DNA from: Tribonema minus
Lineage: Eukaryota > Sar > Xanthophyceae > Tribonematales > Tribonemataceae
Assembly: GCA_017506865.1 (NCBI GenBank)
Contig: JAFCMP010000119.1
Location: 1 to 64,000 of the forward strand
Direction: 5' to 3'
DNA: 64,000 nt
Below are positions 1 through 64,000 of this stretch, piece after piece. A program made the position numbers and the translations under genes. Position 1 is the stretch's first letter. Each line of letters opens with the position of its first letter. The notes below the pieces were generated by a model. It worked only from the letters and a program-made list of their open reading frames with translations. It made no database searches and was not told where the DNA came from.

Positions 1-754
1 TGTAGGCTTAGTTGAAGCGACCACTGCCATTTGGGGGGCGCGCGCGAGCTGTCGCGCCGAGCGCTGCTACACTTGTCATTTGTGTGTTTCGAGGTGCGCT
101 TGCCCGAGGCTCCGCACAGCGGTGGCCATCCCCCCATTTCGCAGGTGGCTTGCGGTTTTCCTTTCCTAGCTTCATTTGCATCTGGTGAACAAGCGTGCGC
201 CAACGCTCACGCTCGGCCCGTGCACGCCCGCTCACGCATCTGCAGTCCTGCTACCATCCGGCAATTGCGCATACATGCGGTGACGAAAATGATACGCTTT
301 CTTGTACGCGTCTGCTGCTGCAGCTCTCATGCCTGCATGGCCCATGTTGCCATTGGCTGTTGTCATCAAAATGCACAGTACTACAGGGTTGCAAGGCTCC
401 GCATTCAATAGTTATTGGCTTGTCGATGCAGTCAACAGAAGTCTTCATGTCAACATGGCGCTCACAATGTGAAATTTCAAAGCATCAGATACCACCCACA
501 CAAGCCATATGCCTACGTGCTGGTACAAGCAGTTGCGTTAGGTAGTGCACACGTGCATCGTGTGTACGTCAAGCATACAGCACATGTGACCCGAAATGCT
601 TTTTCGTTGCAGCACTACTCTATTATAATATATATATGTCCTATCTTACATGTATGGACATGTGACATGGCCGAAAGCCATGTACTAGTAGGCAAGGCGT
701 GCTGATCGCCGTGCCCGGCCTTGCGCATCGGAACCTGCCACTGCTGGCAGGAGC
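1..754. other. No recognisable gene
   Basis: Short overlapping frames occur on both strands but none has a recognisable domain, repeat or convincing exon with splice sites. An AT-rich patch lies near 620-640. I see nothing else here. Confidence 0.5.
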
Positions 755-834
755 ACTCGAACCGGGGACCGAACGATATCTGACAGGTCGTGTCCCATTA
801 CAGTCGTTCGCGCTACCAACTGCGCCACCAAGAG
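755..834 (-). pseudogene. Truncated tRNA-Tyr(GTA) copy
   Basis: The 5' acceptor strand CTCTTGG, the D arm, the GTA anticodon loop, the intron and the anticodon 3' strand are all present and nearly identical to the intact gene at 3597-3689. After GGTTCGAGT the sequence changes, so the 3' strand of the T stem (CCGGG) and of the acceptor stem (CCAGGAG) is lost. It cannot fold as a tRNA. Internal A and B boxes remain, so transcription by RNA polymerase III is conceivable. Confidence 0.85.
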
Positions 835-1197
835 AGGACATGACACCATTTGCTTTGTCTGAACCTGATGTGCGTCGGTGTAGCTGTTGGGCTCGTGTTG
901 GGGCGCCTTGCCTCGCTGCTGCACTTCAGCAAAGGTGATGACTCTGCCGCACAAAGTCTGAGAAGGCTCGGCTGGAGTGTAGCCAGTCTCTGCTATGTTA
1001 AGGCATATACTTGGAAGTAGCAGCAGCTGCAGATCATGGTGGTGATTCAGAGGCCTTTGTCGGACATGTCAGCTTACCAAGGCGGACTTCAACCATTGGA
1101 TCGTAAAAAACTTGAGACTGGCGTGGGCAAGGGGTAATCGCTTGTTGACCTGTAATTGAAACACCTCAACATATTGATATCATGATGCGTCAACCAA
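755..1197 (-). repeat. Left arm of large inverted repeat
   Basis: Read on the minus strand, this segment matches 3235-3679 almost base for base, including the flank of the tRNA-Tyr gene and the tRNA up to the T loop. The match ends abruptly at 755, inside the T arm. Differences are few, for example one base in the D loop and one in the tRNA intron, so the duplication is fairly recent. Confidence 0.85.
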
Positions 1198-3234
1198 TTT
1201 GGGGGACGCATGGTAGCCGCATGTGCAGCACAACCTTAGTCACATCTGTAGCACGCCCGATCTCCGTGCCCAGCAGTCAAAGGCTCCATTCAAAGTTGTT
1301 GCCGTTGTTGTGGCAGCGTTTGTCCAGTGACATGGGGCGTCGTAGTAAATCATGTTGATCCGGCGCCGACACACCCACCTGCTTGTCACAAAGACGGCGA
1401 AAGAGTGCACCAGATGCGCAAGTGGTGTGACCTTGTCCCCAACCTCATCGCATAACATTGGTCCAAGATGTGAAGCTGTGCTCAATTGTGGTGCCAGCTG
1501 AGATAAAATTTCTAGCTCTGCATTGCGACAGTCGTACTTCAAGTTGATGGCTTCCTCAGACAAGGGCAGCAACCCCTATACCGCAAGGTGCAGTCAGAAC
1601 TCTGGTCAGCGGTGTTACTAGTACGTATGGACTTGTATTTATAAAGGCCCAAGGGAGGCCGGGTTGCCTATGCAATCGAAAAGCTTGCGTCAACGCAGCA
1701 GCCTAGTCTGCGTGTTACTAGTACTAAGCGCAAGTGCCTTGACTGCATCTGCGCATATGACCTCTTTCGCTTGTTGAACAATTCACACATGCGTTTTGGT
1801 GACGGCACCGTGGTGCTGCTGCTGCCAGAGACGATGTCTGCACGCGATTATGGTTTCATTGCATTAATCGAGTCTGTGGTGCACACTGCACGTAATGCTT
1901 GCTCTGGGCCTCAAGACCCCCAGCTGCTTGCCGGAGCCAAGATCTGGCAGACCACGTTCCTTCTCTTTCAAAATCTGCTTTCCATTGAGACTGCCATTCG
2001 TCATGCATGATCATGCATGCTTGGAGCCAACAGCAACTTGAAGCAAGGCACCAACCATGTATATAACATGCTCTTGCATCCTTTCAACAAAACACGTGCT
2101 GATGCATTCATTTGCACTTTTTCAAAAATTTAAGAACATTATGAAAGCTTACATCAGCAGGTGCCGCCTGAGGCTACAACGCACTTGCAAGCAATTTTGC
2201 AAGTCGTCGGTAACATGAGACTTCAACGCACTCTAGTGACCAATAACGACAGCCTGCTGAGCAGCTAGTTGCCGAGTGTTTAAAAATAAGATTGTGTCGC
2301 AACAGGCAGGTTGCAATTGATGTTGCGCAGTTGATTCAATGGATTGCAACCATTGTTCAGAATGTGTCCGAACACTGCATTTTGCATCCTCTCACGCTGG
2401 CGTACTGACTCAGCAGTGGTAGGGCATCAGGCCCAAGTCCAAAGTTTGCTTCTTTAGATTCCCGGCAAAGTGGCTGCAAGATGTGGTTTGTAAGGCTTAT
2501 GACGCTCAGGCTGATGTGCTGCCCTTCACTACGCTCGTGTAGTACCCCGTCAGCTGCAAGTTTGTAGTATCATATGATTGTGATTGGTGATCACTGCGGT
2601 TCTGTACTTTATAATTAATTCTCGCTCAGGGCGCGAAAAAGGCCCAGATGATTGGCGGTTCTGTACTCGTTGCAGCTGCTTGCCAGTGAGTGCCGCTGTG
2701 TCCGACCTCAATTACCTTGCTACAAGCCTGTAAGATGGGCCCCTCATGGATGGGCTCATATGCACCTATCTGGTTCTTGACCACAAAACTTGGGACTCGC
2801 TCATTCATACAGGTTCTTGAAGGCAGCAGCGCTCACCCGCCTCGCTAATGCACAATATGAAAAATACTTGAGAATTCTAACGATGGGCACACACACCTTG
2901 CCTGCGACCCGCCATATGGTCAGCTGTGACCTGATGCATCATGACTGATTGGATGTGGGCAATACGCTGTGTTCATAGGCCATAGTATACATGTATTTTA
3001 CAGGGTGCAAATCTTCAAAGCTCCATGCATTGGCAATTCGATTGGAGTGGCGGCGTGCCCCTTTCCACCAGACGCCCCACGTTGCTGGACACATTCTGCA
3101 GCAAGAACAGTTTGGAAATGGAGTGCGAGGCACGCATGCTACAGCGCGATTTCAAGGTTCGAAATTTTAGAGGCACTGCGTTTTGGGGGGTGCGTGCTAA
3201 AGAATTCCTAAAAAGCATTGTGCTGCCCCTCCAA
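1198..3234. other. Spacer between inverted repeat arms
   Basis: About 2 kb with no recognised domain. Two open frames are a little more protein-like than background: 1240-1572 on the minus strand (110 aa, leucine-rich) and 1771-2010 on the plus strand (79 aa). Neither has splice context or similarity I recognise. A short dispersed repeat lies at about 2616-2655. Confidence 0.35.
2616..2655 (+). repeat. Short dispersed repeat, copy 1
   Basis: A segment of about 40 bases with the core TCTCGCTCAGGGCGCGAAAA followed by CCAGATGA. Copies occur near 41712-41752 (minus) and 45604-45640 (plus). The family is unknown. Shared edges beyond the core are short, so these may be fragments of a longer element. 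Confidence 0.6.
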
Positions 3235-3679
3235 TGGTTGACGCATCATGATCTCAATATGTTGAGGTGTTTCAATTACAGGTCAACAAGCGATTACCCC
3301 TTGCCCACGCCAGTCTCAAGTTTTTTACGATCCAATGGTTGAAGTCCGCCTTGGTAAGCTAACATGTCCGACAAAGGCCTCTGAATCACCACCATGATCT
3401 GCAGCTGCTGCTACTTCCAAGTATATGGCTTCACATACCCGAGACTGGCTACACTCCAGCCGAGCCTTCTCAGACTTTGTGCGGCAGAGTCATCACCTTT
3501 GCTGAAGTGCAGCAGCGAGGCAAGGCGCCCCAACACGAGCCCAACAGCTACACCGACGCACATCAGATTCAGACAAAGCAAACGGTGTCATGTCCTCTCT
3601 TGGTGGCGCAGTTGGCAGCGCGAACGACTGTAATGGGACACAACCTGTCAGATATCGTTCGGTCCCCGGTTCGAGTCCG
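3235..3679 (+). repeat. Right arm of large inverted repeat
   Basis: Partner of 755-1197 in opposite orientation, about 445 bp. It includes roughly 360 bp of upstream flank and most of the tRNA-Tyr gene. The arms enclose about 2 kb, so the whole could form a fold-back. No terminal target duplication was recognised. Confidence 0.85.
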
Positions 3680-3689
3680 GGCCAGGAGA
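3597..3689 (+). tRNA. tRNA-Tyr(GTA) with a 20-nt intron
   Basis: The cloverleaf can be drawn in full. Acceptor stem CTCTTGG/CCAGGAG (one G-T wobble) with discriminator A; D stem GCGC/GCGC; anticodon stem AACGA/TCGTT with loop C-T-GTA-A; T stem CCCGG/CCGGG with loop TTCGAGT; 5-nt variable region. A 20-nt intron (3634-3653) interrupts the anticodon loop after position 37, where nuclear tRNA introns lie. Eukaryotic tRNA-Tyr genes usually contain an intron. The A box and the B box GGTTCGAGTCC fit the consensus. No CCA is encoded, as expected in a nucleus, and a T7 run follows. Confidence 0.93.
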
Positions 3690-3698
3690 ACATGCCTA

Positions 3699-3705
3699 TT
3701 TTTTT
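3699..3705 (+). terminator. RNA polymerase III terminator
   Basis: Seven consecutive T residues begin 10 bases after the tRNA-Tyr discriminator base. This is the standard polymerase III stop signal and supports the right-arm copy as the functional gene. Confidence 0.8.
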
Positions 3706-4343
3706 CCAATCATGGGGGTCACAATTTGAGGCTGTTGTCAGTTTTAAAAGCCCAGGATGAACGAATGGCATTTAATGATATTCATTAAATGACATTTCAC
3801 TTCAGCATGCTGCACAAATGCGGATGCCCATGTGCCCTAATGAATCATTATGGCACATTCGGCTGAGTGACCATGCATGGTCCTCGAGCTGAACATATTT
3901 CATCTGCATGCTGCAAGCAGAAATAATGGGGGCACGGCAAAGCACGTGCAGTACTCCAGGCGCAATGACTTCATGTGAAGCGGTTCTGGGGGAGCAGCCC
4001 AGAGTGCAATATGCACACATTCTTGAGAGCGTGTGCTGTGGTTCATTGTATACCTGTGGATTCATGTTCCATTCTACATTCGGGGGACATGTCTGCAGAG
4101 ATGCAAGCCAAATCAATGCCCGACAGAACGACATTGAGACGTCAACTGCACTGGCAAAAAATGTCAAGAGCGAGCAAGTGCCCACGGGTACCGTTAAACT
4201 TTCTCTTCCAATGCCATGCGGAAGTGCAAGCAACAGAAATGCTTGAAGCACACTCATCAGCTTCAGGGGCCCTTCCCCTCAGACTACTGGTGACCGAGCT
4301 GCAAATAACTACCACGGTGCGGCAACACGAACACCGGCCTGGT
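3706..4343. other. Spacer left of the retrotransposon
   Basis: Open frames on both strands (largest 3802-4257 minus, 151 aa) overlap each other and show no known domain, so I do not call a gene. A perfect 9-bp palindrome with a 3-base loop lies at 3770-3790. Confidence 0.4.
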
Positions 4344-4750
4344 TGATACGAAAAAGCTAGGTGGTAATATGTGAAGATGTGTGATGTGGGATGAGTGAGA
4401 TGCTAGGTTGAAGCTGACTTTTGGTGAGCAGTTGAGAAACAGAGAGAGGTAGAGAGAGAGAGAGCACAGAGACAAGTTAGGGATCACCTGTGTTAATGTA
4501 GATGGTCCTCACAGCTAGCTGCACAGTCCAATGCTTGGGTGGGGGGCTTCCCTCAGTCTTGCTCCAGCGAGTTCCAGGAAGAGAAGTGTGACACTCTCAA
4601 TCTCTGGCCAGCTAGGGCCTAGGGTTAGAACTACAAATGTGAAGTTGCATACAAACACCTAGAGACATCATATAGGAAGCCCTGGTACCTAGAACTCTCT
4701 GATGGCATGTCACCCTTTCAGCTAAGGTGCACATACCCAAAGCCGTAACA
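4344..4750 (-). repeat. 3' LTR of the retrotransposon
   Basis: 407 bp, TGATACG... to ...CCGTAACA on the plus strand, almost identical to 17285-17695. It contains a GA-rich microsatellite of 14 bases near 4450. It lies right after the polypurine tract in element orientation, which makes it the 3' LTR. Confidence 0.95.
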
Positions 4751-4751
4751 A

Positions 4752-4763
4752 CTCCCCCTTCCT
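4752..4763 (-). promoter_or_regulatory. Polypurine tract
   Basis: On the minus strand the sequence is AGGAAGGGGGAG, one base before the 3' LTR. This is the usual position and composition of the plus-strand DNA primer of LTR retrotransposons, and it fixes the orientation of the element. Confidence 0.85.
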
Positions 4764-5022
4764 AGACACAACTCCGTCCTCGGAGCTGCCCCAGGTTCTA
4801 GCATGAGAGAGATGCACGAATCAGGTCAACGTTCCAGGCCCACCCAACACACCGCTATGCTTCCTATGCAGAAGGCTATGCTGCACAGGACGGCTGTGTC
4901 GGACCTACTGCGGGACCCCGCCCAGTCCACGCAGCACTGTCACTGAGCCTACTAGCTTGCTCATGTGACGGCCGTTGAGCCGTTGGCAATGGCCCACACG
5001 ACCCTAACCTCGCGCTACTTCG

Positions 5023-6855
5023 CTAACTGGAGTCATCAACAGCTATCGGCTCCGCCTCAGTCGCGGCCGCCGCCAGCTCGCTGTCTACTGGCTTGTCGAT
5101 GAGTATGTTCCATGCTGAGTGTCTGGCCAGCTTTGGCTGAGACTCGCCCTCGCCCGCTGTGTAGTAGCCAGGCCTCAACACAACCGTACGTGGCTGTGAC
5201 TCTCCGTTGAACAACACCTCAAAGGTGAACTTGCTGCGCCACGGCATGTATGTTGACCAGCTTGCCGCGCGACCAGCCAGTTGACTCCGAGTGATAGCGC
5301 ACCACCTCGCCCTCGTAGTTGGCGCCAAAATCAGATGGTATGATGGGACTGGTGACTAGCGTCAACTCCGGTTGGCTCGCCGTAATGCCACTGCGCTCCG
5401 CCCGGTGCTTGACTGCGTGCGCCAGCGCTACTGCCTGTTTGACATCGGTCTTGGTGATGTCCTCCCACACACCATCGTCATAGCGCGCCCGCCAATATGG
5501 CTTGAGGTAGCTGTCTATGCGCCCCCAGATATATGTGAGCGGTGCGTCGCGCGGCTTGTGCTCTCGCACTACCTCTGTACCGCGTCGGAAAACTGCCAGC
5601 GCTGCATCGCGCTCCAACTGAGCAGATGGCTTAGCTTCCGGTCGCTGAGCATATGCAAACTGCTCACTCTCTGGGCGCAGCTCGTACAGAGCATGAAAAG
5701 TGTCCAGCGTCCAAGGCGTCACAATCTCAAGCATTGCGTCCTTGCCGACCCATTCGCTCAGTTGACCGTCACGCCTGAGCCACCTGTAATCCCAGGTGCC
5801 ATTTGGGTTGGCCCGCCTGTCGTGAATGGTGTACACCTGCTCATCCACATCAAGGTCCGCCAACTGCTCGCCTGTGAGCCTTGCGTGCACTGTGCCCTTG
5901 GACGTCAGGTGACCTGGCCGCCGGTGAAAGGGCTTCATGTTGGAAACGTGGACTATGGTGTGTCTCACTCTCCTGCCCATCATGCGCGCCGAGAATGAAA
6001 GCCCTGACTTGGTGGCCTGCATCAGCTGCCATGGCCCCAAATACTTGGGATCTAGCTTGCGACCCCTGCCTGGTACCGGTTGCTGCTCGATCATGACCAA
6101 ATCTCCCACCGAGTAGCTGACCGTGCGCCGCACATCGCGATTACGCTGCTCTATGCGCTCGCGCCTGATGCCATACGCCTCGTCAATGACGCGTTGCGCC
6201 ACCTCCATGTGAGTCAGGCGCTCCTGTATCTCGCTGAGCAGATCACCTCTGTGCTTCACATTGCCGAACGCCTCTAGCGGAATAGCTGCCTCCCGGCCAT
6301 GCACGCAATAGTATGGCGTCAAGCCCGTCTCTGTGCGCGGTGATGTTCTGAGCGCGTACTGCACAGCCTCCAGGCCCTTGTGCCAGTTGACCTGTTGATC
6401 TGACACCCAGAGCTGTAGTGCTGCAAGAACACGCCGCTTCATGCGCTCTGCTACCCCATTGGCTTGTGGATGGTACGCAGATGTCTCCACCTTGTTGACC
6501 ATGAAGAGCCGGCACAAGTCAGCAATGACTGCTGCCACAAACTCCTTGCCTTGGTCTGAAATCAGCTGCTCTGGCATACTGCCAATGTCTAGGAACAGCC
6601 TGTATAGTATGTCCGCCACTGTGGTTGCCTCCTTGTCCTTTGTGGCGTACAGCCATACATACCCGCTGCGCGCGTCTACTACAACGAGTATGTACACGTG
6701 GCCAGCCGATGACTTGACGGATGCTTGGAGGAAATCCACATGTACGCGTTGGTAGACGTGTGTGGGCTCGATCACCAACTGCACGTACTGACTTGAAGTT
6801 GAAGACTTGCGCTTCTGGCACGCTACGCAGCTGATGACGTACTGCCTGACATCAG
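5023..6855 (-). pseudogene. Integrase with chromo/Tudor-like C-terminus
   Basis: The long frame 6784-5219 (521 aa) holds the catalytic core with D17, D77 and E113, the last two 35 residues apart (DD35E). The zinc-binding CVAC lies just upstream in the same frame, but its HH half is in another frame across a break near 6850. After the core, residues 315-352 resemble a chromodomain (aromatic-rich, ending in EWVGKDAM) and 417-450 look Tudor-like (YWRARYDDG.WEDITK). The tail continues in another frame to a stop at 5023 after a break near 5255. Chromodomain integrases are known to steer chromoviruses to heterochromatin. The chromo call is plausible; the Tudor call is resemblance only. Confidence 0.85.
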
Positions 6856-7990
6856 CGCTCTGCCTGGCCAGTAGAAACGCTCAGCAATCCTGATTAACGT
6901 TGCGCCCACACCGCCGTGCGCCGCGCTTGCGTCGTCATGGCCAAGTCTGAGCACCAAGGGCCTGAGCACTGATGGTGTCACCCACTGTAGCAGCATCTTG
7001 CCACGCTTAGGCTTGCTAACTGCACAATGTTGAAGCAGGCCGTTCTCCTCGGTGGTGTACAACTCCCTGCACATCATCAAGTGCATAGCCAATATCTTGT
7101 CACGGGGCAGCTCACTCTGATCCAATGCCCTCGTGACCGCCTGGCAGAAAGCATGGCGCCTCTGCATCTCCAAGAACACTTCCCTGCTGAGCATCGCTGG
7201 CGTAGGTGAGGCATCACCGCCCGCCGCAGCCTCCACGACGCCCGCTGCGTCTGTGTCCGGCCTAGGAGCGGTCATCTTGCGCCTGCTATTATGCCTGACG
7301 CCTGATGGCTCTTCCTCCTGACCATCAAGTGTCGTTGCACATGCCTCTGGTTCTGGCACGTGCACACGTGGGTCTGCTGCGCCAGCTGTCAAGTCAGTGC
7401 TCAATGAGCTCTTGCGCCTCCGTTTCGATCCTGTGCCGCCTATCGCGTCAGCGCTCACCACATGGGCAAGCCTACGCTTCCCGACCGCCGTCATCGCTGT
7501 GTCAGCGCTCGCTGCATCAGTGCTCACCGCACTAGTGCGCCTGCGCTTTGCCTTGGCGGTGCGTAGCTGCGCTAAACCTCCACTGACATGCTGTGCCTCA
7601 TCGCGCGTCAGTGCGCCTCCATCTTGTGCCAGCTGTACCTGAGCATCAGCATGCCAGGCAAATGACTCTGGCGACGCAAACAACGTGACGTTGCCCTCGC
7701 AGTCTGGGGCCGGCACGTCATCTTCCTTTAAAAGCTCCTTGGCCTGCGCAATGCTCATGCTGAACAAGCGTCCGGCCACTCCTCCGCTCTCGCTCGCCGC
7801 TGCCATAACAGCCGCATCGTTGAAGCGGTACGGAAACCCGTGTGGTGCCGCTACAGCATAGCCGTGCAACATAGCCACTCTCACCACGCCTTGTTGAGCG
7901 CTGCTGCGCACAGTCTGACCTTGCTGAGCGCCGCTGCACGCGCTGTCCGCAGTCACATGGTGATCATCAGCGAATTTGACCCCAGATGGC
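6856..7990 (-). pseudogene. Basic linker and integrase HH zinc motif
   Basis: Part of the 8217-6823 frame. From about 7990 it encodes roughly 370 residues between RNase H and integrase, far longer than the usual gypsy spacer. It has three KRRR-type basic clusters spaced about 30 residues apart and followed by S/T-rich text (AKRRRTS, VGKRRLAH, SKRRRKSSL), like repeated nuclear localisation signals. It ends with GH..AHGG and RFYWPG, the HH half of the integrase H2C2 finger. The part of the frame above 7990 is the shadow of RNase H. Confidence 0.7.
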
Positions 7991-8485
7991 GGCGCGTTGA
8001 AGCACTGCATCTGACCAACCCTCGTCAGCATGCCAGTACTCCTTCGGCGCATCAAGCTCCGCTTGTGTTGGCAGCCGTGAAAGGCCGTCTGCGTTGCCAT
8101 TGTGCTTGCCAGATCTGTGCTGCACGGTGACGTCATACTCCATGACTCGCATCGCCCAACGCAGCAACTTGCCATTGTGGTCCCGTAGTGTAAGTAACCA
8201 CCTGAGCGCTGCTGCATCCGTGACCACCGTGACTGGGCACCCCAAGATGTATGGCCGGAAGTGGTTGAGCGACAACACCACCGCTAAGCATTCGAGCGCT
8301 GTTGCCCCCATGTTGGCGTCTTGCTCGCTGTTGAGCTTGCTGAAGTAGCCAACAACTACCTCTCTGACCTCCACCCCCTTCTCAAGGCGGCGACGTCCCG
8401 TCGTCGTGCAAGCTTGCGCTTGCGCTTCTAGCTCCGTCAGTGGCCTGAACTGCGTGAGTACACCCGCGCATGCTGTTTTGGAAGC
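7967..8485 (-). pseudogene. RNase H domain
   Basis: Gypsy-type RNase H that follows RT. Visible signatures are the first aspartate in VTDASKT, ALECLAVV with the catalytic glutamate, VVTDAAALRWLL, and the terminal RSGKHNGNADGLSR. It joins RT in a different frame: RT stops right after LPFVL at 8491 and the RNase H text resumes one base out of phase, so a single-base loss is likely. Confidence 0.88.
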
Positions 8486-8490
8486 ATCCG

Positions 8491-9435
8491 TTACAGCACA
8501 AACGGCAACGAGAAGTCTGGGTGCATGACCAGCGTGGCGCCGCACATCGCCTCCTTCAGCCGCTGGTACGCGCGTTGTCGCGTGGCATCCCACAGCAGGT
8601 GCGAGTTCTTGTCTTTGGTGAGCTCGACGATGGGCGCCGCCAGTTTACTGAAGTCTTTGATGTAGCGCCTGTAGTAATTGAAGCAGCCCATAATGGTCTG
8701 CACCAATCTCTTGTCTGGCTTGCCCCTGCTGTCTAGTGGAGGTGCCATGCCTAGCATTGCCTTCACCTTGTCAGGATCTGGTCTAGCTCCGCCCGCGCCA
8801 ACTATGTGCCCGAGAAACTTTACCTCCTCGCGGAACAGCTGGCACTTGTGTCTGGCAACGCTCATGCCGGCGGCATCAATCCTCCCCAGCACATCGTCAA
8901 GCTGCTTGATGTGCGCCTCGAGTGAATTGCTGTAAATTAGCACATCATCGATGTACACCACCGCGTGCACTCCAAACGCCTCGCCTAGCACCTGGTGCAT
9001 GAGCCGTGTGAACTGCGCCGGCAGGTTGACCAAGCCAAAAGGCGCCACCGAGTACTGTTACAACGCACCGTTGGGCAGTCGAAACGCGGTCTTGGGCTTG
9101 GCGTCCTCTGAGAGTGGGATCTGGTAGTACCCGGCCGCCAAGTCGAGCGTTGACATGACCGATGCTCCGCGCAGCTTTTGCAGCATGCCGTCTATGTTGC
9201 CAATGCCATGACTGTCGCGCTTGGTCACTGAGTTGAGTTTGCGAAAGTCAACGCAAAACCGAATCTTGTCGTTCTGCTGCACAAGTACTGGGTTGCAGGC
9301 CCAAGGGCTAGTTGAAACTTCAACATGGCCCCGTTCTAGCATCGCCTTAACCCATTGCATGATGTACTCAGCCTCCTTCTGAGCCCAATGCCTGGCCTTG
9401 TCCGCCATTGGTGCCACGTCGCCGGTATCTACATA
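8491..9435 (-). pseudogene. Reverse transcriptase, interrupted by a stop
   Basis: Two parts in one frame. 9441-9058 has the N-terminal motifs (RFCVDFRKLN, LDLAAGYYQIPL, KTAFRLPNG). 9048-8491 has PFGLVN, the catalytic YIDD (residues 32-35 of that part) and FLGHIV. They are split by a TAA at 9058-9060 where the family has a Tyr-type codon before the PFGL motif, so one base change explains it. Thumb and connection (KPDKRLVQ..MGCFNYYRRYI) are intact. The frame also breaks from the protease frame near 9435. Confidence 0.92.
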
Positions 9436-10714
9436 TGTCAATCTCCGTCAGGTGCGTCCGGCATGGGTTCTTCGGGTCTTTTGCAAACACTGAGCGATGC
9501 GCACGCAGCACCCGAAGTACCTTGTCAACTAGCAACTCGCCGTCTAGCGCCTTTTCCCGCAGCATGGGATTGACTTCACCGTCCACCATGAGCATCTCGC
9601 GCTCTTCCTCGTCAGTGCACAGGTCATCCTGCTGCACTTGCGCGCCTTGCTCGCCTGGAGGCACTGGTGACGCTCCATTGGTGGTACTAGCCTCTGGTGA
9701 CGCTCCACTGGTTGCGCCTGTGTCCGGTGACGCTCTGTTGGTCGTGTCTGTGTCTGGTGACGCTCCATTGATCACGCCTGTGTCTGGTGATGCTCCATTG
9801 GTCGCGCCTGTGTCTGGTGATGCTCCGCTGGTAGATGCCGTCGCTGAGCGCTGTGGTTGAAAGTGCTTGGCGAGCCCCTTTTGCAGCCCGTCTGCCATTA
9901 CGGCATCAGACTGCATGCGATACGCAGCTGCTACTGCCGCCAGTTGCGCGCGCAGGTCTGGCTCCGCTTCTGCTGCACGCATCAGCCAATCTTGAAGTAG
10001 CCCAACACTGGCATCCTTCATATCAACTATTTCTCCATCCTGCGCTGGACGTACGCTGCCGATGTGGGTATTGCGCCGTATCAAAAGTGGCATTGTTGAA
10101 GTATTGACCACTTTGGCGTGCACTACATTCGCCGATGCTACGCGCACTGCCGCTAGCGCCACACGCGCACCGCGCTGTGTCAGATCCTCAATGACCTGAG
10201 TGGTGCCTGGCACAAACACACCGTCATACTCCGACACTCCCTCCAGTTTTGGGTGCAGGCTCATCTCTAAAATCTGTTCTTCAAAGGGCGCTATGACAAC
10301 GTCCTCTGTGAGCCTTGCAGCCCTATGCTGAGGTGGTGAAACTGCTGCCTCAGTAGGGGTACTCAATGACCCACGGCGCTTAATCTCACCAAGTGCCGCA
10401 GCTGCATCTCCAGCAGTCACCATAGGTGCAACTGGTCCACTGGCTCCAAGCGGCGCAAAAGCTGGCTTGCCAGTCTCATATGATATGACCGAGCCAAACT
10501 TCACAAAGAAGTCAGTGCCTAGGATGCCATCCATGCCTGGCAGCTCCACAATGAAGCACCTATGCTGGCACTGCTTGCCCCCGAACTGTAACCATAGGGT
10601 CACCGCGCCAAGAATGGGGATGGACTTGCGCGTGTCAGCGAGCTCTATGATAGTGGGATCACGCCTCTCCAGACGGCATCTAGCTCCAGCTGGCAAGTTT
10701 TCAGCTGCTTGCAA
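9368..10714 (-). CDS. Protease C-terminal half and protease-RT linker
   Basis: A 448-aa frame. Residues 1-80 give the second half of the retroviral-type aspartic protease, ending ILGTDFF (64-70), the flap/terminal signature. The catalytic DTGAD is in the preceding ORF, which overlaps this one by 70 bases in the -1 frame. The middle has no recognised domain. A 30-bp minisatellite encodes six GASPDTG-type repeats, and a short stretch (HRSVFAKD) that normally opens the RT region follows. The last residues are off-frame. Whether the -1 step is programmed or a mutation is unresolved; I see no canonical X-XXY-YYZ heptamer. Confidence 0.75.
   Translation of the reverse strand: MQAAENLPAGARCRLERRDPTIIELADTRKSIPILGAVTLWLQFGGKQCQHRCFIVELPGMDGILGTDFFVKFGSVISYETGKPAFAPLGASGPVAPMVTAGDAAAALGEIKRRGSLSTPTEAAVSPPQHRAARLTEDVVIAPFEEQILEMSLHPKLEGVSEYDGVFVPGTTQVIEDLTQRGARVALAAVRVASANVVHAKVVNTSTMPLLIRRNTHIGSVRPAQDGEIVDMKDASVGLLQDWLMRAAEAEPDLRAQLAAVAAAYRMQSDAVMADGLQKGLAKHFQPQRSATASTSGASPDTGATNGASPDTGVINGASPDTDTTNRASPDTGATSGASPEASTTNGASPVPPGEQGAQVQQDDLCTDEEEREMLMVDGEVNPMLREKALDGELLVDKVLRVLRAHRSVFAKDPKNPCRTHLTEIDICRYRRRGTNGGQGQALGSEGG
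9666..9845 (-). repeat. 30-bp minisatellite, six copies
   Basis: Six in-frame 30-bp units starting GGTGACGCTC on the plus strand, giving a GASPDTGxxN decapeptide array in the linker between protease and RT. Length polymorphism between element copies would be expected. Confidence 0.9.
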
Positions 10715-13209
10715 GACAGCAGCGTGATGTCAGCGCCGGTGTCCACTAACATCTTCAAGCCGTGCTCCATGACAGCGCGCTCGCTGCTTCTGCGCTGGTC
10801 GCCGCACAGGCGCCACGTGGTGTGCACAAAACCTCGGCTCTGCCAGCCATTAGAATCTGTGTCTCCGGCGTCGGCGCTCACGCCGAACTTGAACACCTTG
10901 CTGGTGTCATGCGCGGCATCAGTGCGCGCGCTCTGGTCATTTGCCATCTGGCATCTTGCAGGTGTCGTCTGGCACCCTTCTCTGGCCACCTGGAGTCTTG
11001 CAGGTGTTGTCTGGCACCCCTCTCTGGCGTTCTGGCCACTGGTCTCTCTGATGTCTCTGGCGCCACCATTGCCCTCCCACTCTGGCTCCATTCTGGCGTC
11101 CTCATCGCTCATGCCGGCAGCTGCGCAGCGCATTGCAGACGCGCGAACCGCCTGTACATCACTAGCATCTGGCCAACTGGCGTCAATGAGTCGTGCTTCC
11201 TCATCATCACTCTCCTCCTCTGTGTCTGAGAAGTCTAGCACATCACCCTTGTAGCTTGCTGGGTGCATGCGCTGAGCACTGTTACCTTGTGCGCCTTCTG
11301 TGCTACCAGTAAGTTGAGCGCTGCTGCTCACAACGCTCACTGGTGCACCAACTGTGCAGCAAGTAGGTTGAGCGCTGCTGCTTGACACACCAGCTGCACT
11401 GTCATTACGCTGAGCACTGTGCTGCAAGTCACTGCTGCTCAGCTGAGCGCTGCCGTCTTCAAGCTCTGCCACAGCGCGTTGTGCTCTGGCAACATCCTCC
11501 TCATCTTTGGGAACATGCACTAGCACGTTCTGCGCAGCAGTCATCCACTCTGGTGGCGGCGCATTCAAGTCATGCACTAGCTCAAAGCCCTGCTCTGCTA
11601 GTGCATCCCAACTAGGTTCTGGCAAGTCCATGATTCCTGCTGCGTCAGCTGCGCGCAAAATTAAAGCTGCTGCCCTGGGCATGACCAGGTTTGCTATCAT
11701 GAGGCTGAGCCTGTCCTTGGGCAAAGCTGGCAATGGCTTGTTGTAGGTCATGAGCCTTGCTAACTGATCATGGGTGGGCACTGTTGCATGTTCAACTGCA
11801 CCATCATCCTGAGCACTGCGCACATAGTATTGCCCAGGTACGCCAGGGTAACGTCTAACAGGGCTAGGAAGCAAGCCAGCAGTGCTGTAAACGCCTTTCT
11901 TGCCTTTCATGCGTGGTTTGAGAAACAGCAGGGATCCAAGCTCCGGCACCGCCGCACGCATCGAGGTCTGTGTAGTGCGCCGCACAAGTGCATTGATGAA
12001 AGCTCCAAAACGCTGAAGTGCCTCACGTGCCCCCGGTCTAGCTTTTACTATGGCGCAGTAAACTCTGGTGCGCCTGCAGGGGCATCCCAACAGCTTGCCT
12101 GGCAGCAACGCTGTGTACACCGCGTACCCCCTGCTGACTAGAAGCTGCTTCGCCGCTTGCCAAGTCTTGGAACGCAACATCTGCCGCACATTCTCAAAAA
12201 GTGCAAACTTGACCCTCCCGGCTATCAGGCTACTGGCTGCCATACTGGTACACTCCGCCGCAGCGCCTTCGCGGATGACGCCGTCGTGACTCGAGTAGTC
12301 TGTGCACGGCGGGCTATACGTGACGACATCAGGCTTCGCTAGCGCCACCGCCTCCGCTACTGCCTGGTCGCCGACGCTAGAAACAATAGTTCTTGTGCCG
12401 CCAAACGCTGTCTTGTACGCCGCGACCACAACGAGGTCAATGTCCACCGCCAGCTGCGTCTCCACCTCCACGCCGTGCTCGCGCAGCTGCTCAACGCCTG
12501 CCTCCCAGCCGCCGATGCCCGCAAACAAGGATACGTGCTTGAGCGTCCTGACGCGCCCGTTGGTCGTCTGGCGCGTGTGTACTGGTGCGGGCGTCTCAGT
12601 TCCCTGTGTCACGGCAGAGAGGTGAGGTTGAGAGGCGAGAGGATCGGGTGAGCCAATGCCCGTGCACATCTGGCGATTGCTGGCGATGTCTGGTGAAGGT
12701 CGTGACTGGCTTCCACCACCCAGCTCAACGCTGCTAGAAGCGCCGCCGCTGCCGCTGCTGGTGTCATCAAGCCTTGTCGTCAACGTGCTCTGCGCGTCAG
12801 GTTGCAGGTGCGCAAGTGGTTCAAGCATGACTGGTGCTGGCTCTCGTGCAGCGTCACTCTGGGTCGAAGTTGAAGTTGAGGTTGACGCGCGCGCCGCCGC
12901 TGCCGCGGCGCTCCCCGCCTCTGTGCAGTGATCAGCTGAGCGCTGAGCAGATGATGCGCATGCATGTATATCGCGCGCGCTGTTGGTGCCGAGCAGCGCT
13001 GCTCCAACTGGCGAAGTCTGAGCACTTGGTTTGGCTGCAGTTGAGGCATGCGTCTGAGCACTGGCAGAATCATGCATGTCACTGGCTCTGAGCACTGCTG
13101 CGCCGACAGATGAATCATGCGTACTGGCCCCAGTTGATGTTGAATCATGCGCGTTGACATCAGTTGAACTTGAACTGCGAGTGCCAGCATCAGCGCTGCT
13201 CGCACGCAT
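10645..13209 (-). CDS. C5 cytosine-DNA methyltransferase fused to protease N-terminus
   Basis: An 854-aa open frame. Residues 1-220 are Ser/Thr/Ala-rich linker. Residues about 222-520 form a C5 methyltransferase: motif I FAGIGGW (229-235, AdoMet site), motif IV SPPCTDYS with catalytic Cys302, motif VI FENV (338-341), motif VIII CRRTRVY (378-384) and a motif X-like NLVMPRAA near 507. Spacing allows a target-recognition region of about 100 residues before motif X. Then come a Ser-rich and acidic linker, a duplicated AREGCQTTPAR segment, and the aspartic protease active site DTGAD (823-827). No flanking host exon or splice site is visible, so it lies within the element's polyprotein. All key catalytic motifs are present. 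Target sequence and activity are unknown. The ORF's first Met is inside the tandem duplication, so the natural start is probably upstream in Gag. Confidence 0.9.
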   Translation of the reverse strand: MRASSADAGTRSSSSTDVNAHDSTSTGASTHDSSVGAAVLRASDMHDSASAQTHASTAAKPSAQTSPVGAALLGTNSARDIHACASSAQRSADHCTEAGSAAAAAARASTSTSTSTQSDAAREPAPVMLEPLAHLQPDAQSTLTTRLDDTSSGSGGASSSVELGGGSQSRPSPDIASNRQMCTGIGSPDPLASQPHLSAVTQGTETPAPVHTRQTTNGRVRTLKHVSLFAGIGGWEAGVEQLREHGVEVETQLAVDIDLVVVAAYKTAFGGTRTIVSSVGDQAVAEAVALAKPDVVTYSPPCTDYSSHDGVIREGAAAECTSMAASSLIAGRVKFALFENVRQMLRSKTWQAAKQLLVSRGYAVYTALLPGKLLGCPCRRTRVYCAIVKARPGAREALQRFGAFINALVRRTTQTSMRAAVPELGSLLFLKPRMKGKKGVYSTAGLLPSPVRRYPGVPGQYYVRSAQDDGAVEHATVPTHDQLARLMTYNKPLPALPKDRLSLMIANLVMPRAAALILRAADAAGIMDLPEPSWDALAEQGFELVHDLNAPPPEWMTAAQNVLVHVPKDEEDVARAQRAVAELEDGSAQLSSSDLQHSAQRNDSAAGVSSSSAQPTCCTVGAPVSVVSSSAQLTGSTEGAQGNSAQRMHPASYKGDVLDFSDTEEESDDEEARLIDASWPDASDVQAVRASAMRCAAAGMSDEDARMEPEWEGNGGARDIRETSGQNAREGCQTTPARLQVAREGCQTTPARCQMANDQSARTDAAHDTSKVFKFGVSADAGDTDSNGWQSRGFVHTTWRLCGDQRRSSERAVMEHGLKMLVDTGADITLLSCKQLKTCQLELDAVWRGVIPLS

Positions 13210-13574
13210 CTAGGTGCTCCAGCTCGTGACCTGCCTCCAGCGCTCGCGCCGCTGCTGCCACTAGCGGCTGCACCGTGCACTTCACCTTTCTTGAAGTCTG
13301 AGCACTTGGTTTGGCTGCAGTTGAGGCCTGCGTCTGAGCACTGGCAGAATCATGCATGTCACTGGCTCTGAGCACTGCTGCGCCGACAGATGAATCATGC
13401 GTACTGGCCCCAGTTGATGTTGAATCATGCGCGTTGACATCAGTTGAAGTTGAACTGCGAGTGCCAGCATCAGCGCTGCTCGCGCGCAATCTAGGTGCTC
13501 CAGCTCGTGACCTGCCTCCAGCGCTCGCGCCGCTGCTGCCACTAGCGGCTGCACCGTGCACTTCATCTTTCTTG
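13013..13574 (-). repeat. 280/281-bp tandem duplication
   Basis: Two head-to-tail copies, 13013-13292 and 13293-13573, over 95% alike. Both encode the same Ala/Ser/Thr-rich stretch leading into the methyltransferase. The copies differ by a one-base indel (near 13205) and neither length is a multiple of three, so the duplication breaks the Gag-methyltransferase reading frame. Confidence 0.92.
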
Positions 13575-14430
13575 CGCCGCTCGCACTCCAATATCAAGTC
13601 ATCCGTGGAGATGTCCGCGAAAACGTCCTTCGCGCTCGCCGCTGCTGTGCGCCTAGCGCCACGCGACCTGCTCCTGTCGCCGCGCGAGTGACTCCTGCGC
13701 CTGTCACCATCGCGCCTGCCGCCATCGCGCCTGTCGCCACCGCGCCCACCGCTGCGTGACCGGCTCCTGACAGTGTGCCTGTCGCGTCGCTGCGGCGCCG
13801 CGTGTCGCCAGCAGGCGAGTGTGAACGCTTGCGCCCGCGATCGCCAGCGTACTGCCGCTTTGGGGAGCGAAACCTGCCGCCGTTGCGCCCCCAAGCATGC
13901 TCGCGCCATGATGTCTGTGCGCCATAATCCGTGTCGCGGCTGCTCCTGGGAGGCAGCCCTTGCAGGGTGCGCTGAATGACGGAGCTCTCCGCGCACTCCC
14001 TCCTGAGCGCTGCTGCATCAAACTGCAGCTGCTCCAATCTAGTCTGCAGGCTGCGCGCCTCGTCCTGCATGTCCAACACACGCCGCTTCTGACCGCTGGC
14101 CATGCGTTGGTTGTCGTACGCGTTCCACTCCTTGCAGCTCCGAGTGGTCCGGTGAGCCGTGAAGCTTGCACCTGCGTCCACCAGCCTCTTGCACTTGTAG
14201 CAGATGAAGGCCCTATAGGTGTTGCTGGTGCCATTGCTGCCGTGAGTGCCGGCGCTGCCGCCATTGTTGCTGGTGGCCTTAGCTGCCATGCCGCGCACCT
14301 GCGGTTTGCGAGAGTGTGGGCGGACGTCGTTGTCGCTGGACTCAATGCCCACCGTCCTGTTGTGGATCTGGTTGGCGCTCCGCTCCAGGTACTCGTCGCT
14401 GTTGAGGAGCTCAAAGCTGCTGCTCTTGCG
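13190..14430 (-). pseudogene. Gag C-terminal part: zinc finger and RS-rich tail
   Basis: The frame from 14352 has a C-x2-C-x12-H-x5-C cluster (CYKC...H...C), a coiled-coil-like helix and a basic segment. This is wider than the usual CCHC knuckle (C-x2-C-x4-H-x4-C). Near 13800 the text continues in another frame (13996-13190) with an arginine/serine-rich tail (SRSRSGGRGG, RRSHSRGDRSRSRG) resembling SR proteins, then DDLILECERRKKDE before the duplication. Nucleic-acid binding is likely; a role in splicing or nuclear speckle targeting would be speculation. Confidence 0.7.
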
Positions 14431-15060
14431 GCGTGTGGCTCTGTGCTAGCATGAGCTGGCAGTCAGCGCGCGTCTGTGCCAGCAAGGCGTTGTAGCTCTT
14501 TGACGCAGCGTTGATGGCCTCGTCGAGCGTCGCCTTGTGGCTGGGTACCTTGCTATCGTACCCCGCCTGCCGCAGCTGGTTGGTGACCTGCGCTGGCATG
14601 CCGCGGAAGAACGCTTGCAGCACCCGCGAGTCGGCCGAGCTCAGGCCCGCCGTGTTCGCCACGCCCTTGATGCGGTGGCCGTACTCTTCCGGCGCCTCCC
14701 CCAGCCGCTTAGCCACGGCGTCTAAGGACTGTATCGCCTTGGTGCGGTGGGCGGCGTTGTCGAAGTATTCGACAAGCGCGTCCCGGCAGCGGTCGTAGTC
14801 GCCGCAGGTAGCGATCTTGCCGGTGGTGCCGCCGTCATCGCTGGCAAACTCGATGCTGCCGACGATCTCCTGCTCCTTCGGGTCTGCAGGTACAAGACAC
14901 GATTGAGCGCCTGGCGCCAGTGCTCAAAAGGCAGCCGGTAGTGCACCAACGCCTCCTCGACGTGCCGAAAGCTGTGCTTGCACGAAGTTCCCGTGAGCAT
15001 GAGCTTGGTGTGCAGGCCCTTGATCACGCCGCTGACCTTGCTGGGATCTGCGTATAAGGC
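14411..15060 (-). pseudogene. Gag core (capsid-like)
   Basis: Helical, Cys-poor text typical of retrotransposon Gag: VEEALVHYRLPFEHWRQAL, then DYDRCRDALVEYFDNAAHRT, then APEEYGHRIKGVAN and the terminal FFRGMPAQVTNQLR. It is spread over two frames with a break near 14890, and is cut from the N-terminal part by an in-frame TGA at 15061. No enzyme motif is expected here. Confidence 0.75.
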
Positions 15061-15391
15061 TCAATTGCCGATGAAGTGGCCGAGCTCATCGTAGTCGCTC
15101 TCCGTAACGCTGTTGCCAAGCATGCCCAGTAGACGAATCGCGGGGTCACGAGGGGGCCTGACTGGTGCTGGCGACGTGCGCGGCGGCGTTGGCGTCGGCG
15201 ATGGCGATCGCCTGCGCCTTCGCCGCTGCGCACGTGGAGGGGATGGCCACTCGGCGTCTGAGTCGCGAGCGTCGCGCTCCCCTTCGGACTGCTCCAACTG
15301 CTGCGATGGAGATCTGCTGCCACCCTGCTGGTCCTGCTGCCGCTGTTGATTCTGCTGCTGCCGCTGGTTCTGGCGCTGCTGCTGGTGCTGC

Positions 15392-15422
<31 letters not shown>

Positions 15423-15460
15423 GGCGCTGCTGCTGGCGCTGCTGCTGCTGGCGCTGCTGC

Positions 15461-15493
<33 letters not shown>

Positions 15494-16434
15494 TGCTGCT
15501 GCTGGCGGTGCTGCTGCTGCTGGTCCTCTGCGCCGGTCTCCTGCGGTAGGTGCGCCAGGTACCTGACGCCGCTGAGCGCTGTCCGAAGCGCGCGCTCATA
15601 CCCCTTGCGCGCCACCTTGCTGAGCTCTCTGCGCTCCAGCCACCTGCCGACCGCAGCGTCGGCGGCAGCTGTGTCGCCGTCCGCCCGGTGCGCGGCTTTG
15701 TTGTAAAGACGTTTGGAGGTGACCCGGGCGCGCTCTAGGCCGTCGATGCGCGAGTCACACTCGATGGTCTGCTTGTGTAGTATGTCAAGCTGCTGCTGCT
15801 TCGTGTCGCTGAGCTCCCTGAGCGTAGCAAGATCTACGCCGCCTCCGCCAGCAGCTTGCTGCTCGGTCAGCAGCTGTTGCTCGTCGTGCAGGCGCGCGCG
15901 CTCCGCCAGGTGCCGCCGCCTGTCCGCCCTGTAACTATCCAAGGCCACGTCGCACTGTGCATACGCGCGATGCAGGTGCTCCTTGATGACGCCCTCGACT
16001 TGCGTCGTAATTGACGTTGCCGACGTGTTTGAGTCCTCGGACGCCTCGCTGTCAGATCCGCTGGAGCCGTCGCTGGAACTCTTGTTGCCGCCGTCATTGT
16101 CACTGCCTCTGCCAGCGTCAGCGTCAGCGTCACCTGTGCCGGCGTCATCGTTGCTCTTGCCCTGGTCGCCACCGCTATCGTCGCTGTCGCGCGCGGCATC
16201 CTCCTCAGGATCGTCGCAATCTTCGACGCGGCCTGCGTTGCCGCCGCGCCGGGGATTGTGACGCGCGTTGCCCTCGCTCCTGTTGCCGTGAGGCATGCCG
16301 CCTGCGCCTCTGTCACCATTGCCGCTGGTAGCTGGGCGAATCGACAACAGCGCTCGGCGCTTCTTTCTGAGGGGCCTCGCGTCGCCGCTCTCGGCGCGTG
16401 CCCGCCTTGCAAGAGCGGGTGGCGCCGCCTCCAC
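15061..16434 (-). CDS. Gag N-terminal region with polyglutamine tract
   Basis: A 457-aa frame with a basic start (RKKRRALLS, nuclear-localisation-like), an Asp/Ser/Gly-rich acidic segment, a coiled-coil region (about 150-290), a long glutamine tract and an RRRRRRSPSP cluster. It ends at an in-frame TGA, after which Gag text goes on in the same frame. The ATG at 16434 is the first in frame within this long ORF. Poly-Q is unusual for gypsy Gag and may aid condensate or particle formation; that is inference. Confidence 0.7.
15340..15525 (-). repeat. CAG/CTG trinucleotide-rich tract
   Basis: Imperfect CTG repeat on the plus strand, CAG on the coding strand, interrupted by CGC and AAC/AAT codons. 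It encodes about 60 residues of Gln with Arg, Asn, His and Lys. Likely to vary in length. Confidence 0.9.
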
Positions 16435-17265
16435 TTCGGATACGACACGCCCGTTGCTGCGCCTGAATCACGGGCCTGGCATCATGTAGTCTTTGCTCCT
16501 CTAGCGCGCGCGTCTAGTCTCCTGTGTCTGGCGTGTGGGGAAACTAGGGCTAGGCTTGAGGCGCTGGACCAGTCTCAATCAGGCGTTGGGGCGCATTCTT
16601 AGTTTGGTCGCAGCACACATTGCTTGCGCCATTCGTGCATTCATCTTGTTCGGGCCGCACACTCTCAATTCTGTGATTTTCTAGCATCATGCAGGGCTGT
16701 CTTGCTCATGCGCCTCCTGCATTCTGGCGGGGGGGGGTCACTCGCGCCTGCCTGCGAGCGAGTATAACCGGCTCCTATCATGCGCCTGTCAAGGCTCACA
16801 TGGACATAGGCCACAGTTACATCCTCCAGGGCGCGGTGATGCACAGCTCAACGACTCGACTCGTGCTGAGACTCGTGCTCTTGCAACTGGCTCTCTGGCT
16901 CCTGGCTCCGTGTCATCCCTCCCCCTTTTCTCAAGGCTGTGCGCACCCTCCTGGGTGACCGCCGCACCAGCATTGCTTAGGTAGCCACTCCTACCATAAG
17001 CTCTAGATACGTGAGGCCTCACTTTAGCGGATTTTTCTCTCGTGATTGAGTGTGCCCGTTAACAAGCTTCGCCCAGGTGATCGCTGGCACCGCTTTTCTC
17101 AGTAACGGTGTGGGATTCATAGCTCAGCATACCCAGCATTCCATGCCCAGTGCACTCGTTAGGCGGTACACATATCATCGAAGCGATGGGTAGATGCCAG
17201 GTTGAAGTTCGCAAAAAACAAGCCAACGAGCACTCGCAACGGTAGCGTTAGGGGTGACGAGGCTA

Positions 17266-17282
17266 GGTATGATTGGCTGCCA
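17266..17282 (-). promoter_or_regulatory. Candidate primer binding site
   Basis: Two bases inside the 5' LTR, the minus strand reads TGGCAGCCAATCATACC. It starts with TGG, the complement of a tRNA 3' CCA end, at the normal place. I cannot assign the tRNA; it is not the tRNA-Tyr of this window. Confidence 0.5.
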
Positions 17283-17284
17283 TC

Positions 17285-17695
17285 TGATACGAAAAAGCTA
17301 GGTGGTAATATGTGAAGATGTGTGATGTGGGATGAGTGAGATGCTAGGTTGAAGCTGACTTTTGGTGAGCAGTTGAGAAACAGAGAGAGGTAGAGAGAGA
17401 GAGAGAGAGCACAGCGACAAGTTAGGGATCACCTGTGTTCATGTAGATGGTCCTCACAGCTAGCTGCACAGTCCAATGCTTGGGTGGGGGGCTTGCCTCA
17501 GTTTTGCTCCAGCGAGTTCCAGGAAGAGAAGTGTGACACTCGCAATCTCTGGCCAGCTAGGGCCTAGGGTTAGAACTACAAATGTGAAGTTGCATACAAA
17601 CACCTAGAGACATCATATAGGAGGCCCTGGTACCTAGAACTCTCTGATGGCATGTCACCCTTTCAGCTAAGGTGCACATACCCAAAGCCGTAACA
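17285..17695 (-). repeat. 5' LTR of the retrotransposon
   Basis: 411 bp. It differs from the other LTR by six substitutions and four extra bases in the GA repeat. In element sense it precedes the primer binding site and Gag. It should contain the promoter, but I see no clear TATA box. Confidence 0.95.
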
Positions 17696-19151
17696 TGGTC
17701 ATCGTCATGTGACTTCAAGTTCGTCTGGGGCGAATCGATGGGCCAGGCTTATTTTGATGCAAGGTAAAACTTGCGACGGCGGATGCAGCGGATGCAGCGC
17801 CACTACGCCTTGCTTTGCATGATGCACCTGTGCTGCCGCTGTTGCCGCTGTCGCCGCAAGTGTCATGCACCAATGCGCGCAGCGGCACGCACTTGGCGAT
17901 GAGTCGGCACCGGCGCAGCCTTCTGGCGACGCCGGCCGCTATGAGGCACGTTGCAGCGGCCGCCGCGGCAGCAGCAGCTGCTGGCGGCCGGACAACTTGA
18001 ACAACTGCTGCTGCGGCACTCAAACAGCAGGGGGCGCAGGCGATAGCACCGCTTCCCAGCGCACGCGCATGAGGAGGAGCGGCATGCACGGAGCAGCCGC
18101 AGTCACAGCACCAGTGTTGTTGCCGGTCCAGGCGCGGCGTTGCTGCTCGATGCCGCTGCCGCTGCTGCCAGTGAAGGCGTCCCTGCAGCACGTGCTGCCA
18201 CCGTTGCGCTGCTGTGCCGATGGTATGTGTTGATGGTATCAGCCTGCACTTACCAGACATGCTGCAGCTGAGCCAGTGGACATGACTCAAAAGGACGATG
18301 ATGTGAGGCGTACATGCAGCAGTTGTAGCAACAACCACAGTGTTGATGCACCTCACTGCGCCCAACGCGTGGCGGGGAGTAGCAACGTAGTTCGCTGCGT
18401 CGTTCACAATACCAGGCATTCTTACACGCGGACCAGGTTCATGTGCGCACCTGCGAATCCGCAGTCCGAGCCAGCAGTGAGTCACATGCTAGTCTGGCGT
18501 AACGTCATCCTCGGCCATTCCTCTGAATGGATCTGAACCTGCTTGTCAATTGCTTGCACCTCTCTCAAGTTGCAAATGATTTCGGGATTGAGGCATTGGT
18601 TTTGCACCACTATATAACGTAACTTAGATGCTAGCAACGCTGTACTATGTAGCTGCCCCTGCGGCAACGCCGGAAACAAACCCCGAGCGAACCGAACTTG
18701 AAAGCTGTGTGAGAATAAACCTAAAGTTGAACTTGCGCGTTTTTCTGGAAACAGAGACGCAGCGTGGTGGTGGCCACGGGTGGGGAAACCACGGTGGACA
18801 AGAACGTCTTGAGCGGTCGCTTACAGGTGGGACAGGTACGCGGGCAAAGGCACTTGTACCAAGCAGAAGGCTACTACCGTAACGCATGCATGCAGTCAGG
18901 AGAGTATTAATATATTGGGAGATAGGGGCAGCTTGCAAGGGTGATTCGCAACGTGCTGATGGCATATAGGCTAGGGACGGCAGCAGCAAGTACTTGTCAC
19001 ACTCAAGGCTATGCCGACGTAGACCACACACTTGCACACTGCGTCACTTTTGCACTTTTGCGCAACATCGCACAATCCCTTCCTCCTTCCTTCCTCGGAG
19101 CCCTTCCTCTGCTATGTAACCTGGCACCTCCACATCTGCCCTCTATCGCAG
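17696..19151. other. Spacer with one possible exon
   Basis: The minus-strand frame 18485-17715 (256 aa, Ala/Cys/His-rich) lacks any recognised domain and lies over GC-rich repeats, so it is not called. Around 18765-18828 (plus) a short protein-like stretch (VVVATGGETTVDKNVLSGRL) is followed by CAG|GTGGGA. It could be an upstream exon of the next gene. The initiator Met of that gene must lie somewhere here or further left. Confidence 0.3.
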
Positions 19152-22100
19152 ACACAATCAAGCGCACATTGCTGCCGGCGGTGGCAGTGCTGGTGGCTGC
19201 AGAGAGCGCAGTTGGTTTCGCACCACCGCCATTGGGCTTAACATCAGCTCAGCGAAGCACTCGCGGCTGCAGTCACCGCTACATGCTGTCAAATGTGGGA
19301 CCAGTGGCCGCTGAACCCACTGGTAAGCCGTCAACACTTGAGGCTCATGCTGATGCTTGGAATTCAGCACTATTTTTAGAAATCAAAGATTGGACAACCA
19401 TGTAAGCCATTCGCTATTGGCACAACTCACTGGCTTTGGTTGGCAATGCATACATACGTCACTCATGATGAGAGTGTATGATTTTGGATGTCAGAGGTTA
19501 GCAAGCAAGCCATGCCTGTTTTGTGCCTTCTGCCTATCAGCCCCTCAAGAGCTGAGGCACTTGTATGGTGCTGGCGCAAGTATGACAATTATTGTACTTT
19601 CCGGCATGCATGCCCTTCTAGTGTCATGGCAGAGGTGCGTCTCTTACGTCGCGCTCTGAGTTGGTGAAGTGACACAATGCTGCTGTAACATTCAGACACT
19701 GTGGCTGGGGTTACCCTGTAATACAGTTGGCTCCAAAGCTCACCGGTATTAGTAATAAGGCTGCAAGGCAGAAATGGTTGGATTGCAAGGGGGCGATATA
19801 TACTCATGCAGCACAAGCACTGCCTGATATTCCGTGATGTATGTACCTATTCAATTGCTGGGTGGGTGCAGTGTAGTGCAGGGCAAATGCCCAATATCTA
19901 AAGTCTTCTTCACTCATTCTCATGCAAATGTTTGCCTGGCTATACAAAGTACGCGTATTGGCATGACAGCTGCGGGGATATCCCCCTTGTGCAAAGACCT
20001 TCACACTTACACCAGTTGCCCTGCATATGTTTGAATTCCTCAGTGCAGTACCTGCCCGCCAGCTACTGGAGCTTGAGCAGTTTCAGGATATTGCAGATGT
20101 GTTTCAGGAGTACTCTGACCGTGAGCTGGCGGCAGTGGGTATAGACGAACTGTCGGAGCTGTTCCGTGAGAGACCACGCCAGCTGGCCATTGCAAAGCGG
20201 CTGCTCGCTGCCATTAAAATCCTGCAAGAGTCAGGTGCGTATGTAACAATCATGATATTTCCAGGATATCGTCTTGCCTTTGCATAGCTGGACCACATGG
20301 CATGGTGGCCTCCCAACGCATAACTTCATGGGCAGCAACCCTCAAGCGTGCAGTTCATTGCGCACGCTTAGGCTGATGGTGCATTGCCATCGCAATTCCA
20401 TAAAGTGGTTGCAATCGTCGTTTCGGGAAATTTCAAGGCGTAGGTAAATTGTACCAAAATGTACTGTTGTCGTAAGCCGTCAAATCGCTGTCAATTCCGA
20501 ATCATGATTATAACCTTGAAAGTACACCATAATTGTCCTTCAAGGTATATTGTAACTGTCGTAGCATGTCGTAAATGAGCTGTCAAAACCGGGCTTGTGT
20601 CGTTGTACAACCTCAAACCCCAAAATATCCCCCTACACATAAGCGACAAAGAGCAAGTTTATCCGATACTTCGAAGTATTTATGTCTGCTTCACCAGAGC
20701 AGCACAGTAGCGGCCGCACTTGAGGCATGCGCTTGCCCTGAGCTTGTCAATCCATGCCTTGCTGGATCACCTATCTGGTGATTGTGCTTCATGATTATCC
20801 TTGCTGGAGTGACAGCTGAGAAGTGCTCCTGGTAGTGCTTGCATCTAGTAAGAGCTTTTGCAAGCTCGCCTGCCCTTGGAAGCGTTTACCTGTGCTTGCG
20901 CTCAGCTGCATGTTAGCCTTTGTGCGCCTACAAGCATATCATCAGGCGCTTGATCAACCTTGTTTGAAAGCTTGTGGGCTCAGGCTGTCCAGCAGCGCTT
21001 AGCAGCTCCACTACTCCATCAGCACCATCTCACCAGCAGCCGACACATCACAATGTCCTGATGTGTCTACAGCGAGAGCGCAACTTGTGTCTGGAGCGAG
21101 AGCGCAACTCCACAAATGGCTTTTTTAGGTGTGTGCTGCTGCTGCAGCAGGTCATGTAGCCCAGCTGCGAGCTACTTCACAATTTACGGCATTGTTCTGT
21201 GTGCACCGTTTTTTCACTTCGTGTTTTTGTATTGCGTCCCCGCACGTGCAGCGGGCAAATCTCAAACCTCTGATCGCAAGACTATTCTTATAAACTTGGA
21301 CGACAAAGGTGTCACCCGTCGCTTCAGCTTTGACAATCAACAACAGCTGAAAGAGATATTGGATCGCTCTGGCACGACCCACCTTATAGCCATCAACTCC
21401 GACGAGGCTGTGCACAATTCGCACAGCTGCGAAATGGAACAATCTACCACTTCGAATATGCCAGTGGGATTGGGTCGCCCCTGACAGAGCTATGGGAAGG
21501 TGCTGCGAGGTGGGATGGCAACTTACGCCGGCAGTCGTCAGCGTGGGAGTATGCGGTAGGTGATTGCCTTAATATTCCAGTGTCCATCCACCTGGTCCCA
21601 TTTCGTGACATGTGGCTGACCTGTCGATGCAACAAATCTGTCTGGCAGCTGAAGGCATCGGAGCTACCTAATTAATGTTGTTTGCGATGCCCTTGCTGCC
21701 ATTTTCTTTGCCCGGCACAATGCAGCAGTATGTATACCAATTCGGATGCCCGCACTTTTCTATTAAGCGTTTCGCCTCCTGCCACTTAGACATAGACGGG
21801 ACGAGGGCCAGTGCGAAAGAGCAACTAAAGTAGCAATATATGTTACAGTAGTGATTAACCCTATCTTGCCTTGCGTGGCCGAGAGCGGCGGCCTGTTGCA
21901 GGATCTCATGTGCCATCAACCATGATGGACATGCATGTGGCGCGCCATGTGCAATGCCAGTCGGCCAGCACTTGGAAGGTAGTACTGTCCGTAGCGGGCA
22001 GTAAGTTATACGGTATGTACAGTCTATACATTGCATACCGCAAAGCCCAATCCTGGAGTGGCTATAGCACTCTGCGTTTGTTGTTCATTTTGAGATGGTG

Positions 22101-23546
22101 CAGAGTCACACACTGTGCTGAGATTGCTCGTTCTGTAGTTGATGAGATTAGAGCAGTTCGCCTTTCGCCTCCCGGCAGAGCACTTTGGCTGTATGTTTCT
22201 TAGCGTGCTGCACCTTCAAAAACGGCAAGGCTCTATATATCAAGTTGACTCAGCGACACTACTCTAATGTAATACTGTAGTGTATGCATGCAGTAATCAT
22301 ACCCAAGTTTACCTGCTTGTCCCTCCTGTGCATGGCCCACAGTGCAAACAGGCGTTGCTCCGCGATTTTGCGAAGGAGGGATTGACACACTTGAAAGACA
22401 CGGGGAGCAGGCATGTGTTCAATGAGGATGAACGGGTCGAACGAGAAATTGACGCCCTACTCTTCGACTCTGACACTAATACGGCCGTGGTCATGGAATG
22501 CAAGGATGGCCCCATGCAGCTCTCTGATTCGGTGAGTGCACAGCATTTGCAGTCGCAAAGCCAGCACAATGACAAGTTGCCGTTCTCGGTATGCACCTTG
22601 GTATGCAGAGTTGTTGGCGTCATGCCTCGTCATAACTTTTGCTGAGTAGGTCACTAGTCAAACAATAGTCAGCGTTGGCTGCCAAGGAAGCTTTCAGTAT
22701 GCTGGCCGTCTGAAAGGAGTGAGTCGTCAAGGCATGTACTTGAATAGCTTCACTGATAAGATATATCTGCAAACACACCTTCTCCCAGCTGCCAGTGGTC
22801 AACTTGAATTGAGGAGAATTCGGATGACGTACGTTGAGATCTTCAACCGTGCCGTGATGGGAACAATACTCACGTGGGTCACCTTAGCTTTCTGCCAAAA
22901 TTCGTGCACTCCGGTGATAATTTGAATGTGACGTACAGCACAACATAGTTTGATTAATCATACAAAAGGTCGGCTGTGCTCCACATTTGTGGGACGACCG
23001 CCGCGTGCAGGGCTGACCTTTTAAATATTTCACCAGTCTGAGACTCAGATACGTAAAACGGGCAGTGACACTCACCAGCCTAGACATAGATCACTAGTGC
23101 TTGTGTGCCGCCATGGCGCTGACATGCACGCTGCATCAGGGGTACATGATACTTCCCGACTGCCCTGTTGCCTTTGTACATTAGAATTTCCATCTGCAGC
23201 AGGGTGTGGCACTGATTTGGCTATATCTCTGCATGCTTATTGTGCTGCACGCCGTTCCCAGCACACTTTGGAGGAGCTCGCTGATCAGTGCAAGGAAGCT
23301 AAAAGTGCAAGGCGCCTAGCAGAACAGTACGCAGATGTTCAGCTCTATGTCACAGCCAGGGCTGTTCAGCGCAGTTCGTCGCTGAAACGTTTTGGGGGCA
23401 ATGAGCAGAGCAAGGTGATTATGGTGCTGGGGCCCAAGGCACTGGATGGCAGCAATGCTGAGCGCGCTGCGGAAAAGGAGAAGGCCAGAAGCTTCAGGTT
23501 CCTGCAGCTCAGTGGCACAGGTGTTACACTCAGGCAGCTCATCTGA
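19152..23546 (+). CDS. Probable plastid-targeted PD-(D/E)XK nuclease-like protein
   Basis: Exons with matching phases: 19152-19322, 20049-20234, 21252 to about 21426, 21427-21555, 22343-22531, 22650-22715 (uncertain) and 23289-23546 (stop TGA). The first seen exon gives basic residues, a hydrophobic stretch (LLPAVAVLVAA), then GFAPPP and a Ser/Arg-rich segment, like a signal plus transit peptide with Phe at the cleavage site. The exon at 22343 has EREIDALLFDSD and AVVMECK, fitting the D...ExK core of PD-(D/E)XK nucleases. The last exon is helical and basic. Between the third and fourth pieces the frame slips by two; a 20-base GC...AG segment (21407-21426) would restore it, but an indel is as likely. 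The initiator Met is not found. Function unproven. Confidence 0.55.
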
Positions 23547-25944
23547 TGGTCACAAAGAGCATTTGCTTGGCTGCAGATCCACAACCGCCAAGACTAGGCA
23601 AATCACGCAGCTGCCAGCAGGCAGGGCGTGCACGAATGTATACCCTTTCGATTTGTTGCTGCCCATGCGCACAGCTACAACGCAGATCCCGGGAAGTCAA
23701 GTGGCAGCCTACTTTACTGAGGCCTGCCAAATGATACATCATTGACTGAGGCCTGCCAAGTAATGCTGTAGTACATCATTGACATCAATAGGTGCAGGTT
23801 CAGTCCACCGCTGCAAAATTGCCCACCACAAGCTGCAATTTGGCGCACCCATGCACAACATTGCGCGGCGCCTTTGCATCAACAGTGACCAGCCGTGCAG
23901 CATCAAGACGCACGGAACATGCGTGCATAGGTGCGCTTGTGGCGAACGCAAACGGCAACCTCAACGTGCGCGCTCACGGGAAGCAAAGGCGGCTGGCGTG
24001 TATTGCACGAGCAAACCGATGCATACAAATAGATGTGTTGGTGAATACATTGTCCACTCCCCACCCAGTGGGCACCAACAAGACAGTGACAGTGACAGCT
24101 CGAAGTTGTGTGTGTGCGCGCTTGTCTGTATTGACTTGTATGTGCATTGATGTGATGAGCGCTGTCGGCGAGCAATGTTTGAACTTAACCCCATGACAGG
24201 TCTTTGAGCATCGACCCCATGGTACATTTTGAGTGCGCAATTCGAATCGGGGACTGTTGCAGATGTGAAGCTCATGAATCTCAAACCCTTCCCGTGGCCA
24301 TAAATGCTACTTCGAAGTATATCCCTAAAGCTTGTGTGGTTCATGCACAGAATGGCGGACCAGGCAAGTGTTTTCGTTTCCGGGACTCCCCTCTACATAC
24401 CCCTCCCAAGGGTCTCATAGAGGAAGGGGAGGGGCCTAGGGGACAACAACTATCCATGTTACCCATGCCAAGACTCATGAATCATCATCATGCCTAGGGA
24501 CGACTTAGTCACAATGTCACCATTCACGGACTAATCACAATGTGCACTTTGAACCGCATCACCTTCTCCGTCAGATCTCTGTTGCATATATGCATAGATG
24601 GTTGAATCACATGCCATGATGGTTACTGTAGCTTAACGATCACGAATCAAAAGTCTGCAGACACATTGTTGTTGCACATATGAACAACACATTTCCAATC
24701 TGTCAATCGTAGTTGCTTCATGTTAAGGGGGTGGCAGCAGCGCGGCACACAAAGCTCGTGCATTCACAAGAACTATATAGTGATGGTATGTAGAAGTATA
24801 TTGTTGTTGTTGCGTTGGTGTGGGGAGGGGGAAGTTGAAGCTGCCGACAGTGTGCACATGACAATCTGCCAGTGGGCAGTCCCCCCGATCTCCAGTTGGA
24901 CCCCTACACCACTGCTCTTGTCACCGGATCCTGCCCGCATTTAAAAGGCACCAACTCGAAGGGCGGGGTTGACGTGGGCTTTCTATGCTAGCCTACAGGC
25001 TAGTATACTCTGCTGCATGTAGCTGCATGATTTAAGTTGCAGGCCAGTGCCCAGCAAGAAAATGATGCACGCACTGCTCATTCCTTCCCCCGCAAAAATT
25101 CACGAGCCTCCTTGTATACAAGTATGGTGCATGAACGGTGCGTAAGCTCGGTGTCGATGCGCTTGTGACATCATTTAGGATTGCAACGGTGTAGCCTTCA
25201 CACACCATTAGCAAGGCGAATTGTGCGCATGCAGGGTGGCATAGGGGCACAGCTGTGAGGTACAAAAAGGCATCAAGGCAAGAACTGTTAATCTGGTTGA
25301 CTCCTGCTAGAAACCCCAAATTGAAGCGCATGTTGCTGGTCACATGCTGAAAACAAATGCGGAAATGGCACACTGAGCTGGCAGAATTCACATATTTCTG
25401 AGGTACTGCGTACAATGCACCACATACTTAACTGTGATTTGCACCATATCTGCTCATGTGAGCAGTTCTGAGGCACTGTATACGCGTATACCGCCACGCG
25501 CGCAATATGGCCGTTTGGTCACAAAGATTTAAAACGGTCAGATACACATGTGGACGTGGACACTGAACAAGGGTCACGCAAAAAATACACCAGGCACAAT
25601 CAGGAATATACTATAGGGCCCTCAAAATATTGTCAACTGGGCACTTAATGCTTATCGTCAAGACCTGCAATTGTGTCTCTTTTAGTATTGTCCAACCGGG
25701 CCAAATTGAACCAGAACAACAGACTGAAAATTCTCGGAAAGAGGCTGTAGGGCAAAACCACTTCTCACACCGCGTGGGTCAGTGCGAGTGTGCATCAGTG
25801 TAATCTGCTTGCATGCTGTGCTTTGTATGCCTCACCAGTCACACATGGTGTGCATGCCATAAGAGAGTGACAACAAAAATGCCATGAGGCCCAAAAGGGA
25901 CTGCGCAAACCATACCCAGGCCTGATTAGGATCAGTGCCCACTA
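23547..25944. other. Gene-free region
   Basis: No exon with credible splice sites or domain. Weak features: a C-rich/G-rich inverted pair near 24395-24440 and several AT-rich patches. Open frames here overlap on both strands and carry no known motif. Confidence 0.45.
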
Positions 25945-26153
25945 CACTCCTAATTCTTGCCTGGCCGATAAATAAGGCTCATGACGGTATTGAGCACTCC
26001 TAATTCTTGCCTGGCCGATAAATAAGGCTCATGACGGTATTGAGCTGGATGTCAGCATTCAGCAGCGCTCATTGATAGTTCTTGCCTGGCTGATAAATTA
26101 GGCAAATGACGGCATTGAGCTGGATGTCAGCACTCAGCTGAGCGCTCATTGAT
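25945..26153 (+). repeat. 50-bp tandem repeat with degenerate extension
   Basis: Two perfect 50-bp copies (25945-25994 and 25995-26044, starting CACTCCTAATTCTTGCC) followed by a degenerate third copy at about 26077-26119. A second unit, CTGGATGTCAGC..., is at 26045-26076 and 26120-26153, so a longer 75-bp unit is also present. No coding sense. Confidence 0.9.
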
Positions 26154-27850
26154 TAATCAAGTGGTATGCGAATTGCAGGCAATTGGTGGACAGTGAAGTG
26201 ACAATGGACACAATTGAAGGCCACTCACACCTGTTGTAGGTACCAATAACACGTGTCAACAGAGTTTGTGCACATTTGTGCGCATAAGCATGCATGTAGT
26301 AAATCTGCAGCAGAGAAACTCACCTGCAGCAGGTGTGGACGTGACCGACACGTCTGGTAAGCGCCGCGGCGCAACGCTCCAGACCTCATCACCCCAAGAA
26401 AGCAAAGCACAAACACTGCAGTCATGACAGAGGACACTAAACAAAGACAGGAGTCATAACACAGTGTCAAGTGCTCGTACAGAATAGTCTCAGGTAGAAG
26501 CGCGCATCAGCAGCGTTCAGTGTCCTACTGCTCACATCAGCGTCGAGCAGCGGACATGCCATGTGAGCATCTCATGCAGTGCAGGCGTTCACAATCTACA
26601 TGAGATAAATTGCAGACAAACGCCAGATCAAGACTGCAATGCATCAGACGTCCAAAAAAGGGGAGGAGGCTTGCACAAAAGCGGCCTACAACATTGCCAC
26701 TGAAACGCTCAGCAACCGCGGGACACTGCAAACTTCACTCTGGTGCACTAAAGAACGATGACTTGGTGAACCTTTGCTGACATGCATCAGCAGCGCACAG
26801 CTTATGTAGCTCCGCTGGGTAGGCATGATACACACGCACTTGTTGAAAAGGGGGCGCAAGGGCACTGAAGTCCCCAAACCTTCACCACCGTACTTGAGGA
26901 TGTCATTTGCAACGCTACCAAGAAGCCTGTGGTTTTATTTTAATATTGCATCAAGAAGTTTTTCACTGTAACCCTCCGTAGTACTCTGAAGCGAAACTTT
27001 TTGACGGTCGTGCTGCTTCAGATTGATGTACTGTTAATTTCATGCGTATGAAAGTACCTCTTGTGTTGCTTGCGGAAGAAGGAAGTAGCTAGCCTGGGTG
27101 TCAACAAATGGGGGGTGTTGGGCTTCAACACCTGAGAGCACTCATGTGATGTGCGCCCAGGTGGTGTCGATACAACACATCTTTGTACCTGTCGTGATCC
27201 TGATGATGGCTGCTCATGATCATGATATTGACCGTAACAGCAATAAGCCATATGGCACCAGCGCACACACGCAGCCATGCACCCGTCACTCCGCCAACTC
27301 CAGCACATCTGATTGGTAACACAGCTTGTCTCCTCCCATGTACCACCTCTGAATCAGCTAGCCCTAACCCTTACCTTGAACCCTGACCAAAACCTTACCC
27401 TCAGTCCTGATCCTCGGGCTCCTCATAGTATCCCAAATCCCAGCCTGAACTCGTACCTCAGTCCTACCGCTCATCCTAAGCCTAACGTCGATTCTGACTG
27501 CAGCAAGTGCTCACTGCTACTAGCCGCCATCGTGCAGCTGCAATGGATGCATACCTCTAGAAGAAGCGGCTGGCGATGGCTGCCACAGTCACGAGCTCTT
27601 CTGAGCGCTGCCGCTGCCGCCGCATACCGCCGCCAACGTAGCATGCTGAAGCTCTGTGCTGGTTGACCTGGAACGTCAACGCAGCACAGAAAATGCCTTT
27701 AGGAGACATCTGTCCTGTGTTAGTGTTTCAAAATTTATTTTTTGGGAAAATGAATCGCCAGGTGGTGTCACTACAACTCATCTCAGAACCTGTACAAAGT
27801 GATACAAAGCATCTCGGTGCCTGCATCGATAACACGTGAGGGAGCGCGCG
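26154..27850. other. Gene-free region
   Basis: No supported gene. A degenerate CCCTAA-type stretch lies at about 27360-27485 (many variants of CCCTAACCCT), resembling interstitial telomere-type repeats. Confidence 0.45.
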
Positions 27851-27989
27851 CGCCAGTCGCAACAGCACTGTGGCACCCATGTCATCAGGCGCTGCACTCA
27901 AGTCAATTGCGGCAGCCTGTAAGTTGCACACGGCGACTCAGATGGCCATCGGCCTAACTGGCATGCATGCCACAGCAACGCAAGGCCAA

Positions 27990-28246
27990 ATTGGAAGCAA
28001 CTGCTGTTCGATGCTTGACGCCATATCTGTGTATGCACCTTGCTGTGTCGCTGCCAGAAATGTGTCTGCCAGCACGGTACGGTGATAAAAACACCAAGGG
28101 TATTGACCTTCAGCATGTAACGATATTCTTCACAGACTGCATGCAGACATTCTTGGGGTGTTGAGTTGTGCTTCAAGCTCCAATTCGACGGTGAGCCGCA
28201 ATACAAACCTGGCATTCAATGGCCTTTTTTGGATCAGTCTGCTTGA
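27990..28246 (+). CDS. Possible 3' exons of a small unknown gene
   Basis: Two protein-like stretches in matching phase: one ending near 28116 (VSLPEMCLPARYGDKNTKGIDLQH, broken here as two motifs LPEMCLPARYGD and NTKGIDLQH) before GTAACG, and 28166-28246 (FKLQFDGEPQYKPG, PFLDQSA, stop TGA) after a TTGAG acceptor. An ATG at 27877 before CAGCCT|GTAAGT could open the gene. No domain recognised; splice sites are weak. Confidence 0.25.
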
Positions 28247-28567
28247 GACCACTCAGTTCTTTCTCAGCGGCTGACACTCCTCAAAATCACAGTCAAGAAG
28301 TGTGCCACATGCTGCACTTGGCCTCAGGCTGTGTGATCCATGTTGCACCAGCGCTTCGTTGCTGCCTGCTTGTGATGCAGAACACAGGTTCTAAAATAAA
28401 GAAATAAGAGCTTTGATGAGCTGCCAAGAGCCTGAAGTGGACACATACACGTCCACTCATTTAATTTCTACAGTGTTGCTCATACACGCCGTACGACAGA
28501 GCCTTTGGCATATGCGATAAGCGCTTCTTATTCGGGGAGGTGTCAATGAATCATAAGGGCTGCAGTA

Positions 28568-31500
28568 GTGGCTCCGCCACTGCCGCAGGCTTTCGACGCT
28601 TGGGCAGACTACCAGTCTGCCGCCGTCCTGGCGATGTGCATTGCCTTGTTTGCGGCTCTGTGCTCTAGCCTGCTGCTGTCGACGGTGATGACCAGGCGCA
28701 AGCAGGAACGCCAGGTGACGGCACGGATGGCAGAGATGCTGGCGGCGGAGGGGAGGGCCAAGCAGCCCTCAGGTTGCCCGAGCTGGCGAGGAGACGGGCT
28801 CTGGCCCAGGAGGCTCTGAGGGAGGCAGAACAGGGGGAAGAACTGATCGGGATGGAGCTAGCGCTCGTTGCTTCGACATTGAGCACGAGCAGGACTGTGC
28901 ATGGACCTCGCTCGCGGCTGCAGGGAGGCTTTGGGTTCAACAGACCGTGGGTGTCCCGTCGACGCCGCCTGCCGCACCAGTTCTGCATCTGCGGGTCCGG
29001 CGCCCCGCAGATGCTGGTCATCCGTCAGCTTCGGGCAGACCTGAAGGTGGCCGACGAGGAGTACACGGACTCGGAGCTGTCAGCCGACCTCACCGCTGTG
29101 ATGCAGCAGCTGCACGGGGAGCAGGACAGGCACGTGGACTCCATCTGCGTGTACGAGGACACGCCTGACCAGATGTTGATCGTTGACAAGAGCGATTGCC
29201 TGCACGCGCCTAGGCAGAAGTGGGCGATCCAAAGGCGCTGCTGGCAATGCATGCAGCGCGCTCCACCGCCGCCGTCCACGGCGTGCGGCGGCAGCTGTCC
29301 GCGGAGTGCGGTGCGAATGCCTGCACCGCGACCATCTACATGGGCACCACTGGCGCACACGCGGCCTGCTGGACTTTGCAGGACATGGGCAGTGCTGTCT
29401 GCGCTGCGTGCTGGCGTTCAATGCGGGCTGTGCTCACGCACAGTCCGGACGGAGGCTCGTGAGCAACAGCTGGCCGCGCGTTTCTTCGAAGACGCTGATA
29501 GAGTTCATGTGCCTGTCCTGCAGTACTTCGCTCTGCATCATGACTGGCGGCCAGTGTCATGAAATCCATTGGCATGTATGCAAAACCTGCTCCATCCGCA
29601 CCATGTGCAAATTGCCCAGTGCTGCTTTTCGGTGTGCGTGTTGTCCGGATTTCTGCTGCTGGTGCACGTTAAGATAATTGACCTAAACGCTTTCTACCGT
29701 GCTCATGTGGTGCAGGGAGCACAGGAACTGGGTGCCGCTCGCAGCGAGCTCGCTGCGCTGCGCGCCCTGATCCCTGCTGCCGATGACCCGTGCGCCATTG
29801 AGAAGCTCCGCGCGTTGCACCAGACGCTCAAATTGAACCAGGTAATAAACTCTACAGCTGATGGGTCATAGCCTGCGGTGTACGACAATGTCAGTTGTAG
29901 TGGCGTCGTGCGTAAAGTCCATAAGCTCCGTTTGTTGCACCAGACGCTCAAGCTGAATCAGGTAACAATCATTCTCAGCTGCGGGGTCATAGCTGATTGC
30001 GATTGACAATGTCTGCTGGTGGCGTGTTGAGTCACTCATGAAGCAGAACTCCAGCTGATACTCTTTACAATTGGTTGGGCACATTTCAATTTGATTGGCG
30101 ATGGCAGTTGTAGCGCTGAGACATGGTGAGCTGAGCTGCGCTTCTGATCAGCAGTAGCGGGTACTGCATTGCTTTGGCAGACCAGCAGTGCCAGCAACCG
30201 ACAGGGCTGAGCATGCAGAAGCAACCTTGCCCAGTACCTGCATATTATGAGGACATGAGCAGCGCATTCAGCCCTGTGCCACGCCGGTGAGCACTGCCAC
30301 TGTGCCCAGTACCTGTACACCATGAGGGGCTGAGCAGCATTCACCTCTATGCCTCGCTGTGAGCACTGCCACATCTGACAACAAAAACAAAGACTTTTAA
30401 ACAGAGTAAGTGCCCAGAGTGCCGCAAAGTGCTGGAACCATATACCTTGGCTCAGCAGCTCCGAGGGTCGCCCTATGTTTGAGGTTGCTGCTGACTTCAA
30501 GACGTGGCAGTTCAAGTTCAACTTGCAGCGCGCAGTCGTCCACTGTGGTGCCTGAAGCACACCCGAACCCCCAGACGCTAAGCTGTCTTCCTTGCACTCT
30601 CTCCTCGTCGCACCTTGCGTTTGAGGCAGACTCACCTTGAGTCTGAGTCTGATCCTGCCTCAAGTGCGACCATTGCACCCTCTGCTTCGGCCCTTTTCAC
30701 ACATCTTCAAGTTGGTGCAGTGCCGGCATCCACTGCAGTTGCAACTTCAACCTTGGCGTCACTCTCTCAGTTTGTTCTATTGAAATTCTTCATGCGCCGC
30801 ACGCGGGGATGGTAGAAAGTGCTTGAGTCCCTTCCGCTCGTGGGGCAGAAACCCGTACTTCAACATGAAGTACAAACCGTGCAGTGATTGGCCACACTCA
30901 CATGCATTTTTTGCGATGATGTCAGCAGCACACATAGTTGAGCGCTGCTGCTGCATGCAACAGCAGCCGCAAGTACGTTTATGCATTAGTCGCATGTTTG
31001 GAAAGTCACTCTAGCCACTTGCCGCAGCGTGCGTTGGCACTTCAAGTCCTGCTACCGTCCCTGTGCAGAGCGCCATCGGAAACTGATTGAATATTAAGCC
31101 ACGTCGTGTGTCTTCGCAGGCTGGCGACAATGACGTCACCGCAGAACAGCTGAGCAGTGCCGAAGACACTTCAAACGAGGAAACAACTAGTGAAGTAAAT
31201 GAAGCTGCGACACCAGTCACGGCCAACATAGAGGAGACAGCGGCGGCGGCGGCAGCGTCGGTGGCGCCCCAGTCGCTCCACGACAAGGGCCTACTGGCAG
31301 CGGCCATGGGCATGCTGGCAATGGCTACGCGTGGCAGCGGCAGTTACAGGTGCGACGCTCCACTCAGCCCTGCAGCCCTGCTGGAGGCCTGCGGCGCCGT
31401 CGCTGCGCAGCTGGAGAGCACGAAGGAGGCGCTCGCCAAGGAGCGCGAGAGCCTGCGGGCCTTGCGCTCCGCGGTGCGGAGGGCGCAGCAGATGGCGGAT

Positions 31501-32107
31501 GCGCAGCGCGTGGCAGGTATGTGTGTATACATGCATGTGTAGGTGTGTGTGTGTGTGTGTGTGTGTGCGTGTGTGTGTGCTTGTGGTCAGCTAGGGTTAG
31601 GAGTGGGTCTCGCACATCTGATTGCTTGCTTCTGTGGTAGGGTGCAAACACGCCGATGTGAGCGACATGACACTTGCAGCTCTGCGTCTGTGGCATCAGT
31701 GCACGGTGTGGATGTATAAATGACAAGCATTTGCGCAAGGTATGCGTCTGTCCAAAGTCCACATGCTGCCGCGGCAGATAGTGAACTCTCATGGAAACCA
31801 TGTGCCCCCGCGCTGCCTGTTCCTACACCAGGCGGCACCGGTACCATCGAGGGCCGAGTGGCGCTGCTGTTCAAGTCGGGCCTCGACGTGACCCTCGTCT
31901 TGCGCGGCAGCGGCCGGCCGTGCTCCGCTGAGCACCGCTGCGCAGCGGCGGCGGCGGATGCGGACGCGGTGGCGCCGCACTCCGCGCGCCGCGCCGCGCA
32001 CCCGCGCGTGCTGTCGCTGCCGCCGCCGCCGCCGCTGCGCACGTCGAGCGCCGATGCCCCGGCGCGCGCGGCGTCGCCTGGCAGCGCCGACGGCGGCTGC
32101 CAGGCGT

Positions 32108-32144
<37 letters not shown>

Positions 32145-32346
32145 CTGCTACTGCGGCAGCCCGGGGCACGCCAGGGGGCGCAGGCGGCAGCGCCGCTACC
32201 GCGCTCGCGCCCGCGACGAGGAGGGGCGCGGCTCTAGCAGCCGCAGCCGCAGCACCAGCGCTCACCCTCCCAGCAGCCCTGGCGGCTGCTGCGAGGGGGA
32301 TGCGCCGCGCGCGATGGGGGGTGAGGGTACTGCCAGCGGGGGGTGA
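28568..32346 (+). CDS. Membrane/coiled-coil protein of unknown function
   Basis: Recognised pieces: about 28586-28760 (transmembrane segment AVLAMCIALFAALCSSLLL, then a basic helix), continuing one base out of frame in LPELARRRALAQEALREAE up to 29000; 29011-29170 (helical, acidic); about 29210-29330 (DPKALLAMHAARSTAAVHG); 29620-29841 (second hydrophobic segment, then helix ending HQTLKLNQ before GTAATA); 31120-31513 (acidic then coiled coil, ends before GTATGTG); 31830-32346 (poly-Pro, poly-Gly, Cys pairs CQAC and CYC, RS-rich, stop TGA). The last junction fits phase 1 on both sides. The frame step near 28765 is either an indel or a missed intron. No family recognised. The coiled coils suggest a structural or scaffold role. 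Confidence 0.5.
29802..29961 (+). repeat. Duplicated exon 3' end, 120-bp period
   Basis: The end of the exon at 29802-29841, with its donor site and following intron bases, recurs at 29922-29961. Both copies read KLR.LHQTLKLNQ before GTAA. The second copy lies within the intron and would act as a decoy donor. Confidence 0.88.
31541..31580 (+). repeat. GT microsatellite
   Basis: An almost pure (GT)n run of about 40 bases near the donor side of the intron after the exon ending at 31513. Confidence 0.95.
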
Positions 32347-33406
32347 GAGGGGGGGGGAGTAATTGGGTGTTTCAGGTTGTTGTTGAGGTGTATGTAGTTC
32401 CCCCCTGCCATTGAGCCCTGTGCACTGCATGCATGGCACGCTACATGAGGGAATAGGTAGAGCGGAGCTGTTGGGGGGTGGAAAGTAGTAGAGGTTCCGC
32501 GCTGTCAAGAGGGGGTGCTTGAGCGAAGGGTTGAATGGCGGTCGGTGCGAGGGATTCACAAGTTTGAGGCGAATGCTCCGTTGCGCCAACACGGCGATGC
32601 GTTGTTTCTGCGTTGGTTCACTGTCAATACAAGGAGAGCGATCTTGATCATCAGTCGTGCGCCCTCTGTTTCTTTCATGAGCCACGTGCATGTGCTTCTG
32701 ATTGACGAAGAGTGACGTGAACAAACGTAGCTTGCAGCGCATGCACTCTAATGCTGCTGCGACGCCAACCAAGCAGGTGACGGCATCGTTGGTACTCACT
32801 AGAGCACTGCCATGGATGGACACGCAAGATGCGATGATTGATGAGACCATGTGCATTCCTCATGCTGCAGCATGCCCATGCCCAAGGCAGCTGGCCTCAC
32901 TACAGCATGGCGTACTTGAGTCTGTGAGATTCTGCCTTGCACTGCTGCAGACATTGGCCCATGGCGTGCTATCTCAGCAGGAGATGGTGCCTGAAATATC
33001 AGCCACAAAGTTCCTCTTTGCATTCCCGTGGGTGGAAGCAGAGAGCATGCTGATCGTTGTTCTGAAAGGCTGTGCAGGTGTGAAATCATGGTACTCAAGT
33101 TCTGATTGAACACTTGAAAGGGCATCAGGCCTGGCCATCGCTTTGGTAAGACTTTGCTCGAGGTATTGCCACATGCAAAGACTAACTTGATGCCGGTTTG
33201 GCCAGCTTGCCTCACTACACACAAAACTAGTCACGTAACAACAATGTAGCACTTCACTGAAGTTCACTCACTCACACACACACACACACGTACGACTACG
33301 ACGTTTTTTTTTGTTTATTTAGTTTATTCCTTTCCGTTATATGTAGTATCATCCAGAAGATCTTATTAGAGAAGCATCTGCCAAGATCCAAGATCTACAG
33401 TTGACC
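32347..33406. other. Spacer before the sulfotransferase gene
   Basis: No gene recognised. A CA microsatellite lies at about 33273-33289 and an AT/T-rich stretch at 33305-33330, about 80-100 bases before the sulfotransferase ATG; it could contain the promoter but no clear element is visible. Confidence 0.4.
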
Positions 33407-36400
33407 ATGAGCCTTGATGGTGGCGGAGCCAGCGCAAGTGCCGGCGGCGCGTCTTTAGGAAGCATCAGCAATTACAGCCTGAGGCTCATCAATGGAACTC
33501 CTCAAAACCCTCATTTTCAGGAGCCAGCGCAACTTGCTCTGATCAGGGATTTCGAGACCAGGGACAGCGACGCCTTCATCTGTACTTATGTGAAGAGTGG
33601 CACCACATGGACGCAGCAGATCGTCAACTTGCTCATGCACGAGGGCAGGGATCCACCGAAGGTGAAACACACACACACACACACACAACTGGCACCTCGA
33701 TGTATCTTCGTTGACGTTGAAGTTGCGTACGTGAAGACGCGATCAAGGCCTCTAATCAGGTGGCTTGTATCAGGCTGGTCTGAAAGCTGTGAAAGCGCAC
33801 TGACAGCAACTGGATCCAGCCACGTCTTCCAACAGGCCTGCGGTTGCGAACCGCACTAGCCGTAGGCTATTACGCTGAGCCACGCAATCCAGAAAGAAAG
33901 AAAGCAAGATGGAGTTGATACAGGGCAGCGGTGACGATCGGCGCTGCTGCACATGCGTGATTCCCTCATTCACTTCTGCCGCCACCATACTCTGCAGTCG
34001 CACACGGAGGCCGTGCCCTTGCTGATGGCTGCGGCGGCGGGCAGCGTGCCCATCGACCGATTTACTCATTTACTGAGTGACTCACTCTCTCTTTCACAGT
34101 CGTACACGGAGGCCGTGCCGTGGCTGGAAGCGGTGGCAGCGGGTGGCATCCTGGGCGCATTCATGCTCGGCGCACTCACTGAGTCAGTCACCGATTCAAT
34201 AACTCATTCACTGTGTGACTCGCTCTGCTCTGCAGTCGGAGCTCCATGTATCGTGGTTGAAGTTGCGTGCGGAGGCCTGACGAGGAGTTTTGAGTTGAGG
34301 CCTCTGATCAGGTCGATTGTATCAGGCTGGCTTCAGCGCTCTCAAAGCGCCCTGCCTGCCATTTAACCCTGACTGCTGTTGCAAAGTAGCCGTCGCCATT
34401 TCCGCCGAGCCCGGTCCCCTACTGCGATCGTTCATATGAGCAGTGCCACGACTGGGAATGGCGGAGAGTGGGCGGCGTGCTGCACTCTTGTCAATGCCTG
34501 GACTCATAGCCAGCACCACCTACTTTCATGACAGAAGGCCCGAAGGCCACTGCGTGACGGCTCTGCACATGCTGATTGTTTGCGACGATTGCGAATTCAA
34601 GCAACAAGGCAACGAACGTGGCCACGGGACTTGCACTCATGACCTTCTGGCTTCAAAGTGGATGGGCTTGCCCTCAGCTTGTGGCCGCTCATCGGTGCCT
34701 CGCATGGCACTTCAATAGTCAAACTTGAAGATCGTCGTGACGCAGCAGCGGGGCCTCATAGAATGAGATGCAGGCCAGAAAAAAGCTGAGGGAAGCAAAA
34801 AGCAAGCAAGCCAAGCAGAAGCGCGCACGGCAGATGAGTGCGATACAGGGCAGCGGTGACGATCGGCACTGCTGAGCATGCGTGCTCCCCTTGATCACTT
34901 CTCTTTCCACCGTACTCTGCAGTCGTACGCAGAGGCCTTACCTTGGCTGATGGCTGGGCGGCGGGCGGCGTGTGCGGCGCACTCAATGACTCAATCACCC
35001 ATGTACTCATTTACTCATTCAATATCTACTCACTTGTTGACGCAGTTACTCACAACTCAGCCCTGCTCCGCAGTCGTACACAGAGGCCGTGCCGTGGCTG
35101 GAAGCGGCGGCGGCGGCGGACAGCGTGCTCGACGCACTCCCTTGCTTACTAACCTGAGTTACTCATGCACTGAGTGACTCGCTCTCTACTTCACAGTCGT
35201 ACACGGAGGCCGTGCCGTGGCTGGAAGCGGCGGCAGCGGGCGGCGTGCTCGGCGCGCGCGAGGCACTCACTGACTCACTTATCGATCGACTCAGTTACTC
35301 ATTCTATGAGTGCCTCGATGTCTGCTCCGTAGTGGTACACGGGCCGTGTTGTGGCTGGAAGCGGCGGCGGCGTGCGGCGTGCTCGGCGCACTCACTGATT
35401 CGCACACTCATTGACTCACGTACTCATGCCGAGTGAAAAGTCATCTGCTCTGCAGTCGTACACGGAGGCGGTGCCATGGCTGGAAGCAGCGGTGGCGGGC
35501 GGCGTGCTCGGCGCGCGCGAGGCACTCACTGACTTACTTACTGATCGACTCACTTACTCATTCTGAGTGGAACGCCATTTGCTCTGCAGTCGTACACGGA
35601 GGCTGTGCCGTGGCTGGAGGCAGCGGCGGCGGGCGGCGTGCTCGGCGCGCGCGAGGCAACGGGGTGGACGCTGGAGGCCATCAACGCTGCGCCGAGCCCG
35701 CGCTTCTTCAAGACGCACGCTGTCGTTGCAGATCTGCCAAGGGGGAGGGCCAAAGGGCTGAAGGTGGGTCGTCGCCCCCTGTCAATAGCAGTAGTTAGCC
35801 TACGTCAAGCCGCGGTGAATTCATTCTTCGAGTTTGACGGGCTGGACGCTGGAGGCCATCGACGCTGCGGCGAGCCCACGCTTTTTCAAGACACACGCTG
35901 TTGTTGCGAATTTGCCGCGGGGGAGGGCCCAGGGACTGAAGGTGGGTGGGTGCCCTGTTGTGGAAGCGGTTCTGTCTACAAACGTCAGACTAAGCAGTAA
36001 TTTTGGAGTGTGTACGCATACCTCAAACTGAAGCGTGTGTGCGCGCTGCACATCTCCAAGACGCGTGATGCATTGCATCCGCCGCAGCAGATGTGCGTGC
36101 TTCAGGTCGAAGCACATCCGCCCACGTCTGAGTACATACATACTCGGAGTCGACGTAGAAAATGCAACAGTGTGGCTGCACTATGATTGCAGCTCATGCT
36201 GACGACGGTACTGTTACACAGCCAGAGCACTGTGCGTACTGCTCTGTACTGCATGTGTACTGCTGTGTTGTGTGTACTTCATGTGTACTACACTGTACTG
36301 CACCGTACTGATATGTTGTACTGGTTGTACTGCACTGCACTCGTTCCGTTGTGTGTACTGCACCCATCTGCTCTGTCATTAGGTCCCGGTGCGGCTCACC

Positions 36401-39400
36401 ATAGCAAAAGGCAGCCACTGCCTCAGCTTGGCGCTCCACATTTATTCTTCACGTCGAAGCATTGCATAATTATGAGCGAGATCTGTATTGTATATTCATA
36501 TCGTACGCCGTGATACGATTCACAAATTTTGCTTTGTATCATTACAGGTACGCCATGGTGTAATTTACGTGTGTCGCTGTGCATGCTTCCAATCACTGCA
36601 GAGCAGCTGTCAAAGTGACGCTTCCGTCTGCGTGCCCCCCCGCCCCTGCCCCCCTTGCTTCACAGGTGCTGTATGTTGCGCGAAACCCTAAGGCAAGTGC
36701 AGCGGTGGGAACAAAGCTCTGCTTAACACGCCGTGAAAATGCCATGACGGGGTGAACGAATGTCTCAGAGAGTAGACCATCAAGTAGTATACGGCAGTAC
36801 ATCAAGCAGTCCACAGCAGTACACCCTAAACCACCCAGCAGAGACCCCACAAGCCTCCGTTGCACCCAAAAATATATGACCTTTGCGGCAAAGTTATTAA
36901 CGTCCTTGTGGTTGGCAGGCTTGCGCAAGCCACACCCTTCATACATAAGCGTTGTTGAAAGAATGGCTTGAAGGTGAGTGGAAAGATGCTACCAACGCAG
37001 CCAAAGCCACCGTACGGGCATTGTGTGGCGTGGCAGAGACTCCTGCGCTCCCTACATGCCCTACTTCACAGTTGCTGCTAGCTTCAACGTCAGTCGCGTC
37101 CACCCGCCCCCCCTAACCCTACCCCTAACCTCATCCCTAATCCTACTGCGCCCGTATGCACACTGTCACCTATTGCTGGAATGTATTGGAGTACTTCACC
37201 ATCATCAGCATTCCTGAACGTTCTTCCTTGAGTGCACGGTCACCAGTGCTCATTGCTCAGCACTGCGCCATCATCAGCGTTCCTCAACGTTCTTTGTCTT
37301 CATCTCAAAAGTGCACCGTCGCCACTGCTAATTTCTTGGCACTGCACCATCATCATCATTGCCGAACGTTCTTATGTGAGTGCACGGTCGCCAGTGCTGA
37401 TTGCTCAGCACTGCACCATCACCGGCGTTCCTGAACGTCATTTGCTCACTGCGCGGTTGTCAGTGCTCAGTGCTCAGCGCCTCTCCCGCATAGAGCACCT
37501 TGGACCGCGACGCACACGGCGAGGGTTAGGGTTCGCCTAATCCCAAGTGTGCACTGCGCTTGTGCGCGGGATAGTGTTTGAGGGGGCAAGGGTAAGGGTC
37601 AGGTCCTCAAGCGCTCTTGCGACCACGCACTGTTTGCCGCCAGTGCTCGGCGTGTGGGGTTGGGCTTCTACCACAATGGGGTCAGAACAAGGTGCACTAG
37701 GACCGGGGCCAGCAGGTGGTGCACCTCGTAGCATGAGAGCTTTGGCGTGATACGCCTGTGCAAGCGACCTTTATCTGCTCATTAAGGCGCATAATGGCGT
37801 GGATGCGCTGTCTTGAAGTTGACATACTCAGCTGGAGGCGGGTCGCGGTTCAACTCAGGGTGGAGGTGACCTGACTCCAACCAGATCGTGGCCAACAGGA
37901 TGTGCCGGCCAGCCTTCACAGCCACTGTAGCGCCAAAAAACTATGAGTCAATGGCACCGCCACGAGACTCCAACAAGGGCAATCGGTCCAGCACGAGCCT
38001 GCTGACCCTAGACACAAGTTTCTAAGTGCACTCAAATTTTCAACCCTGACCTCATTTTTCTTCCATTCATGCCGGGCTGTGTGCGACAGGACGTGCTGGT
38101 GAGCCTGTACCACCACGCGCGCAACAAGCCCGACTTCAACTTCAATGGCGACATGGGCGATATGCTCGCGCACTTCACGGCCGGCACATGCGAGAACGGC
38201 GACTGGTTCAAGCACGTGCTCGAGTGGTGGGCGGAGGCCAAGAAGGTGAAGTTTGTTCGCAGCTTGTTGAAGTTTCGTGAACTTTCAAAGCAATATCCTG
38301 GCCCTGCATCACATCACTTTGCCTGCAGTGCTGGAGTGGTGGGCGGAGGCCCAGAGGGTGAAGTTTGTTCACCGCTTGTTGAAGCTTCTCAGAGCGCATC
38401 GTGAAACGCTGGCCCTGAACCACATTACTTTCTCTACAGTAGTGCCTGATGAGTACAGAGAGGTGAGGGTTAACCTAGAGAACGGCAACTGGTTCAAGCA
38501 CGTGCTGGAGTGGTGGGCGGAGGCCCAGAAGGTGGAGTTCGTCAATTTGTTGTTGAAGTTTCCCAGAACACGCTTTGAACCGCGTTATTCTCTCCGTAGT
38601 AACGCCTGATGATGTGGGCGGAGGCCCAGAAGGTGAAGTTCGTTCAAAGTGAAGTTCAAAGGTGAAGTTCATTCACTGCTTGTTGAGGTTGCTGGGAAGC
38701 ACAATGGCTAAAACCCTGGCTCTGCATCACATCACTTTGCCGAGAGTAGCGATGGATGAGCAGTCTGCAGGCGGCGTGCAACAAACGTCAGTGAATAATA
38801 ATAATAACGCACGTGAACTCGTCGTGTGCACCCGTCTGAGCGCTGCTGCATCAATATACCTGTCATCATGCGTGCGTCATTCAAATCTGCAGATGACGTG
38901 CAGCCACTGCGCAGAAGTTTCTCATGCTCCGCCTCACGCTCTGCCTTGCGCGCGCCCAGGATGCGGACCACGTCCCGTTCTTGAAGTACGTTGTTGAAGT
39001 AGAATGACTACCTAACGGAGCCGCTGCAGCGCGCCGGTCTGACAGTATGAAGTTGCGCAGACTACCTTCACGCTCGGGTGCGTAAGAATGTGACTGCGTC
39101 ACAGCTGCAGTCTCCTCCTGCAATCATTTTCCATTTTGAGAGTTGAACTCAGCCCAACGCTCATTGCGCGTGTGCATTCGAATGCGCTGCCCAGGACCCG
39201 GAGCACGTCCTGTGCTTGAAGTACGAGGACCTGATCGCAGAGCCGCTGCGCGGTGTGCGCAGCATTGCCCAGTTCCTGGGCCTGCCCCACGCGGACAGCG
39301 TGCTGCAGGCGGTCGTGGACAAGAGCTCCATAGACGCCATGCGCAAGGTGTGTATGCTTCATGATGGTTTTCAGTTGCACACAACCGTGCGCGCCTGCTG

Positions 39401-40050
39401 TGTGCCCCTGACCCTGACGCTAGCATGCATTTCAAATCAGCTCGTGTGCTTGGCACGCTCAGCTGTGTGAAAGAGCTTCGCCTCTGTCTCAATCCTAGCC
39501 CCAACCTCACAGCTGGGGCAAAGGGCCTCGCGTACTGTAGCCCAACCCTAACCTTAATCCAAAACCTCACGTGCGCCTCCGTTCGGCAGCGCTCACCAAG
39601 CGTGCGCACTACACGCGCACCCGCTGCCTCTGTTGAGTCAGCCACTTGCGCTTTGTGCGCAACGAGCACCGAACAACACATGCACCTCGCGGAAAAGGCG
39701 CCAACCAACGCAATTCAGCCCAATCGTCCGTTCAGCGTTGCTCAGCATCTGCAGCAGTGCTCATCGTCTGCAAATATTGCTCAGCACGGGTGTGTGCCCC
39801 CCCAACACCCCTCCCCCTCCCCCCCCCCCCCCCCCATTCCCCCAATGCGACCCTCGTGCGCCCCCCCCCCGGCTGCCAGGACTCCAAGGCGGCCGCCGCG
39901 GTGGGCTTCGACCACCTGCGCAGGGGGGGCGCGGGGGGCTGGCGAGAGGCGCTGACGGCGCGGCAGAGCGACGCCTTCGACGCGCTGTACCGCGCGCGCA
40001 TGGCCGGCAGCGGCCTCGCCTTCGACTTTGGCGAGGGCCTCGTCATGTGA
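33407..40050 (+). CDS. PAPS-dependent sulfotransferase, six exons
   Basis: Transfers sulfate from PAPS to an acceptor, probably in the cytosol since no targeting peptide is seen. Exons 33407-33661, 35590-35763, 36666-36692, 38090-38245, 39195-39347 and 39880-40050, all multiples of three, give 311 aa, the normal size of the Sulfotransferase_1 family. Exon 1 has the 5'-phosphosulfate loop YVKSGTTW (Lys63). Exon 2 has FFKTH with catalytic His128. The 27-nt exon 3 plus exon 4 form the 3'-phosphate loop ARNPKD. Exon 5 has LKYEDL. Exon 6 has RRGGAGGW, the C-terminal PAPS motif, and ends with TGA. Donors are GT except exon 3, which has AAG|GCAAGT. ATG 33407 fits the family start. Introns hold many copies of exon edges. 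Substrate not predictable. Confidence 0.93.
33665..33687 (+). repeat. CA microsatellite in sulfotransferase intron 1
   Basis: A (CA)n run of about 22 bases directly after the exon 1 donor site. Confidence 0.9.
33843..33891 (-). other. tRNA-like fragment without anticodon arm
   Basis: On the minus strand a D arm (GGCT/AGCC) with A-box-like TGGCTCAGCG and a perfect T arm (TGCGG/CCGCA around loop TTCGCAA) with B-box-like GGTTCGCAACC are present. Only about nine bases separate them, so no anticodon arm exists. It may be the head of a tRNA-derived SINE or a degenerate tRNA. Acceptor pairing is not convincing. Confidence 0.45.
33998..35676 (+). repeat. Eight copies of the start of sulfotransferase exon 2
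   Basis: Copies begin after an AG acceptor at 33998, 34100, 34923, 35074, 35197, 35333, 35456 and 35590. Most read (S)YTEAVPWLEAAAA-GGVLGA; only the last continues into the rest of exon 2. The others run into ACTCACTGACTCA-rich sequence with no donor. Spacing of the last five is 123, 136, 123 and 134, suggesting a two-unit higher order repeat. The first three have amino-acid changes such as PLLMAA, and are older. Confidence 0.92.
35838..35941 (+). repeat. Copy of the 3' half of sulfotransferase exon 2
   Basis: Starts at GGCTGGACGCTGG and matches 35660-35763, 178 bp upstream, down to the donor GTGGGT. It reads GWTLEAIDAAASPRFFKTHAVV, so the catalytic KTH is also preserved. It has no acceptor and lies in intron 2. 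Confidence 0.92.
37195..37480 (+). repeat. Tandem repeat of about 75 bp in sulfotransferase intron 3
   Basis: Four imperfect units with the core CACCATCATCAGCGTTCCT, GAACGTTCTT and GTGCTCATTGCTCAGCACTG. No coding sense. CCCTAACCCT-type bases lie just before it at about 37108-37140. Confidence 0.85.
38217..38690 (+). repeat. Copies of the 3' end of sulfotransferase exon 4
   Basis: The exon end (LEWWAEAKK, then GTGAAG) at 38217-38245 recurs at about 38328-38358, 38478-38531 and 38609-38632, together with following intron text (TTGTTGAAG and the CCTGGCTCTGCATCAC region). The third copy extends back to ENGDWFKHVLEWWAEAQK-type sequence. Units are about 110-150 bp. Confidence 0.92.
38955..39010 (+). 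repeat. Decayed copy of the start of sulfotransferase exon 5
   Basis: CCCAG|GATGCGGACCACGTCC...TTGAAGTAC matches the exon 5 start (CCCAG|GACCCGGAGCACGTCC...) about 240 bp downstream, with acceptor kept and an indel after LKY. Confidence 0.8.
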
Positions 40051-40430
40051 GCAGCGGCCTCGCTTTCGACTTTAGCAAGGGGCCTCTGCTTGTGAGCGGC
40101 GGCGGCAGTGCTCAGCAGCGGCGGCGGCAGCGATCAGCAGCCTCCGGCAGCGGCCTCGCGTTCGCCTTCGGCGGGGGACTTGTGATGTCAGCAACTCCGG
40201 CGGCGCGCGGCGATGGCGGCAGCGGCGGCGCTCCGCAGCGGCGGCAGCGGCAGTGCTCAGCAGCGACACGCCTCAACGCGCTGTACCGCGCGCGCATGGC
40301 CGGCAGCGGCCTCACGTTCAACTTTGGCGGGGGCCTCGTCAAGCGAGCAGTGGCAGTGCTCAGCAGCAATGACGGCAACGCTCAACAGCAGCGGTGGTGG
40401 ACTTTGGCGGGGGCCTCGTCATGTGAGCGG
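40051..40430 (+). repeat. Copies of the 3' end of sulfotransferase exon 6 in downstream DNA
   Basis: The terminal GSGLAFDFGEGLVM text recurs near 40058-40095, 40150-40190, 40282-40345 (with the preceding ALYRARMAGSGL) and 40398-40422, separated by GCAGCGG-rich repeats. These lie after the stop, so the copying also affects the 3' untranslated side. Confidence 0.88.
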
Positions 40431-42090
40431 CGGCAGCGGCGCGCGGCGATGGCGGCTGCGGCAGTGCGCAGCAGCGGCGGCGGCAGCGATCAGCGGCAGC
40501 AGCAGCAGCAGCAGCGGCAGCACTCAGCAGCGGCAGCAGCGGTGCAGCAGCAGCAGCAGCAGCAGCAGCGGCGGCGACAGCGCTCGGCAGCAATGGCAGT
40601 GCTCAGCAGCAGCGGCAACAGCGCTCAGCGGTGGTGGCAGCGCTCAACAGCGGTGACAGTGCTCAGTGGCAGTGGCAGCGCTCAGTAGCTGTGGCGGCGC
40701 TCAACAGCGGCTGTGGCGGCGCACACAGCAGCGGTCACGACGGAAGTGGAGAAGCCGGTGCCGCAGCGGCGGCAGCGGCGGCGCGAGCGGCAGCGTCAGT
40801 GTTGCAGGAAGGAGTCAGTTGATGATGGGCTGGATAATAAGCAACTAGCCGCAGGAGGCCATGCAGGCTGCAGCAGCAGGTGCCACAGGGCGGTGATATG
40901 CTGCAGTTGCAACGCCCATGGCCACTGCAGCGTAGACAGCGGGCGCAGCATAGGCAGCCTCGAACGTCGCAGCTGCACACGGGGGCAGCTGCGTCAGCAA
41001 CATGGGGGCACATGTGAGCGGTGTGCACGCCCATGACGTGTGCAGCGCATGATGGCGCTATGTGCGCGTGTGTGACGCACGTGACACTATGAGCACAGAG
41101 CTTCAGTGAATGACATCCATTCACTCATGATGCATGATTTCGCAGCCAGACCTCAGACAGCGTACATGTTGTGTCTTCTGCTCGTTCCCTCGGAGGATTT
41201 GCTTGCGCCACGTTCTAATGGGTGACAGTGGTACGCGCCATCTCTGAGTGGTCGCTCATGCAGCAGGTGATGCGCAGCATGCCTGCGGCCATGACAACAA
41301 GAAAGTAAGCAATGCTGTCAACTCATTCACCGCACCAATTCTGTGTAGTCTCATTGGTCGTTGGCGTGTCAGGCCTTGTCTGCATCCAGCTTCCAGCATC
41401 AATCTTTTCAATACTGTTGTCAAGAATTTGAACTGGGTCCGAGACTTGCGAACATGGCTGACTTAAGAGCACACGGACCATTCACCATATCATAGCCTGT
41501 CACTGACCGCCTATTCACTCATCTGCTGTACTCAGAGCGTACACCGCATGAGACACGCGTCTCAGAATGGCACACTCGAAGTAAGAGGACGTAGGGGAGG
41601 ATCCCGAGATGCCATTTGGCAGCGGCGGCGTTTGAGTGGTTGTTGTTGAGACTCTTTCAGCCTGTCACACGACATGTAGATTCCGTACAGCAAGCTTACT
41701 AGTAGGTATACCATTCATCTGGGCTTTTTCGCGCCCTGAGCGAGAATTAATAAAAAGTACTTGGCGCATTACGTGTGAGTGCCAGCGCATGTCAGAGATA
41801 TGTCCGTGTATCACCTACAAACAAGGCCGAAACCTGTGAAATGGACCAATTTTATAAAAAATGAGAGCGTATTCTCAGCAAGTCGCAATAGGTCCCTGCT
41901 GCATTGCCAATTCGGCCAACTGGCAGAATTGGGGAGAATGGCGGTTGGACACCAGACAAGCTGAGCCCGCTGGCCTGACCAGCACTGTGATGTGGATAAA
42001 TCAGGGGGTGTCCAAGCCCTAGGTGCAAGCAACTAAGTTCAAGCCCTATGTGGAGCGTCACTTCCTCGGCGCCACAGCAAGTACTGCTGT
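40431..42090. other. GC-rich trinucleotide repeats and gene-free spacer
   Basis: 40431-40800 is dominated by CAG/CGG trinucleotide runs, some pure for over 20 bases. 40800-42090 has no supported gene. A minus-strand copy of the short dispersed repeat lies at about 41712-41752. Confidence 0.5.
41712..41752 (-). repeat. Short dispersed repeat, copy 2
   Basis: Minus-strand copy of the 2616-2655 segment; shares TTAATTCTCGCTCAGGGCGCG and the following AAAAAG and CCCAGATGA. Confidence 0.6.
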
Positions 42091-42095
42091 TGGCT

Positions 42096-42466
42096 TCAGC
42101 GCCTGGCGCCCAGTGACTCCCTCTGCTTATCTTTATGATATCGGGGTTCACGTAGATAGCCACAATCTCCAGTTCAGGGCCCATTATGGTGACCTTGGCC
42201 TGCATGAAAACTTTGAGATGGAGTCTCGTGGAGCTGGGTGGCCCTAAGACGGGTCTGTCTGTGGGGGGAGAGTCTTGTAGCTTTGTTTGGTATCCCTGCT
42301 AGTATGTGGGGGACAGTCGCTTGCGGGTGCTTTGTTGGGGGTGATGTGGGGGGCGGGGTGTGGCGTGCAAGCTTTGCATGCTACATCCAAAAGAGTGAGA
42401 ACAAGGCAACACACCTACAACATGGCATTTCCACAGCCACAAGTGGAATATAATAAAAGTACTGCT
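42096..42466 (+). repeat. Dispersed repeat family, copy A
   Basis: About 365 bp from TCAGCGCCTGGCGCCC to ATAATAAAAGTAC, nearly identical to 56005-56371. It is bracketed by the direct repeat AAGTACTGCTGTTGG (ending 42093 and about 42472), like a target duplication. On the minus strand an open frame includes MGPELEIVAIYVNPD, which faintly recalls an endonuclease domain, but no family can be assigned. Confidence 0.8.
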
Positions 42467-42472
42467 GTTGGC

Positions 42473-43357
42473 CCTTACCACACCAGCCAACCGGTGTCGG
42501 TCCTTCTGCTGCTCTGCTGTTCGCCTGCGAACCCCAACCACGTCAGTTGCATATATGGCACTGGCGCCAATGTATAGCCTGCGCTGTACACAGCGCAGCA
42601 CGTCCATACGCACTGTGCAGGCAAATTTAGTCGTGGCAGCAAACACTCTCAGCAGTAAAGCACCGTTGTGGGGATCGATGTGCCGACTGGTATGTCGACA
42701 TGCAACTGACATTATGGAGTGAAAAAACAATGAAGTGCAGCATCCTCGCGTGCAGCTATATACATCATCACCATATAGTATGTAGAGCGCCTACTGCACT
42801 GCACTGCAAGAGCCAAGAGATCAGCCACTTTCACTGTCATTCAGCTTAGGTGTGCGTTGATGCAATGCATGCGACGGCCGTGAGTGTCGTACAGGTACAT
42901 GTACACAAGAGTACCAGCAGGCATGCGTCGCAGTGAGAGGTGCACCTGAACGACAGCACCCACTGTCGTCTCTGCAATATGTGTGTGACCCCCCCTTAAA
43001 AATTTAAATAAATAAAAAACACTGTAACGGCTGTCGCCCCTTCCCCCGAGACGTTCAGGTGGTCAAACCCTTCGATACACACTGTGAGCGTTGCCCTTCG
43101 GACGCATGGCACGCATGACTGCAAGCTACAGATGGCTATGGCGTTCTGACAATGAAAGGCCTTGGCCGCGCACTTTCAATAACCCCCAACTGACAATCAA
43201 CTGCTTCAACATGCTGCAAGGCACGCGCGTGCATGTTGCCTGTTGACCTTCGTTGATCGCAACACCACGCGTGCATTCCATCACACCTGCTGCGCACCGA
43301 CACTCTTTCCCGGTCTTCACCGACACGACTACGCACCACCGTCCAAGCGCTCTGAGC
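42473..43357. other. Gene-free spacer
   Basis: No gene recognised. A C6-A/T-rich junction near 42990-43020 is the only distinct feature. Confidence 0.4.
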
Positions 43358-44206
43358 ATGAAGATTTTCGTTGTGGCAGTGTTGCTGGCGCTGGGCGCGT
43401 GCCCCGCTGTCGAGGCACGCTCCAGCTTCACGCTCAAGAGCTTGTTTGCTGGAGGAGACCGTCCAACAGGTATGAAGATGATTGACACTCAATAATGTGT
43501 CGGCATGTATGGATGACAGTGACTCTGCGCGATGCGATGCGATTTTATCCTAAGCGCGTTTGAGAGCTTCATGATCTGCCGTGTCATGAAGGAACCCGCT
43601 TGCATGATCAACAACTACACTACTACATGGAGTAGTCTGCTGGCGAAGAAGAGATCGTCGTGTGTCAGCCCTCACACCACATGTACTCTTCTGCAAAAAA
43701 GATGTCGGCAGATCTTGTTCGCAAGTCTTCAGATGTCAATTCATCAGCTTGTAGGCTCTTTCGACATGGCTGCACATGGCTCAACAGTCCAAAATGAACT
43801 GTCGTTCGGAGCACCCAGCATTGCTGAACGGCATATGTGACGCCACAGTGCTTGAACAGGAGGCCCTACATGCATAGCAAACCCCGCATTTTCATGTCTG
43901 ACTTGCCATCAACTCGCATTTGTGCCTTCCCCCCTCGATCGCGCGCTGCGTGAGGCCGGTGAGCCCCCCCATGGCGACGACAACAACGCCGGCGACGACA
44001 AGGGGGGGCACGACGGCGGCGATGGCCGTGCACTTCGTGAGGCCAATGAGCCCCCCCGTGGCGGCGACGACAAGGGGGGGCATCACGACCGCGCGCTGCG
44101 CGAGGCCAACGAGCCCCCCAGTGGCGGCGACGACAACAACGCCGGCGACAACAAGGGCGGTCACAACGGTGGCGGCGGCGGCGACGACGATCGCCGCACG
44201 ATGTAA
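43358..44206 (+). CDS. Small secreted protein with acidic/Gly repeats
   Basis: Exon 1, 43358-43469, starts at ATG and encodes a clear signal peptide (MKIFVVAVLLALGACPAVEA, cleavage probably after VEA) and FTLKSLFAGGDRPT, ending in CAG|GTATG at phase 1. Exon 2, about 43877-44206, encodes three DRALREANEPP-type units alternating with GGDDNNAGDDKGGH-type segments and ends in TAA. The acceptor ATAG at 43876 gives matching phase but has a poor pyrimidine tract. About 147 aa in total. The Asp/Asn/Gly/His repeats suggest cation binding or a wall or matrix protein; this is inference. Confidence 0.55.
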
Positions 44207-45457
44207 GCTCGCAGCACTAGAAGTATGCCAGTCGCTGCATTCAGCAGGCGGGTATGTGCTCGGGGGGGGGTTGGGGCGCGGTGCTACATGCGCAAACGTG
44301 CGCTTAGAGCTGTAGAATTGGTTTCACCACTGTAGCATGACGCACCCTGTCTTGGTCTCGGTATGTTATATGTGTGTCGGGGGGGGGGGGGGGGACATGG
44401 CCGGTGCGCGTGCACTGAGTAGAAATACGTGTTCGCTTACACGCGCAAATGCGGCGCGCGTGTGCATACACTGCCGCTTACTACTTTGCCTTCAGTAGTG
44501 TGGAACTGCAAGCACTTATCGCACTTATCACAGTACCGTGCTCGAGAGGCCAAGTTGAGCGCTGCTGCAAGCTCCTTGCCCACGTGCTGCACTGCAGCCG
44601 TACAGTCAGCATGGCTGACCGCATTTGTTTGTGCCGCTATCAGAGCCGTGCCATCTTGCTTGGCTGCAATCGGCATAATATCATCGGGTTGAGCCATGCC
44701 ACTAGGTTTGGCGGCGGCCCGCGGCCAGACACTGGCCGCACGCGCTTTGCATGGCCACGAATGCAGTCTGGCGAATAATAATAATTTACTTGCGCGATTA
44801 CGTTGCATACATGTCTGTCTCCTCTCGTTTTTGCTGCTCTTTATGTGGGTGTGTCCGTATGGGGCATGTGCATATGGGAGCATCATGCATGTGCGTGCAC
44901 CCGCACTGCATGTGTCAATATGCACGCCGTATGCGCGCGCTCGCAAATGTTATGAATGTGCTGCTGTGCTTTTGCTCTCTGGCGTAAAGCAGATGACTCG
45001 GCGGCAGCTTGAACCGCTCGGCCTGCACCCGGCCACTCCATGCCAATACACAGTTGAGCTCATTGGCAAAGGCCTTGACACTACTTCAGTATTTGAATAT
45101 GTTTGGCATATGGGCACACACGATGTTGTTGGGTTGCTTGCCGTCCCTTTTCAAGCAGCGCATGGCAAAGTGCAAGGCCAGTCTTGGTCAACAACATTGT
45201 TTCAATCACTGTAGGTAGACCATTTGGTCGCATGCTCGCATGCGGCTGGGTGCACTTGAGGTAGATGGCAAGTGCGACTCATGTGTGTGCAGTCCGCTTC
45301 ACGACGTGCTGTGCAGCATCCTGTCTCATCACCAGCCTCTGCACTGCGTGCTCGCATGGCGCGAGCGCAATATCATGCGCCGCAGTGCGTACACATGTGT
45401 GCTGACCCAGTGTCATGGCCCCGATCAGGAACCATAACCATATATGCTTGCTTGCAG
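44207..45457. other. Spacer, possibly containing exons
   Basis: A G15 homopolymer lies near 44379-44393. A plus-strand stretch near 44993-45210 (MTRRQLEPLGLHPATP...) follows an AG and is open for about 70 codons, but has no recognised domain. Nothing firm. Confidence 0.3.
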
Positions 45458-45548
45458 TATGAAGGAGGCGGCGACGGCATTTGCGTCGAACACCGTCCTG
45501 ATTCTGAGAGAGCTGGTGACTGCGACCGATCGCGCAGCAAAGGCTTGA
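45458..45548 (+). CDS. Possible terminal exon of an unknown gene
   Basis: After the acceptor CTTGCAG at 45457, the frame from ATG 45459 gives MKEAATAFASNTVLILREL and VTATDRAAKA before TGA (45546-45548), 29 residues with a helical, protein-like composition. Upstream exons are not identified. A longer frame in another phase crosses the same bases and contains the short dispersed repeat, so it is less likely. Confidence 0.3.
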
Positions 45549-45603
45549 CTCTGACTGCTGTGCACAAGGGGTGGAGGGACGAGAAGTGTGCTGCGTTCAT
45601 TGA

Positions 45604-45640
45604 ATCTCGCTCAGGGCGCGAAAAAATTCCAGATGAATAT
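45604..45640 (+). repeat. Short dispersed repeat, copy 3
   Basis: TCTCGCTCAGGGCGCGAAAA followed by ATTCCAGATGAA; third copy of the family at 2616 and 41712. Confidence 0.55.
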
Positions 45641-46914
45641 CCAAGCTAGCTGTACGGAATCTACATGCCGTGTGACTGTCTGAAAGTGTCTCAATGACAA
45701 CCTAACTCAAACGACGCCGCCGCCAATTGGCATCTCGAGATCCACCTCTATGTCCTTGTCCATGTCCCCCCCCCCCCCCCTCTTCCGCTGTCACGTGGTG
45801 CGACCGTTAGATGGTCAAGTGCCCGTTGTTGCAGTCACTAGAATTCAATGTTGATCCCTCGTGTAATGAGCTTGGCACGAGTGTCCTGCCCTGTGCTTGT
45901 GCATTCGAGATCGCTGCATGGAGTGTATTGTGTTGGTTTCCACAAGCATGATGAACATACATTTAAGCTACATGTGGAGCCTGTGTGAACAGGTCTGGCT
46001 GGGCCAGAGTTCGGCTTGCTCCGCCCAATACGACAGGCGCCCGCTGTCACAACAGAGACAATGCGCAGTATGGGAGTAGGACGCCTGTCACGCCATCACA
46101 CGCAGCGCTTGGCGACATGGTGTTGAAAGCTGAACGGGCGCATTTGCGCATCACAACACTGCCGCTTGTCAGTGGCGCCACTACCCATAACAGTACAAGT
46201 GCACCCTGCAGCACAGTTTTTTCAGTGTGTGTCAACCAGACCCCACCAAGACCGTGCTCTGTACTGTAGCCATGTCAGTTCACAAATATGGCAATTAATC
46301 CGCGCAGTAGCAACAGCGCCGCCGATGCGAGGTGACAGTGTCGTGATTTGTGCAGCCTTATGTGGCAAGCGCAAGGAACGGTGACTTTATTCGCGCACTT
46401 CGCAACCCTCCCACTGACCGCCACCGCAAGATCTGTGGCAGCCGCTTACACTAGCAAAACTCACTGACCCCCCCCCCCTGCCCCTTGCATCATTCTGCGC
46501 CTCCCCTCAGCCCCCCAAAACTATGCCGGCGACTGACACAAAAAGCACACTTGGCAGTACCCAGCGCAGTGGCGCAATTAGGGTTCCGCTATGCAAAGCC
46601 CGCGGGTAGTACGAATGCCCCCGTGGCGCCCCGTTCCCCCCCCGCTGCGCGCAACCCCCCATTTCCCCCTTCACAACGCCCCCCAGAGCCTTCCTCTCCA
46701 CTTGGCTTCCTTTCATCGACAGAAACTGCACAGGTCCATGCAAGGCCGCAACGCCGCGGCAAAAGGGGGGTAGCGGGGGGGGGGGGGGGGCTGTCGAGAG
46801 TGCAGCCACTGACCTCCTGCCCCGCCGCCGCTCACAGGGGGAGCAGGCGAAGGAAGGGGGTGGGGGGGGGGACTGTCGAGAGCGCGCGGCCACAGTGACC
46901 CCCTGTGTCGCTGC
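45641..46914. other. Spacer downstream of aldolase
   Basis: No gene recognised. Several C or G homopolymers (about 45767-45780, 46467-46476, 46776-46790). At about 46790-46850 a decayed copy of the aldolase 3' end and following bases is seen (46872-46930 is the original). Confidence 0.45.
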
Positions 46915-49900
46915 TTACAGGGGGAGCGCGAGCGTGTTGACGTTGCCCAGGTCTTGGCACGCCTTCTTGACGCGCGCGACCATGGTCTCCTCCGCCTTGC
47001 GCAGCCACACGCGCGGGTCGTAGAACTTTTTGTTGGGCTTGTCCTCGCCGTCGGGGTTGCCGATTTGGCCCTGTGACGTGCCACGCACATGTACACGCGC
47101 AGAATGAGTGCCGTTGAGGCATTGATCCCAGTTGATTTGTGTAGTACGCATGTAACACAATAGTGCGCCGTACCCATGAGTCTGTTGTGAATGTACATTT
47201 TGTGGGAGTTGTCCTCGCCGTCGGGGTTGCCGATTTGGCCCTGTGACACAGAATCCATTGCGGAAGGGTGAGTGATGGATGCAGCTTGTGAAGCACAATG
47301 CAACATGGTGCGCCATATGATATCCATGACTTTCTAAATTGAACATTTTGCTGGGGCTTGTCCTCGCCGTCGGGGTTGCGAATTTGGCCCTGCAACGCGC
47401 CACAACAGATTGGCGCGCACAGGGTAAGCGCCAATTAACTCCGGAAGTGTTTGTATCATAATGCAACAAAGTGCGCCATATCCATTGCTTTTTGAATGTA
47501 CTTTGATTGCATCTTGCTGGGCTTGTCCTCGCCGTCAAAGTTGCCAATTTTGTCCTGTGATATGCCAGAGCTCACGCACTTAGCCCGCCATAGAAGCTGT
47601 GAGTAAACTCATGCCTACGACTGCTTGGTACGTTTGCATTGCCAGACTGAAAATACATAAATATGCGCGCACACGCAAACACACAAACACACACAAGCGC
47701 GCACACATAAGAACTCGTGCACACACGCGCGTGTGCAACACACGCGTATGCGCATACATGGATACTCGAATGAATACATACATACACAATACACACATGC
47801 GTGCACGCCATCTCTCACCTGGAGGTAGCCCTCCTTGGCCTTGTAGAAGTCAAGGATGCCCTCCCAGTACGCCCACTGCGTGTCCGTGTCGACGTTCATC
47901 TTCACGACACCGGCCTGAGGGGTTGCGCATACGCACAGCAATAGAATTGGTCAATAAACAAGTTAATAAGTCCTTATAGCGTCAACCTTCGTCTTCGCCA
48001 CGCCGCTTTGCGCATGTGCACACAGCAGAAATGGTCAATAAGCAAGAGTAGTCCACATAGTGTCAACGTTCATCTTCACAACGCCGGCCTGAGGGGTTGC
48101 GCATACGCACCAACAGGAAATTAGTCAATCAACAAGAGAATCAACCAGCTTGTCCTAGGTAGCACATACCCAATAAAAATCGATAACAGGAAATTAGTCA
48201 ATCACAAGAGCATCAACCCGCTTGTCCTAGGTAGCACATACCCAATAAAAATCGATAACAAGAGTATCAACCAAAAATCGACAACGAGAGTATTAAGCAG
48301 CTTGTCCATATGATACCAATGATCATCTTCACCACATGGGCCTGAGCCTGAAACCCATTACACAGCGGCCGTAAGCCCACTACAATTACGGCAAGCAAAG
48401 ATTCGTGCAGATCTGCGGTGAGCAACGTTGTGACCAAAGCTCTAGCAGCAAAAGCTCCAGCAGCACGTCAACGTCGTTGAAGTGTGAGTTGAAGTTGTGG
48501 TGACTCACCTCAACAGCCGTCTTGATCTCCTCCTCCGTGGAGCCGGAGCCACCGTGGAACACAAAGTAGCAGGGCTTCTCCTCAGACCCTCCGAGCTGTC
48601 GCAGCAGAAAGCGCAAGACAATGCAGGAGATGGTTATTATCATTACTCACTGATGTCATAACTTGAGGTTGTTGTAGTTGAAGTTCAGCCACGTCAAAGT
48701 TCAGAACACAAAATAGCAGGGCTTTCTCCTCAGACCCTTCAAGCTGTTGTAGCAGAACGGGCGCAGGGCGATGGCGTTTTGATAGTTGAACTTCAGCCAG
48801 GGGGCCACTCTCTGAAGGCTGGAACACAAAGTAGTGGGGCTTCTCCTCGGGCGCTGTAACACACATGTGGCAGATCCGTATCCTACAGCAAATATGTGTG
48901 CTATAAGCCATGTGTACTTCTACATGGATACTTCTGCGTATCATTCTTTTTCTTCTGCTGCACGCACACTCCAGGTGCGGCTGAGGATGGCGGAGTGGAG
49001 CTGGCGTTCCCTGGCTTGTACACAAGCGTGGTACTCGCAGCGTTTTAATACACTTGATAACTACGTATATACCATGAAACACTTGTATAGGTAGGTACAC
49101 AACTCCCAGCGTAGCCTGCACACACATTGCTGCGCATAAAGGCACTTGCGGCTAACCATCCATTGTCACTTAGAGCTCTACGATCTTTTGATTCATTTCC
49201 ATAAACTCTGCAGTGCAAACGCCAGGTGCGCCTGAGAATGGCGGAGTTGAGGTTGGCATCCTCAGGCTCGCACACAAGAGCAACTCTCCGTAGCAAACTG
49301 TCACCATACATAGCAGAAACGCATCCGTGTACAGAACAGTACCCTCAAAGTAGCCCAACTCCTGGTGCGTCTTGAGAATTGCGGGGTTGAGCTGGCCATT
49401 CCCCGGCTTGAATACAGGAGATGATGCCCCACAGAAACCGTAATCCTAACTGTATGCGTGCTACTATCCATAGTCTAAACACATCCATGCACGCACCTTG
49501 CTGCGCACAAACTCCTGGTGCGTCTTGAGGATCGCGGGTTGAGCTTGACGTTCCGCAGCTTGTACACAGGGGATGACTCTCCACACAGTAACCCTAACCC
49601 TAACCCTACCCCTTACCGTAACTTCATGTGCACGCACCTTGCTGCGCAAAAACTCCTGGTGCGTCTTGAGGATCGCGGGGTTGAGCTTGACGTTCCGCGG
49701 CTTGTACACAGGGGATGACTCCCCACAGTAACCCTAACCCTACCCCTAACCCTAACTTCTTGTGCACATACCTTGCTGCGTACGAACTCCTGGTGCGTCT
49801 TGAGGATCGCGGGGTTGAGCTTGACGTTCCCCGGCTTGTACACGCCGTGCACGTTGCCAAACGCGGCGGCGATGGAGAAGTGGTCCGCGACGCTCGCAAG

Positions 49901-52900
49901 CGTCGACTGCACGCTCCAGATCTGCTCGGGCTGCGTGTAGAGCTTGTTGACGTCGGCGTGCGAGTTGTCCACGCCGTCCTCCTCGCCGCCCGTGATGCCG
50001 ATCTCCATCTCGAGCCAGATCTTCATGGGGGCCATGCGCTCAAAGTATTTCTGGGGGGGGGGGGGGGGGTGATGGGGGGGGAGGAGGGGGGGGGGGGGGG
50101 TGTTGAGCACCAAATTTGTGCATGCATAGACATATTCGATTGCTGTCGTCAACAGCATAATAAAAATGAGTTGTTCACGCCGTCCTCCTCGCCAATGAAA
50201 GTGCTAATCTCCACGAGTGTTGACAAGAGCTACATGACTTTTAAACCATGAGCCACACCTACCTATGAAAGTAGTTTCTGGCGTTTGTGACTCGAAGACA
50301 CTCAGCAGCTGTGACATCAAATCTGCCTGCTGCAACTCCCAGACAGAAAAATTCACTCTGAGTTCCCGCTTCTTGTGCTCGTGACACCACCGCCCACACA
50401 GCGGCCACTGGCTATCCCAAACCCCAACCTTAGGAACCACCCTAACCCTAAACCTTAGGGTTGGGGTTTGTCAGGTGTCCCACACAGCGCTCAGAAGCGC
50501 TGGCCAGCGTCCGCGTGCTCAACACTTTACCCTCACCCTGACCTCAAGTATACTACTACATCAAAGTGAAAGTAATAAGGACTTGCTGCAACCAGGGCAT
50601 CCGCTCGGGTCCAGCACGGACCTCAGCAACTCATGCTCTGGCTGGTGCAGCTGGGATCACAGCTTGTGCGCAGGCGGCATTTTGTTTCTCTTTACATGCG
50701 CCGTGCGCGTCTCCACAATCTCCTCTGCCACAACATTACATAAAACTTCAACCGGGCCTGCGCCTCTCCCCTTTCCCGTCGCTCAAGTCCCATATGAGTG
50801 GCGCATGTCGCGTACAGGCGCTTGTTGCTGCGCCCCCGTGCGCGATGGTGTAACTTGAACTAAAGCTTCTGCCATCCAGAACGCAGCTTGCGGGTGTTCG
50901 CGTCTCACTGTGCACCCCCAGCTCAGGTCAGTTGTTGCACTACAGCCATAATCACAACTATAACCTCAACTGCCGCAGCACACACTGGCGTTTCACCACT
51001 CATCATTTGTCCTGGTCCGCCATCTCTGTATGAACACCGTCGGCTGGAACTCCAACTTCATTTAGAACGTCAAACTTCAATAAAATTAGGTCTCTTCTTG
51101 CGCTCGTCGTCGCAATCCTCACGACCAAGATGCTCCTCAATCTCAGCTGTACACAGGTGCGCGCAAGTGCCATGTGCACTCGTCCACAACGTACGCTACA
51201 AATACGACTAAACTCATTTTACTGACTCTGGACATATCCGTGCTCCCCTTGCCGCCTCCTCCTTCCTTTACACTGCGGCAGTGCGACTAGCACTAGCTAA
51301 ACCCACTGTAGACCCACTGTCACAAACTCAAATGAACATCAACTTGACATGTACATCAACTACTCCACATCTCCTTGTCCATCTCCTCGCTCAGGCCCAG
51401 CATGTGGCACAAGAACAGCGGCTCGCAGTGTCGCGCGCAACTGCCGACTGCCCACACACGGTCAAACCTCAACTTGAAGTTCAACAAACTGACCTTGCGG
51501 GTCTTCATGTTCACATCGTCCACCTCCTTCCTTCCACACACAGCAACATCCCTAAACCGCCATGCTATAACTTCAAATGAAAATGCAACTGACCTTGCAC
51601 GTCTCAATGTTCTCCTCGTCCACCTCCTCGCTCAGGTCCAGCATGTGGCTCGAGAAGAGCGGCTCGCCGTTCTTCTCAAAGTACTCCTCGTCCGCTGCGA
51701 GCATGCCGTCAAACTTCAAATTAAACTTCAACTGACCTTGCACGACTCATAAACCTCAAGTTTGAAGTGCAAGTGACTCACCTTGCACGTCTCGATGTTC
51801 TCCTCGTCCACCTCCTCGCTCAGGTCCAGCATGTGGCTCGAGAAGAGCGGCTCGCCGTTCTTCTCAAAGAACTCCTCGTCCGCCGCGAGCATGCCGTCGA
51901 ACCACGGCAGCAGCTTCTTGGCGCAGTGGTCCGAGTGCAGCACCACGGGGATGCCGTAGTACTTGGCCATCTGGCGCACGTGCAGCGCCATGGCGACGCT
52001 CCCCGCGATCGACGCCTGCTCCTTGGGCTCCTTGTTGTTGATAGACTTGCCCGCGAAGAACGCCGCGCCGCCGTTGGAGGCCTGGCGAAAGGGGTTGCGT
52101 TGCGGTATACATTGGGGGGGGGGGGGGGGGTGTTCAGATTGCGGTCTTACTATGGTGACAGCACGGTTATTCACAGATGATAACTTTTGTTGTGATGCAG
52201 ATAAGGCTCCTTGGTGTTGATAGCATTGCCCCCTAAGAACGCCGCGCCGCCGTCGGAGGCCTGCACGGCGGAAGGAGAGGAGGGTTGCGAGGGGGGGGGG
52301 TCCAGTTGTGCAAGAAACTTCTGTTTTATATTCATAATGACAGCTGCAGGGCATCGCTGATGTGACAGTGTGTGGGTGACAAAAAGCGGCATTCCGCAGG
52401 CGTATGAGAACTGTGCGTTCAGCAACGCTGAAACGGCAAAGCATATACTGCTGGCTGCCCGCTGCTTACAATTGTTGTTGACGATACCATCAACGCTGTG
52501 ACGCTCGCGATGGTGGCGCGTAGGCGTGCGGGCAGAATTTGCTTTCAGAATGCATGTGGAACGCGCCCGAAGTGTGCGTGAGAGGGTTACGGTTGGGGTT
52601 AGGGCCTGATGGCTGGCGTTGCGATTACACTTGCAGCCGAGGCCCCCCAAAAAAAGCTCATCTGGAATCCTCCATGCCAGAGAGGCGCACGCAAAAGAAA
52701 AGGCCAGCACGCTATTCCACTACTCCAAGTCATGCACAAGTAGTGCTCCCTCTGCAGAGCAAAGTTCATTGAAAGCGTGCGAAGCGAGAGCCCCACTAGC
52801 ACACACACGCAATGGCCGCTGGAGGTTCATTTCAGATCTTGACTGCAACTAGCAGGTACTCCGTTTTCACTGCAATGGTACTGAACAAGCGCTCTGCTTA

Positions 52901-53653
52901 TTTTGCGCAACACGTCTCCGCAGCGTGTTTCCTGATGACACAGCGTCCCAGAGTGTCCAGATGCACCAAGGTGCGCCCCTGGCGCAGTGCGTACTGTTCT
53001 GTACTACTGCACTGTGCTGTGCTGTACTGTAGTGTAAGCGGGAGCTGCCACATCGCGTAGACTACTGCACGACGACGACTGTGCATTTACCATTGAAGTA
53101 AGCCTCAAAGTGCGCTCCTGTGTTTATTGCACAGTACTGCAGCGCATTTGCATGTCTAAGAGGTACACATTACACATGACTTCAAGTGTGAATCATCATC
53201 ACCTGGATGATGATGGGCGAGCCGATGGACGCGGCGGCCTCCATGACGGCATTGCACGACGACGACGACACGACGTTCACCGTACTTACTATAAGGGCAA
53301 GCCAGGTAGTGCTGTACTGTGGTTAGTGTATGGGAACAGTAGCGCACTTGGCATACTTTCAAAAAAATACTGAAGTCCAAAAATATTACACGTCAAGTGC
53401 GAAGTGTCACCTGGATGATGATGGGTGAGCCGATGGAGGCGGCGGCCTCCATGACGGCGTTGCACGACGACGACGACACCACATTCACCGCGGGGATGGC
53501 ATACCCGTGCTTCTTGGCGTGCGCAAAGAGCTTCACCACCTTGTCGCCCGTGATCACGCCAGTTCCGACCTCCTCCAAAAGGGTGGGCTGCGTCGCGTTG
53601 CGTGTGCAGTTGCGGCAGGGACATGGTGTTTCCTTAGGACAGATCCATGCCAT
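46915..53653 (-). CDS. Class II fructose-bisphosphate aldolase
   Basis: Cleaves fructose 1,6-bisphosphate to DHAP and glyceraldehyde 3-phosphate, or the reverse, using zinc. Exons in transcript order: A (5' edge uncertain, to 53411), B 52081-51782, C 50050-49772, D 48595-48509, E 47914-47819, F 47070-46915 with stop TAA. B to F are multiples of three and join in phase 0, giving 305 aa plus about 55-80 from A, close to the FbaA length of about 360. Motifs: TGVITGDKV and NVVSSSSCNAV (A), VVLHSDHCAKK with a zinc-ligand His and LFSSHMLDLSEE (B), GITGGEEDGVDNSH and HGVYKPGNV (C), FHGGSGS (D), KMNVDTDTQWA (E), GQIGNPDGEDKPNKKFYDPR (F). The ATG at 53651-53653 opens the frame of A, but a splice acceptor near 53593 or an upstream targeting exon is equally possible. 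Every intron carries exon-edge copies. Confidence 0.95.
47205..47560 (-). repeat. Three copies of the start of aldolase exon F
   Basis: The exon start (CACAG|GGCCAAATCGGCAAC..., GQIGNPDGED) recurs upstream in the intron near 47208-47245, 47357-47393 and 47524-47560. Protein text stays close (GQIGNPDGED, GQIRNPDGED, DKIGNFDGED), acceptor AG kept in most. Spacing is about 150-170 bp. Confidence 0.92.
47640..47800. repeat. CA/CG-rich simple sequence in aldolase intron
   Basis: Degenerate ACAC/GCGC and ATAC repeats of about 150 bases just downstream of exon E on the minus strand. It produces long His/Cys/Val-rich artefact frames on the minus strand. Confidence 0.8.
48060..48345 (-). repeat. Copies of the start of aldolase exon E
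   Basis: The exon E start with its acceptor (GGTTGCGCATACGCAC flank, CCTCAG|GCCGG...GTGAAGATGAACG) recurs near 48060-48110 and, more decayed, near 48318-48345. Within the same intron a 72-bp unit (AGGAAATTAGTCAATCA...) is duplicated at about 48113-48258. Confidence 0.85.
48710..48850 (-). repeat. Copies of the start of aldolase exon D
   Basis: The text CAG|CT..GAGGGTCTGAGGAGAA (L.GSEEK) recurs upstream at about 48714-48757 and partly at 48822-48850 (PEEKPHYFVFQ). The acceptor is kept in the first. Confidence 0.85.
48966..49730 (-). repeat. Five copies of the 3' end of aldolase exon C
   Basis: The exon end (KPGNVKLNPAILKTHQEFVRSK split as KPGNVKLNPAIL and KTHQEFVRSK, then GTATGT) recurs in the downstream intron, with copies whose HQEF text begins near 49651, 49510, 49358, 49215 and 48966. 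Identity falls with distance: the nearest are nearly perfect, the farthest keep about 70% of bases. CCCTAA-type repeats sit between the nearest copies. Confidence 0.93.
49135..49190 (-). repeat. Dispersed repeat shared with 59453-59515
   Basis: Minus strand GAATCAAAAGATCGTAGAGC followed by TCTAAGTGACAA and GTTAGCCGCAAGTGCCTT matches the plus strand at about 59453-59515, apart from a five-base insertion and a few changes. Family unknown. Confidence 0.7.
49585..49760 (+). repeat. Interstitial CCCTAA repeats
   Basis: Two short CCCTAACCCTAACCC clusters (about 49589-49618 and 49728-49757) within the aldolase intron C-D, each beside an exon C copy. Similar clusters lie near 50417-50470, 59130-59166, 61903-61922 and 63046-63065. 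Confidence 0.85.
50053..50100 (-). promoter_or_regulatory. C-homopolymer polypyrimidine tract before aldolase exon C
   Basis: On the minus strand, two long C runs directly precede the acceptor CAG at 50051-50053. Similar C runs precede exon B (about 52112-52130), sulfotransferase exon 6 (about 39815-39870) and the exon at 58560. They take the place of the usual U-rich tract. Confidence 0.7.
51374..51712 (-). repeat. Two copies of the 3' end of aldolase exon B
   Basis: The exon end (KNGEPLFSSHMLDLSEEVDEE, then NIETCK and the donor) at 51782-51890 recurs at about 51595-51710 (nearly perfect) and 51374-51430 (CEPLFLCHMLGLSEEMDKE, decayed). Period about 180-240 bp. Both lie in the intron B-C. 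Confidence 0.93.
52215..52263 (-). repeat. Copy of the start of aldolase exon B
   Basis: GCAG|GCCTCCGACGGCGGC...ATCAACACCAAGGAGCC matches the exon B start (ASNGGAAFFAGKSINNKEP) as ASDGGAAFLGGNAINTKEP, with acceptor, about 180 bp upstream of the real one. Confidence 0.92.
52264..53197. other. Aldolase intron A-B interior
   Basis: No coding text recognised. Contains TGTACTG-type simple repeats near 52980-53040 and a TTAGGG-like patch near 52585-52605. Confidence 0.5.
53198..53283 (-). repeat. Copy of the 3' end of aldolase exon A
   Basis: Matches 53408-53493 and encodes the same residues (VNVVSSSSCNAVMEAA through SIGSPIIIQ) with the donor GTGATG. Period 210 bp. No acceptor or 5' half is present. 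Confidence 0.94.
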
Positions 53654-53780
53654 TCATATTGATGAAACACGCATTTATGCCAGTTCCGACCTCCTCCAGT
53701 GCATTGCGCGCGCATTTGCGGCGGGAACACGGGAGTTTTAGGTCAAATGCATGCAGTGCGGAGTTGCGGCAGGGTGTTGA
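53554..53780 (-). repeat. Copies around the start of aldolase exon A
   Basis: The text ...CGCAACTGC.CACGCAA...TTGGAGGAGGTCGGAACTGG at 53554-53625 recurs at about 53682-53732, and a third fragment (GCCGCAACTCCGCACTGC) is near 53752-53775. This makes the true 5' edge of exon A hard to place. Confidence 0.8.
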
Positions 53781-55794
53781 ATTTTTGTTGGTCAAAATCA
53801 TAAAAGACACGTGTATGCTGTTTTGGAGAAGGTAATGCCGAGGACGGTGGTTGTGTAAAAAGCGCACATGGCAGGGCGTTGGAATATTTGGTTTTTTGAA
53901 AACATTGAAAGATGCATTTGCCGTATGCAAAGGAAGATGTGCTAAGGATGGTTGTGCGTGAGAAGTGCGCAGAGAGCTGGACAGCCATGTCGGCAGCAAA
54001 TGGAATTGCAGCAGTATCCTCCAATCGTGTGACTCTGCAGCACCAATTTTAGGCGCAAGTGGTGACATCGCCATGGGTACTTGATCACTAGCAGCCATGC
54101 AGCAACCTATGAGTCCTTGCGAACAGAGAAGGGCATACCCACGTTTTTCTAAGGTCAGATGCTGTCTAATAACGCAACCAGCCTCGTCGTGTGTGCAAAT
54201 GCCAACCGGCAAACCTGCGAGCAACTGGGCACTACTACAGCGCACACGGTTTGGTGTCGTGTAACATGCAAGGTATTGCATCTAGGCCCTCCCAGGCCGG
54301 GTGTCTTGACCGGACTCGTGGAGACGTCGGCCTCTCAGCATGGCACACCGATCTCAGTCAACTTGTCAGCCACAGTACAATGGGAAAGCTGAGAATCGAC
54401 GAATCCATCTGGCTTGTATATCCGAACCCATACATAGCAAACGAATGATAACATGCGCGATAGGGAGAGAGAGTTTCCGGCTCTAGAACAGATTTGTAGA
54501 CAGACAATGCGCCGACGAAGGCCGATTGCCAACTGCACGACAAAATGACGATGTGAGGAACAGAAGTACAAGAGCACTCGCTGGACAATAAAATGTACTT
54601 GTGCTACGACAAGGCAGAAGCGTCTGGCTAGGCAGCAGCTTGTCACGAAGCAGGACGTTCTGCCAGCAGCAAGACAGGCAGCGGAACCAAGAGCTCGAGA
54701 GTAATCTACATGGTTCCAGACATGTGACAGGCTAGCGCCACTGCTGGACGGTGAGTTTGCCGGGGATCACGATGCAAAAGCCGGTGCCCTCAAAACGGGG
54801 AGTTCCAGGGCTGAGAAAAGGGCTGTGCCGTACGCCTCTGGCACAAGTGGAAGACCACATGCCGGAAATTGGTACACGGAAGCTTCTTTGAGGCAGATGT
54901 AAGCTACAGACAGCCGGGCGCACGGCGCACGGTGTGGCCTTGGATCTTCCGCACATGATTGTTTGGAATCTCTAGAAGATATGCCCCGAAGCCGGAGAGC
55001 TTGCGGCAAGAGCCAGCGTTTTGGGAGCGTAAGCAGCGGCGAGGCACTCACCATTTCGCTGTTGACGGGTGTTCACGTGAAAGCTGCTCCGCGCCGTGTG
55101 TGTGTGTGTCTGCTTTGAGTCGATGCAAAAGGGGCTCGTCACTCAAGTGACTCGTGGCAAGGTTACTCATGGGTATTACTCACACTCACAGGTTTATTCG
55201 CGAGTCTCACCAGGGTCAATGATGGTAGAAAAAAACTCTGAGCTTCGCGGCGCTAGCCCACAGATCCGTGGTGTTGCAGTGTGAGTCTCGGACACTTGCT
55301 GCAACAAGGCATGGATCGCGAGAAACGGGAATTGAAAAGGAAAAAGCGCCACCATGCAGGTGATGAATGATACCTGCTGCTGAGAGGGCTGCCACTAACG
55401 GTGAAGAATTGCCAAAGCGTGCATGTACCAATGCCGTAACATGCGCGCTCATGTACTGTGCAGGATATGCGTGCACTGTATTTGACCGCGTTCGAGAGCA
55501 ACTACTTGTCCCTCTCGGACTTACAAACATGCCGTCTCGTTTTCACAAGTCACTGCAGCCCTGCAGCAGCAGTTGCTGGAATGCTAGGCTTTGCATAAAT
55601 CATACTCAGGGGACCTCTGACAAGCTGTGTAGCACGCACAAACGTGAAGCTGATGATGCACTATAACGGGAACTTGAACTTCCACAGTGGGAAGAATCAA
55701 AATCACACTCTAAGTTTTTGCTACTGTACATTTTGAAAGCGCGCCTGTGGGTGTCATGTATCGCAATCCAAACGTTGATACAGGCGGCGGTGAC
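53781..55794. other. Gene-free region
   Basis: No supported gene; an unseen upstream aldolase exon could lie here. Frames of 70-215 residues overlap on both strands without known motifs. Confidence 0.35.
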
Positions 55795-55935
55795 GACATG
55801 GCTGTCCGTGGAGCTGGGTGGCCCTTAGAAGGGTCTGTCTGTGGGGGGAGAGTCTTGCAGCTTTGTTTGGTATCCCTGCTAGTGTGTGGGGGACAGTCGC
55901 TTGCGGATGCTTTGTTGGGGGTGATATGGGAGGCC
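55795..55935 (+). repeat. Dispersed repeat family, partial copy C
   Basis: Matches the middle of copies A and B (TGGAGCTGGGTGGCCC... to TTGTTGGGGGTGAT), diverged by several bases, and sits only 70 bases before copy B in the same orientation. Confidence 0.85.
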
Positions 55936-56004
55936 CGGTGAACCACCGTCCCGCTCATCAAGGAGGCGATGCTTTGCTTAGTTATATAGCCTTTCTTTCT
56001 AGCG

Positions 56005-56371
56005 TCAGCGCCTGGCGCCCAGTGACTCCCTCTGCTTATCTTTATGATATCGGGGTTCACGTAGATAGCCACAATCTCCAGTTCAGGGCCCATTATGGTG
56101 ACCTTGGCCTGCATGAAAACTTTGAGATGGAGTCTCGTGGAGCTGGGTGGCCCTAAGACGGGTCTGTCTGTGGGGGGAGAGTCTTGTAGCTTTGTTTGGT
56201 ATCCCTGCTAGTATGTGGGGGACAGTCGCTTGCGGGTGCTTTGTTGGGGGTGATGTGGGGGGCGGGGTGTGGCGTGCAAGCTTTGCATGCTACATCCAAG
56301 AGTGAGAACAAGGCGACACACCTACAACATGGCATTTCCACAGCCACAAGTGGAATATAATAAAAGTACCC
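56005..56371 (+). repeat. Dispersed repeat family, copy B
   Basis: Almost identical to 42096-42466 over about 365 bp (a three-base gap and a few changes). It ends in ATAATAAAAGTAC. No target duplication is obvious at this copy. Confidence 0.88.
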
Positions 56372-58035
56372 AACACTCTACAACGATTTATGTGGCCACG
56401 AGGGTTATATTCACACGTGCAGCTGCTTCCTGTTGCGTGTGACCATGTGAATGCTGCTCTGTGGAGCACATCCGAGATGTCGACAACGGTCACTTACAAA
56501 CGATGGCAACATGCAACGTTGCTGCTTGCAACTATTAGGATTTCAGTTTGTTTTCTGTCTCAACCTTCCGAGCATGACTTGGCAAGTGATCCGCTTCTTG
56601 ACTTGTCCCCAACTTGAAGTTGGGGCGAATGCCTAGTACAGTGCCTGCACACACGTGCAGCTTCATCAATCAGGGTCACATGGCGCTGCTATCGCCTACA
56701 AACATTTAGGCCGGAACATCGCTGATGGCGATGAATGGACTATGCCCACGGTCCTTAAAATCTGTGCGTCATACTTGAACTCTACGTATCGCTGGCGGCC
56801 GATCCAGGCGTGCCTACACATAGGGCTTGGATACCACAGCGCGCCTCAGATACGTTCCTGTAATGTGACTCGAAGGCGGCAGCTGCGCGCACCTTTGTCA
56901 CCGGACAGCGCCTCTCAGAAACTTCAACTCTGCAATGCACACCATATACGTGCAACACCCATGCATAGGAGTTAGGCATTGCGCACCTTCGATGTGTTCC
57001 GCTGGCAGCACGCTGCGCAGACATCAGCGCGCAGTAAAAACTGCAGCTGTCAAGACGGCTCGCGAGCGGGCCGTGGCGCAGCGCACTGGGTGTGTTACTG
57101 TTGTATACATGCTATTATCAATGCTGTCAGGTGCGTTCCATGTATGCGCTGGGAGATGTTTGAGCGTCACCGCACCCCCCGCACCAGATGACTGCCACAC
57201 GTCCCTCGTCACGAGCGGTGCCGCACAAATGATAATCGTTTCGAATGAAGCACTCTATGTTTCAAGATGCAATTTGTTCCCAAAGTGACTTGAGGCACAA
57301 ATGTGTCTTCGTTACAGCTATGACCTACCAGCGAGAGTGAACCTGTTGCCTGCCCTCCCGCTCCCCTCGCCCCCTCCCGCGCCCCTCGCCCACTACAGCG
57401 ACGCTCACAAGGCGGCGGCACCGTTACCGCCATATCCGGAAGTAAAGCCCTCCGTACGGAGCAAGCAGGTATAGTGCGCCCACGCTATTGTCTGTTCTCG
57501 TTTACTTGGACAGCTCTTGGTTTTGGTCAGAACTGTCAGACGAACGCGCAGTGCCATGCGGTTCTGCGCATGGCCCCTCACACACGCCAGGCGCGCGCCG
57601 CCTCGAGCCGCAGCAGCGTGCTTTGTGCATACGTGCATAGTATTACCCCCTCGACTCTCCCTCTCGCCGTCGCCCGTCGCCATTCCGCGCAGCCCGTACA
57701 GCAAGCGATGGGGCGCGCGCACGCACATGCGGGTACACTGACTTCGACTGTGACGCCGACGCTGACGCTGCCGTGTGCGTGCGCCTCATGCGTCTTGTGA
57801 TCATCATGATGTACGCGCGGAACCGGTGGCGCAGCAACGGTTACTGCGCGCAGCGATCTGCGGTGCGCGCCATACGCCATCGTACCTCTTGCCGCATTTG
57901 CGGGCGCTGCTGACCATCGGCACACAGCACCGTCACCACCGAGGGCGCACGCCGGTCTTGCGAATGCGCCAGCCGCCGGGATTCCGAACTGATCCTGTCG
58001 TCTCGCCCCAATGCCGTACTGCGCATGTGCGCCAG
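56372..58035. other. Spacer, no supported gene
   Basis: Plus frame 56655-56975 (106 aa) and others lack domains and splice context. The minus frame 57578-58111 lies over GC-rich sequence and the next exon, and looks like a shadow. Confidence 0.35.
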
Positions 58036-61000
58036 ATGGACGAGCTGACGCTGCTGGCCGCGGAGATCCTGGCCGACGAGGAGCGGGGACTGGCAGCGCG
58101 GTGAGTGTCATCGCTTGAACTGTGACGGTACACCTCGAGTATGGTGTACTCCTCGTGCTGGGGTGACAGGTTTTTCCCGGTGTGGCCGGAGTCCCGTACT
58201 TTGAAGACGCAGCACCCTGGCGAAGCCCAGGCGCTCAGAGCAGCAGGCGAAACGTGCATGCACTCTCTTTCGAAGCAGGATTTACCGTGGTAAGCATGCC
58301 AGTCGTGCAGCGACGCAACCTTACCTAGACTGATCTGTCTGACTCCTCCCTGAACAATCTTCAACCAACTGCCCGTATACATTGTGGATCACTTGTTTCT
58401 TTTGTTGCTCCTACTGTTCTTCGTTTGGTGGCATCTGCTTTCCTGATTCGACGTCAGTACATTGGTATCATTGCTAAGCATGTGCCCGATCCGGCCAGAG
58501 ACTGTACTGAGCCACGAACGTGGCCCGTGTCCCCCCCCCCCCCCTCTCGCGCCAGGCGTCTGCAGGGGAGCGCAGGCGTAGACTTGATGGCAGCGCTCAG
58601 GGTCATCAAGGGCTCCAGCGACATCACGCGCGACAGGCACATTGTGAGTTGAGTTGGTATGTGTGGGTGGGCGTCAGTAGGTATGTATGCAAGACGATAC
58701 GCAAGGGCAGCGCTGGAGGTTGTTTCCAGGGCGCCAGCGACATCACGCGCGACAGACGCGTTGTGAATTAATGTGCGTTGTGGCGTTTGATGAAGGCAGT
58801 GGGTGTGCGGGTATGCAAGTGCTGCCGGTGATGCGTGGGCAAAAGCGCTGATGCTGCTGATGGAGACGGCTGTTGCCGCACCGATGTCGTTCGTTTGCAT
58901 GTGGTCTTCTGCGGTACATGCTGCGGATAGACGGGAAACCAGAGTCATAACTCATCTACAATGCTGGTGCAGAATGTTGGAAATAAAATAGTATTTTTTT
59001 CGGGGGGGGGGGAGTAGGAGTAGTTTGTGCTGGAATCTTGAGTCAGATTGTACGATGCATCATACCGTGAAGGTTCTGCAACGCACCTTGCCGCTGCGGT
59101 GCCGCCTCGAAACGGACCGCTGTCACGGACCCCCTAACCCTAATTGTGACCCTAACCCTAATCCTGAGCACTGTCACGGAATCGCCCGCCTGCTGCAGCA
59201 GCTGCAGGAAGCGGCCAACCCCGCGCAGGCCAGGGGCCTCGTGCCCGTCGACAATGACCCCAACAGCGACAGCAAGATCGACGGTGATGACGTGTCGGCC
59301 GCGCCGCCTGCGCCCCCTGCGCCCCCCGCCCCCGTCGACTTGGATGAGCAGCGCATGCACCAGCAGGGGGTCCGCCGAACCTCAAGGCTCCGCCAGGTAG
59401 GTAGCACGCAGGTGCTTATGCCTGGTAGGCCGGTTTTCATCGACTCACTGAAAACGAATCAAAAGATCGTAGAGCTCTAGGTGACAAGGGATCGTTAGCC
59501 TAGCCGCAAGTGCCTTCCACCAATAACCGTGGTCGCCGCTGCTGCAGCAATTGGCCACGAGTCAAACACTACCACCATATCCACCAGTCAAAAAGGCTAC
59601 TGTGTTCAAGCTTTATACTAGCTCATAGGGTTCCCTCCAGGTCCTGTGATCAATAACATGTGCCAGATACGTGGGTGCTCCCGCGCAAGGTACTGGTGGT
59701 GCTTCTTGCTGAATATTGATGGGGCTCTACCGGGAGCGTGCAGTCAGTGGCGACCTCTTATTAGGCCACTTCCTGCCTTGACGCCTTTTTAAAAATTAGT
59801 TAGCTCGCCGCCCTCTACCAGATATTATGCTGGTACTTGGCGCGCAAGCCGCTCCTCATGACAGTGTAGCTCATTGGCCTTCATCAGGCATTCATGTGCC
59901 TACCAGCGTTAGCCTCCTGTGTAGGGGGCGCACTCACACATGAGCCTTCACCAGCCATGTGTGCGCCTGCCTCTCAGTTGGCCACTTGTCGCCCCAAACG
60001 CGACCTACCAAGCCTCCACCGGGCAAGCGAGTTCTCAGCGCCTCGTACAGTACTTGGTAAACCACTGCTCGCCGACACGCCAGCGCAAGCCTCATGCTCA
60101 ATCACAAATCAGAATTGCCACAGATGCCCCTCAACTCTCCAACATCAGGTTGTGCCCACGGTGCAAAGCACTGCGGCGACCCTGAACACCGGGCATGTGC
60201 GTATTCAGGAGCATCCTTGACTCTCTGCAGCATTGCGCACGTACCGCCTGCAACCGCAATCATGCATACGCGCTCTTCTGCCACGTCTGCAACTGGTGTT
60301 ACCCGCTTGCCACCATAGGCAGCAGCTGCCACGCCCTCTTGCTCACATGGCCCTGACTGCCGCCGCTGCACATGCGCCTGCCGCGTGCTGTCACAGGAGG
60401 ACGAGAGGCAGCACGACGCAGAGGTGAGGCGAGCTGTCGCGCCAGGGTCGTACCCAACAACTCGGAGGCACTGGCAGGCTCATTTTCAGAGAGCCCTGCT
60501 GCTGCTCAGGTCGCAGGCGCGCGCAGCCGGTGATCAACAGTCCCCCATGCAACACAACTCTTGACTGATTGGTACTGCACGCTGAGCGCTGTCGTGATGG
60601 CATTGCACCTTGTCCACGCATGCAAGAGCCGCCCCAGCAACCGCTTCTGCTGTCTGCATTTTGATCCCGTGGAGGTCAAGTCAGGCGTTGAGCGCCATGG
60701 CACGAGTGCCGGTCATTCTAATGGCAATGCTCACACCAGCACCACCGCGCGTTAAGCACTCGTGTGTTTGCCATGTGGCTGCGCCCTCGCAGCCCCCATT
60801 TCAGTAGCCGCCTCATGCGGTGATGTGCATGCGCCGCTCGTCCATGCTCGTCCGTGTTCCATCACGTGCGGGCACAAACCACGCCTCGCTGTGACGCAAC
60901 GTGTTGCTCGCGCACGAGTCCCGTGTGCACTGGCAACCATGTTGAGTTAGGTTTGGGGTTGCGCCCCCCTGCAGAGCACTGCCGCAGCAGGCCCGGTCAA

Positions 61001-64000
61001 GCAGCACAAGTAAGGCGCCGCATAACCCTGATGCTCTATGACCGCGGCCGGCCAATGCGCTGTCAACATCTTGCACTCAGTTCTGCCTATGTTGTGACGG
61101 CACGCACGCGTCTTCTCAGGAGGCGCTGCCCCAGCGACGCATGGCACAGCCGCCTCCGCGCCCCCCGGGAAAAGGCAAGGGGAAAGCCGCAGCACAGACA
61201 AAGGCAGGACAGGAACGCGAATGGCGGCCGCCTCCACGCCCCCCCGTGCAGGTGAGTGCGCCCTCAAAACCTCTGCCGCTCACGCGACCTGCAGTACGCA
61301 TGGCACACCCGACACGCCGAGCAGTCGCCAAAGGCACCTGCCGGAGTCACCGAGTGCAAAGCGTCAAGAGAAGCATGGACGCCACATTTCTCCGGTTGAA
61401 ACCAGGCGGAAATTCAAAGGCGCGAGAGGCCCCGCGGCGAGGCGCTCTCGGGCTCCATCAACGCCTCTCTGGCGCTGTCGCCGCGCGGACATGTCGCCCC
61501 GTTGCTGTGCGGATATGTCGCCCCGTTGCGTGGTGAGCAGTTTCCATGTGCTGCCGCTGTCGTACCGCGCTGCGGTGCGATAAACGCAGTACCTCCGGCA
61601 CATGCCACCGCGTGCTCGCCCCTGTCAGATTACCCTGACCCACAAGTGCAACGCGCATTGTAAACATGAGCCGACTCGATACGATGTAATCACCGGCAGG
61701 TTTGTGGCTGCCTGGCTCTGCAGGCGCATTGCGGCAAATGGTGTACCTTGGATGCCAGCCGCTATGCAGCAGTAACTGTTCTCGGTGCACGCTCAACATG
61801 ATGAGCGCGAGCGCACACGAAGCGCACACAGAGGCATGTCACGGCCAGGGGGTAGCGGCAAGCGGGGGAGTACAGCGCGCGCCGCTCTGACACGTCTCAG
61901 GGGGGCTAGGTTAGGGTTGGGGTAGCAGTGTCGTGCCTCTCAGCTGGACGGAGCAGTTTGTGGGGCGCTATGCTTGACAGTGCATGGTGCATGATGGACC
62001 TGCATTGGCGGTGCGGTGCTTGCACAGTGCGGACGACGCGTGCTACATGTAACACCAATCGTATGGCTTCTGCGCCCAGTGCTTTATCTGTGGTTCGACA
62101 AATGGCGAGTATCTGACTCTCAGAAGTACTGTAGGGCATTTCAAGGAGCTTAATTGACCTGCTGATTCGGACAACAAATGCATCCCATTTGCTCATAATG
62201 GAGTGGTGGCTGCAAGAGCAAGTTGAAGTTGACAATGCAGCGTCTCTTCAGCAGCCCAATTTGCTGCAGCGACGCGCACGGTACGGGTGACTGTTGCATC
62301 CTTGCAGTCGTGGTTAGTTAAGGCAACAAGCGGTTTGCATTTGTGCCTTTGCTGATGCCTACAAGTACGGTAGTGGTCGTGCACCGCCAAGTGGTAAAGC
62401 AAACCCACAGGGTAATGACATGGGCCACCAGTACGCCCTAGCCTCAGGCAAGCCTGCACAGGCAGCGCCAGGCATGCGAAGCGTGATATGGCTTGGGTCA
62501 GCGGCATTGAGCGCACCTTGCACTGCTGCGACGGGCCGACTGGCGTGCCTCTTTTGTTGTTAACACCGTGAAGCGCTGTGCACGCAACCTCAACTCCATG
62601 CGCGCTGCGCTGCCTGCGGGGCGACGGGCCAACGCGTGCGCTCCTTGTGCTGTCGTCAGACACCCCAGCCCTCTTTGTCTGCATCCGCATGCGCACCGCT
62701 GCTCGCTGGACCGACATGACTTGTCAGTCCGGCTGGCATGTCTTTGGTGCTGCCGACCGCTTCAGACGCCGCGTGATGATGATCAGAACCCCTGACCCTG
62801 TTTCTGCGCGTGTGTGCTCACCGCACCGCCTACAGGATGAGGACGAGGACGCCAACCTGCAACAGTTGAACTTGTGGGTGCAGCGGCAGCGCCAGGTATC
62901 TGAGCGCTGCTAAGCAATGCCCTGCAGGTTCCTGAAAGAGCCTCAGAAGTATTCTAAAGAACTGTAACAGTGCCACAGCAGTATGTGCAGGGCCGCTTAC
63001 TGAATGCCTGGGTAAATCGGTCGCAGCCTTAAGGGTCAGGTTTCGCATTAGGGTTAGGGGTTGGGTTCGCTGAGCCCTGTCACTCGGTGTACGTGCTTTG
63101 CAGAATATAACGACAGCGACCTGACGGGTGGTAGCCGACTACAAATGGTAGGCTGGCATAACTGAACCAAGTACCCACTACTTTCAACACTTCAACTGTG
63201 AAGTGCATTATGAAGTCGTGCCACATGGGCTTGCGATGCGCGCCCTGCATCGCCTGGCTGGTGTGGCCGCAATCGGCAGGCCGCCGCTGAGTCGTTGACC
63301 GTCATGGCGTGCGCATGACATGCTGGCGTTGGCTTCAAGTCGTCGATCGCCTGACCGGGTGGCGCATAGGTGCTCAGCAATGATCGCAGTAATGCCAGGA
63401 TGCAACGCTGCAAAGCAGAGAACAGGGTCATGCAGAATTGAAGCGAGCAGCGCCACAAGACGTCCAGGCCCACTTCGATCAGCTGCCAAGGGCACGTACT
63501 ACTAGTAGCTGTGGGGCAACCGCTATGCTCGCTTCAACTCGCCGCGGCGATTCTGCCGCGGTGACACGTGAGCCATGAGCGCAGATTTTAGCCACCATCG
63601 TCTCACAACATGAGTGATGGTGATGGTGCTGCTGGAGTTTCTGCCACTGCAGGTGGTGGGCTCTGAGCACTGCTGCTTGCGCTGCATCGTGCACTCTGTA
63701 GCCGCCACTACCGCTCAAGCAGTGCGCTCGCTCAAAAAGCGGTCGGAGTTGAGAACAACACATGCCATATTCGCGCTTCTGTCTTGCCTGCGGCAGATGC
63801 TGGAGGACGTGCGACAGGAGCTCTCCGACATATGTGCCGGATACCTGTCCAGAGGTCAGTGCTCCATTCTTTGCTCCAGGACTGAAGTAAACAGTCCGGG
63901 AGAGTGCCGCGCTCTGCAAATGTGTACTTGCACTCTGCACAGCAGGCAGGCTATGGTATACCTGCACGCCTTTCAATTCTCTAGAATCCCATGTGCTCAT
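58036..64000 (+). CDS. Scattered exons of unknown gene(s), running off the window
   Basis: Protein-like pieces bounded by AG and GT: 58036-58100 (MDELTLLAAEILADEERGL, possibly the start), about 58557-58644 (VDLMAALRVIKGSSDITRD), 59160-59397 (LLQQLQEAANPAQARG, acidic, Pro-rich, RRTSRLRQ), about 60391-60421 (EDERQHDAE), about 61120-61251 (basic Pro-rich, GKGKGKAAAQTKAGQE), 62836-62895 (DEDEDANLQQLNLWVQRQRQ) and about 63793-63853 (MLEDVRQELSDICAGYLSR). Helical, Gln/Glu-rich and disordered segments alternate. No domain is recognised, phases do not all agree, and it may be more than one gene. The end lies beyond 64000. Confidence 0.35.
58711..58766 (+). repeat. Copy of an exon 3' end
   Basis: GGCGCCAGCGACATCACGCG...GTT|GTGAAT repeats the end of the exon at 58610-58644 (GGCTCCAGCGACATCACGCG...ATT|GTGAGT), about 120 bp downstream. 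Confidence 0.85.
59453..59515 (+). repeat. Dispersed repeat shared with 49135-49190
   Basis: See the partner; both end in GCAAGTGCCTT. Located after the donor at 59398. Confidence 0.7.

Follow-up and report, generated by a model that had tools for sequence, protein, structure and literature searches.

Tandem copies of exon edges inside the introns of Tribonema minus genes look like neutral remnants of repeated duplication across splice sites

Introns of Tribonema minus genes contain copies of the exon edges that adjoin them, here termed decoys, and these look like neutral remnants of repeated duplication across splice sites. The copies are exclusively direct and confined to the intron that touches the copied edge, their codon pattern and splice-site retention are neutral, the introns that hold them are longer, and their similarity to the functional sequence drops in a step at the splice site. 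In total, 61 decoys were identified on 28 of 106 surveyed exon edges, with up to six recurring at a single edge. We propose an explanation in which we place about half of our confidence: tandem duplication has repeatedly crossed splice sites, the intronic copy decays neutrally, and the exon, frozen by selection, slows the loss of similarity and at times refreshes the copy. Such duplications, about 80-300 nt in period, would arise repeatedly in T. minus genes; those wholly within an exon would presumably be lost, and those crossing a splice site would persist because the exon-attached copy could still be spliced while the other turned intronic. The copy left in the intron, made up of the exon's tail with its donor or of the acceptor with the exon's head, would thus be a dead exon edge in neutral decay, and each surviving duplication would lengthen the intron by one unit. 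Since the attached exon edge would be held by selection except at silent sites, exon-derived copies would be expected to diverge more slowly than pairs of copies that are both intronic.

The gene bearing the arrays lies on the minus strand of a 64,000-nt window, the whole stretch of DNA analysed (contig JAFCMP010000119.1), and encodes a class II fructose-bisphosphate aldolase (PF01116, E 3.9e-84). Its exons, read from the DNA, were placed at 53411..53587 (A; donor 53411|53410, 5' limit uncertain), 51782..52081 (B), 49772..50050 (C), 48509..48595 (D), 47819..47914 (E) and 46915..47070 (F, including the stop codon). The resulting protein was 100% identical to the annotated T. minus protein P0002 (319 aa), which starts inside exon A and covers 88% of the exon A-F product. 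At least four intron positions of the decoy-holding type are common to this gene and its paralogue, indicating that those introns are older than the split of the two genes.

All decoys of the aldolase are likewise on the minus strand. On the donor side, exon A has one copy at 53199..53282 (80 exon nt plus 4 intron nt, 94%), and exon B has one at 51588..51714 (121 + 6 nt, 96%) followed by two older copies within 51370..51528 (shifts 288 and 429). Exon C is followed by five copies, at 49629..49709 (shift 134), 49488..49568 (shift about 275), 49357..49415 (shift 428), 49215..49280 (shift about 568; older, matching other decoys) and 48968..49024 (shift 820), in agreement with the five copies reported by the initial annotation. 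On the acceptor side, copies precede exon B (52205..52263, 90%), exon D (distal 48820..48855, proximal 48702..48762), exon E (48051..48141, plus two weak ones, 47970-48012 and 48304-48346) and exon F (decoy 3 at 47511..47568, decoy 2 at 47346..47403, decoy 1 at 47197..47254). Copies carrying the splice site were thus confirmed after exons A, B and C and before exons B, D, E and F, as had been claimed; upstream of exon C, only a weak 26-nt match to sequence 63 nt inside that exon was seen (50168..50193), and the donor edges of exons D and E had no copy in their own introns.

The pattern had also been reported at three other loci of the window, with uneven outcome. A donor-side decoy of the exon edge 58606-58650 was recovered on the plus strand at 58725..58769 (87%, donor read by eye). 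The sulfotransferase region, also on the plus strand, showed local repeats, some within an exon-bearing frame: a tandem array at 35063..35658 (period about 134, 4.6 copies) and a copy at 38478..38562 (86%) of 38192-38276, a stretch inside an open frame that matches sulfotransferases. For the 28.6-kb gene, only two tandem repeats (29803-30025 and 30228-30372) were detected, and neither could be linked to exon edges. No recent copy of the sulfotransferase gene, usable as an "empty" control, was found in the genome.

Beyond the window, the pattern was shared by unrelated genes. Decoys were held by all five surveyed aldolase introns, three of four in the paralogue, 10 of 27 in kinesin genes and 4 of 17 in chaperonin (CCT) genes. 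The kinesin figure comprises the 27 of 34 junctions retained at a score of at least 4.5, from 20 regions picked for several exon matches and hence biased toward many or long introns. The CCT figure derives from five gene regions and 17 of 22 adjacent exon pairs (three without a junction and two of low score were dropped), and it falls to 2 of 13 without C5 (locus L045), in which a copy was already visible when the gene was chosen. In a random-region control, a local copy was detected in 8.7% of 886 tiles, and in 12.3% of 3909 tiles in loci L011-L032. Chance, already rejected by the initial annotation, was excluded by a comparison with control introns, all of which were outscored by the own intron for one or more edges in 25 of 36 introns. 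Introns with decoys were about twice as long as those without (median 1110 vs 591 nt, p = 0.0003), which supports a link with intron length, with cause and effect not separated by this comparison.

The arrangement of the copies is the one required by tandem duplication across a splice site, namely direct only and in the touching intron only. At the threshold used, direct copies occurred on 28 of the 106 edges and inverted copies on none. For exons between two surveyed introns, donor edges recurred in the downstream intron in 11 of 24 cases and in the upstream intron in none (0/24), and acceptor edges recurred upstream in 6 of 24 and downstream in none (0/24). The splice site was spanned by 60 of 75 exon-containing matches, the other 15 ending short of it, and copies faded with depth into the exon (24, 8 and 1 of 72 edges at 0-45, 45-90 and 90-135 nt). 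The claim of repeated duplication of tandem type across exon-intron borders is therefore upheld in many genes by direct-only, adjacent-only copies. The accompanying statement that identity falls with distance was true of exon C and only a weak tendency across 15 arrays, where 38 of 61 pairwise comparisons had the nearer decoy as the more similar one and the nearest decoy ranked first in 9 arrays (5.2 expected by chance); the word "directional" is accordingly weakened, because age order along the arrays is a tendency only.

Within the decoys, the pattern of change fits neutral decay, and the decoys look unselected in codon position, indels and GT/AG retention. Exon-decoy differences ranged from 0 to 20% across copies, with mismatches distributed 80/75/153 over the three codon positions. 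Protein-coding decoys, a candidate reading of this third-position excess, were rejected because a 2:1 ratio is expected when the copy evolves neutrally and the exon is under constraint. Silent changes made up 137 of 308 mismatches (44%), near our neutral expectation of about 39%, and coding constraint would give far more. All 14 classified indels were frameshifting. Of the 61 decoys, 53 extend to the junction (the other eight were left out), and in these splice dinucleotides were kept in 29 of 34 donor and 16 of 19 acceptor cases, against neutral expectations of 28.6 and 15.1. The selection on frame and splice sites that marks functional exons was not seen in the copies. Mismatches showed neither clustering nor the half-converted patches expected of gene conversion.

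The exon-derived parts of the duplications were much better conserved than the intron-derived parts. Under strict intron homology, 19 functional-decoy pairs diverged by 0.086 in the exon and 0.141 in the intron, and 11 decoy-decoy pairs by 0.132 and 0.174, respectively; these pairs with clear intron homology come close to plain neutral decay, which counts against the explanation proposed above. Over 60 decoys, the intron flank was often homologous to the start of the functional intron and far more diverged (mean z 3.66). One decoy had no mismatch in 66 exon nt beside a flanking intron that was 24% different. Lenient profile alignments were set aside, as their intron identities of about 0.75 were close to those of unrelated introns (0.735).

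These flanks bear on a different origin, which we regard as rather unlikely: splice junctions would be hot spots of break repair, at which a staggered break, with one end in the exon and the other slightly inside the intron, is repaired by fill-in and joining with filler DNA, each event leaving an exon-edge copy that ends at the splice motif. Homology did end at +3 to +8 in 8 of 14 young donor-side events, the spacer of exon A (the sole spacer examined) was single-copy in the genome, and the excess of splice-spanning repeats given below persisted at every threshold. Sensitive anchored alignment of the 33 decoys without strict intron homology left 17 with no signal, some of them young (L016 D 180, z -2.8; L014 D 233, z -0.7), which is the pattern expected of unrelated filler. 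In the other 16 (weakly significant, z > 1.64), however, the supposed filler appeared to be diverged homologous intron, as it did in 9 of the 15 among these 33 with an exon divergence of at most 10%, and we downgraded breaks with unrelated filler because such intron lies beside about half of those decoys. Telomere-type TTAGGG repeats, reported as break-repair scars in mammals, were present in 18 of 53 introns and denser in introns (48 GGGTTAGGG in 42.7 kb vs 14 in 78 kb), but they were no rarer where decoys are lacking (27 in 19.2 kb vs 21 in 23.5 kb).

Plain neutral tandem duplication anywhere in introns, with edges conspicuous only through the selection-frozen exon, would account for the near-neutral codon-position, splice-site and strict-homology values and for the 15 intron-only repeats detected (E <= 1e-5). 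We consider it unlikely as a full explanation, since a neutral simulation with the frozen exon included (one duplication per gene, uniform ages, arrays not modelled) predicted a ratio of splice-spanning to intron-only repeats of 0.54-0.65, against an observed 2.1 for all repeats, 8 at identities of at least 85% and 11 to 0 at 90% or above. When exon-derived intron pairs were counted as intron-only, the observed ratios were 1.5, 3.4 and 5.5, respectively. The spanning excess over the simulation was 2.7-4.0 fold for all repeats, 2.0-4.1 at 75% identity or more, 2.9-5.2 at 80%, 6.1-14.2 at 85% and 9.5-19 at 90%. Uniform neutral duplication as sole cause is therefore disfavoured; the data support something more than uniform local duplication, with the excess largely in the retained similarity of the copies, and the 2.7-4 fold excess with all detectable repeats may reflect a genuine preference for splice sites.

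Retention of the decoys by selection, whether as reserve or rival splice sites, as points of recursive splicing or as splicing enhancers, appears very unlikely, even though AG|GT, the form required for a recursive splice point, was retained in 22 of 34 donor decoys, the exon part was better conserved than its flanks, and the ten youngest decoys without strict intron homology differed mostly at third positions (2/5/16). GT and AG were retained no better than adjoining exon nucleotides (45 dinucleotides kept against 43.7 expected, over the junction-reaching decoys), so the suggested action as decoy splice sites was not borne out; the indels disrupt the frame, and both annotated aldolases, P0002 and P0055, skip every intronic copy. 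Copying of exon edges by way of RNA, by template switching or by an introner-like mobile element seems highly improbable: the exon-derived parts do appear copied and end near the splice motif, but the lack of inverted and far-side copies disfavours it, and the exon A spacer is not repeated elsewhere. Some edges scored high (up to 80) against introns of other genes, which matches between the aldolase and its paralogue and between kinesins may explain, and intron-enriched 8-mers were mostly telomere-type or simple. An assembly artefact is scarcely credible, for although the analysis is based on assembled sequence alone, the copies are divergent rather than identical, contigs reach 1.9 Mb, and unrelated genes repeat the pattern.

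Recurrent splice-crossing duplication with neutral decay thus remains the preferred reading, and within it we infer that the selection-frozen exon acts as a fixed reference that is sometimes re-copied into decoys. The exon may take part in unequal exchange or gene conversion with its decoys, and such events would occasionally renew a decoy's exon-derived portion but leave the intron on either side to diverge. Departures from the exon can be common to several decoys of an array, and this, together with the unclustered mismatches, indicates that exchange cannot be frequent everywhere. A bolder version, offered tentatively, would make exons permanent master copies that renew dead images of their edges in introns, a concerted evolution anchored by purifying selection; intron growth would then be concentrated at the two ends, and the spliceosome would have to ignore many near-perfect tandem splice sites, perhaps through exon definition or recursive splicing at AG|GT copies. 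Intron lengthening is usually invisible because its traces decay, and the decoy arrays offer a visible route by which introns may lengthen. One end of each duplication is a selection-frozen exon, which keeps the events readable in roughly one in three of the surveyed kinesin introns (10 of 27). Such arrays would allow decay, exchange and the rate of duplication to be measured directly near splice sites, and they offer a natural test of how the spliceosome chooses among near-identical sites.

Among the matches listed from the open-licence PMC literature, none concerned, by title or opening of the abstract, arrays of exon edges in Tribonema or in other algae. Small tandem duplications can arise when the ends of staggered breaks are filled in (PMC8355091), a process that resembles our case as a source of short direct duplications, with no tie to splice sites stated in the part consulted. 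Mutually exclusive exons arising from tandem duplication (PMC6071210) likewise form arrays of exons and intron elements within one gene, but they are alternatively used, whereas the Tribonema copies are truncated, often frameshifted and skipped in the annotated aldolases. The closest precedents among the papers listed are tandem genomic duplication and the growth of Daphnia introns by repeated break repair. In the former, a new intron results from duplication of an AGGT-containing stretch of exon (PMC3443670, PMC2891723); a splice motif is copied in tandem in both systems, but Tribonema duplicates an existing splice site and the copy joins an existing intron. In Daphnia, neo-introns are described as growing through repeated staggered double-strand breaks, with internal repeats in 55 of 90 new vs 100 of 617 older introns and exon-terminal repeats of 4-12 bp (PMC4202315). 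In both systems direct repeats occur within introns and repeat the exon edge, and introns would grow passively by repair events, whereas the Tribonema units are about 80-300 nt long, include the splice site in full, number up to six at one edge and reside in established introns.

The minus-strand gene in the window (exons A-F, 46915-53587) encodes a class II fructose-bisphosphate aldolase, and its spliced product is 100% identical to the annotated Tribonema minus protein P0002 (319 residues), which covers 88% of it. The exon junctions used here are crossed by both P0002 and P0055, the annotated paralogue protein, and every intronic copy is skipped in both. In the region 53411-53750, P0002 starts at a methionine within exon A whereas its homologues P0003 and P0005 extend further upstream, so the aldolase gene model is probably too short at its 5' end; an apparent extra acceptor-side copy of exon A was read by eye near 53670-53700. 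Self-comparison of the aldolase recovered copies at all edges named in the initial annotation (the donor edges of exons A, B, and C and the acceptor edges of exons B, D, E, and F), revealing that these intronic copies, hereafter decoys, carry the exon edge together with its splice motif. The aldolase paralogue (L011, G000:C542:10001-20000), with 75% amino acid identity and at least four intron positions in common with the window gene, bears its own exon-edge arrays. Long plus-strand poly-G runs (poly-C in the aldolase sense) at 50053-50100, 52110-52130, and 52290-52301 adjoin acceptor sites and decoys and are perhaps polypyrimidine tracts or slippage. Elsewhere on the minus strand, retrotransposon-like frames at 5222-9057 match an integrase core (PF00665) and a reverse transcriptase (PF00078), and two open frames (41855-42298 and 55713-56207) with identical first 60 residues are probably a single repeated element, with no Pfam match for the former.

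The exon-edge copy pattern is real and present in many genes. In a first survey of 36 introns (27 kinesin, five aldolase, and four paralogue), the own-intron match surpassed those of all control introns at 16 donor and 18 acceptor edges, with at least one such edge in 25 introns. In the enlarged set of 53 introns, 22 held decoys, 61 in total, which sat on 28 of the 106 edges. These introns belonged to the aldolase (5/5), the paralogue (3/4), kinesins (10/27), and CCT chaperonins (4/17), which bore out the claim that the pattern extends beyond the aldolase. The aldolase and its paralogue are the discovery loci; the kinesins and CCT genes were chosen by protein family, and the CCT count is 2/13 without L045, a locus in which a copy was already visible before selection. 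The fairest estimate of frequency comes from the kinesins, with about a third of introns affected. Across all loci, the nearest copy lay 79-710 nt from its exon (median 166.5; 28 edges) and was frequently the first member of an array.

At the threshold used, direct copies occurred on 28 of 106 edges and inverted copies on none, and the copies resided in the intron touching the edge. Copying faded with exon depth, from 24/72 edges at 0-45 nt to 8/72 at 45-90 nt and 1/72 at 90-135 nt. This geometry differs from that expected of exon pieces inserted at a distance, and its orientation, adjacency, and fading all fit duplication of a segment that spans the splice site, as the initial annotation had proposed. 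Similarity falls off past the splice motif, ending at +3 to +8 in 8 of 14 young donor events. An early impression of unrelated filler within the duplications was weakened by sensitive anchored alignment, in which the intron flank of many decoys was homologous to the functional intron start, albeit far more diverged (mean z 3.66 over 60 decoys); among the 33 decoys without strict intron homology, z exceeded 1.64 in 16 and did not in 17. In the 19 pairs with strict intron homology, the divergence of exon (0.086) and intron (0.141) fits neutral decay. Exon-templated conversion is hinted at most strongly by one decoy in the kinesin locus L014, in the donor array of the third intron surveyed there (#4), which at 533 nt into the intron displayed 0/66 exon mismatches beside flanking intron diverged by 24%.

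In a neutral simulation with a frozen exon (one duplication per simulated gene, arrays being outside the model), spanning repeats arose at 0.54-0.65 times the frequency of intron-only repeats. The observed spanning excess over this simulation was 2.7-4.0 fold for all detectable repeats and rose with identity, from 2.0-4.1 fold at 75% to 2.9-5.2 at 80%, 6.1-14.2 at 85%, and 9.5-19 at 90%, the lower figures counting exon-derived intron pairs as intron-only. This rise with similarity indicates that exon-derived copies need not arise that much more often, but mainly stay similar. The simplest cause we see for such lasting similarity would be that the exon occasionally refreshes its decoys; conversion patches were looked for in the decoys and none was found, so exon-to-decoy refreshing can only be inferred.

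Mismatches between exon and decoy fell at codon positions 1/2/3 in a ratio of 80/75/153 (61 decoys, 3296 aligned nt), and 137 of 308 were silent. For a copy beside an exon changing at silent sites only, the neutral expectation is a split of about 1:1:2 with 39% silent, a figure that we derived ourselves starting from 24% silent among random changes. None of the 14 classified indels (first set, 52 decoys) was divisible by three. Splice dinucleotides were retained in 29/34 donor decoys (expected 28.6) and 16/19 acceptor decoys (expected 15.1), with expectations taken from exon identity and eight decoys short of the junction excluded. Taken together, the neutral-like codon split, indels, and dinucleotide retention show that decoys are neither protected nor purged, as far as this test sees, and the products of the process are apparently neutral. 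An opposite lean appeared among decoys that lack strict intron homology: in the ten youngest of these, mismatches numbered 2/5/16 at the three codon positions.

TTAGGG-type repeats occurred in 18 of the 53 introns, at a density about six times that of the random loci plus the remainder of the window, in loci from L013 to L045 and in the aldolase (e.g., 49590-49620, 49728-49760, and 50440-50465). They look like the telomere repeat of Tribonema minus, since 43 CCCTAA units within 300 bases open one of 12 fetched contig ends. In mammals, repeats of this type have been connected with break repair (PMC7215372 and PMC2246262); here they were at least equally common in decoy-free introns, and could alternatively have a role in splicing. 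Cluster orientation differed between the two halves of the intron (Fisher p = 0.02): the G-rich strand was mostly the sense strand in the 5' half (15 vs 3 clusters), against 5 vs 8 in the 3' half.

Exon-edge copies are informative on intron growth. Introns with decoys were longer (median 1110 vs 591 nt; p = 0.0003). The number of decoys also increased with intron length (Spearman 0.58). This agrees in part with the suggestion that the copies could drive intron growth, although a long intron also has more space in which repeats can arise, and the link may run either way. No earlier report of this exon-edge variant was found among the papers listed by searches of the open-licence PMC literature; the kind of phenomenon is already known. 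Direct repeats at Daphnia neo-introns (exon repeats of 4-12 bp) are attributed to repeated staggered breaks with passive lengthening (PMC4202315), tandem genomic duplication is one reported route of intron gain (PMC3443670) with Drosophila cases (PMC2891723), and 213 introns of many taxa are reported to carry direct repeats of 4-30 bp near their borders (PMC11782384). The Tribonema form differs in its length and recurrence, in that its copies include whole splice sites, and in its spread through established introns.
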